From the IMG/VR virus record IMGVR_UViG_3300008219_004273, positions 1 to 54,247 of that record: 54,247 bases of DNA. One strand, given 5' to 3'. A program made the position numbers and the translations under genes. This document shows positions 1 to 54,247 of the stretch, piece after piece (within the stretch, counting starts at the first letter, position 1; each line of letters starts with the position of its first letter). This DNA is from a virus. Under the pieces are notes generated by a model. The model saw only the letters and a list, made by a program, of their open reading frames with translations, ran no database searches and was not told the DNA's origin.

Positions 1-821
1 ACTCTTCCATCATCATATTCTCTATAATCGTACTGTTCAACTTTTTTCAAAATAGGTTTGGGCAGGTGCTTATTTCCTCTGAGTCTTGAAACCAGTTTGG
101 CTAATAGTTCACCGTCGATGGCGTAGTCGTCTACGTTCATGTATTGCTCAGAACCAAAGTGTATTTGAACGTCTTTTGAAGAATCTGTTTTGTGTTTGAA
201 GATGATCAGTGGATCTTCTGCAGAGTGGTATTGTTTATAGTAATCTAAACCAGGAGCAGCAGTACACCATTGTGTTCCTTTTCCAAGCTCGCAAGCAGCG
301 CCTTTGTTGGTTGGGATGTAGACAACGTATTCACTATCTTCGTGAATCTTGTGTTTCCCTTGTCCAGCATCTAAATATCGTTTTTTTGCAAGGTGTTTTC
401 TGTAGGGTTCCCTAGCATCATCGACAATTGATTGAAGTTGATCGATTGAATCAATCTTTGCCAGTTGCTTAACAGAAAGAAACCTGTCTAAGTTTTGTTT
501 CTTTATCTGAAAGAAGGTTTCAAGGGCAGCGCGATGGAGGGGAGCGAATATTTCCGCAGAGATGGATAGGGATCCACGAATAAACAGTGAAATGATCCAG
601 TTAAGTGCTTCTGCTTTGTCTTTTTCATCAATGTCCTCGGGGACGCAACTTAATAAAGTGTCAATGATGAATTCAATTGAGAAATCAGTGTTTTGTTCCG
701 CTGCTGCTCTCTTGAATTTCTTTGATTCGAAGCGTTTTTTAACATCTTCCATTTGAACTTCATGAATAAGCTCTGTCTGTTCATTCAAGAACTTTCGCCA
801 GTTTTCAAATATCAGCTTCAT
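1..821 (-). CDS. Leader-bearing phage protein with WCTA motif (3' end beyond window)
   Basis: The reading frame is open from the ATG at 821 to the window edge, giving 273 codons with no stop, so the C-terminus is missing. It starts MKLIFENWRKFLNEQ, the same leader as the next gene upstream (805-1350), which it overlaps by 17 bp. Around residue 190 it has G-x-G-T-x-W-C-T-A, followed by a Y-Y-x-x-Y stretch, a strand reading PLIIFKHK, and then QIHFGSEQYMN. I remember this motif order from uncharacterised proteins of T4-like and marine phages, but I know no assigned function. The leader ends in L-N-E, which fits an (I/L)-x-E prohead-protease site, so it may be a packaged internal head protein (inference). 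The start is chosen because it reproduces the shared leader exactly. Confidence 0.8.
   Translation of the reverse strand, partial: MKLIFENWRKFLNEQTELIHEVQMEDVKKRFESKKFKRAAAEQNTDFSIEFIIDTLLSCVPEDIDEKDKAEALNWIISLFIRGSLSISAEIFAPLHRAALETFFQIKKQNLDRFLSVKQLAKIDSIDQLQSIVDDAREPYRKHLAKKRYLDAGQGKHKIHEDSEYVVYIPTNKGAACELGKGTQWCTAAPGLDYYKQYHSAEDPLIIFKHKTDSSKDVQIHFGSEQYMNVDDYAIDGELLAKLVSRLRGNKHLPKPILKKVEQYDYREYDDGR
785..821 (-). repeat. 37 bp direct repeat encoding the MKLIFENWRKFL leader, copy 1
   Basis: These 37 bases are identical to 1314-1350. Each copy ends exactly at the ATG of its gene and encodes the first dozen residues. The identity stops abruptly on both sides, so the leader moved or was retained as a unit while the gene bodies differ. 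Confidence 0.9.
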
Positions 822-1350
822 ATGAACCTTCCTTTTCTGCTAATAGAACGACATCTTGTATGCTGGAAGAATCCCAAATACACCCCGAAGCCACGTCCCA
901 ACCATAATACCAATCCGACTTCATTCTTCGGTTCCAGTTATAGGGGCATATTTCTATTCCTCCATAACCTTCCTTTTGTACCAGTTCCCAATCAATCAAT
1001 CGACCAAACGGTGATTGAATACCGAACCCGGCTTCAAGTTCCTCGAAACCAGCATCATCTGATATTTTAAGAATCTTACCATCTGTTTTAACCTCGTATA
1101 GATAACTTGACTCTTCAAGCCAATTCGGCATTTCGCTGCGAACCCACTTGACCCAAGCATCGCCGCAGCCATACCATAGCCCTTGTGGTTTCATCATAGG
1201 GTGTGGGGGCTTTTTCTGTTGAACGTTGCGAAACTCTGTATAAGGTGTCTTAGAAATGAATACTTTTTGTTCCGGAGTAATGTGATGCCCCCAGAGTTCT
1301 GACTGCTCCTTTATCAAGAACTTTCGCCAGTTTTCAAATATCAGCTTCAT
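805..1350 (-). CDS. Leader-bearing hypothetical protein, possible ADP-ribosyltransferase-like fold
   Basis: A 181-residue protein beginning MKLIFENWRKFLIKEQ, whose first 12 residues and 37 bases match the gene at 1-821. The body is rich in Trp, Tyr and Gly. It has a K-P-Q-G-L-W-Y motif near residue 55, a strand LYEVKTDGKILKI near 85-97, and WYYGWDVASGCIW near 147-159. That spacing of an early G-L-W strand and a late Y/W-rich strand loosely recalls ADP-ribosyltransferase-like folds, but I cannot confirm a catalytic triad, so this is weak. T4 packages its ADP-ribosyltransferase Alt with a cleaved N-terminal leader, which makes the idea worth testing. An ACTATTTA box lies 22 nt upstream of the ATG. 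Function otherwise unknown. Confidence 0.75.
   Translation of the reverse strand: MKLIFENWRKFLIKEQSELWGHHITPEQKVFISKTPYTEFRNVQQKKPPHPMMKPQGLWYGCGDAWVKWVRSEMPNWLEESSYLYEVKTDGKILKISDDAGFEELEAGFGIQSPFGRLIDWELVQKEGYGGIEICPYNWNRRMKSDWYYGWDVASGCIWDSSSIQDVVLLAEKEGSYEADI
1314..1350 (-). repeat. 37 bp direct repeat encoding the MKLIFENWRKFL leader, copy 2
   Basis: Perfect copy of 785-821, placed at the start codon of the upstream gene. It begins inside codon 13 and ends at the ATG. Confidence 0.9.
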
Positions 1351-1372
1351 CCAGATACACTACTCCCTTGTA

Positions 1373-1380
1373 TAAATAGT
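1373..1380 (-). promoter_or_regulatory. ACTATTTA box, candidate phage promoter element
   Basis: On the coding strand this reads ACTATTTA, 22 nt upstream of the ATG at 1350, in the short gap between the NUDIX gene and the leader gene. The same 8-mer recurs upstream of the genes starting at 4578, 8466 and 13205. The distance suits a -10-type element. It differs from the T4 late consensus TATAAATA, so recognition by the gp55-like sigma encoded at 44476-45171 is only a hypothesis. Confidence 0.4.
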
Positions 1381-1402
1381 TATGTTTTTTAGTTGTGGGA
1401 GT

Positions 1403-1807
1403 TTAAAAAGAAAGAAGGGACTTTTTGATTACGGCTAGTTCATCTGGTTGAAGTGTTGTGTCCCATTCTCCTATCCTATCTATATCGACCCAGGTAAAAC
1501 CTGTGTGTTCATGACTCAGTTTAACCTGTTCGCCAGAAAACTTATCTGTGGTATAAAAATATACCATTCCATAGCTGTGATTGGTTTTTTGTATCAGTGG
1601 TGTTAAATCATCTGGATCTACTTTCAATCCGGTTTCTTCGAAAGTTTCTCTAGCAGCTGCTTGTTCTGGAGTTTCGCCTTTCTCAACGTGGCCACCAGGA
1701 GGACCCCACGTTTCTGGCTTCCAGCTGGATTCCCTGCTTCTCAATAGAATAAGAATCTTGCCATCTTTGACAAGAATGACGTTTGCACCTTTTTTAATTT
1801 CTGACAT
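1403..1807 (-). CDS. NUDIX hydrolase
   Basis: A 134-residue cytosolic NUDIX-fold pyrophosphohydrolase, of about the usual single-domain length. The NUDIX box is clear at residues 39-61: G-x5-E-x7-R-E-x-x-E-E-x-G-L, with Thr where a hydrophobic residue usually follows R-E. The R-E-x-x-E-E core binds the divalent metals that cleave a nucleoside diphosphate linked to another group. The substrate cannot be read from the sequence; nucleotide sanitation, NDP-sugars or RNA caps are all known for phage NUDIX proteins. I chose the ATG at 1807 because AAGGA sits 5 nt upstream. An alternative ATG at 1828 overlaps the stop of the preceding gene (ATGA) but has no visible ribosome-binding site. Confidence 0.9.
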   Translation of the reverse strand: MSEIKKGANVILVKDGKILILLRSRESSWKPETWGPPGGHVEKGETPEQAAARETFEETGLKVDPDDLTPLIQKTNHSYGMVYFYTTDKFSGEQVKLSHEHTGFTWVDIDRIGEWDTTLQPDELAVIKKSLLSF

Positions 1808-1824
1808 ATCGATCCTTATTTTGA

Positions 1825-2271
1825 TCATCTGATTTCGCTAATTGCAAATGCGATACCAATTGTCGTCGCAACGCCAATAATAACACCGCCAGCAAACCAC
1901 CAACTACTATAATCTCCATCGTCTGCCTCCAAAGCTATTTCTGTAAGTCTCTCGATCTCGTCATCTTTGATTTCCATTATGGAATTATATCGTTCTTGTA
2001 GTGCCTGCAGGCTCGCAACGGTGGAATCAAGCGATAAGCTGCACATCGCCTGTTGTCGGTCTTCTGCGTATTGAATGCGAAGTTCACACTCTATTTGATT
2101 TGCTTCTTGTTCAGCGAGCATCTGTGCGACTGCTGCTGGATTTAGGAGGGTTCCTGTGAATGGTGCCGGCTCTCCCTCTCTAATGTCTGTTATGACTGGC
2201 TCTTCGTCTTGTGCCCAGACAAGGGGTTGGAAGGCCATCAAACAGATAAGGAAGGGAATTAGTAGTCTCAT
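1825..2271 (-). CDS. Sec-exported small protein with C-terminal membrane helix
   Basis: A 148-residue protein. The first 20 residues are a classical signal peptide (MRLLIPFLICLMAFQPLVWA) with a plausible signal peptidase I cut after V-W-A. The mature part is acidic and helical with two Cys about 20 residues apart, a possible disulfide. A hydrophobic helix at about residues 124-144 (SSWWFAGGVIIGVATTIGIAFAI) is followed by a short tail. This predicts a periplasmic domain anchored by the C-terminus. Its ATG follows the stop of the gene at 2272 directly (TAAATG). Lying close to a holin-like and a spanin-like gene, it may take part in lysis or its control, but I recognise no family. Confidence 0.75.
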   Translation of the reverse strand: MRLLIPFLICLMAFQPLVWAQDEEPVITDIREGEPAPFTGTLLNPAAVAQMLAEQEANQIECELRIQYAEDRQQAMCSLSLDSTVASLQALQERYNSIMEIKDDEIERLTEIALEADDGDYSSWWFAGGVIIGVATTIGIAFAISEIR

Positions 2272-2670
2272 TTATTGACCTAGTTCTTGCTGCAGCAGTT
2301 CTTGTGAATATAAATTGGTCAATCGTCCCTCTGCTTTTTTAAGCTCCAATCTTTGAAAAATTCCTTGCAATTTCTTAATACTATCAGGAAATCTCAGGTT
2401 AAAATCAACTTCAAATTCTTCAAGTGCTTGATCAAAATCACCAGAATTAAAATTATCTGCAGATAGTAGTTTGATAATTTTATCAAAATATGCTAATTCC
2501 AGTCGTCTTCGCCAGGCTGATGGTGCTGTTCCTGCAGCCTTAATTGCATCCACTAGTTTTTGTCGTGATCGAGAGCGCGTGTCATAGTTCACCTCGGTCA
2601 GATCCGGATCAAATATTTTCTCAAGTTCTTCTTTGATAATCTGTTTTAGTTGTGTTTTTGTGATCTTCAT
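2272..2670 (-). CDS. Leader-bearing small protein (MKITKTQLKQIIKEEL family)
   Basis: A 132-residue protein starting MKITKTQLKQIIKEELEKIF, the leader found on five proteins in this window. After residue 16 the sequence is unlike the other four: charged, helical, with an Arg-rich stretch near 30-36 and many Leu/Asp/Glu. No known domain was recognised. The leader is an amphipathic basic helix ending I-K-E, which fits the (I/L)-x-E cut site of T4-type prohead proteases, suggesting a capsid-targeting sequence (inference). Its ATG overlaps the stop of the spanin-like gene at 2667 (ATGA), so translation is probably coupled. Confidence 0.8.
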   Translation of the reverse strand: MKITKTQLKQIIKEELEKIFDPDLTEVNYDTRSRSRQKLVDAIKAAGTAPSAWRRRLELAYFDKIIKLLSADNFNSGDFDQALEEFEVDFNLRFPDSIKKLQGIFQRLELKKAEGRLTNLYSQELLQQELGQ

Positions 2671-2678
2671 TGTTCATC
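2639..2678 (-). repeat. 40 bp direct repeat at a leader-gene start, copy A
   Basis: Identical to 3629-3668 over 40 bases. It covers the first 11 codons or so of the leader and 8 bases upstream of the ATG, so the repeat reaches into the end of the preceding gene. Confidence 0.85.
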
Positions 2679-3083
2679 CCTAGGAACATATTGGATCCCA
2701 AACGCATCTCCCAAAGCTCTTGATAGTGCTTCGGGATTGTCGTGATTTTCCTCAATAAGTTCCTTTATTCTTTTCTCTTTTCTTCGATCAACTTCTTGTA
2801 AATCGCTTTCTAACTGCTCATCAAGTTGTCCCATAACTTCCTGATGGATACGAATAATCTCATCTCGCCTGGCAATTTCGCCGGCGTGAGATTCATTGAG
2901 AACACCGATTTGTTCTTTATAGGATTCAGATCGAGTTTTCAATAATTTGGTGGCTACGTCCGATTTCCTGGCAAGGAAAACGGCCAGAACAAAAGCAACG
3001 ATGACGAGGAGAGGCACATACCAGTGATGCTTGATCCAAGTCCAAGCTTTCTGTAGAAAGTGTTTAGTTGCCAACCAAGTCAT
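2667..3083 (-). CDS. Membrane-anchored coiled-coil protein, candidate inner-membrane spanin
   Basis: A 138-residue protein with a short N-terminus (MTWLATKHFLQKAW), one membrane helix at about residues 21-39 (WYVPLLVIVAFVLAVFLAR), then about 85 residues of charged helical sequence with coiled-coil character. That N-in membrane anchor plus periplasmic coil is the architecture of Rz-type inner-membrane spanins, and a holin-like gene lies immediately upstream, but no sequence family was recognised. I start it at 3083, where AAAGGAG lies about 7 nt upstream; a longer frame begins at 3149 and overlaps the holin-like gene, with no ribosome-binding site. It could also be an unrelated membrane structural protein. 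Confidence 0.7.
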   Translation of the reverse strand: MTWLATKHFLQKAWTWIKHHWYVPLLVIVAFVLAVFLARKSDVATKLLKTRSESYKEQIGVLNESHAGEIARRDEIIRIHQEVMGQLDEQLESDLQEVDRRKEKRIKELIEENHDNPEALSRALGDAFGIQYVPRDEQ

Positions 3084-3152
3084 TTCTTCATCTCCTTTTG
3101 ATAAATTAGCATAGCGGCCCATCCAAATAAGTACAGGATCTTCATACATGTC

Positions 3153-3347
3153 TCAATTAGGGCCGTGCTTCCATGCTACTGCTGCGTCAATAAATCCTTG
3201 TAGACCAACATATCCAAGTGAAATGCTTGCCCATATATCGGCTGTGATAAGCTCACCTAGGAGAAACGCCGAAGCCGTAACCCAAACCAACAGTTTACGA
3301 CTGATAATTTTATTCAGTCCTTTGTCTAATACTTGTCTCATACTCAT
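3153..3347 (-). CDS. Small membrane protein, candidate holin
   Basis: A 64-residue protein with a basic N-terminus and two hydrophobic stretches, about residues 18-38 (KLLVWVTASAFLLGELITAD) and 42-57 (SISLGYVGLQGFIDAAVAW), separated by a short loop. Size, two-helix layout and position next to a spanin-like gene suit a class II holin, but no named family was recognised. The start is well supported by AAGGAGG 6 nt upstream of the ATG at 3347. Confidence 0.7.
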   Translation of the reverse strand: MSMRQVLDKGLNKIISRKLLVWVTASAFLLGELITADIWASISLGYVGLQGFIDAAVAWKHGPN

Positions 3348-3408
3348 AATCCCTCCTTAATAAAGTTGTGGATTTTCGTCCATCTCTGCTTGTAAAGCAC
3401 CAAGCAAC

Positions 3409-3660
3409 TCACTCAAAAATGGTTTGATCAAAAAAAAGAGCGCGTGGATCCATCAAGGCATCTGCCAAATAAGCTTCGGGTTTTGATCCCAGGTCAAGTT
3501 CCCGATCAAGAACCGTATATACAAAATCGTCAAGAGGGTTCCCCGAGTCGAGGCCCAGGGCAGCGGCCTCTGCTCGTTCCATGGAACGGGCAGAGGCATC
3601 AAGCGAGCCCCCAAGCTCTTCCTTAATGATCTGTTTTAGTTGTGTTTTTGTGATCTTCAT
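3409..3660 (-). CDS. Leader-bearing small protein, probably frameshifted at a T8 run
   Basis: An 83-residue frame starting MKITKTQLKQIIKEEL; the body (GGSLDASARSMERAEAAALG...) is unlike the sister proteins. The coding strand has a run of eight T at 3437-3430 near the 3' end. With one T fewer, the frame would read ...RALFLIKPFLSELLGALQ and on to ENPQLY, stopping at 3357-3359, directly against the AAGGAGG ribosome-binding site of the holin-like gene. That extension looks more like real protein than the short tail FFDQTIFE. So this is either an assembly or sequencing error, a real truncation, or slippage producing two products. The leader ends in the I-K-E motif shared by the group. Confidence 0.75.
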   Translation of the reverse strand: MKITKTQLKQIIKEELGGSLDASARSMERAEAAALGLDSGNPLDDFVYTVLDRELDLGSKPEAYLADALMDPRALFFDQTIFE

Positions 3661-3668
3661 TGTTCATC
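3629..3668 (-). repeat. 40 bp direct repeat at a leader-gene start, copy B
   Basis: Perfect copy of 2639-2678, again covering the leader codons plus 8 bases upstream of the ATG. Confidence 0.85.
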
Positions 3669-4263
3669 TCTTTCGCCTCGCGAGTCTTGTTGTTTCGGGA
3701 TCAAGAACGACCTTCCTTGCTGGTCCTCGCAGGTGAGGAGATACCAAATCAGGAATATTCTGAAGAAGTTCCTCTACGTGTATTCGCAGTTTTTCGCCAG
3801 CTAGTTTGCGTCTGTCGCGGATTGCTTTATATTCTGGACCTCTTTTGCCTTTGATTCTTTCAACTTCTAGCACTAGTCTATGATACTCATTGACCAGCTC
3901 CTCCAACTGATAATCGTTTGCGAGAAGATCGCGGATTTCTTCTCTAGCCTCTCCGCGGACCTGGCGCGCGTTCTCCCTTGCCTTCCTTGCCAACGCCTTG
4001 CCCAACTTACGGTCTATAGTTTTAAAAAGCTTCCAGGTTTTTCGGCCCAGGGTGACGCCTCCATAAGCACCCAAAATACCGAGAGCAGTTCCCAGCGCGA
4101 TGGTGCCAATACCAACAGCTTCTTCCAATCCGGGCGGAAACCATTCATCTTCCAGTTCATCTTCTTCGCCCATTATTGCTTCAAGCTCTTCCTCGTCTTC
4201 GCGGATTACTTTTCCAAGCTCTTCCTTAATAATCTGTTTTAGTTGTGTCTTTGTGATCTTCAT
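3664..4263 (-). CDS. Leader-bearing membrane-helix protein
   Basis: A 199-residue protein starting MKITKTQLKQIIKEELGKVI. After an acidic stretch (residues 22-42) there is one Gly/Ala-rich hydrophobic segment at about residues 50-72 (VGIGTIALGTALGILGAYGG). A long, very basic, helical C-terminal half follows, ending RLARRKR. If the leader is a capsid-targeting sequence, the mature form would be a DNA-binding-like basic protein with one membrane-active helix, which could suit a protein ejected with the genome; this is inference. The first 87 bases from its leader are a perfect repeat of those of the next upstream gene (4276-4578). No known domain was recognised. Confidence 0.8.
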   Translation of the reverse strand: MKITKTQLKQIIKEELGKVIREDEEELEAIMGEEDELEDEWFPPGLEEAVGIGTIALGTALGILGAYGGVTLGRKTWKLFKTIDRKLGKALARKARENARQVRGEAREEIRDLLANDYQLEELVNEYHRLVLEVERIKGKRGPEYKAIRDRRKLAGEKLRIHVEELLQNIPDLVSPHLRGPARKVVLDPETTRLARRKR

Positions 4264-4268
4264 TTTAG
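4182..4268 (-). repeat. 87 bp perfect direct repeat, copy 1
   Basis: Identical over 87 bases to 4497-4583, offset 315 bp. It spans five bases upstream of the ATG at 4263 and the first 27 codons or so, encoding the leader plus GKVIREDEEEL. The identity ends sharply on both sides. The length and perfection indicate a recent duplication or gene conversion of the leader. Confidence 0.95.
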
Positions 4269-4275
4269 CTTCTCC

Positions 4276-4578
4276 TTAATGGGGTCTCATCATATTATCA
4301 ATAACTATCTTCATTTGTTCTTTGGCGCCATATATACCACGGTTACGAAGATTTGCTGTTTCTCTGTGCATATGCTTTACCAGAGCGTCGTGGTTGTCAA
4401 TGTTGAAAGATGCTGCCGCCTGAACCACTCGGGCTGGATCATAGGATAATTCAAGAAAGTTGAGAAGATCGACGACCGATTTTTCAAATCCGCCTCCAAG
4501 CTCTTCCTCGTCTTCGCGGATTACTTTTCCAAGCTCTTCCTTAATAATCTGTTTTAGTTGTGTCTTTGTGATCTTCAT
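4276..4578 (-). CDS. Leader-bearing small protein
   Basis: A 100-residue protein whose first 27 residues match the protein at 3664-4263 (leader MKITKTQLKQIIKEEL, then GKVIREDEEEL). The rest is unrelated: a helical domain with SVVDLLNFLELSYDPARVV and several His and Met residues, ending MMRPH. The sharp switch from identical leader to unrelated body fits modular shuffling of a targeting sequence. The start has AAGGAGG upstream of the ATG, and an ACTATTTA box lies 31 nt upstream. Function unknown; candidate internal head protein. Confidence 0.8.
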   Translation of the reverse strand: MKITKTQLKQIIKEELGKVIREDEEELGGGFEKSVVDLLNFLELSYDPARVVQAAASFNIDNHDALVKHMHRETANLRNRGIYGAKEQMKIVIDNMMRPH

Positions 4579-4583
4579 TTTAG
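4497..4583 (-). repeat. 87 bp perfect direct repeat, copy 2
   Basis: Perfect copy of 4182-4268, placed at the start of the gene at 4276-4578. Confidence 0.95.
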
Positions 4584-4609
4584 TTTCCTCCTTATAAAAG
4601 ATGCATCTG

Positions 4610-4617
4610 TAAATAGT
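4610..4617 (-). promoter_or_regulatory. ACTATTTA box, candidate phage promoter element
   Basis: Coding-strand ACTATTTA immediately after the TAG stop of the nuclease gene and 31 nt upstream of the ATG at 4578. One of four intergenic copies of the same 8-mer at similar distance from a start codon. Confidence 0.4.
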
Positions 4618-7600
4618 CTACTGATTTACAAATGCAAACCCTTTTCTTTTCTCAATCGTTATTTGTTGATCGACGCAATCTTTGAGAGAATCCAAGTGAG
4701 AAATAAGGATAACTGTTTTGAAGTAAGATTTGATGAGATCGAGGATCTGAATGAAGTTTTCCATATTCTCTTCGTCAAGTTCTGTGCCTGGTTCATCAAG
4801 GATGAAAATGTCTGATTTTGGCAGTGACGAAACAGTCAGCAGCGCCAATCTGATAGCAATCGCAGCGATTGACTTTTCGCTTCCGCTGCCCATCGCGATT
4901 GGTCGCGGATCAAATCTTGGATGTTTGATGAAGATATTGAGCTTATTTCCATCATTCTCGAAATATACCTCAAACTCGACAATGTTCGCAAGGATCTTTG
5001 CAATCTCGTTGTTGATTACTGGAAGTCTCTTCTTGATAATGTCGTAGGCAATCCCGTTGCTGTGTGTACACCGCAGAAACAAATCATATGCTGCGTATTC
5101 TTCACGAATGTCGTGGAGTTCCTGCTTCTGTTCTCTTGTGGAAGTGAGCTTTTGATCCAGAGATCCATGAAGTTTGTAGAGTTCCAGAATTTCTTTCTCG
5201 CAGATTTCCAATTGTTCCTCTGATTCTTGAACTAGATTGTTTCCCTGCTCTTTCTCTGCGATTAGTTCTTCGAGATTCTCAATTGCTTCTTTGTTGTTTT
5301 CATATTCCTCAATCTTTTCTTCATAAGAACCAATACTCTCTTCCAGCTTTGAGATCTCCTGCTTTCTCTTTTCTAATGAAAGCTCTGTTGTGATAATCTG
5401 ATTCTTTATTTCATCTCTTTCTGTTCCCAGTTGATTGTATTTGTTTATGTAATCCTGAATCTGTATGGGATCTATTTCTTCGATCAAAGATTCTGTCTTG
5501 GTCTTCTTGGACAAAAAAGTCTCCACTTGTTCGTGAATGTCATCCTTTTTGTTCACAGCCTTATAAGCATCTTTGATGAACTTGCAGTGACTATATTCTG
5601 AACCACACGGAACCTCTTTGAGAAGACGAGACTTGCTTTGAATGTCTTTCTGTTCTCGCTCAACAATCTCCAGCTTGTTTGTTACTTCATCCAATTCTTC
5701 CATCAACACTTGGAATTCTTCTTCTTTCTCATTATACAAACCAATATCATATCCATCAAGAAATTTCCCAACTTCAACCAGCACTTCCTCTTTGTTGGAT
5801 AAATCTTTGGCTTCTTGTTCTTGAGTGGAAAAGAGTTCCCTGTATTCTCGCTCAACTTTCTTTAAAGATTTGTTCGTGCCGGCAATATCAATGATTTCTG
5901 CTGGAATTGTGCCTATTGTTTCCTCGACTTCTTGAACACTTGATTGAAGGGCGATAATATCATCTTTGATCTGTTCACATTCTTGTTCTTTGTTTTTGGT
6001 TATTAGTTCGTTGCCGGCAAGGTTTTGTCTTGCCTCTTCTATTTCTTCGTCAAACTCTTTGCCTTCAAGTCGCTTGAGTGCTCCTCGCAGATCTGTTGCG
6101 TCTTCCTTGGCGAGCTTGAATTTCTTATCAAAAATATGAAGATCAAGAAACTTCGCCAAGATTTCCTTTCGTCTCGTTGAACCTTCATTGATGAACTGCA
6201 AAGATTCTAACTGCGAAGACATAGAAGTCAACAAGAAATCTTCTAATGATCCAAAAACACGACGAATATTCTTATCCGTATCGTTTCTTGTGAGACCATT
6301 GAGAGATGTAGTTTCTCCTGAATTCTTGTTATATTTGAGGAAATCTACATTTGTTCTCGCCTCTGTTGTCACAGCGCCTTTAAGTTTCTTGGTATACTTT
6401 TCCAGATCTCGCTGAATTATGTAAGTATTGCCGGCAATCTCAATCTCTACGAGACCACTTGCTGCATTTTTGTTTTGATTAATGACATTAACATTTTTCC
6501 GCTCATTCTTAGAAGTTGAGTTGAAAAGTGTAAAAAGCAGTGAATCAACGACAGAACTTTTTCCAGAATAGTTTTTACCAAAAATTCCAACAGTTCCACG
6601 TAAATCGTCAAAATCGATAACATTGTCTTCTCCATAGTTAAAAAGGTTGTTCCAAGAAAGCTTCTTCAATTTCCAGTTGATATTTCTGGAAACATCTTCA
6701 TCTTGCTCGGCTAAAGTGTTATATTTTTCATTTAATTTGAAAACTTTTTTGAGTAGCTCATCGTTTATCTCATAGTCCCTAAGATACTCTTCGATCAGTT
6801 CTTCCTGAACTTCGAGATCACGAAGATCTTCTGTCTCCAAAGAAGCAGCCAAACCTTCGTCAATATTACCTTTTATGCCTCTTGCTCTATTTAAAAACGA
6901 AATAGATTCTGGTTTAAAGCGAGATTTCGCAACATCGACTGCTTTGCGCAGCCTGTCGAGAGATAAATTATTGTTTGAAACAAGACGAAGGCGGGCACCA
7001 TCAGGAACTCGTGTTCCCCGGGGCATCCTGCCTTTTGGTGTGAGTACGATAGTGATGAAGGGCTTTGGATTAGTTAGACGAATGTGCCGGCAAGAATATT
7101 CATTTTTATCTTCAATATCCCATAATAAATATCCTTTATCATTTGACTCACCAAAGTTCTGCTGAATCATCGAACCTGGATATCTCACTTTGCCGTCATC
7201 ATCTATGGCTTGATTTGTTTTGTGAATATCTCCAAGAAAAATGTAATCATGACCCTCAAAACATTCCAGTGGATCATCGTTGTGACTGATTACCCACCCA
7301 ACATCTGTTTTGGATCCGGCCAAAGCCCCGTGATATAAAGCAATATTGATGGCTTCTGGATCAATTGGTGCCGACCAGTTTTTCTTATCAAAAATAGAGA
7401 TTACATTGACCTTCACGGAGAGGCCACTAGCTTCGCCTATAACGGCCTCCTGCGATCTCTTGAGGTAGTGTAGGTTTGGGTGTGATAAAGCTCTTGCGAT
7501 TGGCGTTATTGCGTCTTGGCGAGAACTATTTTTGAGGTTTCCGTCGTGGTTTCCTGGAATCAAATATAAAGGTGCTATGTCTGCTAAGTTTTTGAGAAAC

Positions 7601-7785
7601 CCTGCGGCCATTTCGACTGCTTCTGGACTTAGATTTGTTTTATTGTGGAATAGATCTCCACAATGAACAATGCAATCCACCTTTTCTTCTTTCAAAGTAG
7701 CATATAATTGTTTAAATATCACTCCATATTCGTAGTGATATTTTTTGAGCCGAATATGCGTGTCGGCCAAATGTGCTATTTTCAT
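4618..7785 (-). CDS. Fused SbcD-SbcC (Mre11-Rad50; T4 gp47-gp46 type) recombination nuclease
   Basis: A 1055-residue single-chain version of the two-subunit DNA-end processing nuclease. Residues 1 to about 330 are an Mre11/SbcD metallophosphoesterase: D8-x-H10, G43-D44, G78-N-H-D81, a later L-Y-H-G and G-D-I-H. From about 375 the Rad50/SbcC part begins, with Walker A G-K-N-Y-S-G-K-S near residue 405, long coiled coils, a Cys pair C-x6-C near 727-734 at the apex, signature G-S-G-S-E-K-S near 965, and Walker B ILDEP near 995. In T4 the halves are separate genes, 47 and 46, needed for replication-linked recombination. The usual zinc hook is C-x-x-C, so the wider Cys spacing is odd. The frame is uninterrupted, so this is a genuine in-frame fusion unless misassembled. 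Confidence 0.95.
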   Translation of the reverse strand: MKIAHLADTHIRLKKYHYEYGVIFKQLYATLKEEKVDCIVHCGDLFHNKTNLSPEAVEMAAGFLKNLADIAPLYLIPGNHDGNLKNSSRQDAITPIARALSHPNLHYLKRSQEAVIGEASGLSVKVNVISIFDKKNWSAPIDPEAINIALYHGALAGSKTDVGWVISHNDDPLECFEGHDYIFLGDIHKTNQAIDDDGKVRYPGSMIQQNFGESNDKGYLLWDIEDKNEYSCRHIRLTNPKPFITIVLTPKGRMPRGTRVPDGARLRLVSNNNLSLDRLRKAVDVAKSRFKPESISFLNRARGIKGNIDEGLAASLETEDLRDLEVQEELIEEYLRDYEINDELLKKVFKLNEKYNTLAEQDEDVSRNINWKLKKLSWNNLFNYGEDNVIDFDDLRGTVGIFGKNYSGKSSVVDSLLFTLFNSTSKNERKNVNVINQNKNAASGLVEIEIAGNTYIIQRDLEKYTKKLKGAVTTEARTNVDFLKYNKNSGETTSLNGLTRNDTDKNIRRVFGSLEDFLLTSMSSQLESLQFINEGSTRRKEILAKFLDLHIFDKKFKLAKEDATDLRGALKRLEGKEFDEEIEEARQNLAGNELITKNKEQECEQIKDDIIALQSSVQEVEETIGTIPAEIIDIAGTNKSLKKVEREYRELFSTQEQEAKDLSNKEEVLVEVGKFLDGYDIGLYNEKEEEFQVLMEELDEVTNKLEIVEREQKDIQSKSRLLKEVPCGSEYSHCKFIKDAYKAVNKKDDIHEQVETFLSKKTKTESLIEEIDPIQIQDYINKYNQLGTERDEIKNQIITTELSLEKRKQEISKLEESIGSYEEKIEEYENNKEAIENLEELIAEKEQGNNLVQESEEQLEICEKEILELYKLHGSLDQKLTSTREQKQELHDIREEYAAYDLFLRCTHSNGIAYDIIKKRLPVINNEIAKILANIVEFEVYFENDGNKLNIFIKHPRFDPRPIAMGSGSEKSIAAIAIRLALLTVSSLPKSDIFILDEPGTELDEENMENFIQILDLIKSYFKTVILISHLDSLKDCVDQQITIEKRKGFAFVNQ

Positions 7786-7840
7786 CTATACCTGTTCAAT
7801 AATACTACAGTATATATTATATTCTATATGTCTCGAAAGA

Positions 7841-8086
7841 TCAAGACTTTTTTTGTTTTTTTTGTAAATATTCGCGGAGTTGTCGAAGTTTTTCTTTCTT
7901 TTCTTTTCGCTTTTGCGCCGGCGAATTGTTGTGAGCGTCCAATAGTCGTTCTGCAGTTTCTAACAATAGTTTTTCGACTTTATGGCGAGTGCTCTCCCAT
8001 TCCCATCGGGACGTAGGAAACAGTATTGTTGCGAAAATTCTGGCAGCCATTCTAGCTGCTTTATGTTTCCTGTCGTTTGGAGGCAT
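7841..8086 (-). CDS. Small basic helical hypothetical protein
   Basis: An 81-residue very basic protein. It opens with Arg/Lys/Ala-rich sequence, has W-E-W-E near residues 28-31, and ends in a long Lys/Glu/Gln helix (KRKEKKEKLRQLREYLQKKQ). No domain was recognised. The ATG at 8086 has no clear ribosome-binding site, and internal starts are possible, so the N-terminus is uncertain. It fills the gap between a leader gene and the nuclease, with about 55 bp free on each side. Confidence 0.55.
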   Translation of the reverse strand: MPPNDRKHKAARMAARIFATILFPTSRWEWESTRHKVEKLLLETAERLLDAHNNSPAQKRKEKKEKLRQLREYLQKKQKKS

Positions 8087-8139
8087 GTTTGAAACATTTT
8101 GCTACCGGTAGTGTCGGGGGCCCAACCTAATAAAGTGTT

Positions 8140-8466
8140 TCATCCTTCAGAATCGATGGCGCGCGCCGCGTCGTAGGCCCAATTGAGATCAGCGATCTCT
8201 GCGTCGTGTTCTTCACTACTTTTGGGGATATTCGCTTGGAAAATCTTTTTTGTTTCTTCCGGTCCTAGTTCTTTTGCAGCTGCCTTCACTTGTTCTGCAA
8301 ACTCGGCCGCACTTGGCGCGCCTGGGTCGACCTCTCGAAACCGAGTGAGACCGCTCTCTGGGCTAGCAGAACCAGGCACCAGACTAGTACCAGGCTCCCA
8401 TTCTTGAAGAGTTGTTGCAATTTCTTCCTTAATGATCTGTTTGAGTTGTGTTTTTGTTAGTTTCAT
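8140..8466 (-). CDS. Leader-bearing small protein (variant leader MKLTKTQLKQIIKEEI)
   Basis: A 108-residue protein with a slightly diverged form of the shared leader, ending again in I-K-E-E. The body is acidic and low in complexity (EPGTSLVPGSASPESG, then PGAPSAAEFAEQVKAAAKEL) with a short helical end. It lies about 4 kb from the other leader genes, beyond the nuclease gene, showing that the leader is not confined to one tandem array. AAGGAGAT precedes the ATG, and an ACTATTTA box lies 36 nt upstream. Function unknown; candidate internal head protein. Confidence 0.8.
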   Translation of the reverse strand: MKLTKTQLKQIIKEEIATTLQEWEPGTSLVPGSASPESGLTRFREVDPGAPSAAEFAEQVKAAAKELGPEETKKIFQANIPKSSEEHDAEIADLNWAYDAARAIDSEG

Positions 8467-8478
8467 TCTTTATCTCCT

Positions 8479-9405
8479 TCATGAACTCAAAGTTCGATAC
8501 AATAAATAGTTATCTGAATTTATAAGGGTTGCTTTTTTCTTTAAATCCAAAAAGTCAGACTTTGTCATGGCGCCGACATCTTCATATGACGCTGTGTCAA
8601 CTTTAAAAACCTCGATACCATATTGCAATAGTTTCTCAATCAATCTGTTTTCTTTTTTCTTTGCATCGCGATCAAGTGCAATATATACTGGTGTTTGATG
8701 TTTTACAATCTCGCCAAATAATACAGAGTTCTCACTCAAATTTGAACCAAGAATGGGAATAGAGTTATCGCCGGCAACAATTGCATCAAATATTCCCTCA
8801 ACAATTGTCACAGGTTCTTCCCAATCAATTATCAAGTGATTAAACACAATGTCTTTGTTTGCCGACGGATTGAGATATTTTCTCCAACTATTATCATAAG
8901 CTCTCGCAACAAAATAGTTCACATATCCGCTCAAACCAAACGAAGGAACGATTACACGTTTTGCATATTGACCGTTGGCACAATATCCAATCTTCCATTT
9001 AAGAATATCAGACTTTGTGATATCCCTTTTTTGCAAATATCTTATTGGAATGCCGGCAACCAAAGATAAGTTTTTGCCGGCAAGAGGCACAAATTCTGCC
9101 GGCAACTTAATGATCTGCTCTTCTGGCTCTTCTTTAGCCGAGAACAAATCATCAAATTCTGTTATATCAACACGTCCAGTTAGCTCATTCCATGCATGAA
9201 GTTGTTCCAAAGTTCCAAACTTCTTAATCAACCGGGCAATCCACCCTTTGCGATCACAAACCCAACATTTGTAATAACCTTTCTTTATATTAACACTTAG
9301 CTTTCTCTTGTGATGATTGCAAAAAGAGCAATGAAAAAGATATTCGTTGCCCGTGTGATAACAAGAACCTAATACGTTCTTTAAAATTGTAAGCTTTTTT
9401 TCCAC
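8479..9405 (-). CDS. DNA primase, CHC2 zinc finger plus TOPRIM (gp61-like)
   Basis: A 308-residue primase that would make RNA primers for lagging-strand synthesis. The N-terminal zinc-binding domain has C26-x2-C29 and C47-x2-C50 with neighbouring His, in a CHC2-like arrangement. The TOPRIM domain follows, with V-E-G-I-F-D-A at about residue 203 and the A-L-D-R-D-A metal motif at about 245. The length suits the compact primases of T4-like phages, with no fused helicase. The start is GTG at 9405, inside the end of the resolvase gene (25 bp overlap), so translation is probably coupled. No helicase gene is visible in this window. Confidence 0.9.
   Translation of the reverse strand: MEKKLTILKNVLGSCYHTGNEYLFHCSFCNHHKRKLSVNIKKGYYKCWVCDRKGWIARLIKKFGTLEQLHAWNELTGRVDITEFDDLFSAKEEPEEQIIKLPAEFVPLAGKNLSLVAGIPIRYLQKRDITKSDILKWKIGYCANGQYAKRVIVPSFGLSGYVNYFVARAYDNSWRKYLNPSANKDIVFNHLIIDWEEPVTIVEGIFDAIVAGDNSIPILGSNLSENSVLFGEIVKHQTPVYIALDRDAKKKENRLIEKLLQYGIEVFKVDTASYEDVGAMTKSDFLDLKKKATLINSDNYLLYRTLSS
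8503..8510 (-). promoter_or_regulatory. ACTATTTA box, candidate phage promoter element
   Basis: Coding-strand ACTATTTA inside the last codons of the primase gene, 36 nt upstream of the ATG at 8466. It matches the three other gene-start-associated copies. Confidence 0.4.
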
Positions 9406-9908
9406 AGTTTATAGCCTGCATGTGCAACAATCCAACTGTCGGCCCTATCATATGAGCCTGGCTTTGGATTTCCATGTCTAGTATACTTTATTTCATTGCC
9501 GTTGTCAAGGAAATATTGTAAGGCTACTTCTTTTGCCTTTTGTCCTCGGGGAACTTTTATCCCACAGAACTTTCTCGCTGTTGTAGCAGCGATATATTCA
9601 GGCTCTCTGTTGAGATCGTGAAAGCAAATCCACGATATTATGCCGTTGAACCTGGCCAGTGTTGAAAGTGTTTGTGCTGACGAGAAGCCAGAACGGAAGG
9701 ATTGTAGTGACTGTTCAACGAAAACCCTCTTTACCGGCCAACCAAGATCTAGAATCTTGTTGCGAATAAAACGTGCCTTGTGAAAAATTGTTGGGAAATA
9801 TTTTTTATTTCTTGTGTCCCAAGCTTCACAAAGAATGGTGTCACCTTTTTCATTTAACAGGGTTGCCCCTGTGATACTTGTTGAGAGGTCTAATCCGAGT
9901 ATAATCAT
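9381..9908 (-). CDS. RuvC-like Holliday junction resolvase
   Basis: A 175-residue RNase-H-fold nuclease. The first strand reads MIILGLDLSTSITG with catalytic Asp7. The second acidic site is Glu65 in RVFVEQSL, and the C-terminal helix carries Y-D-R-A-D with Asp154 and Asp157. This D/E/D/D pattern is that of the RuvC family, which cuts four-way DNA junctions symmetrically. T4 itself uses an unrelated enzyme, endonuclease VII, to debranch DNA before packaging, so this phage appears to use a RuvC-type replacement. It sits directly upstream of and overlaps the primase. The sequence GTATAAT lies about 10 bases upstream of its ATG, too close to drive this gene by the usual geometry. Confidence 0.88.
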   Translation of the reverse strand: MIILGLDLSTSITGATLLNEKGDTILCEAWDTRNKKYFPTIFHKARFIRNKILDLGWPVKRVFVEQSLQSFRSGFSSAQTLSTLARFNGIISWICFHDLNREPEYIAATTARKFCGIKVPRGQKAKEVALQYFLDNGNEIKYTRHGNPKPGSYDRADSWIVAHAGYKLWKKSLQF

Positions 9909-9920
9909 ATCACTATTATA

Positions 9921-11081
9921 CTAGAAATCTAACTTTAATTTAAATGTAAAATCTCTATTTTCTGTTTTTTTGACTGGTTTTGCAACTTTGGCAATAGCAA
10001 TGAGGTTTTTCTTTTCATCAAAAATACCTATCTTGCTGATGAATGTCTGTTTTTTAAAAGATCCAGTAGGATCTGGATATGAAGATGAAACAGTATTTTT
10101 GATATTTAATTCTCTGTTCTCGATATAGTGTACTGAACTAGTCAACGGAGTAATGTTTTGTCCATGTTCAACATATGTCGGATTAGCAGAGTAATTGAGT
10201 TCAGCGGTTGGAGCATGAGCCAACATAGTGAGAACGGGAACATAATTTGTTCCTTTAAACTCCATTTCAAAACTAGAATATGGAACATCAACCGAACTAC
10301 TTATTGATTGACCATAATAAATCCATTTCGGATTATCGTTACCAGAACCGTCATACTGTTCTTGGTAACTGGAATCTAAATCCCAACTTCCAGTTAATAG
10401 AATAAAACCTTCATTGTATAAAACAACGCCGGCAATATTGCCCGTATTAGATCCTGAAACTTCAACCAATTCTCCATTTCTTTCTTTATCTTGTAATTCA
10501 CCAATTAACGTACCAGTGAGATAATATCTCAAATTCACCGAACCCTTCTTAATCGAGGAACCATAAAATATTGACGGAATACTAATCAATCCCACTGCTT
10601 GAGTAGATTTGTCTCCAAAACTAGAAGAATATGCATAGTGCCTGCTTGAAGGCGTGTAATAATTTAAAGCGTTTCTAAGAGCATCAACCCTGCTCCTGGT
10701 TGCGCCGGCAGCATATAAATCCTTTGATATTGAAGCAGACAAAGGATAACTGCCAGTCATTGCATCCCCATATGAAAACTTTCCGGAATTGTTAAAATCC
10801 CCGACAGAAATCGTTTTAAATGAAGCCAGTGTACCGCCTTTCGTCACAAATGGATAAATTAATTCTCCAGAAGGTCGATCAACGTTTATTTCATACAAAC
10901 TTATATGACCAATTGGAACATGGGGCACATTTGATGCAAAAATACCAGGTATATAAGGCTTATTGTTATAAAAAACACTGCCGGCGCCGTGGCTCCCGCT
11001 ATAAATGAGAAATTTACACTGCGGATGTGTTTTTACAACATTGTTGAATATGTCGTTTGAGCCAAATTTATAGAAAGGCAT
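9921..11081 (-). CDS. Virion (tail) protein, paralogue of the next gene
   Basis: A 386-residue Ser/Thr/Gly/Tyr-rich protein with the beta-rich composition of phage tail or fibre components. Its last 110 residues match those of the 11118-12248 product in order: an N-Y-S-x-N-P-T-Y motif, a run ending S-K-I-G-I-F-D-x-x-x-x-L-I-A-I-A-K-V, then P-V-K-K and a terminal FKLKLDF. The N-terminal regions differ, suggesting a shared assembly domain with variable exposed parts. AGAGGA precedes the ATG by 7 nt. It is the last gene of the tail block before the replication genes. Confidence 0.8.
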   Translation of the reverse strand: MPFYKFGSNDIFNNVVKTHPQCKFLIYSGSHGAGSVFYNNKPYIPGIFASNVPHVPIGHISLYEINVDRPSGELIYPFVTKGGTLASFKTISVGDFNNSGKFSYGDAMTGSYPLSASISKDLYAAGATRSRVDALRNALNYYTPSSRHYAYSSSFGDKSTQAVGLISIPSIFYGSSIKKGSVNLRYYLTGTLIGELQDKERNGELVEVSGSNTGNIAGVVLYNEGFILLTGSWDLDSSYQEQYDGSGNDNPKWIYYGQSISSSVDVPYSSFEMEFKGTNYVPVLTMLAHAPTAELNYSANPTYVEHGQNITPLTSSVHYIENRELNIKNTVSSSYPDPTGSFKKQTFISKIGIFDEKKNLIAIAKVAKPVKKTENRDFTFKLKLDF

Positions 11082-11117
11082 GATTAATCCTCTTTCTATA
11101 ATTAGTCAACCAGTAGA

Positions 11118-12248
11118 TTAATAGTCGAGACGAACTCTAAGAGTAATTTCGTTTGTTGGATCTTTTTTGAGTGGCTCTGAAAGTTTTGCGACGGCCAGAA
11201 GCTCATTGTCTGCGGAGTATAACCCAACTGTAGTGATATATGATACAGGAGTATCAGTCGGATTATTCTTCACTTGAATCCTACTACCAGAAATATAAGT
11301 CGGGTTCGAACTATAGTTAAATTCATTATGATTGGCTCTACAAAAATAAACAGTTGAGTTGAGTTCAACAGTATTATTGAATGAGACATTATAGATACGA
11401 TTTCTAATTTGATCTGCAACAACGGCGATAGTAGATCCGGTAACAAATTGAAAACCGGTAGCCGCAGAGGTCGAAGTCATGACACTGGTGCCGGCGTTGG
11501 AATTGTGCAAAATGCCGCCCTCGGCCGCATCATTAAAAACAGATCCCGAGATAACAGCAACGCCGGCCTGATAATATATTAAGCCACAAGCGGGGTTTGT
11601 TTCTGGGTTTCCAAGGGTCTCTCCATCAATTAGAGCTGTTCCTGTGGAAGAAGAGGCAAATAAAACACCATATTCGCCGGCCGGCGAATTAACAAAATAT
11701 CCATTAGATCCACTAGTATCAGTTAACTTGATTCTTTTAGTAAAGACGGCGCCGGCTTGTTCGTATGCACTGTTTACTCCCAGTTCCAAAGAAAAAGATC
11801 CTTTCTTGATTTCATCTTTAACAAGAAGTCTTGAAAAATTAAGGAAAAAACATTCGAGTGATTTAGTTCCACCAGTTAAATTGCCATCCTTATCAAACTG
11901 TCTAATGGAACCAGTCTGATCATATCCGGCCAGCACTTGAGCCATTTGATTGTAAATGTTGATCTTTTTAGTATTCTGTGAATTAGAGGATGCAGATAAA
12001 GCGGAATCAGAAGCATAGCCGGTAGTAATATCAAAAATATGATTTGCCGATGAGCTTAAATACGGATAATCATAAACCGATTCAAACATACCATGTGAAT
12101 AAGTTTTAATATTTGGTTCACTACCTAATGCGCCGGCTGCGCCATATGTCCCAGAAACAATTGTTCCAGTAATTGGAATAGCTTCGTTTAAAAGCGTTCT
12201 AGTTGAAGTCGTATCATTATTTGTAAGTGTTTTATATACTGTTGCCAT
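11118..12248 (-). CDS. Virion (tail) protein, paralogue of the preceding structural gene
   Basis: A 376-residue Ser/Thr/Asn/Gly-rich protein. The C-terminal domain (F-N-Y-S-S-N-P-T-Y, then T-T-V-G-L-Y-S, L-L-A-V-A-K-L, P-L-K-K and LRVRLDY at the end) is clearly homologous to that of the 9921-11081 product. The central part contains FSLELGVNSAYEQAG and GLIYYQAGVAVISGS, which also have counterparts in the sister protein. AAGGAT precedes the ATG. It is probably a tail or baseplate appendage, or a fibre-associated component; there is no enzymatic signature. Confidence 0.8.
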   Translation of the reverse strand: MATVYKTLTNNDTTSTRTLLNEAIPITGTIVSGTYGAAGALGSEPNIKTYSHGMFESVYDYPYLSSSANHIFDITTGYASDSALSASSNSQNTKKINIYNQMAQVLAGYDQTGSIRQFDKDGNLTGGTKSLECFFLNFSRLLVKDEIKKGSFSLELGVNSAYEQAGAVFTKRIKLTDTSGSNGYFVNSPAGEYGVLFASSSTGTALIDGETLGNPETNPACGLIYYQAGVAVISGSVFNDAAEGGILHNSNAGTSVMTSTSAATGFQFVTGSTIAVVADQIRNRIYNVSFNNTVELNSTVYFCRANHNEFNYSSNPTYISGSRIQVKNNPTDTPVSYITTVGLYSADNELLAVAKLSEPLKKDPTNEITLRVRLDY

Positions 12249-12263
12249 GTTCTTATCCTTTTA

Positions 12264-13205
12264 TTATACTTGCTTCACAAACCTTAATGGAACGTCAACT
12301 CTGTATCCAGTAGTAGCACCAGTTACTCTTACAACAGAATCCAAATATCGATAAGTTCCTGCGGCTGCACTGGTGCCAGTAATAGTTAAACCACTTGCAC
12401 CCAGTTTATCAAACAAATAATTATTAGTGCTTAATTCGATTGAAGCCTTAATTGTAAATCGCAATCTAGTGCCCCGGGGTCCAGCGATTACTTGTGGCAA
12501 TTCTGTACCATCTTGGTTCGGCGGCGAAAGATCTCGAATAAAAGTCGGTTTATCAGTATTATAAGATAAATAATAGCTGGCTATATTATCGTCATCGATA
12601 AAAGAAACTTTTGCAGAGGTTTTACCGTTTCTGTCCCATATAGAACCGAACCGATTATCTATTTCAATAATATATTGAGTTTCAATTAAATCTCCATCAA
12701 GCCGTTCGTTGGCTGAAATTTCTGTTGTATTTAGTCCTTGATCAAGTCTTACCCAGTGATCGGTATCTTTTGAAACGGAAAAACCATTTATAACGCCGTC
12801 GACAACAGCTCTCGACAGTGCCTTTTCCGTATCAACATCAACCGCAACAAGAAAAGTGTTTTGGCTGGGCGCGGTTGTGTGCATTTTAGAAGAAGCTCTT
12901 AATGTATTTAATACAATTTCCGGTAGATACATGAGAGAAGTTCTCGGAATTGAAATCAGCTTCGAATTCATTAAACTAGTGTTGTTTGTAAAAGCTTCCA
13001 AAACAGGAGTTTGCAGAATGTCCAAATCGTAATATGCAGAACCGCTAGCGTGATTCTTATCATACGATCCATAATTAATTTCATCATCGCCTAAACAAAA
13101 TTTAGCAATGCGAAAACTACCATCACCCCTGGCCAATCTCATTCTTCCCGTGTCTGTTAGCACTGCATCGAGAATTATATCACCAGAATTATCTAAAAAA
13201 GCCAT
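12264..13205 (-). CDS. Virion protein with LTDTGRxRLARG N-terminal module
   Basis: A 313-residue protein beginning MAFLDNSGDIILDAVLTDTG. The N-terminal block (L-T-D-T-G-R-M-R-L-A-R-G-D-G-S-F, then G-D-D-E-I-N-Y) resembles in spacing the start of the 19210-20073 product (L-T-Q-Y-G-K-Y-L-I-S-Q-G, then D-D-D-I-I-Y), so the two look like diverged paralogues. I recall this start from structural proteins of uncultured marine T4-like phages, without a defined role. The start is supported by GAGGGG upstream of the ATG. An ACTATTTA box lies 30 nt upstream, so a transcript may begin here. Confidence 0.8.
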   Translation of the reverse strand: MAFLDNSGDIILDAVLTDTGRMRLARGDGSFRIAKFCLGDDEINYGSYDKNHASGSAYYDLDILQTPVLEAFTNNTSLMNSKLISIPRTSLMYLPEIVLNTLRASSKMHTTAPSQNTFLVAVDVDTEKALSRAVVDGVINGFSVSKDTDHWVRLDQGLNTTEISANERLDGDLIETQYIIEIDNRFGSIWDRNGKTSAKVSFIDDDNIASYYLSYNTDKPTFIRDLSPPNQDGTELPQVIAGPRGTRLRFTIKASIELSTNNYLFDKLGASGLTITGTSAAAGTYRYLDSVVRVTGATTGYRVDVPLRFVKQV

Positions 13206-13235
13206 GTTTACCCCTCTTCATAAAACGTATTATTG

Positions 13236-13243
13236 TAAATAGT
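13236..13243 (-). promoter_or_regulatory. ACTATTTA box, candidate phage promoter element
   Basis: Coding-strand ACTATTTA in the 63 bp gap between the 887-residue protein gene and the gene starting at 13205, 30 nt from its ATG. Fourth copy of the same box. Confidence 0.45.
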
Positions 13244-13268
13244 GTCTTATTTCGTTTTACTTCTTGTA

Positions 13269-15932
13269 TTATTTTTCACCATATTGAGAATCGTCGACAC
13301 ATACTGTGCCGATGGGGCAATCATCGTCCGTTGTTTCACTAAAATCCCCGGGGACACTCTTTTTGGATTTTTGTAGTGCAAAAGCTCCTGGATCAAAAAA
13401 AGCAGACGGCGCCGAGGTTCCAGCAATTGCGCCGGCAGCATATTTAGTCATAAACCTATCATAATCATATGCATATTTAAACTTCACGTTCACATCAAAC
13501 TTTCTTCCTGTGTTTTTAGATATAAACCTAAATTTAAAATTTTTATCCCATACACTGCCTTCTTCAGTCAACCCTAAAACAATTTCATCTCTGCCTATTT
13601 TCGTAGCACTTTTTAAATTCCTGCCGGCATCTGTTTTATCCATATCAATAATACGATGTGGAAAAGAAGGAATAATGTAAATGTTTTTATTTATAGTTTT
13701 TGTTGGAACTTTGTGACTCGGTTCTTTCAGTTCGGGTGTATCCACTAATAAATAGACTGCTCCATCTTCTTCTACCATCTCCACTTCAAAAACTGGTGAA
13801 GGATAAGACAAATGACCATGTACGTCTGTCGTTCGAAATGTATAATAATATTTTTTATTTGACTCAATGTCATCAACGTAAGATACTGCTGATAAATTAG
13901 TGCCATTAAATTCTGTAGGAATTTGTTTAATTATGTTACCAGAAAAGTCTCTATAAGATTTGGGCATCTTTTCTAGTCGATATATTTCAAAAAGTCGCGG
14001 AGGATCATCTGAAGCATAGTTGATTGGATCGCCGCGTGAAACTTTTTGAATTTTTTCCATTTCACTTATCAGTGCCTCTTCTCCAGGTTCGATTACTTGT
14101 GGAACTAATTTATAATCACCCACATTTGCGTTTAAATTAAAAAGTATTCGATCACTCATTCCTCGATATGGAATAATATTAACATCGGGTGCCACCGGGG
14201 GCCTATCAAGAATTTTGTTGACGCCACTTTCAAAATAAGGAACTTTGACAAGTTTTAAATATGGTTCCAAAAAAACTTTGAATCGAGGTAGGTCATATAT
14301 TATGGCCGGGTCGTCATACTTTCCTCTAAGAGTGTCGTCGAAAACATGTCCTGGTTCTTCTTTCTCATATCTATATTTTGTTCCAAAAACTAATCGATAT
14401 GCATAAATCTTGTATCTATACTCAGTATTGTATTTAACCTGTGTGTCAATAAAATTACATATTCCCAATTCATCAGAATTTGGAATGAAAAAACTTTGAA
14501 TTGGTTCTACAGATCCTCTTGTAAACTTATCTATTTGATAAAAAACCGATTCCGAATAAGTGGTTTTGCCTTCTTCAAAAATTTCTTTGAGGTTTCTATT
14601 GTTTTGCCTTATTAACGTGCGTATTCGACCCAACAAAACAATTTTTAACAAATTTGCTATTTGAGGCCGGCATTCATCTAAAATTTTGGTTTCATTGCAC
14701 TTGTTTCTACCAAATACCACTGTATTCTTTAAACTTGATTCCTCGGCTATCCCGCGCCACCATTCAGTTATATCCCACGTTTTATATGATTGGTTAGGGA
14801 GTATCTTTGAACCTAATAACCTTGTTCCACTTTTTCCTTTTTTTTCCGTTAAAAACTCACGTTGTTCAACAAATTTAATCTCGCCCCTTCCACTAGAAGC
14901 TTGTACGTGGTTAATAAGATTGGCACTTAGTTCCGCTTCTCTTAACATTCCAGCAGCCTGAGTGCCGGCGCCTGTAGAAAACTTTATATCCATGTGCATC
15001 GGAAATAGTTCTTTTTTAGCGCTAAACTTAGTTAAAAAATCAACATCAACTTGAGAAAAAATAAAATTTCTGAATTTCTCATTAAGTTTTGCCATTTTTT
15101 GTGGGTCATTCTTTAGTTTGTCATAGCCACTCTGCCATGATTTAAAATAATCGGCTATTTGAGTACTTCTTTCACCAACTTTTTCACCTTTTTCATTAAG
15201 TATATCTTTGTAAACACCAATAATATTACCCATAAGAGATATATGCTTATTGTACCATGAATTATTTTCATCTAGATATCCACTTTCCTTTTCTGACAAA
15301 AAAGAATACAAACAGGGCAATAATTTTTCTTCCACGTTGTCTATCTTATTTTCATACCCATTGACATAAAAATTATATTCTGAATCAACATCGGCTACTA
15401 AAGTTAGAATATTACTAATTGCAAGATCTAGTGTTTCTTTGTATAAATACGGTACGCTGTATTCAAAAGGACAATCCTGCCAACTCTTCGAAGGGTTGGC
15501 AAGTTCAAGCTCATTATCAACGAACTCAAACCATTTTTCTAAATCGAACACCATGTCTGAGGTGTGCGCTTCTGCTCCTGTGTACCCAGGCGGGATACTT
15601 AATAAAAATCTGTGATTTTCTTTCGGTATTAGTTTTATATATTGCGATATAACTGGAAACAAATCTCCCCCTTCTTCAATCGGTGGATCTCCATACTCAA
15701 TTGAAAATGGTGAGTCTCCGGGAATATTATATCCAAAAACGATATTATCATTATGAGATGTCCATAATTTTCCAGTATACCACCTTATTGGATCTATTTG
15801 ATCCGGCGGGGGCCCCATGACCTCGCTGAAGCGGTGGGGGAGCATGAGTGTTGGCTCTCCACTGCTTTCGTCGAGCGTTGTGGTGGCGTGTAATCCAAAA
15901 TCTACAGCTGTTCTTTTTTTCCCTATACTCAT
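13269..15932 (-). CDS. Large virion protein, function unassigned
   Basis: An 887-residue protein starting MSIGKKRTAVDFGLHATTTL. It is rich in charged and aromatic residues, with no signal peptide or membrane helix. Around residue 690 a fibronectin-like stretch appears: a hydrophobic Y-Y-Y-T-F-R-T-T-D strand followed by HGHLSYPSPVFEVEMVEE. The C-terminus has several Cys (D-D-D-C-P-I-G-T-V-C-V). Its ATG overlaps the TAA of the 15932-19201 gene by one base (TAATG), which indicates translational coupling. By position it belongs to the tail or baseplate; no named family was recognised. Confidence 0.78.
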   Translation of the reverse strand: MSIGKKRTAVDFGLHATTTLDESSGEPTLMLPHRFSEVMGPPPDQIDPIRWYTGKLWTSHNDNIVFGYNIPGDSPFSIEYGDPPIEEGGDLFPVISQYIKLIPKENHRFLLSIPPGYTGAEAHTSDMVFDLEKWFEFVDNELELANPSKSWQDCPFEYSVPYLYKETLDLAISNILTLVADVDSEYNFYVNGYENKIDNVEEKLLPCLYSFLSEKESGYLDENNSWYNKHISLMGNIIGVYKDILNEKGEKVGERSTQIADYFKSWQSGYDKLKNDPQKMAKLNEKFRNFIFSQVDVDFLTKFSAKKELFPMHMDIKFSTGAGTQAAGMLREAELSANLINHVQASSGRGEIKFVEQREFLTEKKGKSGTRLLGSKILPNQSYKTWDITEWWRGIAEESSLKNTVVFGRNKCNETKILDECRPQIANLLKIVLLGRIRTLIRQNNRNLKEIFEEGKTTYSESVFYQIDKFTRGSVEPIQSFFIPNSDELGICNFIDTQVKYNTEYRYKIYAYRLVFGTKYRYEKEEPGHVFDDTLRGKYDDPAIIYDLPRFKVFLEPYLKLVKVPYFESGVNKILDRPPVAPDVNIIPYRGMSDRILFNLNANVGDYKLVPQVIEPGEEALISEMEKIQKVSRGDPINYASDDPPRLFEIYRLEKMPKSYRDFSGNIIKQIPTEFNGTNLSAVSYVDDIESNKKYYYTFRTTDVHGHLSYPSPVFEVEMVEEDGAVYLLVDTPELKEPSHKVPTKTINKNIYIIPSFPHRIIDMDKTDAGRNLKSATKIGRDEIVLGLTEEGSVWDKNFKFRFISKNTGRKFDVNVKFKYAYDYDRFMTKYAAGAIAGTSAPSAFFDPGAFALQKSKKSVPGDFSETTDDDCPIGTVCVDDSQYGEK

Positions 15933-18900
15933 TAATATGTTCCCATTGATCCCATCGAGCCGGCTGAACCGCCACCGCCTAGGGCACCACCTGTTGTGCC
16001 ACCGACACCTTCAGTTAAATCGCCAACAGATTGCGGGGCCGCGAACTCTTCAACTATTGGAAGTTCGTCAGAGCCTGGAGGTATGAGACGATCTCTTTCT
16101 CGTGTTGCTGTTCCTGCTTCTTCTAAAGCCTGAGTTTTTTGTATTATAAAATAGTTATCATACGATGGTATATCTAGACCCTCACCAGCCCTAACGCTTG
16201 GTAAGTTCTGATGTTCAAATCTCCTAAGCCTACAAAGAATTTCTGTGTTTTTAAAATCTCTTAATTGTTGCATTGTAGCAGTTCGCCAAACTGGTCGTTT
16301 TATTAAAACCCCGTCCTCTGTAGACTTAACATATCCAGACAAAAATTCAACCTTCTGCAACAACAAATAATTGAATATGAAAGCATTTTCAGTTGCGAGA
16401 TTTGTTGATAAATTTTGAAAATTGTGATTCACTTTGTCATTGTATCCAGCAGCGTCGGCAAGAATCGATTTAAGTTGCAGTGGCATAGCCTCAATAATCC
16501 GTTCGTTGATTGCTCTCGTGCGAGCCTTTTTCGGATCCGTCGCAACGCCGGCAAGCTCAAGAAGCTTCTCTATGGTAAACCTCTCTGCATTTCCTAGACG
16601 CTGTTGTGGATTTGGTATCGATTCACCTTGATCGCCAATAAAAACCCGGGACATTGGTGCCGGCGGAATTGTCAACGCAAACCCGGAAACCAATTTTGCC
16701 AAAAATAAATTAGGATTTTGAGACTCGTTTGGATCCATTATTTCTTCTTTATATGGTTTGGTTTGAACTTCTGCCGGCGCCGTCGCAGCCTTTAATACAT
16801 CTCCGGTGTTTATAAACCTATCCTCTTCTTTATCTTTTTTTTCGTAAATTAATGATGGTTCAACCATGGTAAGATTAAAAGCTTCAAGAGTCTTCAATAA
16901 ATTATATTTTATTTTTTGTTTGGCCGGCTTAAGTTTAGAAGTTGTTTTTGTTTCATACTTAGAATTATACAAACCTCCAGTGCTCTTATAGCTGAGAATT
17001 TTAGTGGCACACAGATCGTTAATCTCTTTATTCCATAAATCAACTTCCTGATTATTAAAAGAATATTGTTTATTTCCCAAGACAGCAATCGACGGAGAGA
17101 GATGAATAGGCGTAGTAAGAATCATTGTGTTTAACGAGACCACTGGTGTGTTGACGTCGCTCGTGAGAGATATGTTGTCATCAACGTTTTTATAATATTT
17201 TAACATTTCTGTATTTAATCTTTCTCTAAAAACATTGAGTCCAATGATCTCTAGTCCAGTAGCAGCAGCACGAGATGTAGCAAACTTGGAAGTGGACAGA
17301 TAATCAAACCCTACGTTTTTTGGTGTATCACTGTCAAATAATTCAGCAAAATATTTCTCTACTTTGAATGTTTTCATTGGTTTTGAGCCAACGTTGCTAG
17401 CTGTAGAGCTTCGATCTGAAGAACTGCTTACCATTCTATTACTGGAGATGTTAATCAAGCTCTCTAGTTCTTGCAAAACGTTATTTACAAGCTTTGAGAA
17501 TAACAACACTCCTCTAGGATCTTTTGCACTGGGATGAGTAACCCTCTTTACAAGACTTCTAGCCCCTCGAAATTGAGATATCAAATGCTTATTGCCTCTA
17601 ACAAACAAGTCATCTACTATTTCAAAATATACTTGAATCGCCGGCACAACTTTGTCTTCCCATTCTTTTTCAAGATCCAGATTTGGTAAATTATAAACAT
17701 TGGGTATGTTTAATATATTAATATATTCATCTAATCCGCCAGTCGAGAGAACTGGACTTCCAGATTTCTCTCTCAGCAATCTATTATAACGATTAACTAA
17801 CAAATCGATTGATCGATCTTCAATTTCTAATTCAATTCCATATTGAAAATGCCCATATGTCTGTTTTGAAACATCAAAATCAACACCAGTGAAGTGTCTG
17901 ATGTGTTTATAGGCCCGGGGCTCGCGATTAACTACTTTCGTTTCTCTTATCGTTCCTAAATCAGTGCTAATAGTAGAAGGAAATACCGCAATTGTTTCTT
18001 CTGTTGTGTTTTTATCAAATATTTTTTCGCTAATAGAGGTCCCGCCGAGCTTATTTGTCCCGGGTAATGGAACAACTCTTCTTCTTTTTACCTTCAAAGA
18101 CCTTATTATTGTATTGTTTACAATGTTGTTGAACATGCGTTCTGAAACGTTTGAGAAGTATTTTCCAAAAACCGTATTCTCCAATATCAATTTTCGAAAA
18201 TCTAAACTAAAGAAAAATCTGGCGTTGCCAATGTTATCTCTCGTAACAAAGAAATCAGAAAAATAGGCAGAATTTCTCACAATATCCATATTGTCATTAG
18301 TTAATATATTTATTCGATGTGTGCGTGATAAAAACTTGTTTTCTGACAAATCTGGCAAAAGTTGTAAACCTTCAAGACGTTTGACTCTCCTAAAATCTTG
18401 TATAACAGTATCACCGCCACTGCCGGCTATTCCATGAATTTCAAAATTATCAACAACTTTTCGATATTCAACACGACCAGACACTTTCCTAAGACTATCT
18501 GGCAAATCAATTCCAAAATCCGCATCAGTAAAATCATAATAAGAAAAGATAAAGTATGTTAAATGCTCATGATTAGACGTATCATCTATATTAAATTGAA
18601 ATTTAAAAGGTATATTCCAGGCTGTGTTTCCATCGGAATCTATTGTCCTAAACTGAGTGCCTTCTCTTTCTTTTAAAATGTCAGTAATCGAAATTTCTTT
18701 AGTAGAAAAAAATCTTTGTTTTAGATTTAGAGTGCTCAATTTTACATCAATTGGATTTGATGGTTTGTTTGAAACATTTGGCCGATAACCGGTCCTGCGT
18801 CCTATAGGTGCCTCTGCCATTGACAAGGCCGTCATAACAGGGGTATTGGGTTCATCTAGCCAATTTATTATTGCTTCGGTTGTGCCTGACTTAGTACTTT

Positions 18901-19201
18901 GTATAATCTTTACTTTCAAATACTTACCAAGAAGTTCATCGTTAAGCCAACCAGTTAATAAACCACCAGAATCTATTTCTCGAATAGCGGCGTCTACTGT
19001 AACAACGAGACCTGGTTCAATCTGTCTATAAGAATCGATTGCTGCAAATAACTGAACTTGTGGCGGTGTTCTTGTTGTAGTGATGTTGCTCTTTAACGCT
19101 GAACGTTTAGAAATGGATCCAGCAGAACTACCTTCTTCTAATGTTATCTTAGAGAAAGAAACAGTAGGACAAAAACTTTCCTCTTGTATGCACTCGGGCA
19201 T
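15932..19201 (-). CDS. Large virion protein with Gly-rich C-terminus
   Basis: A 1089-residue protein starting MPECIQEESFCPTVSF. The bulk is mixed alpha/beta with many basic and polar residues. The last 30 residues are Gly/Ser/Met repeats (GGTTGGALGGGG, then SMGSMGTY), a flexible tail. A helical section with a K-L-L-E-L-A-G-V-A motif lies near residue 880. No enzyme motif was recognised. The start is well supported by GAGGAG upstream of the ATG. Gene order suggests a tail or baseplate component expressed together with the coupled 887-residue protein. Confidence 0.78.
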   Translation of the reverse strand: MPECIQEESFCPTVSFSKITLEEGSSAGSISKRSALKSNITTTRTPPQVQLFAAIDSYRQIEPGLVVTVDAAIREIDSGGLLTGWLNDELLGKYLKVKIIQSTKSGTTEAIINWLDEPNTPVMTALSMAEAPIGRRTGYRPNVSNKPSNPIDVKLSTLNLKQRFFSTKEISITDILKEREGTQFRTIDSDGNTAWNIPFKFQFNIDDTSNHEHLTYFIFSYYDFTDADFGIDLPDSLRKVSGRVEYRKVVDNFEIHGIAGSGGDTVIQDFRRVKRLEGLQLLPDLSENKFLSRTHRINILTNDNMDIVRNSAYFSDFFVTRDNIGNARFFFSLDFRKLILENTVFGKYFSNVSERMFNNIVNNTIIRSLKVKRRRVVPLPGTNKLGGTSISEKIFDKNTTEETIAVFPSTISTDLGTIRETKVVNREPRAYKHIRHFTGVDFDVSKQTYGHFQYGIELEIEDRSIDLLVNRYNRLLREKSGSPVLSTGGLDEYINILNIPNVYNLPNLDLEKEWEDKVVPAIQVYFEIVDDLFVRGNKHLISQFRGARSLVKRVTHPSAKDPRGVLLFSKLVNNVLQELESLINISSNRMVSSSSDRSSTASNVGSKPMKTFKVEKYFAELFDSDTPKNVGFDYLSTSKFATSRAAATGLEIIGLNVFRERLNTEMLKYYKNVDDNISLTSDVNTPVVSLNTMILTTPIHLSPSIAVLGNKQYSFNNQEVDLWNKEINDLCATKILSYKSTGGLYNSKYETKTTSKLKPAKQKIKYNLLKTLEAFNLTMVEPSLIYEKKDKEEDRFINTGDVLKAATAPAEVQTKPYKEEIMDPNESQNPNLFLAKLVSGFALTIPPAPMSRVFIGDQGESIPNPQQRLGNAERFTIEKLLELAGVATDPKKARTRAINERIIEAMPLQLKSILADAAGYNDKVNHNFQNLSTNLATENAFIFNYLLLQKVEFLSGYVKSTEDGVLIKRPVWRTATMQQLRDFKNTEILCRLRRFEHQNLPSVRAGEGLDIPSYDNYFIIQKTQALEEAGTATRERDRLIPPGSDELPIVEEFAAPQSVGDLTEGVGGTTGGALGGGGSAGSMGSMGTY

Positions 19202-19209
19202 ATTACAAT

Positions 19210-20073
19210 TTACTCCTCTCTATCCAACAGACTTACCATATTAGAAGAAATATCACCATCAGCCCATAAATCAAAAAAATATTCCACTTGATCGGTATCT
19301 ATGGGAGGTGACGAGCTTAAATCCGGAGGATCTAAAAGAATCCCATTTTTAACTACTGGTTTTTCTTCTGAAAAATACAAAGGAAAATCAATGTTTCCAT
19401 TCTGATCGGTAACATAAACTTCAATGTCGAAATTATCCTTAGTTAGAGGCACGTTTTCTTCTTTTATCGTTAACAACAAATAATCTTCTTTCACATCTAA
19501 ATATGTTCCATCTTCAAAATCGTTTGATCCTTCTTCATCGGGGATTATATTTTCGTCCGAACTCTTTGCGGAAATATAAAAAGTAACGTCTTTTAAATTA
19601 ATTTGTGGAATTTTTTGTGTAGAATAAATCTGATCGCCGGCACCACTTATCGTTGTCGTTGAACCCGAAATTGATCCCGCAGCAAATCTTATATTAAATG
19701 CAGGTGCCTTATCTCCTATCAAATATGAATTTCCCAGCGGTGCAGCAGTAGTATAGTGCTTCTCTGGCGTTTGTTGTATCTTTTCTTTATATTCAGTAAA
19801 ATTTGTTCGCTGCAGCACATTTAACTCTTCAAGTTGATCAACACTGTGAAAGAGATATTGTGTTTTGCTGCGAGGAGTTTCATCAAAAATTCTATCTTCA
19901 ATATTGTTTTGTGTTTCAAGTACACTTCCTGAAGCATATCTCTGATCATATATTATATCATCATCATAAAAAGCATAATAAACTGGTTTAAACTTGCCTT
20001 GCGAAATCAAATATTTACCATATTGCGTTAATTGAAGATCAATAACATCTTCTTTTTCATTGAAAAAAATCAT
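19210..20073 (-). CDS. Virion protein, diverged paralogue of the 12264-13205 product
   Basis: A 287-residue acidic protein starting MIFFNEKEDVIDLQLTQYG. The first 45 residues (L-T-Q-Y-G-K-Y-L-I-S-Q-G-K-F, then Y-D-D-D-I-I-Y-D) align in spacing with the N-terminal module of the 12264-13205 product. The rest is beta-rich with S-G-S-T-T-T-I-S-G and an acidic C-terminus. Its ATG overlaps the stop of the giant upstream gene (TAAATGA). I remember similar short proteins beside gp6-region genes in uncultured marine phages, always unassigned. Confidence 0.78.
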   Translation of the reverse strand: MIFFNEKEDVIDLQLTQYGKYLISQGKFKPVYYAFYDDDIIYDQRYASGSVLETQNNIEDRIFDETPRSKTQYLFHSVDQLEELNVLQRTNFTEYKEKIQQTPEKHYTTAAPLGNSYLIGDKAPAFNIRFAAGSISGSTTTISGAGDQIYSTQKIPQINLKDVTFYISAKSSDENIIPDEEGSNDFEDGTYLDVKEDYLLLTIKEENVPLTKDNFDIEVYVTDQNGNIDFPLYFSEEKPVVKNGILLDPPDLSSSPPIDTDQVEYFFDLWADGDISSNMVSLLDREE

Positions 20074-23000
20074 TTAGAATACCCTCGACTAAAAGTATCA
20101 ATAGCTCTGATTATGGCTTTTTTACCACCGGATTGAGCAAATTTTTCAGATGACAGTGTAACAGAAGTTGTCGTCCCTGGCCGGGCCAATATTACTTCTG
20201 TTGTCTGTGGTTGTAGCGGTGAAATCTGCAATGGAGTAGCACTTCCGATTGATACATCTGTTTCCATCTTAACCAATTCAACCAATGAAAAGAAATCATA
20301 TGGCCAATTATAACTATAAATAGAATCATGATCTCTCGATCCTTCAGTGTTACCATATCTAGAAAACGATTGACGTTTTTCGTGCCAAACAGATTTTCTA
20401 ATTTTGTTAAAATAATTCTTTTCCGCTCTTTGTTTCACTTTAAATACCTTCCAACGAAGTTCATCAGGAACTTCATCTTCAAATTTAAAAAATTCTTTTT
20501 CTAACATTTGATGTTGAATCGAAACGGTGTTCGCCTTAAAAGATGTGCCAATGTCTGGTGGTAGATTCTGCCACATATCAGTTAAATCTTTTCTCGTTAG
20601 CTTGTGTTCAAATTCAAAAATATACATAACGAAAGGATCAATTCCTGATTTTCCACCATATCTTGCTTCTCCCGATCGCGAAGTTGTGTCAAAAGTTAAA
20701 AAGTCCATCTCCGGAGGAAATATATATTTTGTCATAGCATCGACCATGTTTACAATTGTATCTCCAACTTCTATATCCGATTCATAATCCACAGACATCT
20801 TTAATTTCAGTTTAGCGGCTGCAAATTGTTCTTTTGAAATTTTAAAAAACTTACGTTCTCCATTCTTTTCAATATACGGCACCGCCACTACCGCCTCTCG
20901 AACTGTAAAAGATTCGCCGGCGGTGCCAAGTCGAATTGGGGTTTTCGCAAATCCAACCAAATCTGCCAAAGATCCAGTCAGTGTTACATTAGTTAATTCA
21001 TTCTTGTCGAGATCCTGCACTTCTAAATATATTCCTTGTTGAGCCGTTGGTTCGGAGCCATATTGATGCCACATTCCCCGAGATACAGAGCCAGAACCAG
21101 ATGCCGGCAAAGTAACACTAACATTTGAAAAATCCAATATCGGTGTTTCCCACTTAGGCTGGATTGACCAAATGTTTGGTGTATTTTCATCTTGCAGAAC
21201 CTCTTTTGGCCTTCCCGTCAGTGCATCAAAAACTGTACTATCAAGCTGTGTCACTACATCAAAATTAATTGACGCGGATATGTGCATTCTTGATCCACTA
21301 GCAGGAGATGGAGAGGTAACAAACTGTGTTCCAATTCTATAATAGGAAGCAGATAATTGAGAAACGATCTCATTTAAATAATAGCGCCTGGTATCAGTTG
21401 GCTTAAAAGTTAACTCAACTTCTGAATATCCATCATAATAAGGTGGAGTAAATGGTTCGTAGCTTTCTTGACGATGTATACCGTATGCATGTGTTGGTGG
21501 ACCAAAAGCAGACGGTCTGTCATACATAGTCATAGTCGGGTTTGTCAGTTGAGAACCAGAAGACCAATCAAAAAATACAGCCGGAAGAGAATCCAAAATT
21601 TGTTTCTTTCGCGATAACTTACCAGAACGAAGAACAACCCTCATTTTATATATTTTTGACGCGTCGGCATTAAAATGTTTTGGATCATTATCCGGATATG
21701 ATACTAATGTAGTCACGTTGTTGTTATTCAGGTATAAATTAATACTTTCTGCCAAGAAATTATTCATTGCCAAACGGTATAGCGAATCTCCGTTTCCATT
21801 CCATTTTGCGATTGAGTCCAGTGAAGCAGACCGATGTGGTTCCATATCTTGTAATGGAACAGTTAAATAATTCTCAGGTTCTATTAGTGCCTCAAACGGT
21901 ATTCTGACGTCAAAACTTGAACTAATTCTAGCACTACTTGTAAGAGATCGCAAGTCTAAATCAGGTTTTAAAGAAGCAGCCGGTTGTGGAAAAAACGGCT
22001 TAGTTGAATCACAACTACCCAAACCTCCAGTTATATTAAATGAACTGGTCATTTGAGGCCAATCGACTGCGATTCCAGATTTAATTGAATTATAGAGAAC
22101 ACCAGGCCCAAATAATGGCGCAATGAAAGTACGCCACGAAGGCTGTGTTCCAAAAGTATAAGGTATTGTACCACCAAACTCGTTCACATTATCAGCATAA
22201 GACTGCGAAAACATCGTTGCCAGCTGTAATGTTCTGTCGGCCGGATAAAAGCCGTCATACGGCAAAAACTTCATCAAAGCTTTACAACGAAGAGTTAGTG
22301 TCTTATCTTTCTCAAAAGGTTTGTGATCTTCTTCTATTACATCAAAATACTTCAAGAAATCGGAATGACTATATGTTACACAAAAATCATCATTTGCACT
22401 TGACGTTATAGATGCTCCCTCTAAAGTCAAAAACCCCGAATTGGCAGCCAAAAAGTTTTCACTCTTTTCGTTCACATAATAGTTCATGTGTTCACTTATA
22501 CGAAATTCCGGAACAATCGAGTAATCCTTTCCAATTCCTCGCATATTTTCTTGATAATGGCCATATGAATCATAAAACGGTGATTTTCCAGACTGAGTGC
22601 CGGCTTCCCATAAAGTATCGCCGGCAAAATAACCAAGTTCTTGACCAGTTACAGAATTATATTCAGGCGTTCTTCTAGCATAAATGGGGCCGGCTGGGCA
22701 GGAAAGAAACCTCTTCATACAATTTGTGTTTGGTGTGTCATTTGTGTCTAACAAAGTTTGATATCGAGCAAGAGGAGTTGAAAGGAGAGAACTGCTACCA
22801 TACAAGTATCCCAAAGGATATCCTCTTCCTACGTTAGTATAGGGTACTTCATTTATCCAAAGAACGCCGGAGCCGCGAGGGTTATTACGTGCTACTTCAT
22901 TAATACAATAACCATTGGAACCAGCAATGATATCCACTTGATTGAATCTAAACCATGCATCCAAACCTTCAGGGCCGTGATGAAAAACCCCGCCCGAACC

Positions 23001-25568
23001 AGTGACAGATTCTAGAAAACTTGCTGTAGCATGATAATACGGATCGAGAGTACCAGAAACAACAGTCTTACTCATTTGATCGTGAATATAGACATTTGAA
23101 GTTGCACTGTATGTTTGGTCGCGACAATCATCACCCATACGATACCAAGCTAACAATTGCTGGGATCCCGTACTAGACGGTACAGAATACAGAGAATGCT
23201 CGAACAAATTAGTTGGCGATCCCGAATTGTACAGTTCAAGTGCTTGAGCATCAGTGAAAGTGAGGTTCCACAATGAAACTTCATCGATGAAGCCTGTAAA
23301 GGGTGCGATCGTACCAGAACCCAAACTACTAGTAAAGGGGTCGAAGTTGGGGTGGGCACCTATGAACATCTTCGTCGAGGCGCCGGTTGTGCCAAATGTC
23401 TCATTGGTTGAACTACTAACAAGATCGCCGTCAACGTACAACCTAAACACATCAGAGCCGTCTGCAACGCGATTGGCACTAAAGAGGGCATGATGCCAGT
23501 AGTTGTCGGCGTAACCCTCACCAGTACTAAGACGACCAGCAACAGAAGACGAAACAAACTCGGTAACAACAGAACCGGAACCGTCGACATATAAGATCAT
23601 ATCTTTGGCGTCAGTTGTCCAAAGAACCTGGTTTCGATCCTCTTGAAATGGTGTGCGAAACCACAACGAAACCGATGCTGAACCAACTGTCGTCATGTCA
23701 TAGTAAGATAACAAAGGCATTTTGTCTATTGTGTTGGCATCATCGATTTCTATATAAGTCGACGCGGTGTTGTTAAGACCTCTACCAAATAATATAGATC
23801 CTGAAAAATATTGTGATAAATCCGTTGGACAACTATCATTGTATAAGTCGTATATAGGACCAGAAGATGCAGTGTGATCAGTTGTGCTAGCTGTCAGAAA
23901 TGTATTCCAAAAGCTTACTTCATCGATGAGACCTGGAAAAAAACCTTCAAGTAGTTGGCTGCCGGATGCCCACGCTCCAATAATCGGATTACTAGAGGCT
24001 GTATACCCCGTCCCAACTATAGTAGAGGTGCTCTTCCATGCTCCGTCTAACCAAAGGTATTTTTGATCTCCATCGCTAGCTAAAACAGCATGGTGCCATT
24101 GATTATCTACAACACTTACACCACTATCAGCTCTCAAGACCACTGTGTCGGTACCGACAGTACCAATAAGATGGCCATTACTCTTGTTGATTGCAAGATA
24201 ATATTGGGCCAATGGATAATCCGCCGTATCAACTTTAGACACTAAAACCCATTCATTATCCATTTCGGTATAATCAGAAGAGTCTGTTTTAAACCACATC
24301 GAAATTGAAAAACTCGCGCTAGCGTGATTACCTTCCGATGGATAATTAAGCCAATCAAACAAGGTTTGAGTCGGCAGTAACTCCACATATTCATCTACCC
24401 CATTTAACTTCAATGAAGCTTGATTAATTAACTGTGCAGTTGTGCAGGCAGCCCCCATGTGAAAAGTTGTGTATCCGTTCTGCAATTCTCCAGTGCCATC
24501 AGTTTGTCCCCCAATAACATTACTAGTTGTAAAACTATCTCTGGCATCCAGCATCCACATACTGGAAGTTTCAATTGTATATCCTTGTGAATTTTGGGCA
24601 TCGAATTGTTGTCTATCTTCTCTATCTTCTCTCCAGAAACTAACAGTGAAGTTTTCTCGTTGTCGTGTTCTGCCGAGAAATGTATTGATTTCTCTCGGAT
24701 AAACGGTTTCTTTGTATATCAATCCAACAAATTCTTCTTCTTCGGAATCAGCATTGTTGTATACGTTAAAAAACTCATCATAAATCGTGCGCACAGATGA
24801 AGGATCAAGAGCTAATCTGTTGTTCAGTTTGACATATGAAAACATATTCTTATTGTTTCCGTGTGTATACTGATACCAATGAGAGCTTGGAGCATCTTTT
24901 TGTTTAATGCTATGTTGAATCGGCATAAACTTGCTCGTTACCGGTGGTTCATTATAATGTGTGAAGCCGAGAGCTTTGATTCGAGGCGACTTTTCTCGAC
25001 GTGGCTTTTCATTCTTTTTTGGCTGCGTCGATATAAGCGATTCATAAACCGCAGTGTCGGGCAAGCGACCTGGAACATCTTGAACAGATAATATATTGGT
25101 CGATCTGTGCTTTCTCGCAATGGGATGCTCACCGGTTCTCATTTGTTTCCAAGAAGGATGCTGATAAGGGCCATTGCGATGAAGCATTATAGCATTGAAT
25201 GTTTCTGCATCAACACTCATTCCTCCAAGATCGCCAACATATCCACTTGGAAAGCTCGAAGCACTCAATAGATTGTCGCTTGAGCTTAAACCATTAATAA
25301 TGATTGTACTATATCCAGCATACGACGTAGAAATTCCATTGGTGTTAGTAACTTCGCTAGCACTGACAAAGTTATATGCCGGCACAACCCCTTCAGCAGA
25401 AGAAGATACATACCCATCTTCAGGAGCGTGCCCAAAGGTCTCTGCTTTTGCTGGATAAGGATTTGATGCATTAATGGACGCAGTTATCCAACTATATTGA
25501 AGATCACTTCTCGGAATTGGGTGAGATACCCAATAGTTATCATATACTGATGCGGTTACAAATGCCAT
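20070..25568 (-). CDS. Giant virion protein with two laminin-G-like domains
   Basis: A 1832-residue protein. Two concanavalin/LamG-like jelly-roll domains can be read, at about residues 386-554 and 608-768. Each has a F-S-I-S-M-W-F or V-S-L-W-F strand, a N-Q/Y-W-H-H-A core, a LWLDG or LYVDG strand, and ends D-E-V-S-x-W-N. Such domains usually bind glycans, so surface recognition or attachment is likely (inference). The flanking thousand residues are Ser/Tyr/Pro-rich and unassigned. There is no collagen-like or chaperone module. ATATTTATAG lies in the 21 bp gap upstream, a possible weak variant of the recurring promoter-like box. Confidence 0.8.
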   Translation of the reverse strand: MAFVTASVYDNYWVSHPIPRSDLQYSWITASINASNPYPAKAETFGHAPEDGYVSSSAEGVVPAYNFVSASEVTNTNGISTSYAGYSTIIINGLSSSDNLLSASSFPSGYVGDLGGMSVDAETFNAIMLHRNGPYQHPSWKQMRTGEHPIARKHRSTNILSVQDVPGRLPDTAVYESLISTQPKKNEKPRREKSPRIKALGFTHYNEPPVTSKFMPIQHSIKQKDAPSSHWYQYTHGNNKNMFSYVKLNNRLALDPSSVRTIYDEFFNVYNNADSEEEEFVGLIYKETVYPREINTFLGRTRQRENFTVSFWREDREDRQQFDAQNSQGYTIETSSMWMLDARDSFTTSNVIGGQTDGTGELQNGYTTFHMGAACTTAQLINQASLKLNGVDEYVELLPTQTLFDWLNYPSEGNHASASFSISMWFKTDSSDYTEMDNEWVLVSKVDTADYPLAQYYLAINKSNGHLIGTVGTDTVVLRADSGVSVVDNQWHHAVLASDGDQKYLWLDGAWKSTSTIVGTGYTASSNPIIGAWASGSQLLEGFFPGLIDEVSFWNTFLTASTTDHTASSGPIYDLYNDSCPTDLSQYFSGSILFGRGLNNTASTYIEIDDANTIDKMPLLSYYDMTTVGSASVSLWFRTPFQEDRNQVLWTTDAKDMILYVDGSGSVVTEFVSSSVAGRLSTGEGYADNYWHHALFSANRVADGSDVFRLYVDGDLVSSSTNETFGTTGASTKMFIGAHPNFDPFTSSLGSGTIAPFTGFIDEVSLWNLTFTDAQALELYNSGSPTNLFEHSLYSVPSSTGSQQLLAWYRMGDDCRDQTYSATSNVYIHDQMSKTVVSGTLDPYYHATASFLESVTGSGGVFHHGPEGLDAWFRFNQVDIIAGSNGYCINEVARNNPRGSGVLWINEVPYTNVGRGYPLGYLYGSSSLLSTPLARYQTLLDTNDTPNTNCMKRFLSCPAGPIYARRTPEYNSVTGQELGYFAGDTLWEAGTQSGKSPFYDSYGHYQENMRGIGKDYSIVPEFRISEHMNYYVNEKSENFLAANSGFLTLEGASITSSANDDFCVTYSHSDFLKYFDVIEEDHKPFEKDKTLTLRCKALMKFLPYDGFYPADRTLQLATMFSQSYADNVNEFGGTIPYTFGTQPSWRTFIAPLFGPGVLYNSIKSGIAVDWPQMTSSFNITGGLGSCDSTKPFFPQPAASLKPDLDLRSLTSSARISSSFDVRIPFEALIEPENYLTVPLQDMEPHRSASLDSIAKWNGNGDSLYRLAMNNFLAESINLYLNNNNVTTLVSYPDNDPKHFNADASKIYKMRVVLRSGKLSRKKQILDSLPAVFFDWSSGSQLTNPTMTMYDRPSAFGPPTHAYGIHRQESYEPFTPPYYDGYSEVELTFKPTDTRRYYLNEIVSQLSASYYRIGTQFVTSPSPASGSRMHISASINFDVVTQLDSTVFDALTGRPKEVLQDENTPNIWSIQPKWETPILDFSNVSVTLPASGSGSVSRGMWHQYGSEPTAQQGIYLEVQDLDKNELTNVTLTGSLADLVGFAKTPIRLGTAGESFTVREAVVAVPYIEKNGERKFFKISKEQFAAAKLKLKMSVDYESDIEVGDTIVNMVDAMTKYIFPPEMDFLTFDTTSRSGEARYGGKSGIDPFVMYIFEFEHKLTRKDLTDMWQNLPPDIGTSFKANTVSIQHQMLEKEFFKFEDEVPDELRWKVFKVKQRAEKNYFNKIRKSVWHEKRQSFSRYGNTEGSRDHDSIYSYNWPYDFFSLVELVKMETDVSIGSATPLQISPLQPQTTEVILARPGTTTSVTLSSEKFAQSGGKKAIIRAIDTFSRGYSK

Positions 25569-25589
25569 ATTAACTCTTTACTATAAATA

Positions 25590-28500
25590 TCACGCTTCTT
25601 CAATTCTCTTTAAAGGATTCCTATTTACTTTGTGATACGAACCTACTGGATCCGCCCATTGACTATCAAAACCAAGTTGACCGCAGTGCCTCGTCAGTCT
25701 CGTTCTTAAGCCTTCGCGATCTCTTGCTGAAGATATTGTAGTGTTGCCCTCAATACTCATTCGAATCGTTCCTACTTCTCCACTTCCACTAGAACGCACA
25801 GAAAGGTTCCTATAAGGCAACGCATTGTGAACCGAATACTCCTCTGCCATTATATCCAGAAAGCCCTTAGAACTGATTTCTGGGCCTCCTGGAGCAGAAA
25901 AGCGACTAACGATTACTGAGTTGGATCCCGTTAGATCTCGACGAGGCAGTGTGAACTCAGTTCCATTCGATCCGGTATCAAAACGATTCGAAGATGTTTG
26001 ACCGAACACATTGCCGGCAACCGAAGTTATAACACCAACTAGCGTATGAACATGTGTTGTTGTTGGAAGCTCCGTATCAAACCTGTTTGGCAGCGAAACA
26101 CCGTTGTTATCTTTGAAATATGCATTGTTTGCTGTTCTGCCGGCGGCTGCGACCACATTCCAATTTGATTCATAGTTACCAATTCCAGAACCAGTAGTTT
26201 GCTGAATGTTTCTTATATTGATAGGGCGCTTAACAAACTCCTCACGTATTCGTGTGGCTCGTGGAGTATCCTTGTCGTGTGAACCTGTTGAAGTATAAGT
26301 CGGGCCCACAATACCCATAGCAGGTTCCAAACCGCCCAAAAGAATATACCAAGCCTCTGTTCTAGTATCTTGGTCATGCAAGTTGTTTGTGGTCGACAAT
26401 GAAGAATTATACTTGTTTATCGCAACGTGCCTGTGTTGCCGGCCTCCAACAAATTTCTCTGTGAATGGACCCTGCATTGGCACATCCTTGTCATCTCCAT
26501 AAGTATCCACATGAAGATTGGTGAAATCCATTCCCCCGATAATGTTTCCAAAACTAGAAGTCGCGATTTCGCTGACATACCCAGTAGTTACAGAAGAACT
26601 GTGAATGTTAAACGGAAGCAGTAAATCACCCTTTCCATATTCATATCCGCCGGCCGAACCAGATTCACGAGAATTTTGGACGTTGTATATATATTTTCTC
26701 TTTTGATTTGGAATCAATATGTCACTGCAACCATCAAAGTTGTTTATCCCTGAAGCGTCGACAAACAGATAATTAACCGAAGCAGTCACGCCAAGAAGAG
26801 GAAGTTCTTCTACATCACCAAATATCTCCGTTGCAATGCTAACATATTCTATTTTCTTGTTTTTGTGAAAGTTAACGCCGCCATGGATTTGTTGACTTTC
26901 ATTAACATTTAATTTATATGGTTTCGTAAATCTACGAATTGCATATGTTGAGCCGGCATAAGAAGTTCCATCTGTTTGAGAAAAATTTGGAACTGATCCA
27001 CTTCTGTGTCTGTCAGCATCATTAAAAGTTTCTCTCTGAGAATCGACGGTCGAATCGCCAGAAGCTATAACCGTATTAGTTCTCTCTGTTCTTTCTCGCC
27101 ACCAAAAACAGTTATCACTCTCGGCATTGGTAAGCGGTACATGAGCATATTCCCAATCATATAAAAGCTCTGTAACACCCCTTAATCCAGCTTCTGGATC
27201 TTTTTGTTTGAATTCTAATGTTGGGAACTTGGTCCAATACTTGTTCCTCTCAAGAACATGGCTTTCTACCATATTTCGAAGTCTATCAGACATGTTAGCC
27301 GAAGCCGGCGTCAACTGAAAAACCATTTTAGAAATTGCAGAATCGATCCACTTGTAGAAATTGATATATTTTTCTAAACTTGGTACATTTCGAACTCTCT
27401 CATAAAAAAGTTGGCGTATTTTTCCCAAGTCTTTGTAATCTTGACGATATCTGTTGACCGGTTCACCAATCAAATTATTAAAATCAATAATTGTGGCAAA
27501 GAAGTTGATCATCTCTTCTGAGATGGTCTGATACATGCTCTTTTCTACGGCAAAAAAGTGTGTAATTGGTCTGCTTTCTCTGGTAAACCTCTCATCATCT
27601 TGAGTAAGAATGTTGACCATATTGTCACTACTTATATTTTCTGGTAATCTCTGTTTTGCAGAATAAAGAAACTCATTACTTATTGAACTTGTAGCGCTAA
27701 CTGGAAAGAACTCACCTCTGCCGGCATGTTGACTTTTGACTACATTTCCGAACCAACCATATCTAGATGTCGTGGCAACAGAACCAGAAGAATAATCTTG
27801 AACTGTAAAATCACCACTTGCGTCGGATCCAGTTACAGTGTCAAAGTCCCAATGTAAAGCCAGTGTTTCCATAGATGGAACGTGGACGCCAGATAAGCTT
27901 GTTTTTGTAAGACCTATATTTTCATAAGGATGTTCTGTTCCAAAGTTGCTGGCATCGCGGGCGTGAGCCTTAATAGCATCATTAGAGAGATAACTTTTCC
28001 AATATCTAGCTGAAGATATCTTGACATCACTCTGTTGTATCACGGAACCAGTAAAATTAGTTCTATGAGCGCCGAGATATATGCGCTTGTTGGAAGTATT
28101 CGAAGGATCAGATGAAATACCAGTAGAAGTCAATGCTCCGGAAACATAAAATTCATTAACAACTTGATCTAAAACAGAATTTACACCATAAAACTCAACA
28201 TAAGAGGCAGTGGCGTTAATTGAATTAACCACTAAATCGTTTAATTTTCCACCTTTAACTAAGCCGGCGTTATTTGTCTTGTCTATATAAAATCTAACAG
28301 CAAAATTCCATTTTTGATTTTCATAAACATCTTCATAAAAAGAAGATGTCAATGTTGGCCAGCCAGCCAAAGAAGAAGTAAGCACGAATTTTACATTCTT
28401 TGATTCTGGTTCATCTCTAACAGAAAAAACCTGAAAATTGTTATTGTCGTTTGCTTCCCAAGTAAAATCAGATGAATCTTCAACTGCTTCATGAACTCCA

Positions 28501-30665
28501 AATAAAGAAGAAGACACAAATGGCGTTACATAATATCCATCTGCACCCAAGTCAGCTTTAACAGGGAATATAACTTCTGTTTCCAGTGTCCACGGCACGT
28601 ATAATTCACGGGTGACATTGGCTTGATCACTACCGCTAATATAAGACAATGTGCTGTTCGCGTCAGAAGAAGCAGATTGATACACAGTGGCACTAAAACG
28701 TTCTGGGTGATTAAAAGCTATATATTTTTTTCTATAAGCCGTAGAACGATAATTATCTTTTAATTCATATGTAGTGTTGTCTGCATAGAGGTTAATTTTT
28801 ATTAACTCGTCATCAACCCCAAAACACCTAATTAGATTTCTGAAAGCTTTTTCTGTGCCCTTTGATTTATAGATATAAACTAAATTATTATAAATATTTT
28901 TATAAATAATGTTTTTTAAATCATAGAGTTTCTTGTCAAACTCTCTTACTTCATCTCGGTTGGCAAAGTTTTCTAGTATCGTTGCCTGTGTAAACACATC
29001 CGATGAAACAAAACCAGTATTAGTTAACAACTTCTCAGTAAAAGGAAAAGGTTTAAAACTAGAACTAGTATAATCCACATTCTTAAGTTTTGGTAAGTTT
29101 TCAATTTGAAGATGGAGAGTGTCAAAATAACTACCAAGAACTTGTGTCAGTTTTTTTAAAGTTTGGGCATCACTATCTTCTTCGGTAATCCACGAAGGCA
29201 AAGTATGATATATGCCGGCGTTGTTTTTTAAATCGTGCGTTGATCCAGAGCTTTTAAGCATAGTTAGCAATGCATCAACGTTTGGATGAGAAGAATAAAT
29301 AATTGGATCTTTAAATTCTGTACTAGAAGCAGTGGCTAAAACTATTGCAGACCCTGTATTCCTAGAACTATCCCCGACGTATCCTGTCCAAGTACCATTT
29401 GAAACACGGCCGGAATAATCTAAAACAATTGAATCAATCGAAGAATTTGTTGTTATACCTTCGTTAAACTTGTAATAGACCCCAAGATTAACCGGATTAT
29501 CTTCATTATATTTATTAGATATCGTGCCAGAATACGCGACATCAGTGTTTGTCCCTCCTCCAACTTGTGTAAACCAGTATCTTCCAATGTCTTCAGAAGT
29601 TCTCTTCGCAGTCCAATAACGAAATTCATCCAAAGAACCGGATAATTTTCCATATCCTTCTCCAATGCCGGTTCCAATAAAAGCATTTCCAGATGGAGAA
29701 GTCCTTAACGCTCCAATGTTTGCAATTAAAGAACCAGTAACCTCACCAATAGTACTCCCAGTGTTTAAAGTATGATCCAAAATGCCGTTTAAATAAAACT
29801 TTGTTTGAACGACACTCGAAGAATTGATAAATGTAAAAGCAAAATGGCTCCAGTCGGTTAAAGTACCGGTCGTTGGCGTAGAACCAATTAGTTTCTGATA
29901 GTATCCGCTTGTCCCCGATTGAACAGTAACTAAAAATGGCGAACCACTAGTGGCGCCGGTTAATTCAATTGTTAAGCGACCATAATCCGCACTTGAACTA
30001 AGTTCTCCGTTCCATAAATCAAAAATGACCTCTTTTTCTGTTGAACTGGTTGTAAATGCCGGTTTTTTCAGCCAAAACTCAACCGAAACACCATTATCAC
30101 CGTCAAGTGCTGTGTTTGACTTTCTTCTGGTAACTGAATCATAAAAGTTTGCTTTTCCTTTATGTACACCAGGAAACGATTTTGCTATTGTTGTGGCGTT
30201 TGGATCTAGATGGGGTCCGCCTTTAAGTTGAATATATTCATGACCAGGTGAAGCTGATGAAGATGGTGCGCCATATCCACCAACCAAAGAACCAGATAAC
30301 GTTCCCCACCCATTAACAGAAAAATTAATATAACCATTTGTTCTTGGATATTTATTTTCAAAAATATATTTGTCGAGATAAGAAGACTCGTTGTGCCACT
30401 CTATTTTTTCTTTTAAGGATCCGTCATATGGATAGGTTTTATAGACTCTGGTTATAACATCTTCATAATATTGTTCTGCGGAACCATATCTGGCAAAATT
30501 GGAAGCGCTGGAAAAATCAACGTGAGGTATAAACCGGTCTTTTTGCTCAACATAAGTTGCAACATATTCAGGCGATTCAATTTCTCTGCCCAATTCATCA
30601 AGACTTTTGGCTGGAGTTACTGTGCTGTGGCCTTTATCTGAGTTAAAATAATCCTTTACACTCAT
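25590..30665 (-). CDS. Giant virion protein with laminin-G-like domains
   Basis: A 1691-residue protein. A LamG-like domain is clear at about residues 185-345: S-V-E-F-W-L-K-K, D-W-S-H-F-A-F-T-F, F-Y-L-N-G-I-L-D and G-S-L-D-E-F-R-Y-W. A second, more diverged one spans about 692-888 (K-W-N-F-A-V-R-F, then F-Y-V-S-G and A-R-Y-W-K). Between and after these are helical stretches, including K-L-Y-D-L-K-N-I-I-Y-K-N-I-Y-N-N near residue 580. It lies between the gp6 cluster and the 1832-residue protein and shares the LamG architecture with it, so the two probably form one large tail structure that contacts the host envelope. Confidence 0.8.
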   Translation of the reverse strand: MSVKDYFNSDKGHSTVTPAKSLDELGREIESPEYVATYVEQKDRFIPHVDFSSASNFARYGSAEQYYEDVITRVYKTYPYDGSLKEKIEWHNESSYLDKYIFENKYPRTNGYINFSVNGWGTLSGSLVGGYGAPSSSASPGHEYIQLKGGPHLDPNATTIAKSFPGVHKGKANFYDSVTRRKSNTALDGDNGVSVEFWLKKPAFTTSSTEKEVIFDLWNGELSSSADYGRLTIELTGATSGSPFLVTVQSGTSGYYQKLIGSTPTTGTLTDWSHFAFTFINSSSVVQTKFYLNGILDHTLNTGSTIGEVTGSLIANIGALRTSPSGNAFIGTGIGEGYGKLSGSLDEFRYWTAKRTSEDIGRYWFTQVGGGTNTDVAYSGTISNKYNEDNPVNLGVYYKFNEGITTNSSIDSIVLDYSGRVSNGTWTGYVGDSSRNTGSAIVLATASSTEFKDPIIYSSHPNVDALLTMLKSSGSTHDLKNNAGIYHTLPSWITEEDSDAQTLKKLTQVLGSYFDTLHLQIENLPKLKNVDYTSSSFKPFPFTEKLLTNTGFVSSDVFTQATILENFANRDEVREFDKKLYDLKNIIYKNIYNNLVYIYKSKGTEKAFRNLIRCFGVDDELIKINLYADNTTYELKDNYRSTAYRKKYIAFNHPERFSATVYQSASSDANSTLSYISGSDQANVTRELYVPWTLETEVIFPVKADLGADGYYVTPFVSSSLFGVHEAVEDSSDFTWEANDNNNFQVFSVRDEPESKNVKFVLTSSLAGWPTLTSSFYEDVYENQKWNFAVRFYIDKTNNAGLVKGGKLNDLVVNSINATASYVEFYGVNSVLDQVVNEFYVSGALTSTGISSDPSNTSNKRIYLGAHRTNFTGSVIQQSDVKISSARYWKSYLSNDAIKAHARDASNFGTEHPYENIGLTKTSLSGVHVPSMETLALHWDFDTVTGSDASGDFTVQDYSSGSVATTSRYGWFGNVVKSQHAGRGEFFPVSATSSISNEFLYSAKQRLPENISSDNMVNILTQDDERFTRESRPITHFFAVEKSMYQTISEEMINFFATIIDFNNLIGEPVNRYRQDYKDLGKIRQLFYERVRNVPSLEKYINFYKWIDSAISKMVFQLTPASANMSDRLRNMVESHVLERNKYWTKFPTLEFKQKDPEAGLRGVTELLYDWEYAHVPLTNAESDNCFWWRERTERTNTVIASGDSTVDSQRETFNDADRHRSGSVPNFSQTDGTSYAGSTYAIRRFTKPYKLNVNESQQIHGGVNFHKNKKIEYVSIATEIFGDVEELPLLGVTASVNYLFVDASGINNFDGCSDILIPNQKRKYIYNVQNSRESGSAGGYEYGKGDLLLPFNIHSSSVTTGYVSEIATSSFGNIIGGMDFTNLHVDTYGDDKDVPMQGPFTEKFVGGRQHRHVAINKYNSSLSTTNNLHDQDTRTEAWYILLGGLEPAMGIVGPTYTSTGSHDKDTPRATRIREEFVKRPINIRNIQQTTGSGIGNYESNWNVVAAAGRTANNAYFKDNNGVSLPNRFDTELPTTTHVHTLVGVITSVAGNVFGQTSSNRFDTGSNGTEFTLPRRDLTGSNSVIVSRFSAPGGPEISSKGFLDIMAEEYSVHNALPYRNLSVRSSGSGEVGTIRMSIEGNTTISSARDREGLRTRLTRHCGQLGFDSQWADPVGSYHKVNRNPLKRIEEA

Positions 30666-30667
30666 AT

Positions 30668-32155
30668 TTACTCAACCCTGAATTTGAATACATGTGGTTG
30701 TTCCTTATAAAAACCGTTTGGTAATTTATAAGTCAATTTTATACCATACATGTAGTCTTTTTCTAGAAGTGAAACTGGAAGGTCAAAATAGTTTCCCGAT
30801 ACGTCAAACGAAAGTCTGGTATAGTTGAGAGATCCAGTTCCATACTTGACAACATCCAAATCATCAATTGTTCTAATAATTCTGTAATAAGCATCTTCTA
30901 TAATCAAATTGTCAGGATCTGACTTGGCCTTTGTATATATGGTCGGACTCCAATCTTTCTGTCTCACATATAATCTAAATCTTGCCTCTTCATGTCGCGA
31001 ATAAACACTCTTGAGGTTTGTTATCGTCGTAACATAACTAGGACTTGGATTATAATCCGAAGAACTAATCGTATTCACTGTTATTCCAGAACCAGTATGA
31101 TATGCAGTAGGGGTAGATCCACTATGCCAAACAGGAAAAATCGTTGTCGCTGAACTAGTGTATGCGAACGAAGCCGAATAAATACCCGTAGACACATAAG
31201 TACCCGTAATGTTTAAATCATTATTAGTGACAACTCCACCACCAATTGGCAGTGTATATGCAGTCCCAGAAGTAGTAGTATTACTAGTGGAACCGGAATA
31301 AACACTGACCATTATTTTTCCTTCCCCCACGCCTGGTATGTTCTTCAATTGCCCTCTTACATTATTGTATAAATAAATGGTATTAAGGTTGTCTTCTGCT
31401 GAAAATAATGAACTACTAAGATAAAAACTGCCGGCATCATCTTTGGTTGAAGAATCCCATCTTGCTTCAAGTACGGGGCGTTTATACCAAAACTCTGTGC
31501 CTCTTGCAAAAAATTTCTTTGTGTAATAAGATCTAGTTTCAGATTCTTGAGCATCGGGAAACTTGACAATTACACCATAGTTGTCTTTTGAACCAAGAAC
31601 ATTTCCTGCGCTATTAACCCACTGCTCAACCAAAGGTGTAATATCAAGTTCAACGTCTTCTGTTCCATCATCAAATGAAGCAGTGAAAGAAGACGAAGAA
31701 TCAGTATAATAATCACCGCCGGCAGTCGTCCAAGTTACACCAGATGACGCATTTTCCCAGTTTGCGCCGGTCTCATCATACGTCAAATCAGTATAATTTT
31801 CCATATCCAGTCCAGTTCCCTCTTCCCAAGAGCGAGAAACCGCCGAGATAATCAAATTAAAGTTCTTTGGTAGAGTTTGGCTGTGACGAGCATTATACAA
31901 TCTCAAATAGAAACTTACACTTCCACTAGCCGGGATTGTGCCGGCAGTACGATCAGTGGAAAAGTCTGCGATCGGAAATTGAGTTAAAAACCTCATACTT
32001 TCAGTAGAAGCACTAGACGCCTGGCCGTAGATCGTAAACGCTTCAGAAACATCAGAAGCACCCATACTAGAACCGGTGCCTCTTGTAGATAGGTCTGATT
32101 TAAAAGCATTCGTTATTGTGGTATCTGCTGAAGCTATATATCTTCTAATGGCCAT
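30668..32155 (-). CDS. Virion protein with DNRLRE-like domain
   Basis: A 495-residue protein starting MAIRRYIASADTTITNAFKS. The first 230 residues follow the DNRLRE-type carbohydrate-binding pattern: a repeated A-D-T-T-I-T start, L-R-L-Y-N strands, S-W-E-E-G-T-G, a W-x8-W-x6-G-G block (A-N-W-E-N-A-S-S-G-V-T-W), and then D-I-T-P-L-V-E-Q-W-V. Proteins with this domain are usually extracellular and bind polysaccharide. The C-terminal half is beta-rich. Its start codon overlaps the stop of the gp6-like gene by one base, so it is probably translated with the baseplate wedge genes. Confidence 0.8.
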   Translation of the reverse strand: MAIRRYIASADTTITNAFKSDLSTRGTGSSMGASDVSEAFTIYGQASSASTESMRFLTQFPIADFSTDRTAGTIPASGSVSFYLRLYNARHSQTLPKNFNLIISAVSRSWEEGTGLDMENYTDLTYDETGANWENASSGVTWTTAGGDYYTDSSSSFTASFDDGTEDVELDITPLVEQWVNSAGNVLGSKDNYGVIVKFPDAQESETRSYYTKKFFARGTEFWYKRPVLEARWDSSTKDDAGSFYLSSSLFSAEDNLNTIYLYNNVRGQLKNIPGVGEGKIMVSVYSGSTSNTTTSGTAYTLPIGGGVVTNNDLNITGTYVSTGIYSASFAYTSSATTIFPVWHSGSTPTAYHTGSGITVNTISSSDYNPSPSYVTTITNLKSVYSRHEEARFRLYVRQKDWSPTIYTKAKSDPDNLIIEDAYYRIIRTIDDLDVVKYGTGSLNYTRLSFDVSGNYFDLPVSLLEKDYMYGIKLTYKLPNGFYKEQPHVFKFRVE

Positions 32156-33948
32156 TATTTAATAGCTCCTTTAATATCTTTGAATAAATATTTTACTTCA
32201 AAAATTACATTTTCTGGTGCATATATAATATTTTCATCTGCAGAAGTAAAATCTTCAATGTTATATACCACTGATGAATAACCAGTTCCAAGAACATTTG
32301 TGATCTTAACTTGTTCTACGTCTGATATGCCTCTAATCTTATTAAGCTTATTATATATATCTGTAACAACCAGATTTTCTCCTATATCCATCTTTACAGA
32401 AAAATGATCCCTCAAAGTTACAATTGCTTCATTCAAAACAACAAATTTATCAAACTCTAAATTTGCCGTCGCGACAAAATCAATTTTAATATTAACAATT
32501 TTAACATCTAAAATATCAACTGTGTCATTTATCATTCTGCTTTTATTAATCCAAGTTTTTAGATTTTCTTTTAATGTACTGGTTGATGCTGCTAGTTGTC
32601 CATTTCTCAAACTTGAAACAACATATAAATTCATATTTCTTTTAAAAGAATCATGATCTTGCATTATGTTACATCTTTTAATAGCTCCAAATTTTGGCGG
32701 CATTGAATAAACAAGCGTTTTATAATCTTGTTTAGTTACAGCGCGGTTCTGTGCTGCAAAAACATCGCCCATTCTTATTTTTAATTCATCAATACTTGGC
32801 AATGAAACATCACCAACGACAGGATTTTCGTTTTCTACTTCTAAAGAGTTTATTACAGTATTGACCTTCGTAGAAACTAAGCTTGATTTGTTTTTAAATT
32901 TAAAATTAGAACCAACAACTTGTGTTATAGTGCCAACAGTGGCATTTACATTACTATCTCTGTTTTTTCTATATGTAACCCTCAAAGTTGTGTTCACGGG
33001 GGCAACGCCGAATTTATCAGTTTCAATGAGCTTTGAAGGATCAAAAGAACTGTCAACGACATACGTTCTTCCATGTAAATTTAATGCAATGTCGCTTGGA
33101 TCTGCTAAAACATTATCAGAAATAACATTTTCTGTTCCATAACCAAACTGTAGAAAAGTCGAACGTCTTTCGTTTATAACCGTAAACCTTCTTGGCACAA
33201 CAACCGGTTTTAATATATTTGGAACTTCTGTTGAATCAGAGCTTGTGTTCAATATCTCTTTGTAAATAACGTTTTGTGATAAAAAATCAACTTCAAAATA
33301 TTCTCGACCCTCGGAATCAAAAACGGAAACAATTTCTGTAATATTGATATCACGAACTTCTACTTTTTTAAATTTTTCATATGCCCCAACGGGTATTGTT
33401 GTCTGCACAAGCTCACCAGACATAACCTTTCCGAGTGCCTTTATCGCGTAACTCGTTGGAACACCGGTATCCGAATTTACAGCAGCCACAACAATATCAT
33501 TCTCTGACTTCATAAAATCGACTTCTTCCAATAGTGTAAAAATATTACCACGATTAGTGCTAAATGTGCTATTTTTTCTTAACACTGGAATATAATCGGT
33601 GTCTGGGCCCAAACCTTCGCTTAAAGCGGGAACAATGACATAACAAGACAACGCCCCGATAGAGGCATGGGTTCGAGCATATTTATATCCCATTTGGCGC
33701 CCATGTCTAATGACATTATTGTATTCAATTGCAGTGTCTAAAAATGATTCATTTGCTTGATAGTCTAGATAAAAAGAAAGAATATCACCAATATAAGAAA
33801 CCGTATCAACCATTAATGAACCAAAAGAAGCTTCATTGAAATCTCGAAACGTATCCGGATAATATCTTTCAGCATATGCCAACAAATCTCTTCTTATTGT
33901 TGCATAGTCTCTACTGGTATATCTAATTGTCGGTTTTCTCTTTGGCAT
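32155..33948 (-). CDS. Baseplate wedge protein, gp6-like
   Basis: A 597-residue baseplate J/gp6-family protein. The N-terminus (Y-T-S-R-D-Y-A-T-I-R-R-D-L, then Y-P-D-T-F-R-D-F-N-E-A-S-F-G and S-Y-I-G-D-I-L-S-F-Y-L-D) is the conserved signature of T4 gp6, and A-V-T-K-Q-D-Y-K-T-L-V-Y-S-M near residue 410 is another family landmark. In T4, gp6 dimers form the ring that links the wedges around the hub and drive sheath contraction. It is followed upstream by a gp25 homologue, as in other contractile phages. TAGGAGAG precedes the ATG. Confidence 0.93.
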   Translation of the reverse strand: MPKRKPTIRYTSRDYATIRRDLLAYAERYYPDTFRDFNEASFGSLMVDTVSYIGDILSFYLDYQANESFLDTAIEYNNVIRHGRQMGYKYARTHASIGALSCYVIVPALSEGLGPDTDYIPVLRKNSTFSTNRGNIFTLLEEVDFMKSENDIVVAAVNSDTGVPTSYAIKALGKVMSGELVQTTIPVGAYEKFKKVEVRDINITEIVSVFDSEGREYFEVDFLSQNVIYKEILNTSSDSTEVPNILKPVVVPRRFTVINERRSTFLQFGYGTENVISDNVLADPSDIALNLHGRTYVVDSSFDPSKLIETDKFGVAPVNTTLRVTYRKNRDSNVNATVGTITQVVGSNFKFKNKSSLVSTKVNTVINSLEVENENPVVGDVSLPSIDELKIRMGDVFAAQNRAVTKQDYKTLVYSMPPKFGAIKRCNIMQDHDSFKRNMNLYVVSSLRNGQLAASTSTLKENLKTWINKSRMINDTVDILDVKIVNIKIDFVATANLEFDKFVVLNEAIVTLRDHFSVKMDIGENLVVTDIYNKLNKIRGISDVEQVKITNVLGTGYSSVVYNIEDFTSADENIIYAPENVIFEVKYLFKDIKGAIK

Positions 33949-33962
33949 GTTGATTTTCTCTC

Positions 33963-34364
33963 CTAGGCAATAAGATCTCCCATGAAATCTAATTTGAGTT
34001 CAAGTTTGTTTCGCGCTTGTAGTGTTCCAACCGCATATTCAATTTCTATATTCACAAAATTAAATGTATTTTCTAATTCTTTCGGTTTTTTAAAGTTTAT
34101 TCTAAAAATTTTTATATATGGAAGATAAGTTTGAACTTGATTGCGAATTTTCCCTTCAATTTGTCCATAAGTAAGTGGATTATTTTGTTCAAAAAGAAAT
34201 CTTTTTAAACCCACACCAAAGTTGGGATCCATTATTCTTTCGCCCGGGCTGGTTAAAATAAGCATCTTAAGATTTTGCAAAGCTAAACCTTCATACGTTT
34301 TAATTAACTTATATCCATCAGTTTCATCTCTTCGCAGAGGAAGTTCTGGTGCCAATCCTGCCAT
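33963..34364 (-). CDS. Baseplate wedge protein, gp25/GPW family
   Basis: A 133-residue protein with the gp25/W lysozyme-like fold used structurally in contractile tails. The hallmark region reads L-I-L-T-S-P-G-E-R-I-M-D-P-N-F-G-V-G-L at about residues 36-54, followed by F-L-F-E-Q-N-N and a helical I-R-N-Q-V section. In T4, gp25 joins gp6 and gp53 in the wedge core and helps to nucleate the sheath. Length is typical. GGGAGA precedes the ATG. The pairing with gp6 fixes this block as the baseplate. Confidence 0.93.
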   Translation of the reverse strand: MAGLAPELPLRRDETDGYKLIKTYEGLALQNLKMLILTSPGERIMDPNFGVGLKRFLFEQNNPLTYGQIEGKIRNQVQTYLPYIKIFRINFKKPKELENTFNFVNIEIEYAVGTLQARNKLELKLDFMGDLIA

Positions 34365-34386
34365 TATTACTTTCTCCCAATTTCAT

Positions 34387-37300
34387 TCATACTATTACAA
34401 ACGAAGCAGTTTCATTATTATATGCTACTTTTGGTCGACCATCAGAAAATACTCTCCTCGTCCTTCCGCTAAGTAATCCTGCGTTTCCTCCTGCTGCTTC
34501 TGTATTTCTGTCGCGATAACTAAAATCATTTGTGTTTATAATGCTATCAAACATAGACTTTAACGTAGATCTTGTCTGATCAAACACACTAGTCAATCGT
34601 TCATCTCCTGCAGTAGAAAAAACCACTTCAATATAAATAGTTATTATCGATAATATTTTTTGCAGAGGAAAACAATGCTCAAACAAAAGCTTAAATCGTT
34701 CATCTTTGATCATTTTGTTAATTAGGTTTTTTTTATGATCTCTAAATTGAATATTTTCAATGTCTTCAAAATCAATATCCTTTGTAACAGAAATCAACGG
34801 AAGAGGATACGTCGATCGATATGTTGCACTTTCTTCCCAGCGACGACTCTCTTCGGTTTTCTGTAAACCCATAAATCTCTCTATAATACGAAAAGTTCGC
34901 TTGTTTGCAAAAACGAAACTTGAACTTATATTTTTTAAATTGGCGGCGTGGTCTTCTAAATCATCATCGTTGAGTTCTAGTTCGGGTACATAGACCAACC
35001 TTAATCCAACTTTTACATTTGAAACTAATTCTTTCAATTCAGGCACATCGGCGTCGGCGTTCTCAAAAACGTTTATCCGATCTAATAGTGGTAAACGATT
35101 AAGTTCGTTGACAACACTTCGACACCAGGCCTGCGGGCCCGGGCCCCGGGAGACTGATGAATCGAAAGTGGCGTTGTTATCATCGTCAAGCCATATCGGA
35201 CAGTTCTTAATAGCAGCTATGAAATATCTAATTTCTTGATCTTCGGTTACTAAAATTCCTTCAGAAAGAGACTTAATTTTAGTTACTCCATTAACATCAT
35301 ATTGGATATATTTTTCCAAGAGCAATCCACCATCTTTAAACGTCTCAAGTCCAGATCTTAGTTTTGTTTTTCTTCTTAATACATCATCCTCGAACTCGAA
35401 CTCGACTTTTTTACCTTCTTCGTCGAGCAAAAAATCTTCAAACCTATCTTTATATACTTGATCTACATCTAAAAATTCGGTTATAGAATCATCTTCAAGT
35501 ACGACTGCAGTTGGAACATTAAAAACCCCTTGACTTCCCTTGTTTTCAAAATACATCATATTCTTCAAAAATATTTCATACACTGAGTCTCGTGTCCCGG
35601 ATCGAATCATGCTCAATTCTTCTAACGTATTAGACATATCCAATATTGTCTTTTTGATAAAATAATCCATGGCACCCTTAAGCTCTATTTCTTCTGGAGA
35701 AGACAAGTCTACCTCGGTTATAGGATCTTTTAAACTTTTATTGTTTAAATTCCATTCCTCTTCATATAGTTCTTTTACATGATCTAAAATATTTTCATAA
35801 TATCCAGGCCAAAAAGGATCCTGTCTGACACAAGCTTCCTGAACCTTTAATGCTATATACCCAACAAATTCATCGCTTATAATGCTGTCTTTTTTAAAAG
35901 TATCGAAAACAGGCAATGTTTTTAAAAATAACTCAACTACATGTAACCTAACTGTTGCTTCTACTACAGAAGCTAGCAATGCTTTTTGAATATCATCTGT
36001 AGCTCCCTCGCTTTCTTGTGCTGTAGATTTTTCATATCTTTCTTTTGTTTTTTCTCTTAATTCCTCTAATCCCAACAACGTTGTCTGAGTTTCTCCGCTA
36101 GTATCACTTTTGGGTTCTAATCGCCAATTAATAATAGATTCTTCGGGGTTTTCTAAATTGTCAACTTCGGCATTAAGTATTCTTTTAGATTTTAGAAGTT
36201 TATTTGTGAACATTTTTATTATATCAGTCATCGTTCTATAATAAGCAACCCCTTCTAGATATTTCACAATAGGTTCTTCATCAAATCCCGAATCTTCGTC
36301 TCTCAAATCTTGAGAAGCTATAACAGAAAACAAAACTCGGGGATCGTGCAGGTCGTTGAAATCTTTGCCGTCCAAGATTCGTAAATCTGCAGCATCAAAT
36401 ATAGTTTCAGAAATGTCTTTTTGATTGGTTTTAATCTGAAACTCGTGATTCAATTTAAAAGGGGGTCGATTAGATGTCGGAATTTTTAAAATGTGTTCAT
36501 AAGGGGTGCCCTCTTCAATATTCCAAATAATATCGTCGCGAATGCGTCCGAGATGTGTATTTAATACGAAACTTAATCCAGACTCTCCCTCTTCGAACTC
36601 AATTCCTTCTAAATGATTTTTAACAACGCCCATTATTGATCCATTTATCTCAACAAAGCGCGTGGCATAACCCTCCGGAGGTGCTATGTCAAAAAGAGGA
36701 ACGCCGGCAGGACCCAGGCCAAGCGGCGGTGGCATATTCTTCATCATCTCGTCTTGCTGTTTCAACATTTCATATACTGATCTCATTCCAGATTTAAAAC
36801 ACAAAGTTTGAATAAATCCCAAGGGACCGTGAACCGCTTGTTCAAATACCATTATGATACTTTCAAACATTGTTTCAATTGTTCTATTCATCATATGCTG
36901 AACTGATGGTGGATTCCTGGGAATCAAAGCCGAAGAGCCGCCGATTATCGGTGGAATCGAAATTTCAGAAGCCGGCGAAGTTGGAGAAAATTGAAGAAAT
37001 TTTACTGCGCGTGAACAAGCCCTCCCGGCATTTTTTTCTGTTTCCCTCTTGATATCATCAGCGCTCAATGAATAGCCATATTTATTGATTAACAATTGTT
37101 CGCGGCGTTCAGAGGCTGAAAGTCCTTCTGCTCTATTTGAGGCTACCTCTTCTCTCCAAGATTGAGATTTGGCGAGATCAAAATACTTTCCTAAATTCTC
37201 AAAAACATCAATTATTTTTGCTAAATTTGTTGGATCTCCAAAAAATCCTCTTATATTATTATATTTTTCTGTATTCAAGGTCGTCGAAATAAGCCTTATA

Positions 37301-40236
37301 ACACGCATTGATGATGTTCCCCTCAATAAAGAAAATATTTCATCCGGAGTTAGTTGTAGTGAAATTTCCTCCAAAAGTTCCTTTAAGTGGGCACCCAAGA
37401 CACTAAGATTTGCACCGGATGGGATCTCCAAACATATACTCATAACATGAGCAAATACATCAAATCTCGAATCAGGAGGGCCGGCAAATTGATCTGCTAT
37501 GATCGATCCTATGTCTAATTCTCCATAACTTAATGAACTTGCAACATTCAAATTCAAACTTGGATCAACACAAGAGCAAATTCCGCTTGGATCAAAGTCA
37601 ATGTCAATGTCGATAACGGCTTTTATCGTTTCCAACGCTATATCTATTATAAAAGCTCTGAATTCATCGGCCAAATTGGGCAAAACCCATCCCATAAAAT
37701 CAAAAGTAGGCAATCTTCCCAACTCTATACTGGGAGTTACTGGAAGTTTGGGTATATCAAAGATATCGCCCTTCTTTGGATCACACAATTGTTCAGCGAT
37801 TTTAAGCGTAGCAGTAGTTGCCCCAAGAATTACTGCTAAATCACCCTCAAACGATGATCCAGACAGACTTGGAACGATTATTTGAAGTATTTTTATATAT
37901 ACTATCAATGTTGCGACTGCTATTCCAAGTTCTTCAAGCAACGGCGTCGTCGTTATAGATGAATTTAACTCAGCTGAAATACAAATCTCTTGAATCAAGC
38001 CTTCTATCTTTTGTTCTTCAAAGTTAATATATGCTGTCGTAACATTTCTAAAATGTTCAATGATATCAGCCATCGGTTTATTATCTAATATATTGATATC
38101 TCGAAAAACATTCAAAGTTGTTGCGTAAGTGCTTTCCGATACCGAAGCTCTCAAGAGACCAAGTTGGTCTTCGCGGGCTGTTAGCGCGGTTAACTGCCAA
38201 GTTAGATCCAAGTTAGGTGTATTGAGCGTAGATTCAAAGAATGTTCTATTGAATTGATTAACTTTATCAAAAAACGTTTTTGTGGCGCATTCCAAAAAAC
38301 TTCCTAGATTTGGAAACTCGCCCATGGTTATGGCTGCAGCAAACTGTGCGATGGTTCCAATATCAATTTTGTTTAAAATTTCTGAAAAAAGACCTTCAAT
38401 ATCACCTTCAAGCTGCGCCGCCAACTCCCGAAGATTCCCCAACACAATATCCCCTACATAATGTGTGTTTACCGATACATCTGAAAATGCAGTTTGAATA
38501 AAGTTCGGATCTGCAATCTTTTGATCTTCTCTTCTTCTCTCGGTAGCCGACGTGTATATATCATTAATTGTTTGTCTGGTTTCTCTTGCGGTCTCAATGC
38601 CGCGACCTACCCGACCCGTATTTGATGCTAATCCAGCAACGTCACCAATGTTTTCTATCTTTGGCCACTTTGGAAATGGCCTTTTTGGCATGCGAGTGGC
38701 ATCATCAAAACGATTTTGAAACTCTTCCATGTGGTTGCCGGCCTCGCGGGCGAGACTAAAAGTTTCTTCTGGAACACCGACAATTATTTGTGGGCGCGGA
38801 TACGTATACTTCAAAAGAAATTCAGTCAAACTTGGAGAATTGCTTAATGCCAGGTCTGCTTCCATTTCATTCAGCTTAGAAACATAAGCAATTGTTGTTG
38901 GGTTGCTCATTGGATAAGTTTTCTGAAATGCACTAAAACCAACACTTGCCGGTTTTTGATCAAACAAGACATAGGCTACTTCGTATCCTTCAGTAAATCC
39001 AATTTCAATTCCTGTTTCTTGAGTTGCTTGTTCCAGAAAGAAGCAGTTTTTTGCCAAAAGGTTCTTTAATGCAGTGAAAAACTCCCCCAATCGTTTGGCT
39101 TCGTTTTTAACATTAAGGCAGGTAATCCGTAAATGTTGATTTCGAGCGATTCGAGCAAAATCAATTAAACTGACCACGATATTATCTATCTGACTTCTTA
39201 TCGTTAGTGCATCTAAACGAATGAATCTAAACCTTTTTTGTCCCGTGCTCGGATCAATAGAAGGATCTTCGGATATATCCGGCAAAAGCTCAAACGTTCG
39301 TGCTGGTACCTTTACTAAAACTTTAGCTCTTGCCCTTGGTCTCTCGTCAAGATAGTATTCTGTTTCTACGCTTTGTAATAAATCCAGTTGTCCAGCGCGA
39401 TCGGGGGGCAATCTTTTATTATAAAATTTTGCTAAATGTAAAATACCTCGTGCTGCAGCTTGTTCTAATTCTGGCGAGCAAGTCGTTGGCCCTTTGTTGG
39501 TATTTGGAACAAAACCTTTACAAGCTTCAACGGTTATTGAATATTCCAAAGTGTTTTCAGCAAAAAATGGTTCTTCTTCTGTCCTCTGCGTCCAGTCAAT
39601 CGGAACTACATCTGTATTGATTGAATTTGCTACTCGACAGTTGTCTTCAGCGCTTCGAGCCGTTAGAGAAGGAATCGGTGTGCCGGCAATCACTACATTT
39701 GGATCTGCGCCATAGCGAGTAAAACCTGAAATTTCTAAAGCATCTGGATCTGATATATCAAAAAAGGCAAGATTTAGAATTAGATTACCTTCTTCATCGA
39801 ATTCAGTGGCATCATCGACGTCATCTTGAATATTGACCATGTCATCAGTGAGAGGGTCATCAGCGTCGTAATCAGTTTCAGGAACGATAACTCCACTATC
39901 TTCAAGAGTTTCTCGATCGGTCCGAGTTGCCTCTTCGTGCAGCTGCTCTTCTTTGGCTAATACAAGCTCTCCATAACCTACATCTTCATGTGTGTGTGTT
40001 TCCCAACGTATTGAAATATTGTCCCAAAGGCGCGCGGACTCGACCTTCCACTCTACAATATGATGTTCATGATCACTGGAACTTGGTGCAAAGGTTCTTT
40101 TATCGGGATGATCAACCCAACGCGAAGTTGTTCCGTTTCCGGAGCGGTCGATTTCATCCAAATATAATCTATGTTCGTGTGTACCAGTAACTAACTTAAA
40201 ATATTTGCGACCATCAGTTTCAAAAAGTTCTGCCAT
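34387..40236 (-). CDS. 1949-residue baseplate-region protein
   Basis: The largest gene in the window. The N-terminal 100 residues are His/Trp/Asp-rich (GTHEHRLYLDEIDRSGNG, D-H-E-H-H-I-V-E-W) and beta-like. The remainder is mostly helical and acidic, with one strongly hydrophobic stretch near residues 770-800 (A-V-A-T-L-I-V-Y-I-K-I-L-Q-I-I-V) and Gly/Pro segments near 1180 (MPPPLGLGPAG). I recognise no family. It lies between the spike gene and gp25, where T4 has hub and wedge genes (27, 7, 8, 53), so it may replace several of these, or be a tape-measure or hub protein. The 18-base run at 35133-35150 is pure G/C, unusual here. TTAGGA precedes the ATG. Confidence 0.8.
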   Translation of the reverse strand: MAELFETDGRKYFKLVTGTHEHRLYLDEIDRSGNGTTSRWVDHPDKRTFAPSSSDHEHHIVEWKVESARLWDNISIRWETHTHEDVGYGELVLAKEEQLHEEATRTDRETLEDSGVIVPETDYDADDPLTDDMVNIQDDVDDATEFDEEGNLILNLAFFDISDPDALEISGFTRYGADPNVVIAGTPIPSLTARSAEDNCRVANSINTDVVPIDWTQRTEEEPFFAENTLEYSITVEACKGFVPNTNKGPTTCSPELEQAAARGILHLAKFYNKRLPPDRAGQLDLLQSVETEYYLDERPRARAKVLVKVPARTFELLPDISEDPSIDPSTGQKRFRFIRLDALTIRSQIDNIVVSLIDFARIARNQHLRITCLNVKNEAKRLGEFFTALKNLLAKNCFFLEQATQETGIEIGFTEGYEVAYVLFDQKPASVGFSAFQKTYPMSNPTTIAYVSKLNEMEADLALSNSPSLTEFLLKYTYPRPQIIVGVPEETFSLAREAGNHMEEFQNRFDDATRMPKRPFPKWPKIENIGDVAGLASNTGRVGRGIETARETRQTINDIYTSATERRREDQKIADPNFIQTAFSDVSVNTHYVGDIVLGNLRELAAQLEGDIEGLFSEILNKIDIGTIAQFAAAITMGEFPNLGSFLECATKTFFDKVNQFNRTFFESTLNTPNLDLTWQLTALTAREDQLGLLRASVSESTYATTLNVFRDINILDNKPMADIIEHFRNVTTAYINFEEQKIEGLIQEICISAELNSSITTTPLLEELGIAVATLIVYIKILQIIVPSLSGSSFEGDLAVILGATTATLKIAEQLCDPKKGDIFDIPKLPVTPSIELGRLPTFDFMGWVLPNLADEFRAFIIDIALETIKAVIDIDIDFDPSGICSCVDPSLNLNVASSLSYGELDIGSIIADQFAGPPDSRFDVFAHVMSICLEIPSGANLSVLGAHLKELLEEISLQLTPDEIFSLLRGTSSMRVIRLISTTLNTEKYNNIRGFFGDPTNLAKIIDVFENLGKYFDLAKSQSWREEVASNRAEGLSASERREQLLINKYGYSLSADDIKRETEKNAGRACSRAVKFLQFSPTSPASEISIPPIIGGSSALIPRNPPSVQHMMNRTIETMFESIIMVFEQAVHGPLGFIQTLCFKSGMRSVYEMLKQQDEMMKNMPPPLGLGPAGVPLFDIAPPEGYATRFVEINGSIMGVVKNHLEGIEFEEGESGLSFVLNTHLGRIRDDIIWNIEEGTPYEHILKIPTSNRPPFKLNHEFQIKTNQKDISETIFDAADLRILDGKDFNDLHDPRVLFSVIASQDLRDEDSGFDEEPIVKYLEGVAYYRTMTDIIKMFTNKLLKSKRILNAEVDNLENPEESIINWRLEPKSDTSGETQTTLLGLEELREKTKERYEKSTAQESEGATDDIQKALLASVVEATVRLHVVELFLKTLPVFDTFKKDSIISDEFVGYIALKVQEACVRQDPFWPGYYENILDHVKELYEEEWNLNNKSLKDPITEVDLSSPEEIELKGAMDYFIKKTILDMSNTLEELSMIRSGTRDSVYEIFLKNMMYFENKGSQGVFNVPTAVVLEDDSITEFLDVDQVYKDRFEDFLLDEEGKKVEFEFEDDVLRRKTKLRSGLETFKDGGLLLEKYIQYDVNGVTKIKSLSEGILVTEDQEIRYFIAAIKNCPIWLDDDNNATFDSSVSRGPGPQAWCRSVVNELNRLPLLDRINVFENADADVPELKELVSNVKVGLRLVYVPELELNDDDLEDHAANLKNISSSFVFANKRTFRIIERFMGLQKTEESRRWEESATYRSTYPLPLISVTKDIDFEDIENIQFRDHKKNLINKMIKDERFKLLFEHCFPLQKILSIITIYIEVVFSTAGDERLTSVFDQTRSTLKSMFDSIINTNDFSYRDRNTEAAGGNAGLLSGRTRRVFSDGRPKVAYNNETASFVIV

Positions 40237-40244
40237 AACAAATC

Positions 40245-41201
40245 CTAATTCGTGTTGTTGTATCTGCTGTTGATGTATTTCTTCCCAATTGGATTGAGAA
40301 AGTTTATTTTATACATTGCCAAGTTCGCTTTGTGCGATAACAAAGAAAGTTTGGTTTGAGTTAGTTGTTTTACAGCAGTTGCAACACCAGAAGACACCAT
40401 TGTTGGCGAAGGTGGCGTTGGGGCACCCCAGCCTGGAGATATATGAAAATGAGTTGTTGCAAAACTGTTAAATTCCATTTGAGACATCAAAAATGGATCA
40501 ACAATCCCGCTCAATGCATCAACGTGAGAAACCAATTCTTCAATAGCAGCCACCAAATTACTCCCTTTAACCATTGGTTGTATATCCGTATCATCGTTGC
40601 CGGCAATTAAATCAATCCCAACCACACTTTCAACAGAAGCGCCCTGAGAATTCAACATATCCGTTCTCGTAATCAGCTTAATTCCATCGCGAGCAATAAT
40701 TCTAATTCCATCAGCTTTTAATGCAATACCGGACTTGGTGCTTGAGATACCAACTCTTCCAGGCACCAGGCCAAAGTTTTCATCAATGTCAGTTTTTTGA
40801 CTTATATAGATTCGCGCAGCATCCAGCTTGAAATCTGGATTTACCTCTGTAAATTCCCCTTGTTCGTTAACTTGTCTGGGATCTGCTCCCATTCTACCAC
40901 AAACAACATCTATCATTGCACATTGTGTTTCTCCACGACCACCATATCCACTTATACGATTATTTGGCCGATCTCTTCCTAATACAATTGAAGCATTATT
41001 TTCATTTGCAATTACTGTTTCACAATCCGCAGATATAAATCTTGGTACTGGTTCCAAGACCCTTGCGCCGGCGATACCTCTGGCGCCAGTGTTGTTTGCC
41101 AAGTCGGGTATAGTTCCGGCTTTGGCTAAAGCCACAGGTCCCAAACCCGCTAAAGAAACAGCCTTTCTGGTTGTTCGTGGTATAAATAGATTTTCTGCCA
41201 T
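40245..41201 (-). CDS. Baseplate spike-like protein
   Basis: A 318-residue protein starting MAENLFIPRTTRKAV. A central beta-rich part (G-I-S-S-T-K-S-G-I-A-L-K-A-D-G-I-R-I-I-A-R-D-G-I, about residues 152-180) has the short alternating strands seen in phage spike beta-helices. A helical segment (V-A-A-I-E-E-L-V-S-H-V-D) and T-H-F-H-I-S-P-G-W follow, with possible metal-binding His. It lies directly downstream of the two tail-lysin genes. I start at 41201, where GGAGAG precedes the ATG; a longer frame from 41282 overlaps the M23 gene. It is probably the membrane-piercing tip or its holder; no exact family is assigned. Confidence 0.75.
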   Translation of the reverse strand: MAENLFIPRTTRKAVSLAGLGPVALAKAGTIPDLANNTGARGIAGARVLEPVPRFISADCETVIANENNASIVLGRDRPNNRISGYGGRGETQCAMIDVVCGRMGADPRQVNEQGEFTEVNPDFKLDAARIYISQKTDIDENFGLVPGRVGISSTKSGIALKADGIRIIARDGIKLITRTDMLNSQGASVESVVGIDLIAGNDDTDIQPMVKGSNLVAAIEELVSHVDALSGIVDPFLMSQMEFNSFATTHFHISPGWGAPTPPSPTMVSSGVATAVKQLTQTKLSLLSHKANLAMYKINFLNPIGKKYINSRYNNTN

Positions 41202-41220
41202 TATATCTCTCCTTTGTTTT

Positions 41221-42780
41221 TTATACTTGTTGTAGTGGGCCTTGTACAACATCCACATCTGGATTGAATATCTTAGAAACATCCATTACTGTAAACGGAC
41301 TTATATTGCCCCGGCCGGGTCGGGGGTTTGCAGCCATTTCCGAAACTGAAGCCTCAAGATGAAGATGAGACGGGTCTCCACCTGGAAACTTATCCAATTG
41401 ACGTGGGAGCCGCGTAGCATTCCTCGTATCATTTAAATCAGCTACATAAGATAACCCCAAGAAATCTCCCTTACGATGCTGGCCGCTCGCGGGGACTTCT
41501 CCACTCACATGAATAAAAGTAAGATTGGGGTTTCTAGGATCAGCAGGTCGATATTTAAACATTTTTTGATAATCTCGATCGGAGGAAGCGTTGCTTATAG
41601 CATGTACTTCGCCATCCCATGGAGCATACATGCTCGTGCCTGAAGGAACATATATGTCTTCACCCCAATGAACTCTACGATTTCCTGGTGTTCCACGAAC
41701 ACCACCAAATTGTGCAGTACCTCTTGATTGCAGGCCTGTCCCTCGGCCGGCGCGATATCGTTCCAAAAACCACAAAGGGGTTAAAGAAATTAAAGTTTCT
41801 CCCTCAAACTGCCCAGATGGGGGTTGAAGGCCCGGGCGAGCCGCGCGGGATTCATAAGTTCCATATGTAGGAAGGTCGTTGCGTCCAAGCCCGGTAGGGG
41901 CGCTCGATATGCCAGGCGGCAAACTTGTTCCAACAAGCGGTGTATCAAGACCACCGGTCCATTGACCCACTGTCGTCGCGCAACTTGCATAAACGGCTGG
42001 TTGCGCCGTCGGCAACTGAACTTCTGGATTGACCGTAGAATTATTAATATTAATCGCGAGATTATAAGCCAAATTTTCTTGAAACTCAACCTGAGACGCG
42101 GCAGTTATCCGAAGATTAGTGCCAACCGTTGTTAATCCACTTTCTGACAACATTTCTAAGGCAACCTCTCTAGAACTAAAACTTGAAATATATTCATATG
42201 CTGTACCTCGTTGTGATTCTTGAGAATCAGAAAAAACAAATGCTATTGTTAAACTATGGGTAGAAGTTGGATTAGTTCTTATTGTTTCAATTGATGCTGC
42301 AGCTTCAGGATTTTGAGCAGCAAATTCTGAACCTGGGCTAATCAATTCATTTAATTCTTCTGTGGTTTCTAATCCACTGCTTGGTGTATCTTCGGATGGT
42401 TCTGGTTCGGTTGAAGTTGAATTGTCCGAAGGATTTGAAAAATTCGCCACATCTTCAATTAAAGTACTGTCATCAGTAGATGTATCAACAGATGTTCCAG
42501 CTAAAGTCACGATGGTTGCAACTAATTGAGTACCAAACACGACAGTGCCGGTTCTTTCGTTTTCTATTCTAAACAGTCCCAACTCATTTCCACCCACAAT
42601 GGTAAACAAAAGATTTGCCGGCAAAGGATGTTCTTGTCCCGCAGCAATAGCCTTTCGTTCAGCAATGGTCGACGTTTCGGCAATAAACCTCTCCATATCT
42701 GGTGTTCCTGATGTATCGACATACAGTGTAGCATTCTCTGCATCAGCGAAACTGGTATTTGTTGTTGCGTATTCAGACAT
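41221..42780 (-). CDS. Tail-associated M23 (LytM) metallopeptidase
   Basis: A 519-residue protein. The C-terminal 150 residues are a peptidase M23 domain: H-W-G-E-D at about residues 373-377 (the H-x3-D zinc motif) and H-L-H at about 473-475, with A-P-W-D-G-E-V between. Such enzymes cut peptide cross-links in peptidoglycan. The N-terminal 370 residues are Ser/Thr/Glu/Pro-rich, with an acidic linker near 115-145 and beta-rich sections that probably anchor it to the baseplate. There is no signal peptide, so it acts as a virion enzyme or is released by lysis. Its neighbour is a second peptidoglycan hydrolase of different specificity. Confidence 0.88.
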   Translation of the reverse strand: MSEYATTNTSFADAENATLYVDTSGTPDMERFIAETSTIAERKAIAAGQEHPLPANLLFTIVGGNELGLFRIENERTGTVVFGTQLVATIVTLAGTSVDTSTDDSTLIEDVANFSNPSDNSTSTEPEPSEDTPSSGLETTEELNELISPGSEFAAQNPEAAASIETIRTNPTSTHSLTIAFVFSDSQESQRGTAYEYISSFSSREVALEMLSESGLTTVGTNLRITAASQVEFQENLAYNLAININNSTVNPEVQLPTAQPAVYASCATTVGQWTGGLDTPLVGTSLPPGISSAPTGLGRNDLPTYGTYESRAARPGLQPPSGQFEGETLISLTPLWFLERYRAGRGTGLQSRGTAQFGGVRGTPGNRRVHWGEDIYVPSGTSMYAPWDGEVHAISNASSDRDYQKMFKYRPADPRNPNLTFIHVSGEVPASGQHRKGDFLGLSYVADLNDTRNATRLPRQLDKFPGGDPSHLHLEASVSEMAANPRPGRGNISPFTVMDVSKIFNPDVDVVQGPLQQV

Positions 42781-42786
42781 TATTGT

Positions 42787-44151
42787 TTATGTAAATGATC
42801 CTAAATATTCCTCAGATCCGTCATAAAAATTGTCGAGTTCACGATAAGAGCCCCTGCCTGACCGGGGATTACTCTTTAAACGTTCATGAATATTTATCAA
42901 GGGTTGGTGTCCTAGTTCCTTACCTGGGCCGACTTTTCCACGAATATCGTGTTCGGCACGTTCCGCGTTGAGAATTGCGTTCCAACTACCTTCAGCTGAA
43001 CGCTCGACTCCTGATATTTCAGGTAATGTACGAAATCGAATATCCTCATGAGCGAAGTTAAAATTCAAATTATTTGGTTCATCATCAAACTGATGGCCTG
43101 GATCACTGCGATTGCGTTTATAATGTCTATGACCAATTACAGCAAGATTTTTAAGCTCGTTACTGCCAATTAACTCTCTTACGGCCGTAAATTGTCTTTG
43201 TGTGTGAGGATAAGATTCGCGGCCCGGATGACCGGTAAGGTCAATCCCAACACTTATCCTATTCATATGCCCGGCGTGCCATGGAGCATATCGTTCTGGA
43301 GGTGCCAAGAGAACAATTGTTCCATCCTCTAAAATCACAAAATTGGTACCAACGCGTCTTCCTAAACCATGACTAATCCAGCGCTGTACTGCGGCCGGGC
43401 CGTCTGGATAATGTCTCCCAGCTGTGCTGTGAATCACTATTGTTGTAGCCCCTTCTAAGCTGTTCTCACGAGTATACCACGGGCCGGCGCCGCTGCGGAG
43501 CCTAGGCAGGTTGCCTACAGGAAAAGAACCAGCACTGGTGCCCAGTGGGGCCCCTGACGGGCCTGTTGCGCCTAGGGGGGCACCACACCGAGCAGCTGCA
43601 TACGCAGCGGCAGACTCTAACCCCTCTGCTCCTAGGTTTACCGATTGTTGACCAACAGCACCCAGAAAGATTGGACCTTCAAAGTTTTGTTTATCTTCAA
43701 AATCCAAATTAATAATGCTTCCAATAGCTGGAACTGGTATCGTATCGTCCATTGCAATGAACGTTGGATACAAGTCAATTATTTGTTGACTTGGACCGTG
43801 TGACGAGCCCAGTTGTTCTGGATCGGGAATCATACAGTGCAATTCTGGTATTATACATTTTATGTGTACACGTACAGGTGCCGGCAGGCCTCGAAGTTCA
43901 GAATAATTAGCTACCGGGCCGGTGGGTGGAATCGATGGTAACTCCACTCTAAGAACCACGCCCTTCCAAGTACCCCTATTTGATAAAACATTTGCAGTAT
44001 ACTGCTCCCTCGCTGCATATTTTGCCGAACTTAAAAAATCAACTTTGCGACGATCAATCCTGTCTTCTATAACTGGTCTATTTATCTTATTTAAAGCACC
44101 AATTTCGGCGCCTTGCAAGGGATTGTCTGCTATGCCGTCGCGTCTACTCAC
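42787..44151 (-). CDS. gp5-like OB-fold fused to N-acetylmuramoyl-L-alanine amidase
   Basis: A 454-residue tail lysin. Residues 60-180 match the gp5/VgrG-type OB-fold (W-K-G-V-V-L-R-V-E-L-P-S, then V-P-A-I-G-S-I-I-N-L-D-F). A low-complexity Gly/Ala/Pro linker at about 190-220 carries a doubled G-A-P-L-G motif and is unusually GC-rich. Residues 230-360 are an amidase_2 domain: I-H-S-T-A-G near 238, H-A-G-H near 290, G-H-R-H near 343 and S-D-P-G-H near 352 supply the zinc ligands. In T4 gp5 the enzymatic insert is a lysozyme, so an amidase has taken that role. It starts with GTG, overlapping the stop of the upstream gene by one base. Confidence 0.88.
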   Translation of the reverse strand: MSRRDGIADNPLQGAEIGALNKINRPVIEDRIDRRKVDFLSSAKYAAREQYTANVLSNRGTWKGVVLRVELPSIPPTGPVANYSELRGLPAPVRVHIKCIIPELHCMIPDPEQLGSSHGPSQQIIDLYPTFIAMDDTIPVPAIGSIINLDFEDKQNFEGPIFLGAVGQQSVNLGAEGLESAAAYAAARCGAPLGATGPSGAPLGTSAGSFPVGNLPRLRSGAGPWYTRENSLEGATTIVIHSTAGRHYPDGPAAVQRWISHGLGRRVGTNFVILEDGTIVLLAPPERYAPWHAGHMNRISVGIDLTGHPGRESYPHTQRQFTAVRELIGSNELKNLAVIGHRHYKRNRSDPGHQFDDEPNNLNFNFAHEDIRFRTLPEISGVERSAEGSWNAILNAERAEHDIRGKVGPGKELGHQPLINIHERLKSNPRSGRGSYRELDNFYDGSEEYLGSFT

Positions 44152-44444
44152 TATGCTACGTCCTTAACCTCTTTGATAATATCAAACAGTTCATCTTTGT
44201 CTTTATTGGTCAAGCCTTCGTCCTTGCCTTGTTTTTTCTGCAAGAGCGATACAATCTTCACAAGTTGTTCATTGGATCGTTGAAGAGTTTCAACGTATTT
44301 GGCTGCAACAACACCAACTTCCCTATGTTTATCATCTCCGGTAGACATATAGTTTACCAGTTCTTTAAGAAGCTTCTTTGTTGTCTTTCGATCTTCTCGA
44401 ATATTGCTTATAGCTTCACCGAGATACATTTCTAGCTTTATCAT
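44151..44444 (-). CDS. Small helical hypothetical protein
   Basis: A 97-residue charged, all-helical protein (M-Y-L-G-E-A-I-S-N-I-R-E-D near the start, then K-L-L-K-E-L-V and a Lys/Glu/Asp-rich end). No domain was recognised. GGAGGT precedes the ATG, and its TAG overlaps the GTG of the tail lysin, so it is probably co-translated with it. It may be an assembly factor or minor baseplate component. Confidence 0.7.
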   Translation of the reverse strand: MIKLEMYLGEAISNIREDRKTTKKLLKELVNYMSTGDDKHREVGVVAAKYVETLQRSNEQLVKIVSLLQKKQGKDEGLTNKDKDELFDIIKEVKDVA

Positions 44445-44475
44445 GGTTTACCTCCACGATGTAATTAGAAATGAA

Positions 44476-45171
44476 CTAAATTTCTCCCTTGTTCCATTTT
44501 TTCCTGAACTCTCTATATTTTATTCTCATTTTGTTCAAATTGTTGACAATCTGCTTTGTGTTCAAGCCGGTGATCTCTCTCATATACAAATAAACTGCTT
44601 TTTTGTTGAAAATTTCAATGTCATCCGAAGATTCGAAAAGAATTTTAATTGCCTGCAACACTTTGTATTCGTTAGGTTTTAAAGCGCCAGTGTCCCAGGA
44701 TTTTACTTCTATATAAAAGCTTTCCCAAAATTCTTCTTTTTCTCTGCGAGTCTCATATTGATTATATGTGACAAGCTTTTCGTGAACTAAGCTTCTGGGT
44801 ACGTCATATATGTCTATTTCTTGTCTATTCTTTTTAGCGTTCTTTTTGACTTTATGAATAAACCAGTTTTTTGTGATTACAGAAAAATAAGAAAAAGCTT
44901 TTGAGCCTTTGTTGGGGTCATATTTATCAAGAATCATGGTGAGCCACACCTTGCATTCATCACGAAGCTCATCAATGTTTGGAAGAGACGTAAATTTATA
45001 AGTAAAAACTATTTTATCAACCATCTCATTGAAAGCCGGCTGAATAAAGTCAATATATAACCGCGTTCTTTCTTTTATACAGTCGCTATTGGCGTATTGT
45101 ACTATCGCATCTTCATGAACCTGTGTAAAATAGTGCTTTTTATTCGGCTTCTTCGAATTCTTCTTCGACAT
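44476..45171 (-). CDS. Late-transcription sigma factor, gp55-like
   Basis: A 231-residue basic protein related to the sigma-70 family. Region 2 is recognisable at about residues 65-110: L-R-D-E-C-K-V-W-L-T-M-I-L, D-K-Y-D-P-N-K-G, F-S-Y-F-S-V-I-T-K-N-W-F-I-H-K. The phrase F-S-Y-F-x-x-I-T-x-N-W-F-I-H is characteristic of T4 gp55, which directs host RNA polymerase to late promoters. The C-terminal half is helical, with K-Q-I-V-N-N-L-N-K-M and a basic end. It probably controls the structural genes downstream. GAGGGG precedes the ATG; it overlaps the preceding gene by 32 bp. Confidence 0.88.
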   Translation of the reverse strand: MSKKNSKKPNKKHYFTQVHEDAIVQYANSDCIKERTRLYIDFIQPAFNEMVDKIVFTYKFTSLPNIDELRDECKVWLTMILDKYDPNKGSKAFSYFSVITKNWFIHKVKKNAKKNRQEIDIYDVPRSLVHEKLVTYNQYETRREKEEFWESFYIEVKSWDTGALKPNEYKVLQAIKILFESSDDIEIFNKKAVYLYMREITGLNTKQIVNNLNKMRIKYREFRKKWNKGEI

Positions 45172-45490
45172 ATAACCCCTCTCTTTCGAACAATTTTTCC
45201 AAACTTACATCTTCATCATCATGAAACAGAGTGTAGATATCCTTATATATCTCGACATCTTTTACAATTTGTTGTGAATGATTGATTAAATTCTTTAACG
45301 TTGCATCGCCATAAAAAGTTTCAAGTTCATGTACAGATTCCAAATGTTTAGAAAATCCAGTGACAGAAGACAACAAATCTCCTATATTTTCAGATAAAAA
45401 TGCAAATTTTCTGAGAAGCCATCGAAGATAAACCATCAAAAAGATGTTTAATGCAACAGACAGTGCTAATAATATTGTTATAATAATCAT
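45140..45490 (-). CDS. Small N-terminally membrane-anchored protein
   Basis: A 116-residue protein. Residues 2-22 form one hydrophobic helix (IIITILLALSVALNIFLMVY), followed by basic R-W-L-L-R-K and then a helical, increasingly acidic domain ending E-E-E-F-E-E-A-E. A single-pass inner-membrane protein with a cytoplasmic acidic tail is likely. It overlaps both the FmdB-like gene (4 bp) and the sigma gene (32 bp). Function unknown. Confidence 0.75.
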   Translation of the reverse strand: MIIITILLALSVALNIFLMVYLRWLLRKFAFLSENIGDLLSSVTGFSKHLESVHELETFYGDATLKNLINHSQQIVKDVEIYKDIYTLFHDDEDVSLEKLFEREGLYVEEEFEEAE

Positions 45491-45732
45491 TTGTATTCTA
45501 CCTTCTTTAACCTTTTCTTTTCTGCGGCAACCTCTGTTTTAGTCTCTTCGATATGTTTATCGACAAGTTTGCCGGCGCGTTCTTTCTCGGAGAACACAAA
45601 GGGCATCGAAGGAACACGTTTTAAAGTTCCTTCCGACTTACACTCTTTACAGTCGGTTAGCTTTTCTTTGATTGAATGAACCGTTTGATATGATTTGTTG
45701 CACTTCTCACACAAATAAACATATCTAGGCAT
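45487..45732 (-). CDS. FmdB-type zinc-ribbon protein
   Basis: An 81-residue protein. The N-terminal 45 residues are a zinc ribbon: M-P-R-Y-V-Y-L-C-E-K-C, then C-K-E-C with L-K-R-V-P-S-M-P-F-V-F after it, the usual layout of the FmdB/putative regulatory protein family. The C-terminus is a short charged helix. These proteins are common in T4-like phages beside late regulatory genes; the target is not known, though nucleic-acid or polymerase binding is plausible. It overlaps the 58-residue gene upstream by 8 bp. Confidence 0.85.
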   Translation of the reverse strand: MPRYVYLCEKCNKSYQTVHSIKEKLTDCKECKSEGTLKRVPSMPFVFSEKERAGKLVDKHIEETKTEVAAEKKRLKKVEYK

Positions 45733-45901
45733 CTTGCTTAACTTCCACTAGTGGTGGATTTATAATAATTAGCTCACTTTGTGACGGACCCGTGACTGCA
45801 AAATCGAATCCCCTAAGAACTTCGGTAATGTCGCTCTGCTCCATTAACGATTTTTGTAGAGCCATCATAATAGCCCCCATTGCTTGATTAGATAATTTCA
45901 T
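45725..45901 (-). CDS. 58-residue conserved-looking small protein
   Basis: A 58-codon frame starting MKLSNQAMGAIMMALQKSLM and ending I-I-I-N-P-P-L-V-E-V-K-Q-D-A. AAAGGAG lies 6 nt upstream of the ATG, and the TAG stop overlaps the start of the FmdB-like gene. The start is helical and the end is one beta strand with N-P-P. I recall similar short proteins near gene 55 in marine T4-like phages, but no function. Without it, 45733-45914 would be an unexplained gap in a genome that has almost none. Confidence 0.8.
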   Translation of the reverse strand: MKLSNQAMGAIMMALQKSLMEQSDITEVLRGFDFAVTGPSQSELIIINPPLVEVKQDA

Positions 45902-45914
45902 TTCATTCTCCTTT

Positions 45915-46856
45915 TTATCTTAAAATATTTTTTGCATTAGTATAGGGATCTTGAAAATCAACGATTTTAAGGGCCCGTACAATTTCGTCTATGCCCTCCT
46001 CAATTGTTATTGTCGTCTTGAACCCTAATTTGTTTATCTTCTCATAGCTCACTATATAATCTCTCTTATCTGCATCAGAACCAATCTCCTCGTAATGCAC
46101 AAACGCATTGGTTCTCTCCGCAATCATGTTACACACAGCCTCCTTGCTGTAATTCATTGATGCATCACCAACATTGTAGACATTATTGATCATCTTATCC
46201 AGATTCTGCAAGGCGAATATAAACGAATTTGCCATATCTGCAACATGTATAAATGTTCTCATAAAGTCTTTTTCATAAACTACCAAATAACCATCCTTCA
46301 TGCACTTGTTGGTGAAATCGTTTATAAGTAAATCCAATCTAAGCCTTGGAGATATACCAAACGCAGTGGCGAATCGATAAGCTATGGAGTTGTTCCTCTC
46401 CAGCAACATCTTCTCTGCTTCGGTTTTTGTATAACCATACAAGCTCAGAGGATTAAGTGGCGTTTCCTCTGTGCAAACGCCATCGACTGTGCCATAGTTA
46501 CTGCCCGTCGAGCCATATAAGATCACCTGATCGGGCGTGCAGGCTTCTATCAAGTTGACGGTGCCTTGGACATTAACTTCTTTGGTTAGTTGGGGATTGT
46601 TCTTGCAAGCCGGAAACCCGACAATCGCTGCCAAGTGTATTACAACATCGTTTCCTTCGACAGCCGACTTTAGTTCTGGGGCCATTCTAATGTCCCCTCT
46701 CACAAAATTAAAGTTTTTAAATCTAAAAAATGGAAGAAGTTGATTCCCCCCAAACATTAAATTATCAAACACTGTCACTTCATGCCCAGCTTCCAAAAGC
46801 TTAGGCATTAGTGTGGTACCAACATACCCGGCGCCGCCGGTTACTAAAATTTTCAT
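45915..46856 (-). CDS. NAD-dependent sugar epimerase/dehydratase (SDR)
   Basis: A 313-residue extended SDR enzyme. The Rossmann motif G7-G-A-G-Y-V-G13 starts the protein, and the catalytic Y-x3-K is in S-L-Y-G-Y-T-K near residues 138-143. Length is standard for nucleotide-sugar 4-epimerases and dehydratases; the exact sugar cannot be told. It is the last gene of the surface-sugar cassette and overlaps the preceding SDR gene by 4 bp (ATGA), so it is part of the same operon. Confidence 0.9.
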   Translation of the reverse strand: MKILVTGGAGYVGTTLMPKLLEAGHEVTVFDNLMFGGNQLLPFFRFKNFNFVRGDIRMAPELKSAVEGNDVVIHLAAIVGFPACKNNPQLTKEVNVQGTVNLIEACTPDQVILYGSTGSNYGTVDGVCTEETPLNPLSLYGYTKTEAEKMLLERNNSIAYRFATAFGISPRLRLDLLINDFTNKCMKDGYLVVYEKDFMRTFIHVADMANSFIFALQNLDKMINNVYNVGDASMNYSKEAVCNMIAERTNAFVHYEEIGSDADKRDYIVSYEKINKLGFKTTITIEEGIDEIVRALKIVDFQDPYTNAKNILR

Positions 46857-47629
46857 GTAAGGTTGCCCCTCTCGCGCTCTGTCTTTACAAAATTTGACAA
46901 ATCTTCAACTATTTCTTGTTCGCTGTAGAGATAATCTGATTGTAAATCCCAATATTTGGAATGTTTCGTTTTCATGTTGTAATGCACCAAGTTTGCTGCC
47001 GGCAATTCTTCCGGATCTTTCGAGAAAACCTCTCTAGTCAGGTCCCCTATCTTTATGGGAGATGACGAAATGTTTAATATTCTCAACCCATTGCTTAGTG
47101 CTATTTCTATATCTTTTGACAAATTATCTAAATTATAAAACTGCATATAACTAAGCTTATTTGGGGCGTAACCATATCCCCCCCTTATCGCATCATATAT
47201 GAAATTCTTTTTAAGACCTTTGCCAAATATCGATGGCAACCTAACTACCAAAGAGTCAAACTTTTTCAACGCATGTAACTCTAACATCCGGCGGTGGCGA
47301 CCATATGGTCTTAAGTTATCAATTTCTATATCACAATCTTCATCAACAGAGTCCAAATTATCGTAGACCCCTATTGTTGATATTAGAACCAACTTTTTAA
47401 ACCTAGTATTATTTAAACTATCTATCAAACTCTCAACAGAAGATAAGTCTTGTTTGGGGTTTTGATTGGCATACCACTTTACTCCAGGGGTGCCGGCACA
47501 GTATAAAGTGTCAATGCGTTCTCCTCGAATATCGTCAATGTTTTCAGAATTATAATGAGAACTAAAATCCACTTGATTCATTAAATTGGAGCCGACGAAC
47601 CCTGTATGTCCAACAAGGGCCCTATCCAT
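46853..47629 (-). CDS. NAD(P)-binding SDR-like sugar reductase
   Basis: A 258-residue protein starting MDRALVGHTGFVGSNL, a Rossmann G-x-x-G-x-x-G with the G-H-T-G-F-V-G variant also used by the 48742-49671 product. S-T-I-G-V-Y and Y-G-R-H-R-R-M near residue 110 take the place of the usual Y-x3-K (here Y-x3-R), so catalysis may be altered. R-L-P-S-I-F-G is a typical SDR strand. I start at 47629, with AGGA just upstream and the start inside the end of the aminotransferase gene; a longer frame from 47668 is less likely. Confidence 0.8.
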   Translation of the reverse strand: MDRALVGHTGFVGSNLMNQVDFSSHYNSENIDDIRGERIDTLYCAGTPGVKWYANQNPKQDLSSVESLIDSLNNTRFKKLVLISTIGVYDNLDSVDEDCDIEIDNLRPYGRHRRMLELHALKKFDSLVVRLPSIFGKGLKKNFIYDAIRGGYGYAPNKLSYMQFYNLDNLSKDIEIALSNGLRILNISSSPIKIGDLTREVFSKDPEELPAANLVHYNMKTKHSKYWDLQSDYLYSEQEIVEDLSNFVKTERERGNLT

Positions 47630-48752
47630 AGTTCCTAACCACGTCAATAATCCTAGAAAACCCCCCATCCGTTAAATCTAAATGTAGTGGGAGCAATATT
47701 GTGTCCTTGTCTGCTCTTTCCAAATTGGGCAAATCCGTTCTTAACCCCCCAAATATATCATATATGTCATTTCGCCTGTTGTTCACATTTACTTGAATAC
47801 CGTTTTCCCACATGTAGTGAGCAAATTTCCTCCGTTTATGTACATGCACAGGAAATATCTGATAATTTGGAACCCTGTCGTCCTTATAATTTATTAATTT
47901 GATATTGGACAAGTCAGACAGCCCTTTTCTATAAGCCTCTCCTATCTCTCTTCTCCTAAAGAGTGCTGTGTCTAATTCTTCCATAGCAACGCACGCTAAT
48001 GTAGCTGTTATGTCGTTCATGTTCATTTTAAACCCCAAACCATCCGGATGGGCAGGAAGTGGATCCAAAATGTCCGTTTTCTTGGCGTCCCTGTCGATAC
48101 CATACCACACCTTTTTCTTTAATGAATTATAAATATCTTCTCTTGTGGTCGTAACGACTCCACCGTCACCACATGTGACAATCTTAACACACTGAAAAGA
48201 AAAACAGGCAACATCGCCTGTAGAACCAATTGGGTGGCCCCTGTATTCTGTGCCCATAGCGTGGGCGCTATCTTCAATAATGGGCAAATTATATTTTTGA
48301 CCAACTTGGCGGATTTCCTCCAGATCTGCAGAGTTCCCAGCATAATGTACACACATAATCGCTTTTGTCTTATCAGTTATCTGTTTTTCAATGCTGATCG
48401 GATCAATGTTCAGTGTATCGTATTGGATATCTGCAAATTTTGGAATTGCCCCCATTTCTAAAATGGATGTATTCGTCGCGATGAAGGTATAGGGAGTACT
48501 CACTACCTCGTCACCATAGCCAACGCCCAAAGCCGCAAGGGCTGCCTTTAGAGCACTTGTACCGCTTGTACATGCAACAGCATATGGGGCCTTAAATTTT
48601 TCACAGATTTTTTGTCTGAACTCTTTTTCTTTTTTGCCGGTATTAATCCATGTAGATTTTAGTGTTTTTTCTACTTCTTTCGCTGCACGTTCTGGTACAT
48701 TAACAGACCATGTTCTTATTTCTTGGCCTATTACATAGTCCTTATTTGCCAT
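47622..48752 (-). CDS. DegT/DnrJ/EryC1-family sugar aminotransferase
   Basis: A 376-residue PLP enzyme, of the usual length. The N-terminal T-W-I-N-T-G-K, cofactor-pocket T-S-G-T-S-A-L near residue 63, E-D-S-A-H-A and the Lys in F-S-F-Q-C-V-K-I-V-T-C-G-D-G-G near 187 are family landmarks; that Lys binds PLP. These enzymes place an amino group on a keto-sugar nucleotide (transamination), a step in making amino sugars for LPS and capsule. GGGAGGTG precedes the ATG. It lies between two SDR genes, which could supply the keto substrate. Confidence 0.92.
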   Translation of the reverse strand: MANKDYVIGQEIRTWSVNVPERAAKEVEKTLKSTWINTGKKEKEFRQKICEKFKAPYAVACTSGTSALKAALAALGVGYGDEVVSTPYTFIATNTSILEMGAIPKFADIQYDTLNIDPISIEKQITDKTKAIMCVHYAGNSADLEEIRQVGQKYNLPIIEDSAHAMGTEYRGHPIGSTGDVACFSFQCVKIVTCGDGGVVTTTREDIYNSLKKKVWYGIDRDAKKTDILDPLPAHPDGLGFKMNMNDITATLACVAMEELDTALFRRREIGEAYRKGLSDLSNIKLINYKDDRVPNYQIFPVHVHKRRKFAHYMWENGIQVNVNNRRNDIYDIFGGLRTDLPNLERADKDTILLPLHLDLTDGGFSRIIDVVRNYG

Positions 48753-49671
48753 GCAACACCTCCCTATAGTACTTGACTGTTTCTTCTATTCCCTTCTCAT
48801 GGTTGTAAAACTGAAAATCACCCACAATTTCATCCATTTTCCCAACCTTTAAAATTTTAATTGCGGCGCCGTCTTGATAATCAGTGTTAAATACCAAATC
48901 CCCTTCAAACCCAACTGCTTTGGAAATATATTGAGCGGTTTCTTTAATAGAATATCCTTTACCTTGAGCTAGATTGATAGGTTCAATTAATTCTTGATTA
49001 TTCTCTGCTGCCTTGAGCATAATCTCACAAACGTCATCGATAAAGATCCACTCCCTTATGGGACTTCCTGTACCCCAAATCTCAAACTCCGATGCAGACT
49101 CTTTTTGACAATCTAACATTCTTATAATCATTCCATTCAATGCATGCACCTTGTTGGGATCCGTACTATCGCCCGGGCCATAGATCCCGGGCAACATCAG
49201 ATTCACGCTCTTAACCCCATATTGCATACTGTAACATCTTGATAGAAAATACAAGATTCTCTTAAAATTTCCAAATGAAAACACAGAGGGATGAACAGGA
49301 CCAGATAGCCACTCATCTTCGTCTTGTAAAGTTGATCCGTCGGCATAACAACAATTTGAAATAGGATTGATTATTATAGCTTTTGGAAAAACACGATTAA
49401 CTACCTTATACAAGTTTATCGCCATGAGGCTGTTATCAGTTATAACCTCGGCAGCTTTAGCGGTAACATAGTGTACACTGCCAACGTTGGCTGCAAGGTT
49501 ATAAATTACACCCACATTGCCAATGTCACCTACAGCCTGAAGAAAACTATCATAGTCTCTCAAATCACACTCAGCAGTAGACAAACCCACCACATCGTGT
49601 CCCCTATCAGCTAAAAACTTAGATAAGCTCTTCCCAACGAAGCCGGTATGGCCCAAAATTAAAGATTTCAT
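48742..49671 (-). CDS. GDP-L-fucose synthase-like SDR epimerase/reductase
   Basis: A 309-residue SDR enzyme starting MKSLILGHTGFVGKSL. The order of motifs (N-L-A-A-N-V-G near residue 74, N-P-I-S-N-C-C-Y, and P-G-I-Y-G-P-G-D near 170 with R-E-W-I-F-I-D-D) follows GDP-fucose synthase and related epimerase/reductases. The usual catalytic Tyr appears replaced: S-F-G-N-F-K-R stands where Y-x3-K is expected, leaving the Lys. That may be a family variant or a loss of function. I start at 49671, where AGGAGGAG lies just upstream; the longer frame from 49719 runs into the DUF962 gene. Confidence 0.82.
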   Translation of the reverse strand: MKSLILGHTGFVGKSLSKFLADRGHDVVGLSTAECDLRDYDSFLQAVGDIGNVGVIYNLAANVGSVHYVTAKAAEVITDNSLMAINLYKVVNRVFPKAIIINPISNCCYADGSTLQDEDEWLSGPVHPSVFSFGNFKRILYFLSRCYSMQYGVKSVNLMLPGIYGPGDSTDPNKVHALNGMIIRMLDCQKESASEFEIWGTGSPIREWIFIDDVCEIMLKAAENNQELIEPINLAQGKGYSIKETAQYISKAVGFEGDLVFNTDYQDGAAIKILKVGKMDEIVGDFQFYNHEKGIEETVKYYREVLHGK

Positions 49672-49964
49672 TCTCCTCCTCTCAATCTTCCAGTTAAAAT
49701 GTCCTTTAACATAATCCAATCACAAGCTTTTGCCCACAGCGGATTCCCAAAGGCAGCTGGCCTATTCTTTTCAAAAAAATAATGACCAGACCATGCAAAT
49801 GGATAAACCACAAATGGGATCAATGGGATCAAAAGCCAATGTGAATTATAAAATACAAAAACTGTGAACATAATTGTGAATAGCTGCCCTAGAACGTGCA
49901 GCCTACGACACCACTTGTTTTGATGCAATGTTAAATAATATTGATAATATTGTCTAAATGTCAT
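49668..49964 (-). CDS. Mpo1-like (DUF962) membrane protein
   Basis: A 98-residue protein with L-H-Q-N-K-W-C-R-R-L-H-V-L-G at residues 13-26, a hydrophobic middle with two membrane helices, and W-S-G-H-Y-F-F-E-K-N-R-P-A-A-F at about 59-73, then N-P-L-W-A. These are the signatures of the DUF962/Mpo1-like family. Yeast Mpo1 is an iron-dependent dioxygenase that shortens 2-hydroxy fatty acids; the His residues hold the iron. Its role in a phage is unclear; within a sugar cassette it might act on lipid A acyl chains or another lipid (inference). It overlaps its downstream neighbour by 4 bp. Confidence 0.82.
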   Translation of the reverse strand: MTFRQYYQYYLTLHQNKWCRRLHVLGQLFTIMFTVFVFYNSHWLLIPLIPFVVYPFAWSGHYFFEKNRPAAFGNPLWAKACDWIMLKDILTGRLRGGE

Positions 49965-50022
49965 TCCAATCCACTAATTGTTCCACCCATTTGTGTATTT
50001 TATAAATCTCACGAGATTTCAT
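49954..50022 (-). CDS. 22-residue mini-ORF coupled to both neighbours
   Basis: The frame reads MKSREIYKIHKWVEQLVDWN followed by D-I and TAG. AAGGAGG lies 5 nt upstream of the ATG, the ATG overlaps the TGA of the HAD gene (ATGA), and the TAG overlaps the start of the DUF962 gene. Thus a ribosome could pass from the HAD gene through this frame to the DUF962 gene. It may be a real microprotein with a helical, Trp-rich sequence, or a translational relay. Confidence 0.55.
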   Translation of the reverse strand: MKSREIYKIHKWVEQLVDWNDI

Positions 50023-50324
50023 TTTTCCTCCTTAAAAAAAACTTCTGTATTCATGACTTTATCACATATAAACAAATCATATATTGGCTTTCCAAGCTCA
50101 AGTTTATGATACTTGACTCCCCACTCTTTAAATTGATTTTCCGTCACACTTCTCCAATCTAAACCGGTACCAGTTCCGCGGGCGGTCCAATAAACAATAG
50201 TGTTGCCCTCGTCATATAGTTCATTTATCTTGCCAATTCGATCAAAATTTGGTTTTGCCTTAGAATAATTTCTATCTGGCGAAGAAATGCAGATTGTTTC
50301 ATCGATGTCAACATATATTATCAT
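50019..50324 (-). CDS. HAD-family phosphatase
   Basis: A 101-residue small HAD-like protein. The first motif is Y-V-D-I-D-E-T-I (nucleophile Asp and the second Asp of D-x-D), followed by W-T-A-R-G near residue 47 (motif II Thr) and D-L-F-I-C-D-K near 90 (a reduced motif IV). The size and the W-T-A-R-G phrase match small HAD phosphatases found in capsule and LPS clusters. In this cassette it could remove the 9-phosphate from a nonulosonic acid, a step between NeuB-like and NeuA-like enzymes (inference). The start is ATG at 50324, with a weak GAGGTG upstream; a TTG three bases earlier is also possible. Confidence 0.8.
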   Translation of the reverse strand: MIIYVDIDETICISSPDRNYSKAKPNFDRIGKINELYDEGNTIVYWTARGTGTGLDWRSVTENQFKEWGVKYHKLELGKPIYDLFICDKVMNTEVFFKEEK

Positions 50325-50812
50325 CAAACACCTCGCAAGCTTTTTCGCTTTTCTAACTCAGAACCAAAAACCTCTCTCGGGCCCTTCTCTCCAATTGATT
50401 TTTCAACGTTTCGTATTCCATTTACCAGTTTCATCAATCCAATTGGCTCAACTGATGCCAACTGATCACTACCCCACATTGTCCTATCCAAGGTAATGTG
50501 TCTTTCTATCCAAGAAGCTCCCAAAGCTGCAGCAGCAAATGTCGTAACTAGTCCATATTCGTGGCCGCTATATCCAATTTCTTTATTTGGATATTTTTCT
50601 TTTAAATGCTGTATGTAAGATAAGTTTAATTCTTCTATATTGGAGGGGTAGGACGAATTAGTGTGCATAATGACGTCTGGATTGCAAGCCTCGACGCATT
50701 TTTCTATTTCTTCCTCTGTGCTCATACCAGTAGAAATTATAAGAGTTTCACTATGCTCTCTCGCATATTTGCAAAGCTCTAAATTAGTTATTAGTGCAGA
50801 TGGAATTTTCAT
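50324..50812 (-). pseudogene. NeuB-like sugar acid synthase, C-terminal part
   Basis: A 162-residue frame starting MKIPSALITNLELCKYA, equivalent to the second half of the NeuB TIM barrel: S-T-G-M-S-T-E-E-E-I, H-T-N-S-S-Y-P-S, G-Y-S-G-H-E and E-R-H-I-T-L-D are family landmarks. It lies in the same frame as the 50816-51145 frame, separated by a TAA and one further codon. Typical NeuB proteins run unbroken through this point. The C-terminal antifreeze-like (SAF) domain is also missing, so even the joined protein (about 270 residues) is shorter than the usual 340. It is either a broken gene, an assembly error, or two subunits translated by reinitiation. Confidence 0.75.
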
Positions 50813-50815
50813 AAT

Positions 50816-51145
50816 TTATTCTTTATATTCACTGCAGAAATCCACCGAAGGCAAATCCCACACAGAAGAAAACCATTTAATATTTTTAGATTTACAATGT
50901 TTGTCTATTGCAACAAAGCCGGCGTTTCCAAACTCAATCTTTTTTTTATAATTAATATATTTCATCTCTCCCCAAGGAGTCTGACGTAACAGATCTTGTT
51001 GTTTTTTTGGAACACATAAATCCGGAGAGCGCTTTTGAAACTTAACATAATCACAGCCGGCAATAGCTGCGACATCGATTAGTTTTTTTACAATGGGTAA
51101 TGAACCATTGTGGTTGATTCCAATTTCTGCAACAATGTTTATCAC
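50816..51145 (-). pseudogene. NeuB-like sugar acid synthase, N-terminal part
   Basis: A 109-residue frame starting (GTG) M-I-N-I-V-A-E-I-G-I-N-H-N-G-S, the classical NeuB opening. It goes on through D-Y-V-K-F-Q-K-R and W-F-S-S-V-W-D-L-P-S-V-D-F to a TAA stop (50818-50816) where the family normally continues into Y-K-I-P-S-A-L. NeuB-type synthases condense phosphoenolpyruvate with a hexosamine to make sialic, legionaminic or pseudaminic acid. Both halves together carry the PEP-binding and metal residues I can see, and the stop falls in a surface turn. The GTG overlaps the NeuA-like stop (GTGA). Confidence 0.78.
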
Positions 51146-51792
51146 CTTCTATTTTCTCCTTTAAAGTTATTGAAATCCTTTAAATAATCCACATCAAATA
51201 TCTTATTTTCCAGTGAATAAAAGAGTGTATCTTCGCAGTATAAATTCTTATCTAACTCGTCCACCGCTTTGGATTTTACAATCACCACATAGTGACACAC
51301 TTCGAAACACGCTGGGTAGTCCTGTCTTCTGTAAAGTTTATGATTGACCACTTTTGCGCCTCTATAATTATCCAGCGTATAATAACTCATATAAGGGTGG
51401 TTTCCAATACTTTTTCCACAGAGCAAAGAATTGGCTTGATTTTCCAAATAAAAATCATATATTCTTTCAACTTCTTCAAACTTTCTCTGTGGATACGTTA
51501 GATACAAAGTAATCAGATCTTGATCGGATGTAATATTGAAGTTTTGTATCACATCCTTTATGACAAACTTCATACTGGTGTCATCTCTTGATAGTTCAGG
51601 ACCCCTTTGCAGGGTCTTAAAACCGTACTCTTCTGCACGATGTATCAATTCCTCATCATCAGTAGTAACAATTGTACGATCACATAAGTATTTAGGTATT
51701 TGCCGAGCAGTATAATCAAATAGGTATCTATTCTTATTAGGAAACCCCTTTGAATTTTTGCGAGCAGGTATTGTTATCCAAAAATTTTTCAC
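51142..51792 (-). CDS. NeuA-like acylneuraminate cytidylyltransferase
   Basis: A 216-residue nucleotidyltransferase. The CTP-binding start I-P-A-R-K-N-S-K-G-F-P-N-K-N (about residues 8-21), T-T-D-D-E-E-L and A-E-E-Y-G-F near 43-57, and R-R-Q-D-Y-P near 154 match CMP-sugar synthetases. The enzyme activates a nonulosonic acid with CTP to CMP-sugar, ready for a transferase. It follows the NeuB-like frames in the operon (in transcription order it precedes them). It starts with GTG, overlapping the radical SAM stop by 4 bp. Confidence 0.87.
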   Translation of the reverse strand: MKNFWITIPARKNSKGFPNKNRYLFDYTARQIPKYLCDRTIVTTDDEELIHRAEEYGFKTLQRGPELSRDDTSMKFVIKDVIQNFNITSDQDLITLYLTYPQRKFEEVERIYDFYLENQANSLLCGKSIGNHPYMSYYTLDNYRGAKVVNHKLYRRQDYPACFEVCHYVVIVKSKAVDELDKNLYCEDTLFYSLENKIFDVDYLKDFNNFKGENRR

Positions 51793-53420
51793 ATTTCAAG
51801 AACCTTTTCTATTCTATTGGTATCTATATACTCTCTGGCTTGTAAAAACGTTTCTAGTGGCATGTTACCAAAATTTACAGGATTTCCATTCTTATCGTTC
51901 AGTACTTTCGTTGCATCATCTAATTCTAACACATATTTATGAAAGTTTTCATCACAATTTGGCTGACCATGCTTATCAAAAGAAATATCAAAATACTCCG
52001 TCAAATTGGGGCGCACAGTATTCCACATTTCTGTCCCGGGATATGCGGTCGCCGTAAACATTTTTGAATTAACGCTGGCCGCGGCGCTATTATACTCTTC
52101 TGTATCGGGGAGCGTTCCTTCTGTCCAAAACTCTTGTTGCCACTTTATAAAAGCAACACTGGTTTTAAGATGTTCCAAATCCTCACCAGGATAGCCCATA
52201 ATCCAGGTACAATTGCCATGAATATTCGTCGTTTTGCAATTCTGTACTGCGTTTACCATTGTGGTAGGAAATTCATGAACAACTCCATTAATTTTCTTTT
52301 GAGTTAAACCATTTTTTAAAATAAAACCGCCCTTCTTCATCAAAGTTAAGGTGTGAGCCGAAGCAGATTCAGCCCCAAAGCCAATATAGACGCAACCAGA
52401 CTCTGCCATATCATGCAATCTTTCATCAGCTTCGTCCATTCTTGTATGTGTTCCCCACCTAACTTTATCCAAACCGTATTCTTTGAATACCGGGACCATT
52501 CTTTTTATTCTTCTTTTGTCAACTGCAAAATTATCATCCGGAAAGCCGATAAAATCTAAACCATATTTATCAACATACTCCCTCACTTGCTTTGCTATAT
52601 GCTCGCTGGAGCGCATTCCATAGTTTCTTTCCCCTTGGGCGCCTCGATAACAAAAGGCGCACGCATACGGGCAGCCGCGGCTACTAACAGTGGTAAGGCT
52701 CCTCTCCATCTTAAATGGAGTTGCTGAACTATTGTTAGCCGCTAGGCCCCAAACTGGCACATTGATATAATCTTCCAATAAATTATGCCCATAAGGATCC
52801 GACTCCAATAAGTCAAAAGCCGGATACGGCAGATCATCTAGGTTCCTTGGCCTATTGCCTTCGTATTGAAATCTAGGTTTATTATCAATCTCTCCAATGT
52901 AATATGGGCTCAACTTGGTTGACTTAACCGCTTTCTTAATGCCGTGATCTTTAATTACTTTTGCATCATTCAGTATTAAAAGAACTATATCATCGCCCTC
53001 AGAGCGACCAATTGCATCAAGCTCCGGTATCCATTTAAATAAACCTGTCTTAATCTCTGTTGCCAAGCCGTTACCAGTGACCAAAAAACAACCTGGCTGG
53101 TGTTTTCTAACCAATTTGGCCATTTCTTCTTGCCACCTCAACGTAGTGATCTTACCTGAGAAAGCAATCACATCCTGATCTCCAACCTTTCTTATATGTT
53201 GAATAAGAAAATTTTCTGCTTCCTCATATGAGAAGTGCCGGCCAATGGGTAAATTCCTTTTTTCAGATATCTCATCTTTTATTCGATAACCATTTAAATC
53301 AAGTATGTGGGCCTCCGCACCATACCTTCTTGATATGGCCGCCAATATCGCAGGACCCTCGGGAGGTACATTGGGCATGGCTGTTTCTCGAAGTGGCATG
53401 TTTATAAATGTAATCTTCAT
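51789..53420 (-). CDS. B12-binding-domain radical SAM enzyme
   Basis: A 543-residue enzyme. Residues 1 to about 180 are a cobalamin-binding Rossmann-like domain of the usual class (start MKITFINMPLRETAMPNVPP). The radical SAM [4Fe-4S] motif is S-R-G-C-P-Y-A-C-A-F-C-Y near residue 250 (C-x3-C-x2-C). F-P-D-D-N-F and Y-I-G-F-G-A-E-S are further family landmarks. Such enzymes methylate or rearrange unreactive carbons; relatives act in lipid, sugar and antibiotic pathways. I start at the ATG at 53420, where the family begins; a GTG at 53501 would add 27 residues. The 163 bp upstream hold no convincing gene. Confidence 0.88.
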   Translation of the reverse strand: MKITFINMPLRETAMPNVPPEGPAILAAISRRYGAEAHILDLNGYRIKDEISEKRNLPIGRHFSYEEAENFLIQHIRKVGDQDVIAFSGKITTLRWQEEMAKLVRKHQPGCFLVTGNGLATEIKTGLFKWIPELDAIGRSEGDDIVLLILNDAKVIKDHGIKKAVKSTKLSPYYIGEIDNKPRFQYEGNRPRNLDDLPYPAFDLLESDPYGHNLLEDYINVPVWGLAANNSSATPFKMERSLTTVSSRGCPYACAFCYRGAQGERNYGMRSSEHIAKQVREYVDKYGLDFIGFPDDNFAVDKRRIKRMVPVFKEYGLDKVRWGTHTRMDEADERLHDMAESGCVYIGFGAESASAHTLTLMKKGGFILKNGLTQKKINGVVHEFPTTMVNAVQNCKTTNIHGNCTWIMGYPGEDLEHLKTSVAFIKWQQEFWTEGTLPDTEEYNSAAASVNSKMFTATAYPGTEMWNTVRPNLTEYFDISFDKHGQPNCDENFHKYVLELDDATKVLNDKNGNPVNFGNMPLETFLQAREYIDTNRIEKVLEM

Positions 53421-53583
53421 TCCCGCAAAAGAGTTGAAATTCAAATTCAGTTCTTTTATAAAATCACTGGGGTGTCTTATGAGTCTTTTATTCTTGGTCA
53501 CTGCGATTATCTATCATATAATAACACACATGAAGGCAGTTTTTAATGCTTTTAATTTCTCTATCATACTTGGCTGCACCCCC

Positions 53584-54247
53584 TCATATCTGGTGATCGC
53601 TCGCATACCATGTTCGTTTTGAAACAGCTTCATCCACTTGAATACTATTGCAGATTATATTATTGCTCTTAAAATCATGTTCCATTGTTGTGAAAAACTC
53701 AAAAGTCACTTCCGGGAAGAATTTAGCAAGATAGTTCTTATATAAGTGCTTCATATGTTCGCCCTCATATCTTATTCTCATTGACCACCACTCCCGTGTA
53801 TTGTATTCGGGTGGAGTTAGATACCAAGCTTTTTTAATATCTAAATTATTGTAAAAATCTATACCATAATAAACTATGTGTTCTGCTTGTAATTCTAGAA
53901 TCGCATATAAAGTGGTATAATAAGAACTATTGCACAAGAGCTTATCTTCATACACCGGAATTATATATTTCTCTGCCTCTTCGGGCATGTGTTCAATCGG
54001 GCGGCCATCATATGTATACATTTTATCCAGATTCCTGTTTGTGGGCCCTCTCCATCGATGAACATAGGGTTCATCTTCTGATATATATGGCAAATAACCA
54101 AGGTTGTTTAATGTCCCCCCTTCAAAATGTTTTTTCTGTTCTTCCTTAGCCTTTTGCCATAAAAGCCAATCAGGTTTAAACTTATTGGTTAAACATTTTT
54201 TGATTTTAATTTTATTAAACACAGAGGCGTTAAAACCGGTGTCGGCG
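53584..54247 (-). CDS. Putative glycan-related protein (5' end beyond window)
   Basis: The frame is open to the right edge, so the N-terminus is missing; it reads A-D-T-G-F-N-A-S-V-F-N-K-I at the edge and continues for about 220 residues to a TGA. It has C-N-S-S-Y-Y-T-T-L-Y-A-I-L-E-L and H-I-V-Y-Y-G-I-D-F-Y near the centre. That arrangement (small-residue helix, then a strand ending G-I-D-F) recalls DUF115 and sialyltransferase-like proteins that recognise nucleotide sugars. Given the adjoining NeuA/NeuB-like genes, a role as a glycosyltransferase is attractive but unproven. Confidence 0.65.
   Translation of the reverse strand, partial: ADTGFNASVFNKIKIKKCLTNKFKPDWLLWQKAKEEQKKHFEGGTLNNLGYLPYISEDEPYVHRWRGPTNRNLDKMYTYDGRPIEHMPEEAEKYIIPVYEDKLLCNSSYYTTLYAILELQAEHIVYYGIDFYNNLDIKKAWYLTPPEYNTREWWSMRIRYEGEHMKHLYKNYLAKFFPEVTFEFFTTMEHDFKSNNIICNSIQVDEAVSKRTWYASDHQI

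Follow-up and report, generated by a model that had tools for sequence, protein, structure and literature searches.

A probable tail-tip lysin slot in uncultured contractile-tailed phages keeps an OB-type domain and varies its enzymes

In a 54,247-nucleotide stretch of viral DNA (IMG/VR record IMGVR_UViG_3300008219_004273, positions 1 to 54,247; hereafter the window), we have identified a locus that we consider, with a probability of roughly 0.7, to be where an uncultured lineage of contractile-tailed phages encodes its tail-tip lysins, a slot in which an OB-type adaptor domain is retained while the enzymes are swapped. Homologous OB domains with exchangeable cargo occur in 65 of 69 distinct complete slots, and therefore the window's pair of genes, previously described as two lysins replacing the single lysozyme of T4 gp5, represents one configuration of a modular platform. 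Replacement is not an adequate description, as the slot varies across the lineage and in one locus (L009) the same OB domain is joined to a phage-lysozyme domain.

Results

The lysin pair, P0001 and P0002 (Table 1), consists of two open reading frames on the minus strand with 6 bases between them, and gp25- and gp6-like baseplate genes lie downstream. Relatives share the gene order that surrounds the slot, and two cultured phages largely do so too. The regions around immuto gp116 and Mel-JY01 WWT39504/WWT39505 share with the window a sigma factor gene, a small gene, a spike-like protein (by inspection) and gp25- and gp6-like genes, of which the gp6-like gene reached cultured relatives by search. 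Directly after the spike-like gene, Microcystis phage Mel-JY01 has a putative chitinase gene (annotated, COG3179), whereas Flavobacterium phage immuto has no annotated lysin at that place. Both differ from the window in that the spike-like gene seemingly encodes, by inspection, a single chain that has an N-terminal domain of its own; our OB profile did not match this protein in either phage. A spanin-like gene is present elsewhere in the window, which suggests that the host is probably diderm.

Table 1. Positions of the lysin pair and neighbouring genes in the window
Feature	Position	Strand	Basis or remark
OB-amidase protein P0001, 454 aa, GTG start	42787..44151	-	ORF open at these coordinates; Amidase_2 and OB fold
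OB-type domain with leader (residues 13-167), conserved slot adaptor	43651..44115	-	OB profile built here and fold match
Gly/Ala/Pro linker (residues 169-232), GC 0.63, GAPLG at residues 190 and 200	43456..43647	-	
Amidase_2 catalytic domain (residues 236-352) of P0001	43096..43446	-	Pfam and structural model
M23-like protein P0002, 519 aa	41221..42780	-	Residues 1-290 without assigned fold or OB match
M23 catalytic stretch of P0002 (H371 to H474)	41359..41670	-	Residues and profile comparison
Spike-like protein P0003, 318 aa, conserved locus anchor	40245..41201	-	Model; weak match to Flavobacterium phage immuto gp116
Small conserved gene, 97 aa, upstream bound of slot	44151..44444	-	
gp55-like late sigma factor gene	44476..45171	-	Synteny with cultured relatives
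gp25-like baseplate wedge gene	33963..34364	-	
gp6-like baseplate wedge gene	32155..33948	-	31.8% to Flavobacterium phage immuto

The P0003 family comprises 427 related stretches in IMG/VR, and in these relatives a variable slot lies just upstream of the P0003 gene. Our census drew on the best 80 of the 427 and is thus biased towards the nearer relatives of the window. We excluded loci truncated at a contig end, added L009 (where the small gene was undetected) by hand, and counted slots as distinct by exact sequence, so that near-duplicates remain (L046/L048, 99.9%; L018/L022, 91%). The OB profile was positive for 68 of 78 slot proteins and found no other match among 1,072 plus-strand ORFs called in 95 loci. 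The OB domain carried amidase, VanY/M15, M23, lysozyme, muramidase, SLT, GH19 or GDSL cargo, combinations of these, or nothing. With families assigned from per-protein and per-place matches and enzymes counted by hand, a recognised wall hydrolase was present in 41 of the 69 slots and two or more different enzyme families in 16; 22 had no recognised enzyme and 2 more had a GDSL match alone. Four slots (L050, L052, L061 and L063) held the OB domain and almost nothing else.

Amidase and M23 share one OB protein in L029, L040, L046/L048 and L051, VanY occurs with muramidase in the slots of L091 and L093, and M15 comes first, N-terminal to the OB domain, in L088. OB-bearing genes lie side by side in L016 (three, with GDSL, muramidase and amidase) and L104 (two). 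The proteins of L038 and L040 align in two pieces to residue 1195, after which the former has VanY and the latter M23; those of L028 and L032 are 44% identical to residue 247-250, beyond which GH19 is found in L028 and VanY in L032. On a P0003 tree of 68 proteins, made by a quick method and weak in its deep branches, hand-set cargo labels (23 rows without a clear class dropped) needed at least 17 changes over 45 labelled rows and 14 states, compared with a floor of 13 for 14 states and 25-29 in 200 label shuffles. Thus cargo is mostly inherited, with some exchange, and free shuffling is rejected.

The fusion in P0001 of an OB-type domain to Amidase_2, not lysozyme, is confirmed as the preliminary description had it. 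Amidase_2 (PF01510) scored 51.5 bits against a Pfam cut-off of 26 (E 1.7e-13), and residues ~233-367 of the AlphaFold2 model aligned with the PGRP/AmpD/T7 lysozyme amidase fold (VIA-align, Z about 7-8.7). H241, the GHR histidine and the D of SDPG at 349-352 are present, which we take to be the expected zinc ligands and catalytic residues; the domain looks intact and is a predicted enzyme. By the same methods, residues 60-168 form an OB fold, with pLDDT of 81-96 per ten residues and 53-65 at residues 71-90. The linker between the two is GC- and Gly/Ala/Pro-rich with a doubled GAPLG, as had been noted: the window's GC is 0.388, and 0.09% of equal-sized windows reach the linker's value. GAPLG doubling is found in no other slot protein and was rejected as a conserved signal, whereas a G/A/P-rich stretch after the OB domain is common in slot proteins (median 0.33 versus 0.22 in the OB domain; 0.48 in P0001). 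After the amidase the chain ends in a tail of about 90 aa, with no C-terminal beta-helix.

P0002, earlier named an M23 peptidase, is better described as a predicted, divergent M23-like peptidase. It has five M23 residues in order, H371, D375 (HxxxD), H424, and H472 and H474 (HxH), a motif that arose in 1 of 20,000 shuffles. A motif scan was positive for 17 of 616 ORFs, 11 of them M23 proteins including P0002; the six others (L064-L067, L070 and L097_0) were not called M23. By profile, the M23 assignment is weaker than that of the amidase: PF01551 gave E 0.07 with 13.8 and 15.8 bits, below the cut-off of 28.7, a PHROG metallo-endopeptidase gave E 0.03, and a single pairwise hhalign comparison with relatives' M23 domains gave E 0.0021 at 13% probability, while an HMM made from the M23 domains of relatives did not detect it. 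IMG/VR relatives were 100% identical only, and nothing convincing emerged among the loci. The whole protein had no sequence match in PDB, and its C-terminal part hit nothing there but antibody domains (E above 1). Searches by tblastn of 50,697 phage records found no cultured-phage homologues of P0001, P0002 or, with three members as queries, the P0003 family.

It is possible, though unlikely, that the OB-amidase is the sole tail lysin and that P0002 serves in tail assembly or morphogenesis, or is an enzyme that has degenerated and now plays a structural part. The OB profile finds no OB domain in P0002, its first 290 residues have no homologue among other slot proteins, and the M23 score is weak. 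However, all five catalytic residues are intact, second genes without an OB domain carry clear enzymes in the same place in L009 (GDSL plus M23) and L037 (VanY), and other relatives fuse amidase and M23 into one protein.

That both enzymes cut the wall at entry had also been proposed; the baseplate setting agrees with this, and by analogy an entry role would be expected, although for P0002, which has no OB domain, a place in the virion tail is putative. We consider it improbable that the pair is instead a two-component endolysin that acts solely at lysis, its position in a baseplate operon being incidental. No second amidase was found in the window, which is a genome fragment, nor any other amidase or M23 in a 75.8 kb near-identical contig, and the spanin-like gene also counts for an endolysin. 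On the other hand, 4 of 50 relative records have, far from the slot, a separate amidase gene (257-299 aa) that is a likely endolysin, and thus an entry role for the slot is favoured. The P0001 amidase is also joined to the slot's conserved OB domain, so it is not a stand-alone lysis gene; four slots are nearly OB alone, and the conserved gene order further argues against a lysis cassette.

The OB domain, previously called gp5-like, matches in fold a baseplate protein of P1 (Z 7.8) as well as VgrG1 (Z 6.8) and T4 gp5 (Z 6.6-6.7), but generic OB proteins score about level and the OB sequence profile matched no gp5 or VgrG chain in PDB. A generic wall- or sugar-binding module would account for these ties but is very improbable, given that the domain is found within loci only in the slot beside the spike-like gene and in 4 of 69 slots remains although no enzyme is recognised there.

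P0003 is probably the spike. Its model is beta-rich at about 60-211 and has a helical hairpin at 213-302; against PDB folds there was no match at E 0.001, with helical-hairpin matches only on a second look, and its sequence profile found nothing in PDB. In PHROGs, 1 of 14 family members matched a 'baseplate protein' (E 0.0097), and BFVD returned one unnamed viral protein (E 5e-21). The match to immuto gp116 was weak (hmmsearch E 0.019 in a 29-protein set; hhalign E 0.051), and Mel-JY01 WWT39504 gave no profile match.

Discussion

We propose that the OB domain of P0001 would be a structural adaptor that docks between the hub and the spike of the tail tip, in the manner of the T4 gp5 OB domain. 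The linker would let the amidase hang beside the spike, the latter probably being encoded apart by P0003, and after contraction the amidase would cut the MurNAc-L-Ala bond. P0002 may add a second, M23-like activity against peptide cross-links, and is probably assembled in the same tail tip via an anchor within its first 290 residues. Across the lineage, the computed comparisons show a conserved slot, homologous OB domains and differing cargo; the OB adaptor would thus be retained and the enzymes exchanged, fused, duplicated or lost, and host wall chemistry may select among these states. Against this model we count the lack of an OB domain and the sub-cut-off M23 score of P0002, the ties with generic OB proteins, the lack of a PDB spike match for P0003, the 22 slots without a recognised enzyme, the mostly inherited cargo, and the lack of a separate amidase gene in the window's genome fragment.

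A more speculative extension, to which we give little credence, is that the slot is a combinatorial socket, in which side-by-side OB genes such as those of L016 and L104 would form a gp5-like heterotrimer with a different chemistry on each chain. In such a socket, the window would add its second chemistry via a non-OB protein instead.

Type VI secretion VgrG spikes are OB-spike carriers with exchangeable C-terminal effectors. The window differs in having a phage wall hydrolase as cargo and in encoding the OB carrier and the spike-like protein in two genes. T4 gp5 is described as having an OB domain at 1-129, lysozyme at 174-339 and a beta-helix at 389-575, with cleavage between 351 and 352 (PMC7650644). 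P0001 resembles it in its OB domain, long linker, wall-cutting domain and baseplate setting, and differs in carrying an amidase, in the extra M23-like gene, in the separate spike-like gene and in having no detected sequence-level similarity in the OB domain. Slots L050, L052, L061 and L063 recall, by description, the phiCD508 needle, a contractile tail tip without recognised wall enzymes, which differs in its Gram-positive host and in that a single chain has both the OB fold and the metal-binding apex (PMC11948020).

Virion lysins of mixed chemistry are already known, with amidase plus lysozyme, lysozyme plus endopeptidase, and endopeptidase plus SGNH hydrolase among the pairings reviewed (Latka et al. 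2017, PMC5380687). The two wall-directed activities on one virion in phi11 gp49/gp44, phiMR11 gp61, HydH5 and SP-beta CwlP are similar to the window's pair. As treated in that review, the two-domain cases then known all came from phages of Gram-positive hosts, and endopeptidase activity had been shown in just one Gram-negative phage lysin (PMC5380687). What differs here is the carrier, an OB adaptor, and the suggested diderm host; the novelty lies in finding such an arrangement in a contractile phage whose host is probably diderm.

If our reading is right, many uncultured phages tune one tail-tip adaptor with anything from no recognised enzyme gene to three, and the range of mixed-chemistry virion lysins would come to include contractile phages whose hosts are probably diderm. 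The slot sequences are a library of natural OB-lysin fusions, and would offer a natural series in which to test the effect of cell-wall chemistry on phage entry.

Architecture of the two putative lysins

The preliminary description had proposed that P0001 joins an OB-type domain to an amidase through a GC-rich Gly/Ala/Pro linker with a doubled GAPLG motif, and both points are borne out. The Amidase_2 domain scores 51.5 bits against a Pfam cut-off of 26, and the linker, with GAPLG at residues 190 and 200, has a GC content of 63%, compared with 46.6% for the whole gene and 38.8% for the window, a value reached in only 0.09% of equal-sized windows. An AlphaFold2 model built from 22 sequences is good in parts only (mean pLDDT 58.4, pTM 0.36), with the OB stretch at pLDDT 81-96 per ten residues, except 71-90. 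Foldseek against the PDB gave no match at E 0.001 or better for this model, and the top rows below that level were T7 lysozyme, AmiD and amidase endolysins. With VIA-align, residues ~233-367 superpose at Z about 7-8.7 on the amidases PGRP, T7 lysozyme and AmpD, and residues 60-168 on OB folds, including one from a P1 baseplate protein (Z 7.8) and those of VgrG1 (6.8) and T4 gp5 (6.6-6.7). As proteasome and IF-1 OB domains score 6.5-7.0, gp5 is not singled out by fold alone, and when PDB sequences were searched with a profile of 40 OB domains, neither gp5 nor VgrG chains were matched.

Features of the window discussed in the text
Feature	Position	Strand	ORF length
P0001, OB-amidase protein	42787-44151	-	454 aa
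P0002, M23-like protein	41221-42780	-	519 aa
Sugar-related gene run	45915-49719	-	
SbcD/SbcC-like ORF	4618-7785	-	1,055 aa
Rz-like spanin gene	2667-3149		
Shared-peptide ORF	8140-8466	-	
Shared-peptide ORF	4276-4578	-	
Shared-peptide ORF	3664-4263	-	
Shared-peptide ORF	3409-3660	-	
Shared-peptide ORF	2272-2670	-	

The claim that the adjacent gene encodes an M23 peptidase is confirmed with a caveat: the gene adjoins P0001 and carries the five residues H371, D375, H424, H472 and H474 in order, but its Pfam M23 score is under the cut-off (13.8 bits, E 0.07). A genome-scale M23 search gave 15.8 bits (E 8.8e-4), and PHROGs a metallo-endopeptidase match (E 0.03). Aligned by hhalign to the M23 domains of five relatives, P0002 matches at all five residues (E 0.0021 for a single comparison, probability only 13%); an HMM from the same domains did not find it. 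Shuffling P0002 20,000 times produced the motif once, and among 616 ORFs of at least 150 aa it was present in 17, 11 of which are M23 proteins, P0002 included. Thus, P0002 is likely an M23 peptidase. No slot protein is convincingly related to its first 290 residues, and the OB profile does not match it.

The locus and its spike-like anchor

In the window, a virus record of 54,247 bases, the long genes lie on the minus strand. P0001 and P0002 are separated by 6 bases, and the likely start of the spike-like protein P0003 (MAENLF..., 41201) is 19 bases past P0002. Downstream lie genes for a 1,949 aa protein and gp25-like and gp6-like proteins; on the upstream side are a small gene and one for a gp55-like sigma factor. 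Beyond the sigma gene is a sugar-related run with an aminotransferase, a nucleotide-sugar epimerase and, by inspection, further epimerase-like ORFs; several relatives, also by inspection, have similar-looking genes at the equivalent place.

This order (sigma, small gene, spike-like protein, then gp25- and gp6-like genes) is kept in the cultured Flavobacterium phage immuto and Microcystis phage Mel-JY01, whose gp6-like proteins are 31.8% (over 99% of length) and 31.4% identical to that of the window. In a set of only 29 proteins, the sigma factor matches at E 1e-41 and 7e-34, and the small gene at 3e-5 and 1e-5, respectively. The P0003 profile matches immuto gp116 weakly (hmmsearch E 0.019 in the 29-protein set; hhalign E 0.051, collinear over 179 columns) and the Mel-JY01 spike-like protein not at all. 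Synteny and the weak gp116 match thus support, without proving, a spike role for P0003. In Mel-JY01 a putative chitinase gene directly follows the spike-like gene, and the gene at the expected gp25 position (15490-15993) is annotated 'tail lysozyme', perhaps a name inherited from earlier annotations of gp25.

A modular slot beside the probable spike

P0003 alone found 18 loci; with 14 aligned members as the query, 427 related stretches came up, the best 80 of which were retained, and together the two scans gave 95 loci. The interval from P0003 to the small upstream gene is a slot that contains one to three genes. Distinct complete slots number 68, or 69 with L009, and hold 78 proteins. The OB profile, which was iterated on these very loci and is therefore biased towards inclusion, matched 68 of the 78, so that 65 of 69 slots have at least one OB protein; the initial single-sequence search had itself given E values as low as 3e-32. 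No match occurred among the rest of the 1,072 plus-strand ORFs called across the loci, in four slots (L023, L024, L096, L097) or in five second genes (L007, L009, L037, L069, L085). Two relatives of P0003 come from contigs that were binned as MAGs, one as candidate division WOR-3 (L111, a 2.8 Mb chromosome record) and one as Actinomycetes (L110, whose slot has an OB match and, by inspection, an SLT-like stretch); these are possibly prophages or mis-binned phages.

Counting matches at E 0.01 or better, some under the Pfam cut-off, 41 of 69 slots encode a recognised wall hydrolase, drawn from Amidase_2, VanY/M15, M23, phage lysozyme, muramidase, SLT, GH19 and Phage_lysozyme2. Two have a GDSL match alone (L017, L058), four encode OB-only proteins of 192-210 aa (L050, L052, L061, L063), and in the remaining 22 no enzyme was recognised. 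The OB-only records (L050, L052, L062 and L063, with L061 and L062 grouped as one slot) gave no match to Amidase_2, M23 or VanY, nor, with L061 added, to muramidase; an SLT search in two of them was also negative.

At least two hydrolase families occur in 16 slots (L007, L009, L016, L029, L031, L037, L038, L040, L045, L046, L048, L051, L078, L087, L091, L093), a count that includes the near-identical L046 and L048 and some slots that depend on a single weak match (to M23 in L007, to amidase in L031 and to VanY in L087). L016 has three OB genes, with GDSL, muramidase and amidase. In L029, L040, L046/L048 and L051, amidase and M23 are fused on a single OB protein of 1,343-1,422 aa. The window's pair resembles this pairing split over two genes, although its domains are not close in sequence to those of the fused proteins. 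The OB part of P0001 is nearest to L044 (41%), and its amidase is only distantly like that of any relative.

Related slot proteins can carry different cargo. L038 and L040 align in two pieces up to residue 1195 of L038, then continue as VanY and M23, respectively; L028 and L032, with 44% identity as far as residue 247-250, then go on to GH19 and VanY; and L015 and L050 share 41% identity across the OB part, with a VanY continuation only in L015. On the P0003 tree, cargo labels require at least 17 changes over 45 labelled rows, compared with a floor of 13 and 25-29 in shuffles. Cargo therefore mostly descends together with the anchor gene, and exchange is superimposed on this.

Entry, lysis and host

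In 4 of 50 relative records (G003, G015, G026, G037) an amidase ORF of 257-299 aa stands apart from the slot, at a distance of roughly 90-120 kb, and is expected to be the endolysin. By inspection, its N-terminus resembles a peptidoglycan-binding repeat in three of the four, and ClpP-like and GroEL-like genes lie nearby in three each. No second amidase was found in the window or its 75.8 kb near-twin, both of which are fragments. The Rz-like spanin gene (E 2.5e-4), with matches in 15 of 20 records, suggests a diderm host.

Elsewhere in the window, five otherwise different short ORFs share the N-terminal peptide MK[IL]TKTQLKQIIKEE[LI]. Among 17 large relatives, 13 have matches at E of 1 or below, as many as 9 in a single record; almost all start at query residue 1 and most fall in short open frames. 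The peptide looks like a shared sorting signal. T4 internal proteins bear a capsid-targeting peptide, and by analogy this may perhaps be another. The 1,055 aa ORF matches SbcD (residues 1-370) and SbcC (348-1051); it is apparently the T4 gp47/gp46 (Mre11/Rad50-like) pair fused into one chain.

Implications for tail lysins

T4 gp5 is described as a single chain with OB, lysozyme and beta-helix parts and a maturation cleavage (PMC7650644). According to Latka et al. 2017 (PMC5380687), virion lysins mostly have one lytic domain, the two-domain lysins known at that time were from phages of Gram-positive hosts, and PRD1 and phi11 are the sole viruses named with two different virion lysins. Other sources report mixed architectures, M23 and amidase among them, in a 2023 survey of enterococcal tail lysins (PMC10194240), domain shuffling as a general feature of phage lysins and tail proteins (PMC10684548), and a contractile phage without tip enzymes (PMC11948020). 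By title and abstract start, the listed matches among open-licence PubMed Central papers included nothing on this lineage or an OB-lysin exchange slot.

The proposal that two tail lysins replace the single T4 lysozyme is partly right but needs recasting. Two wall-cutting chemistries probably do sit beside the spike, with P0002 a putative virion component, but the 69-slot census suggests that they are one state of a modular slot.
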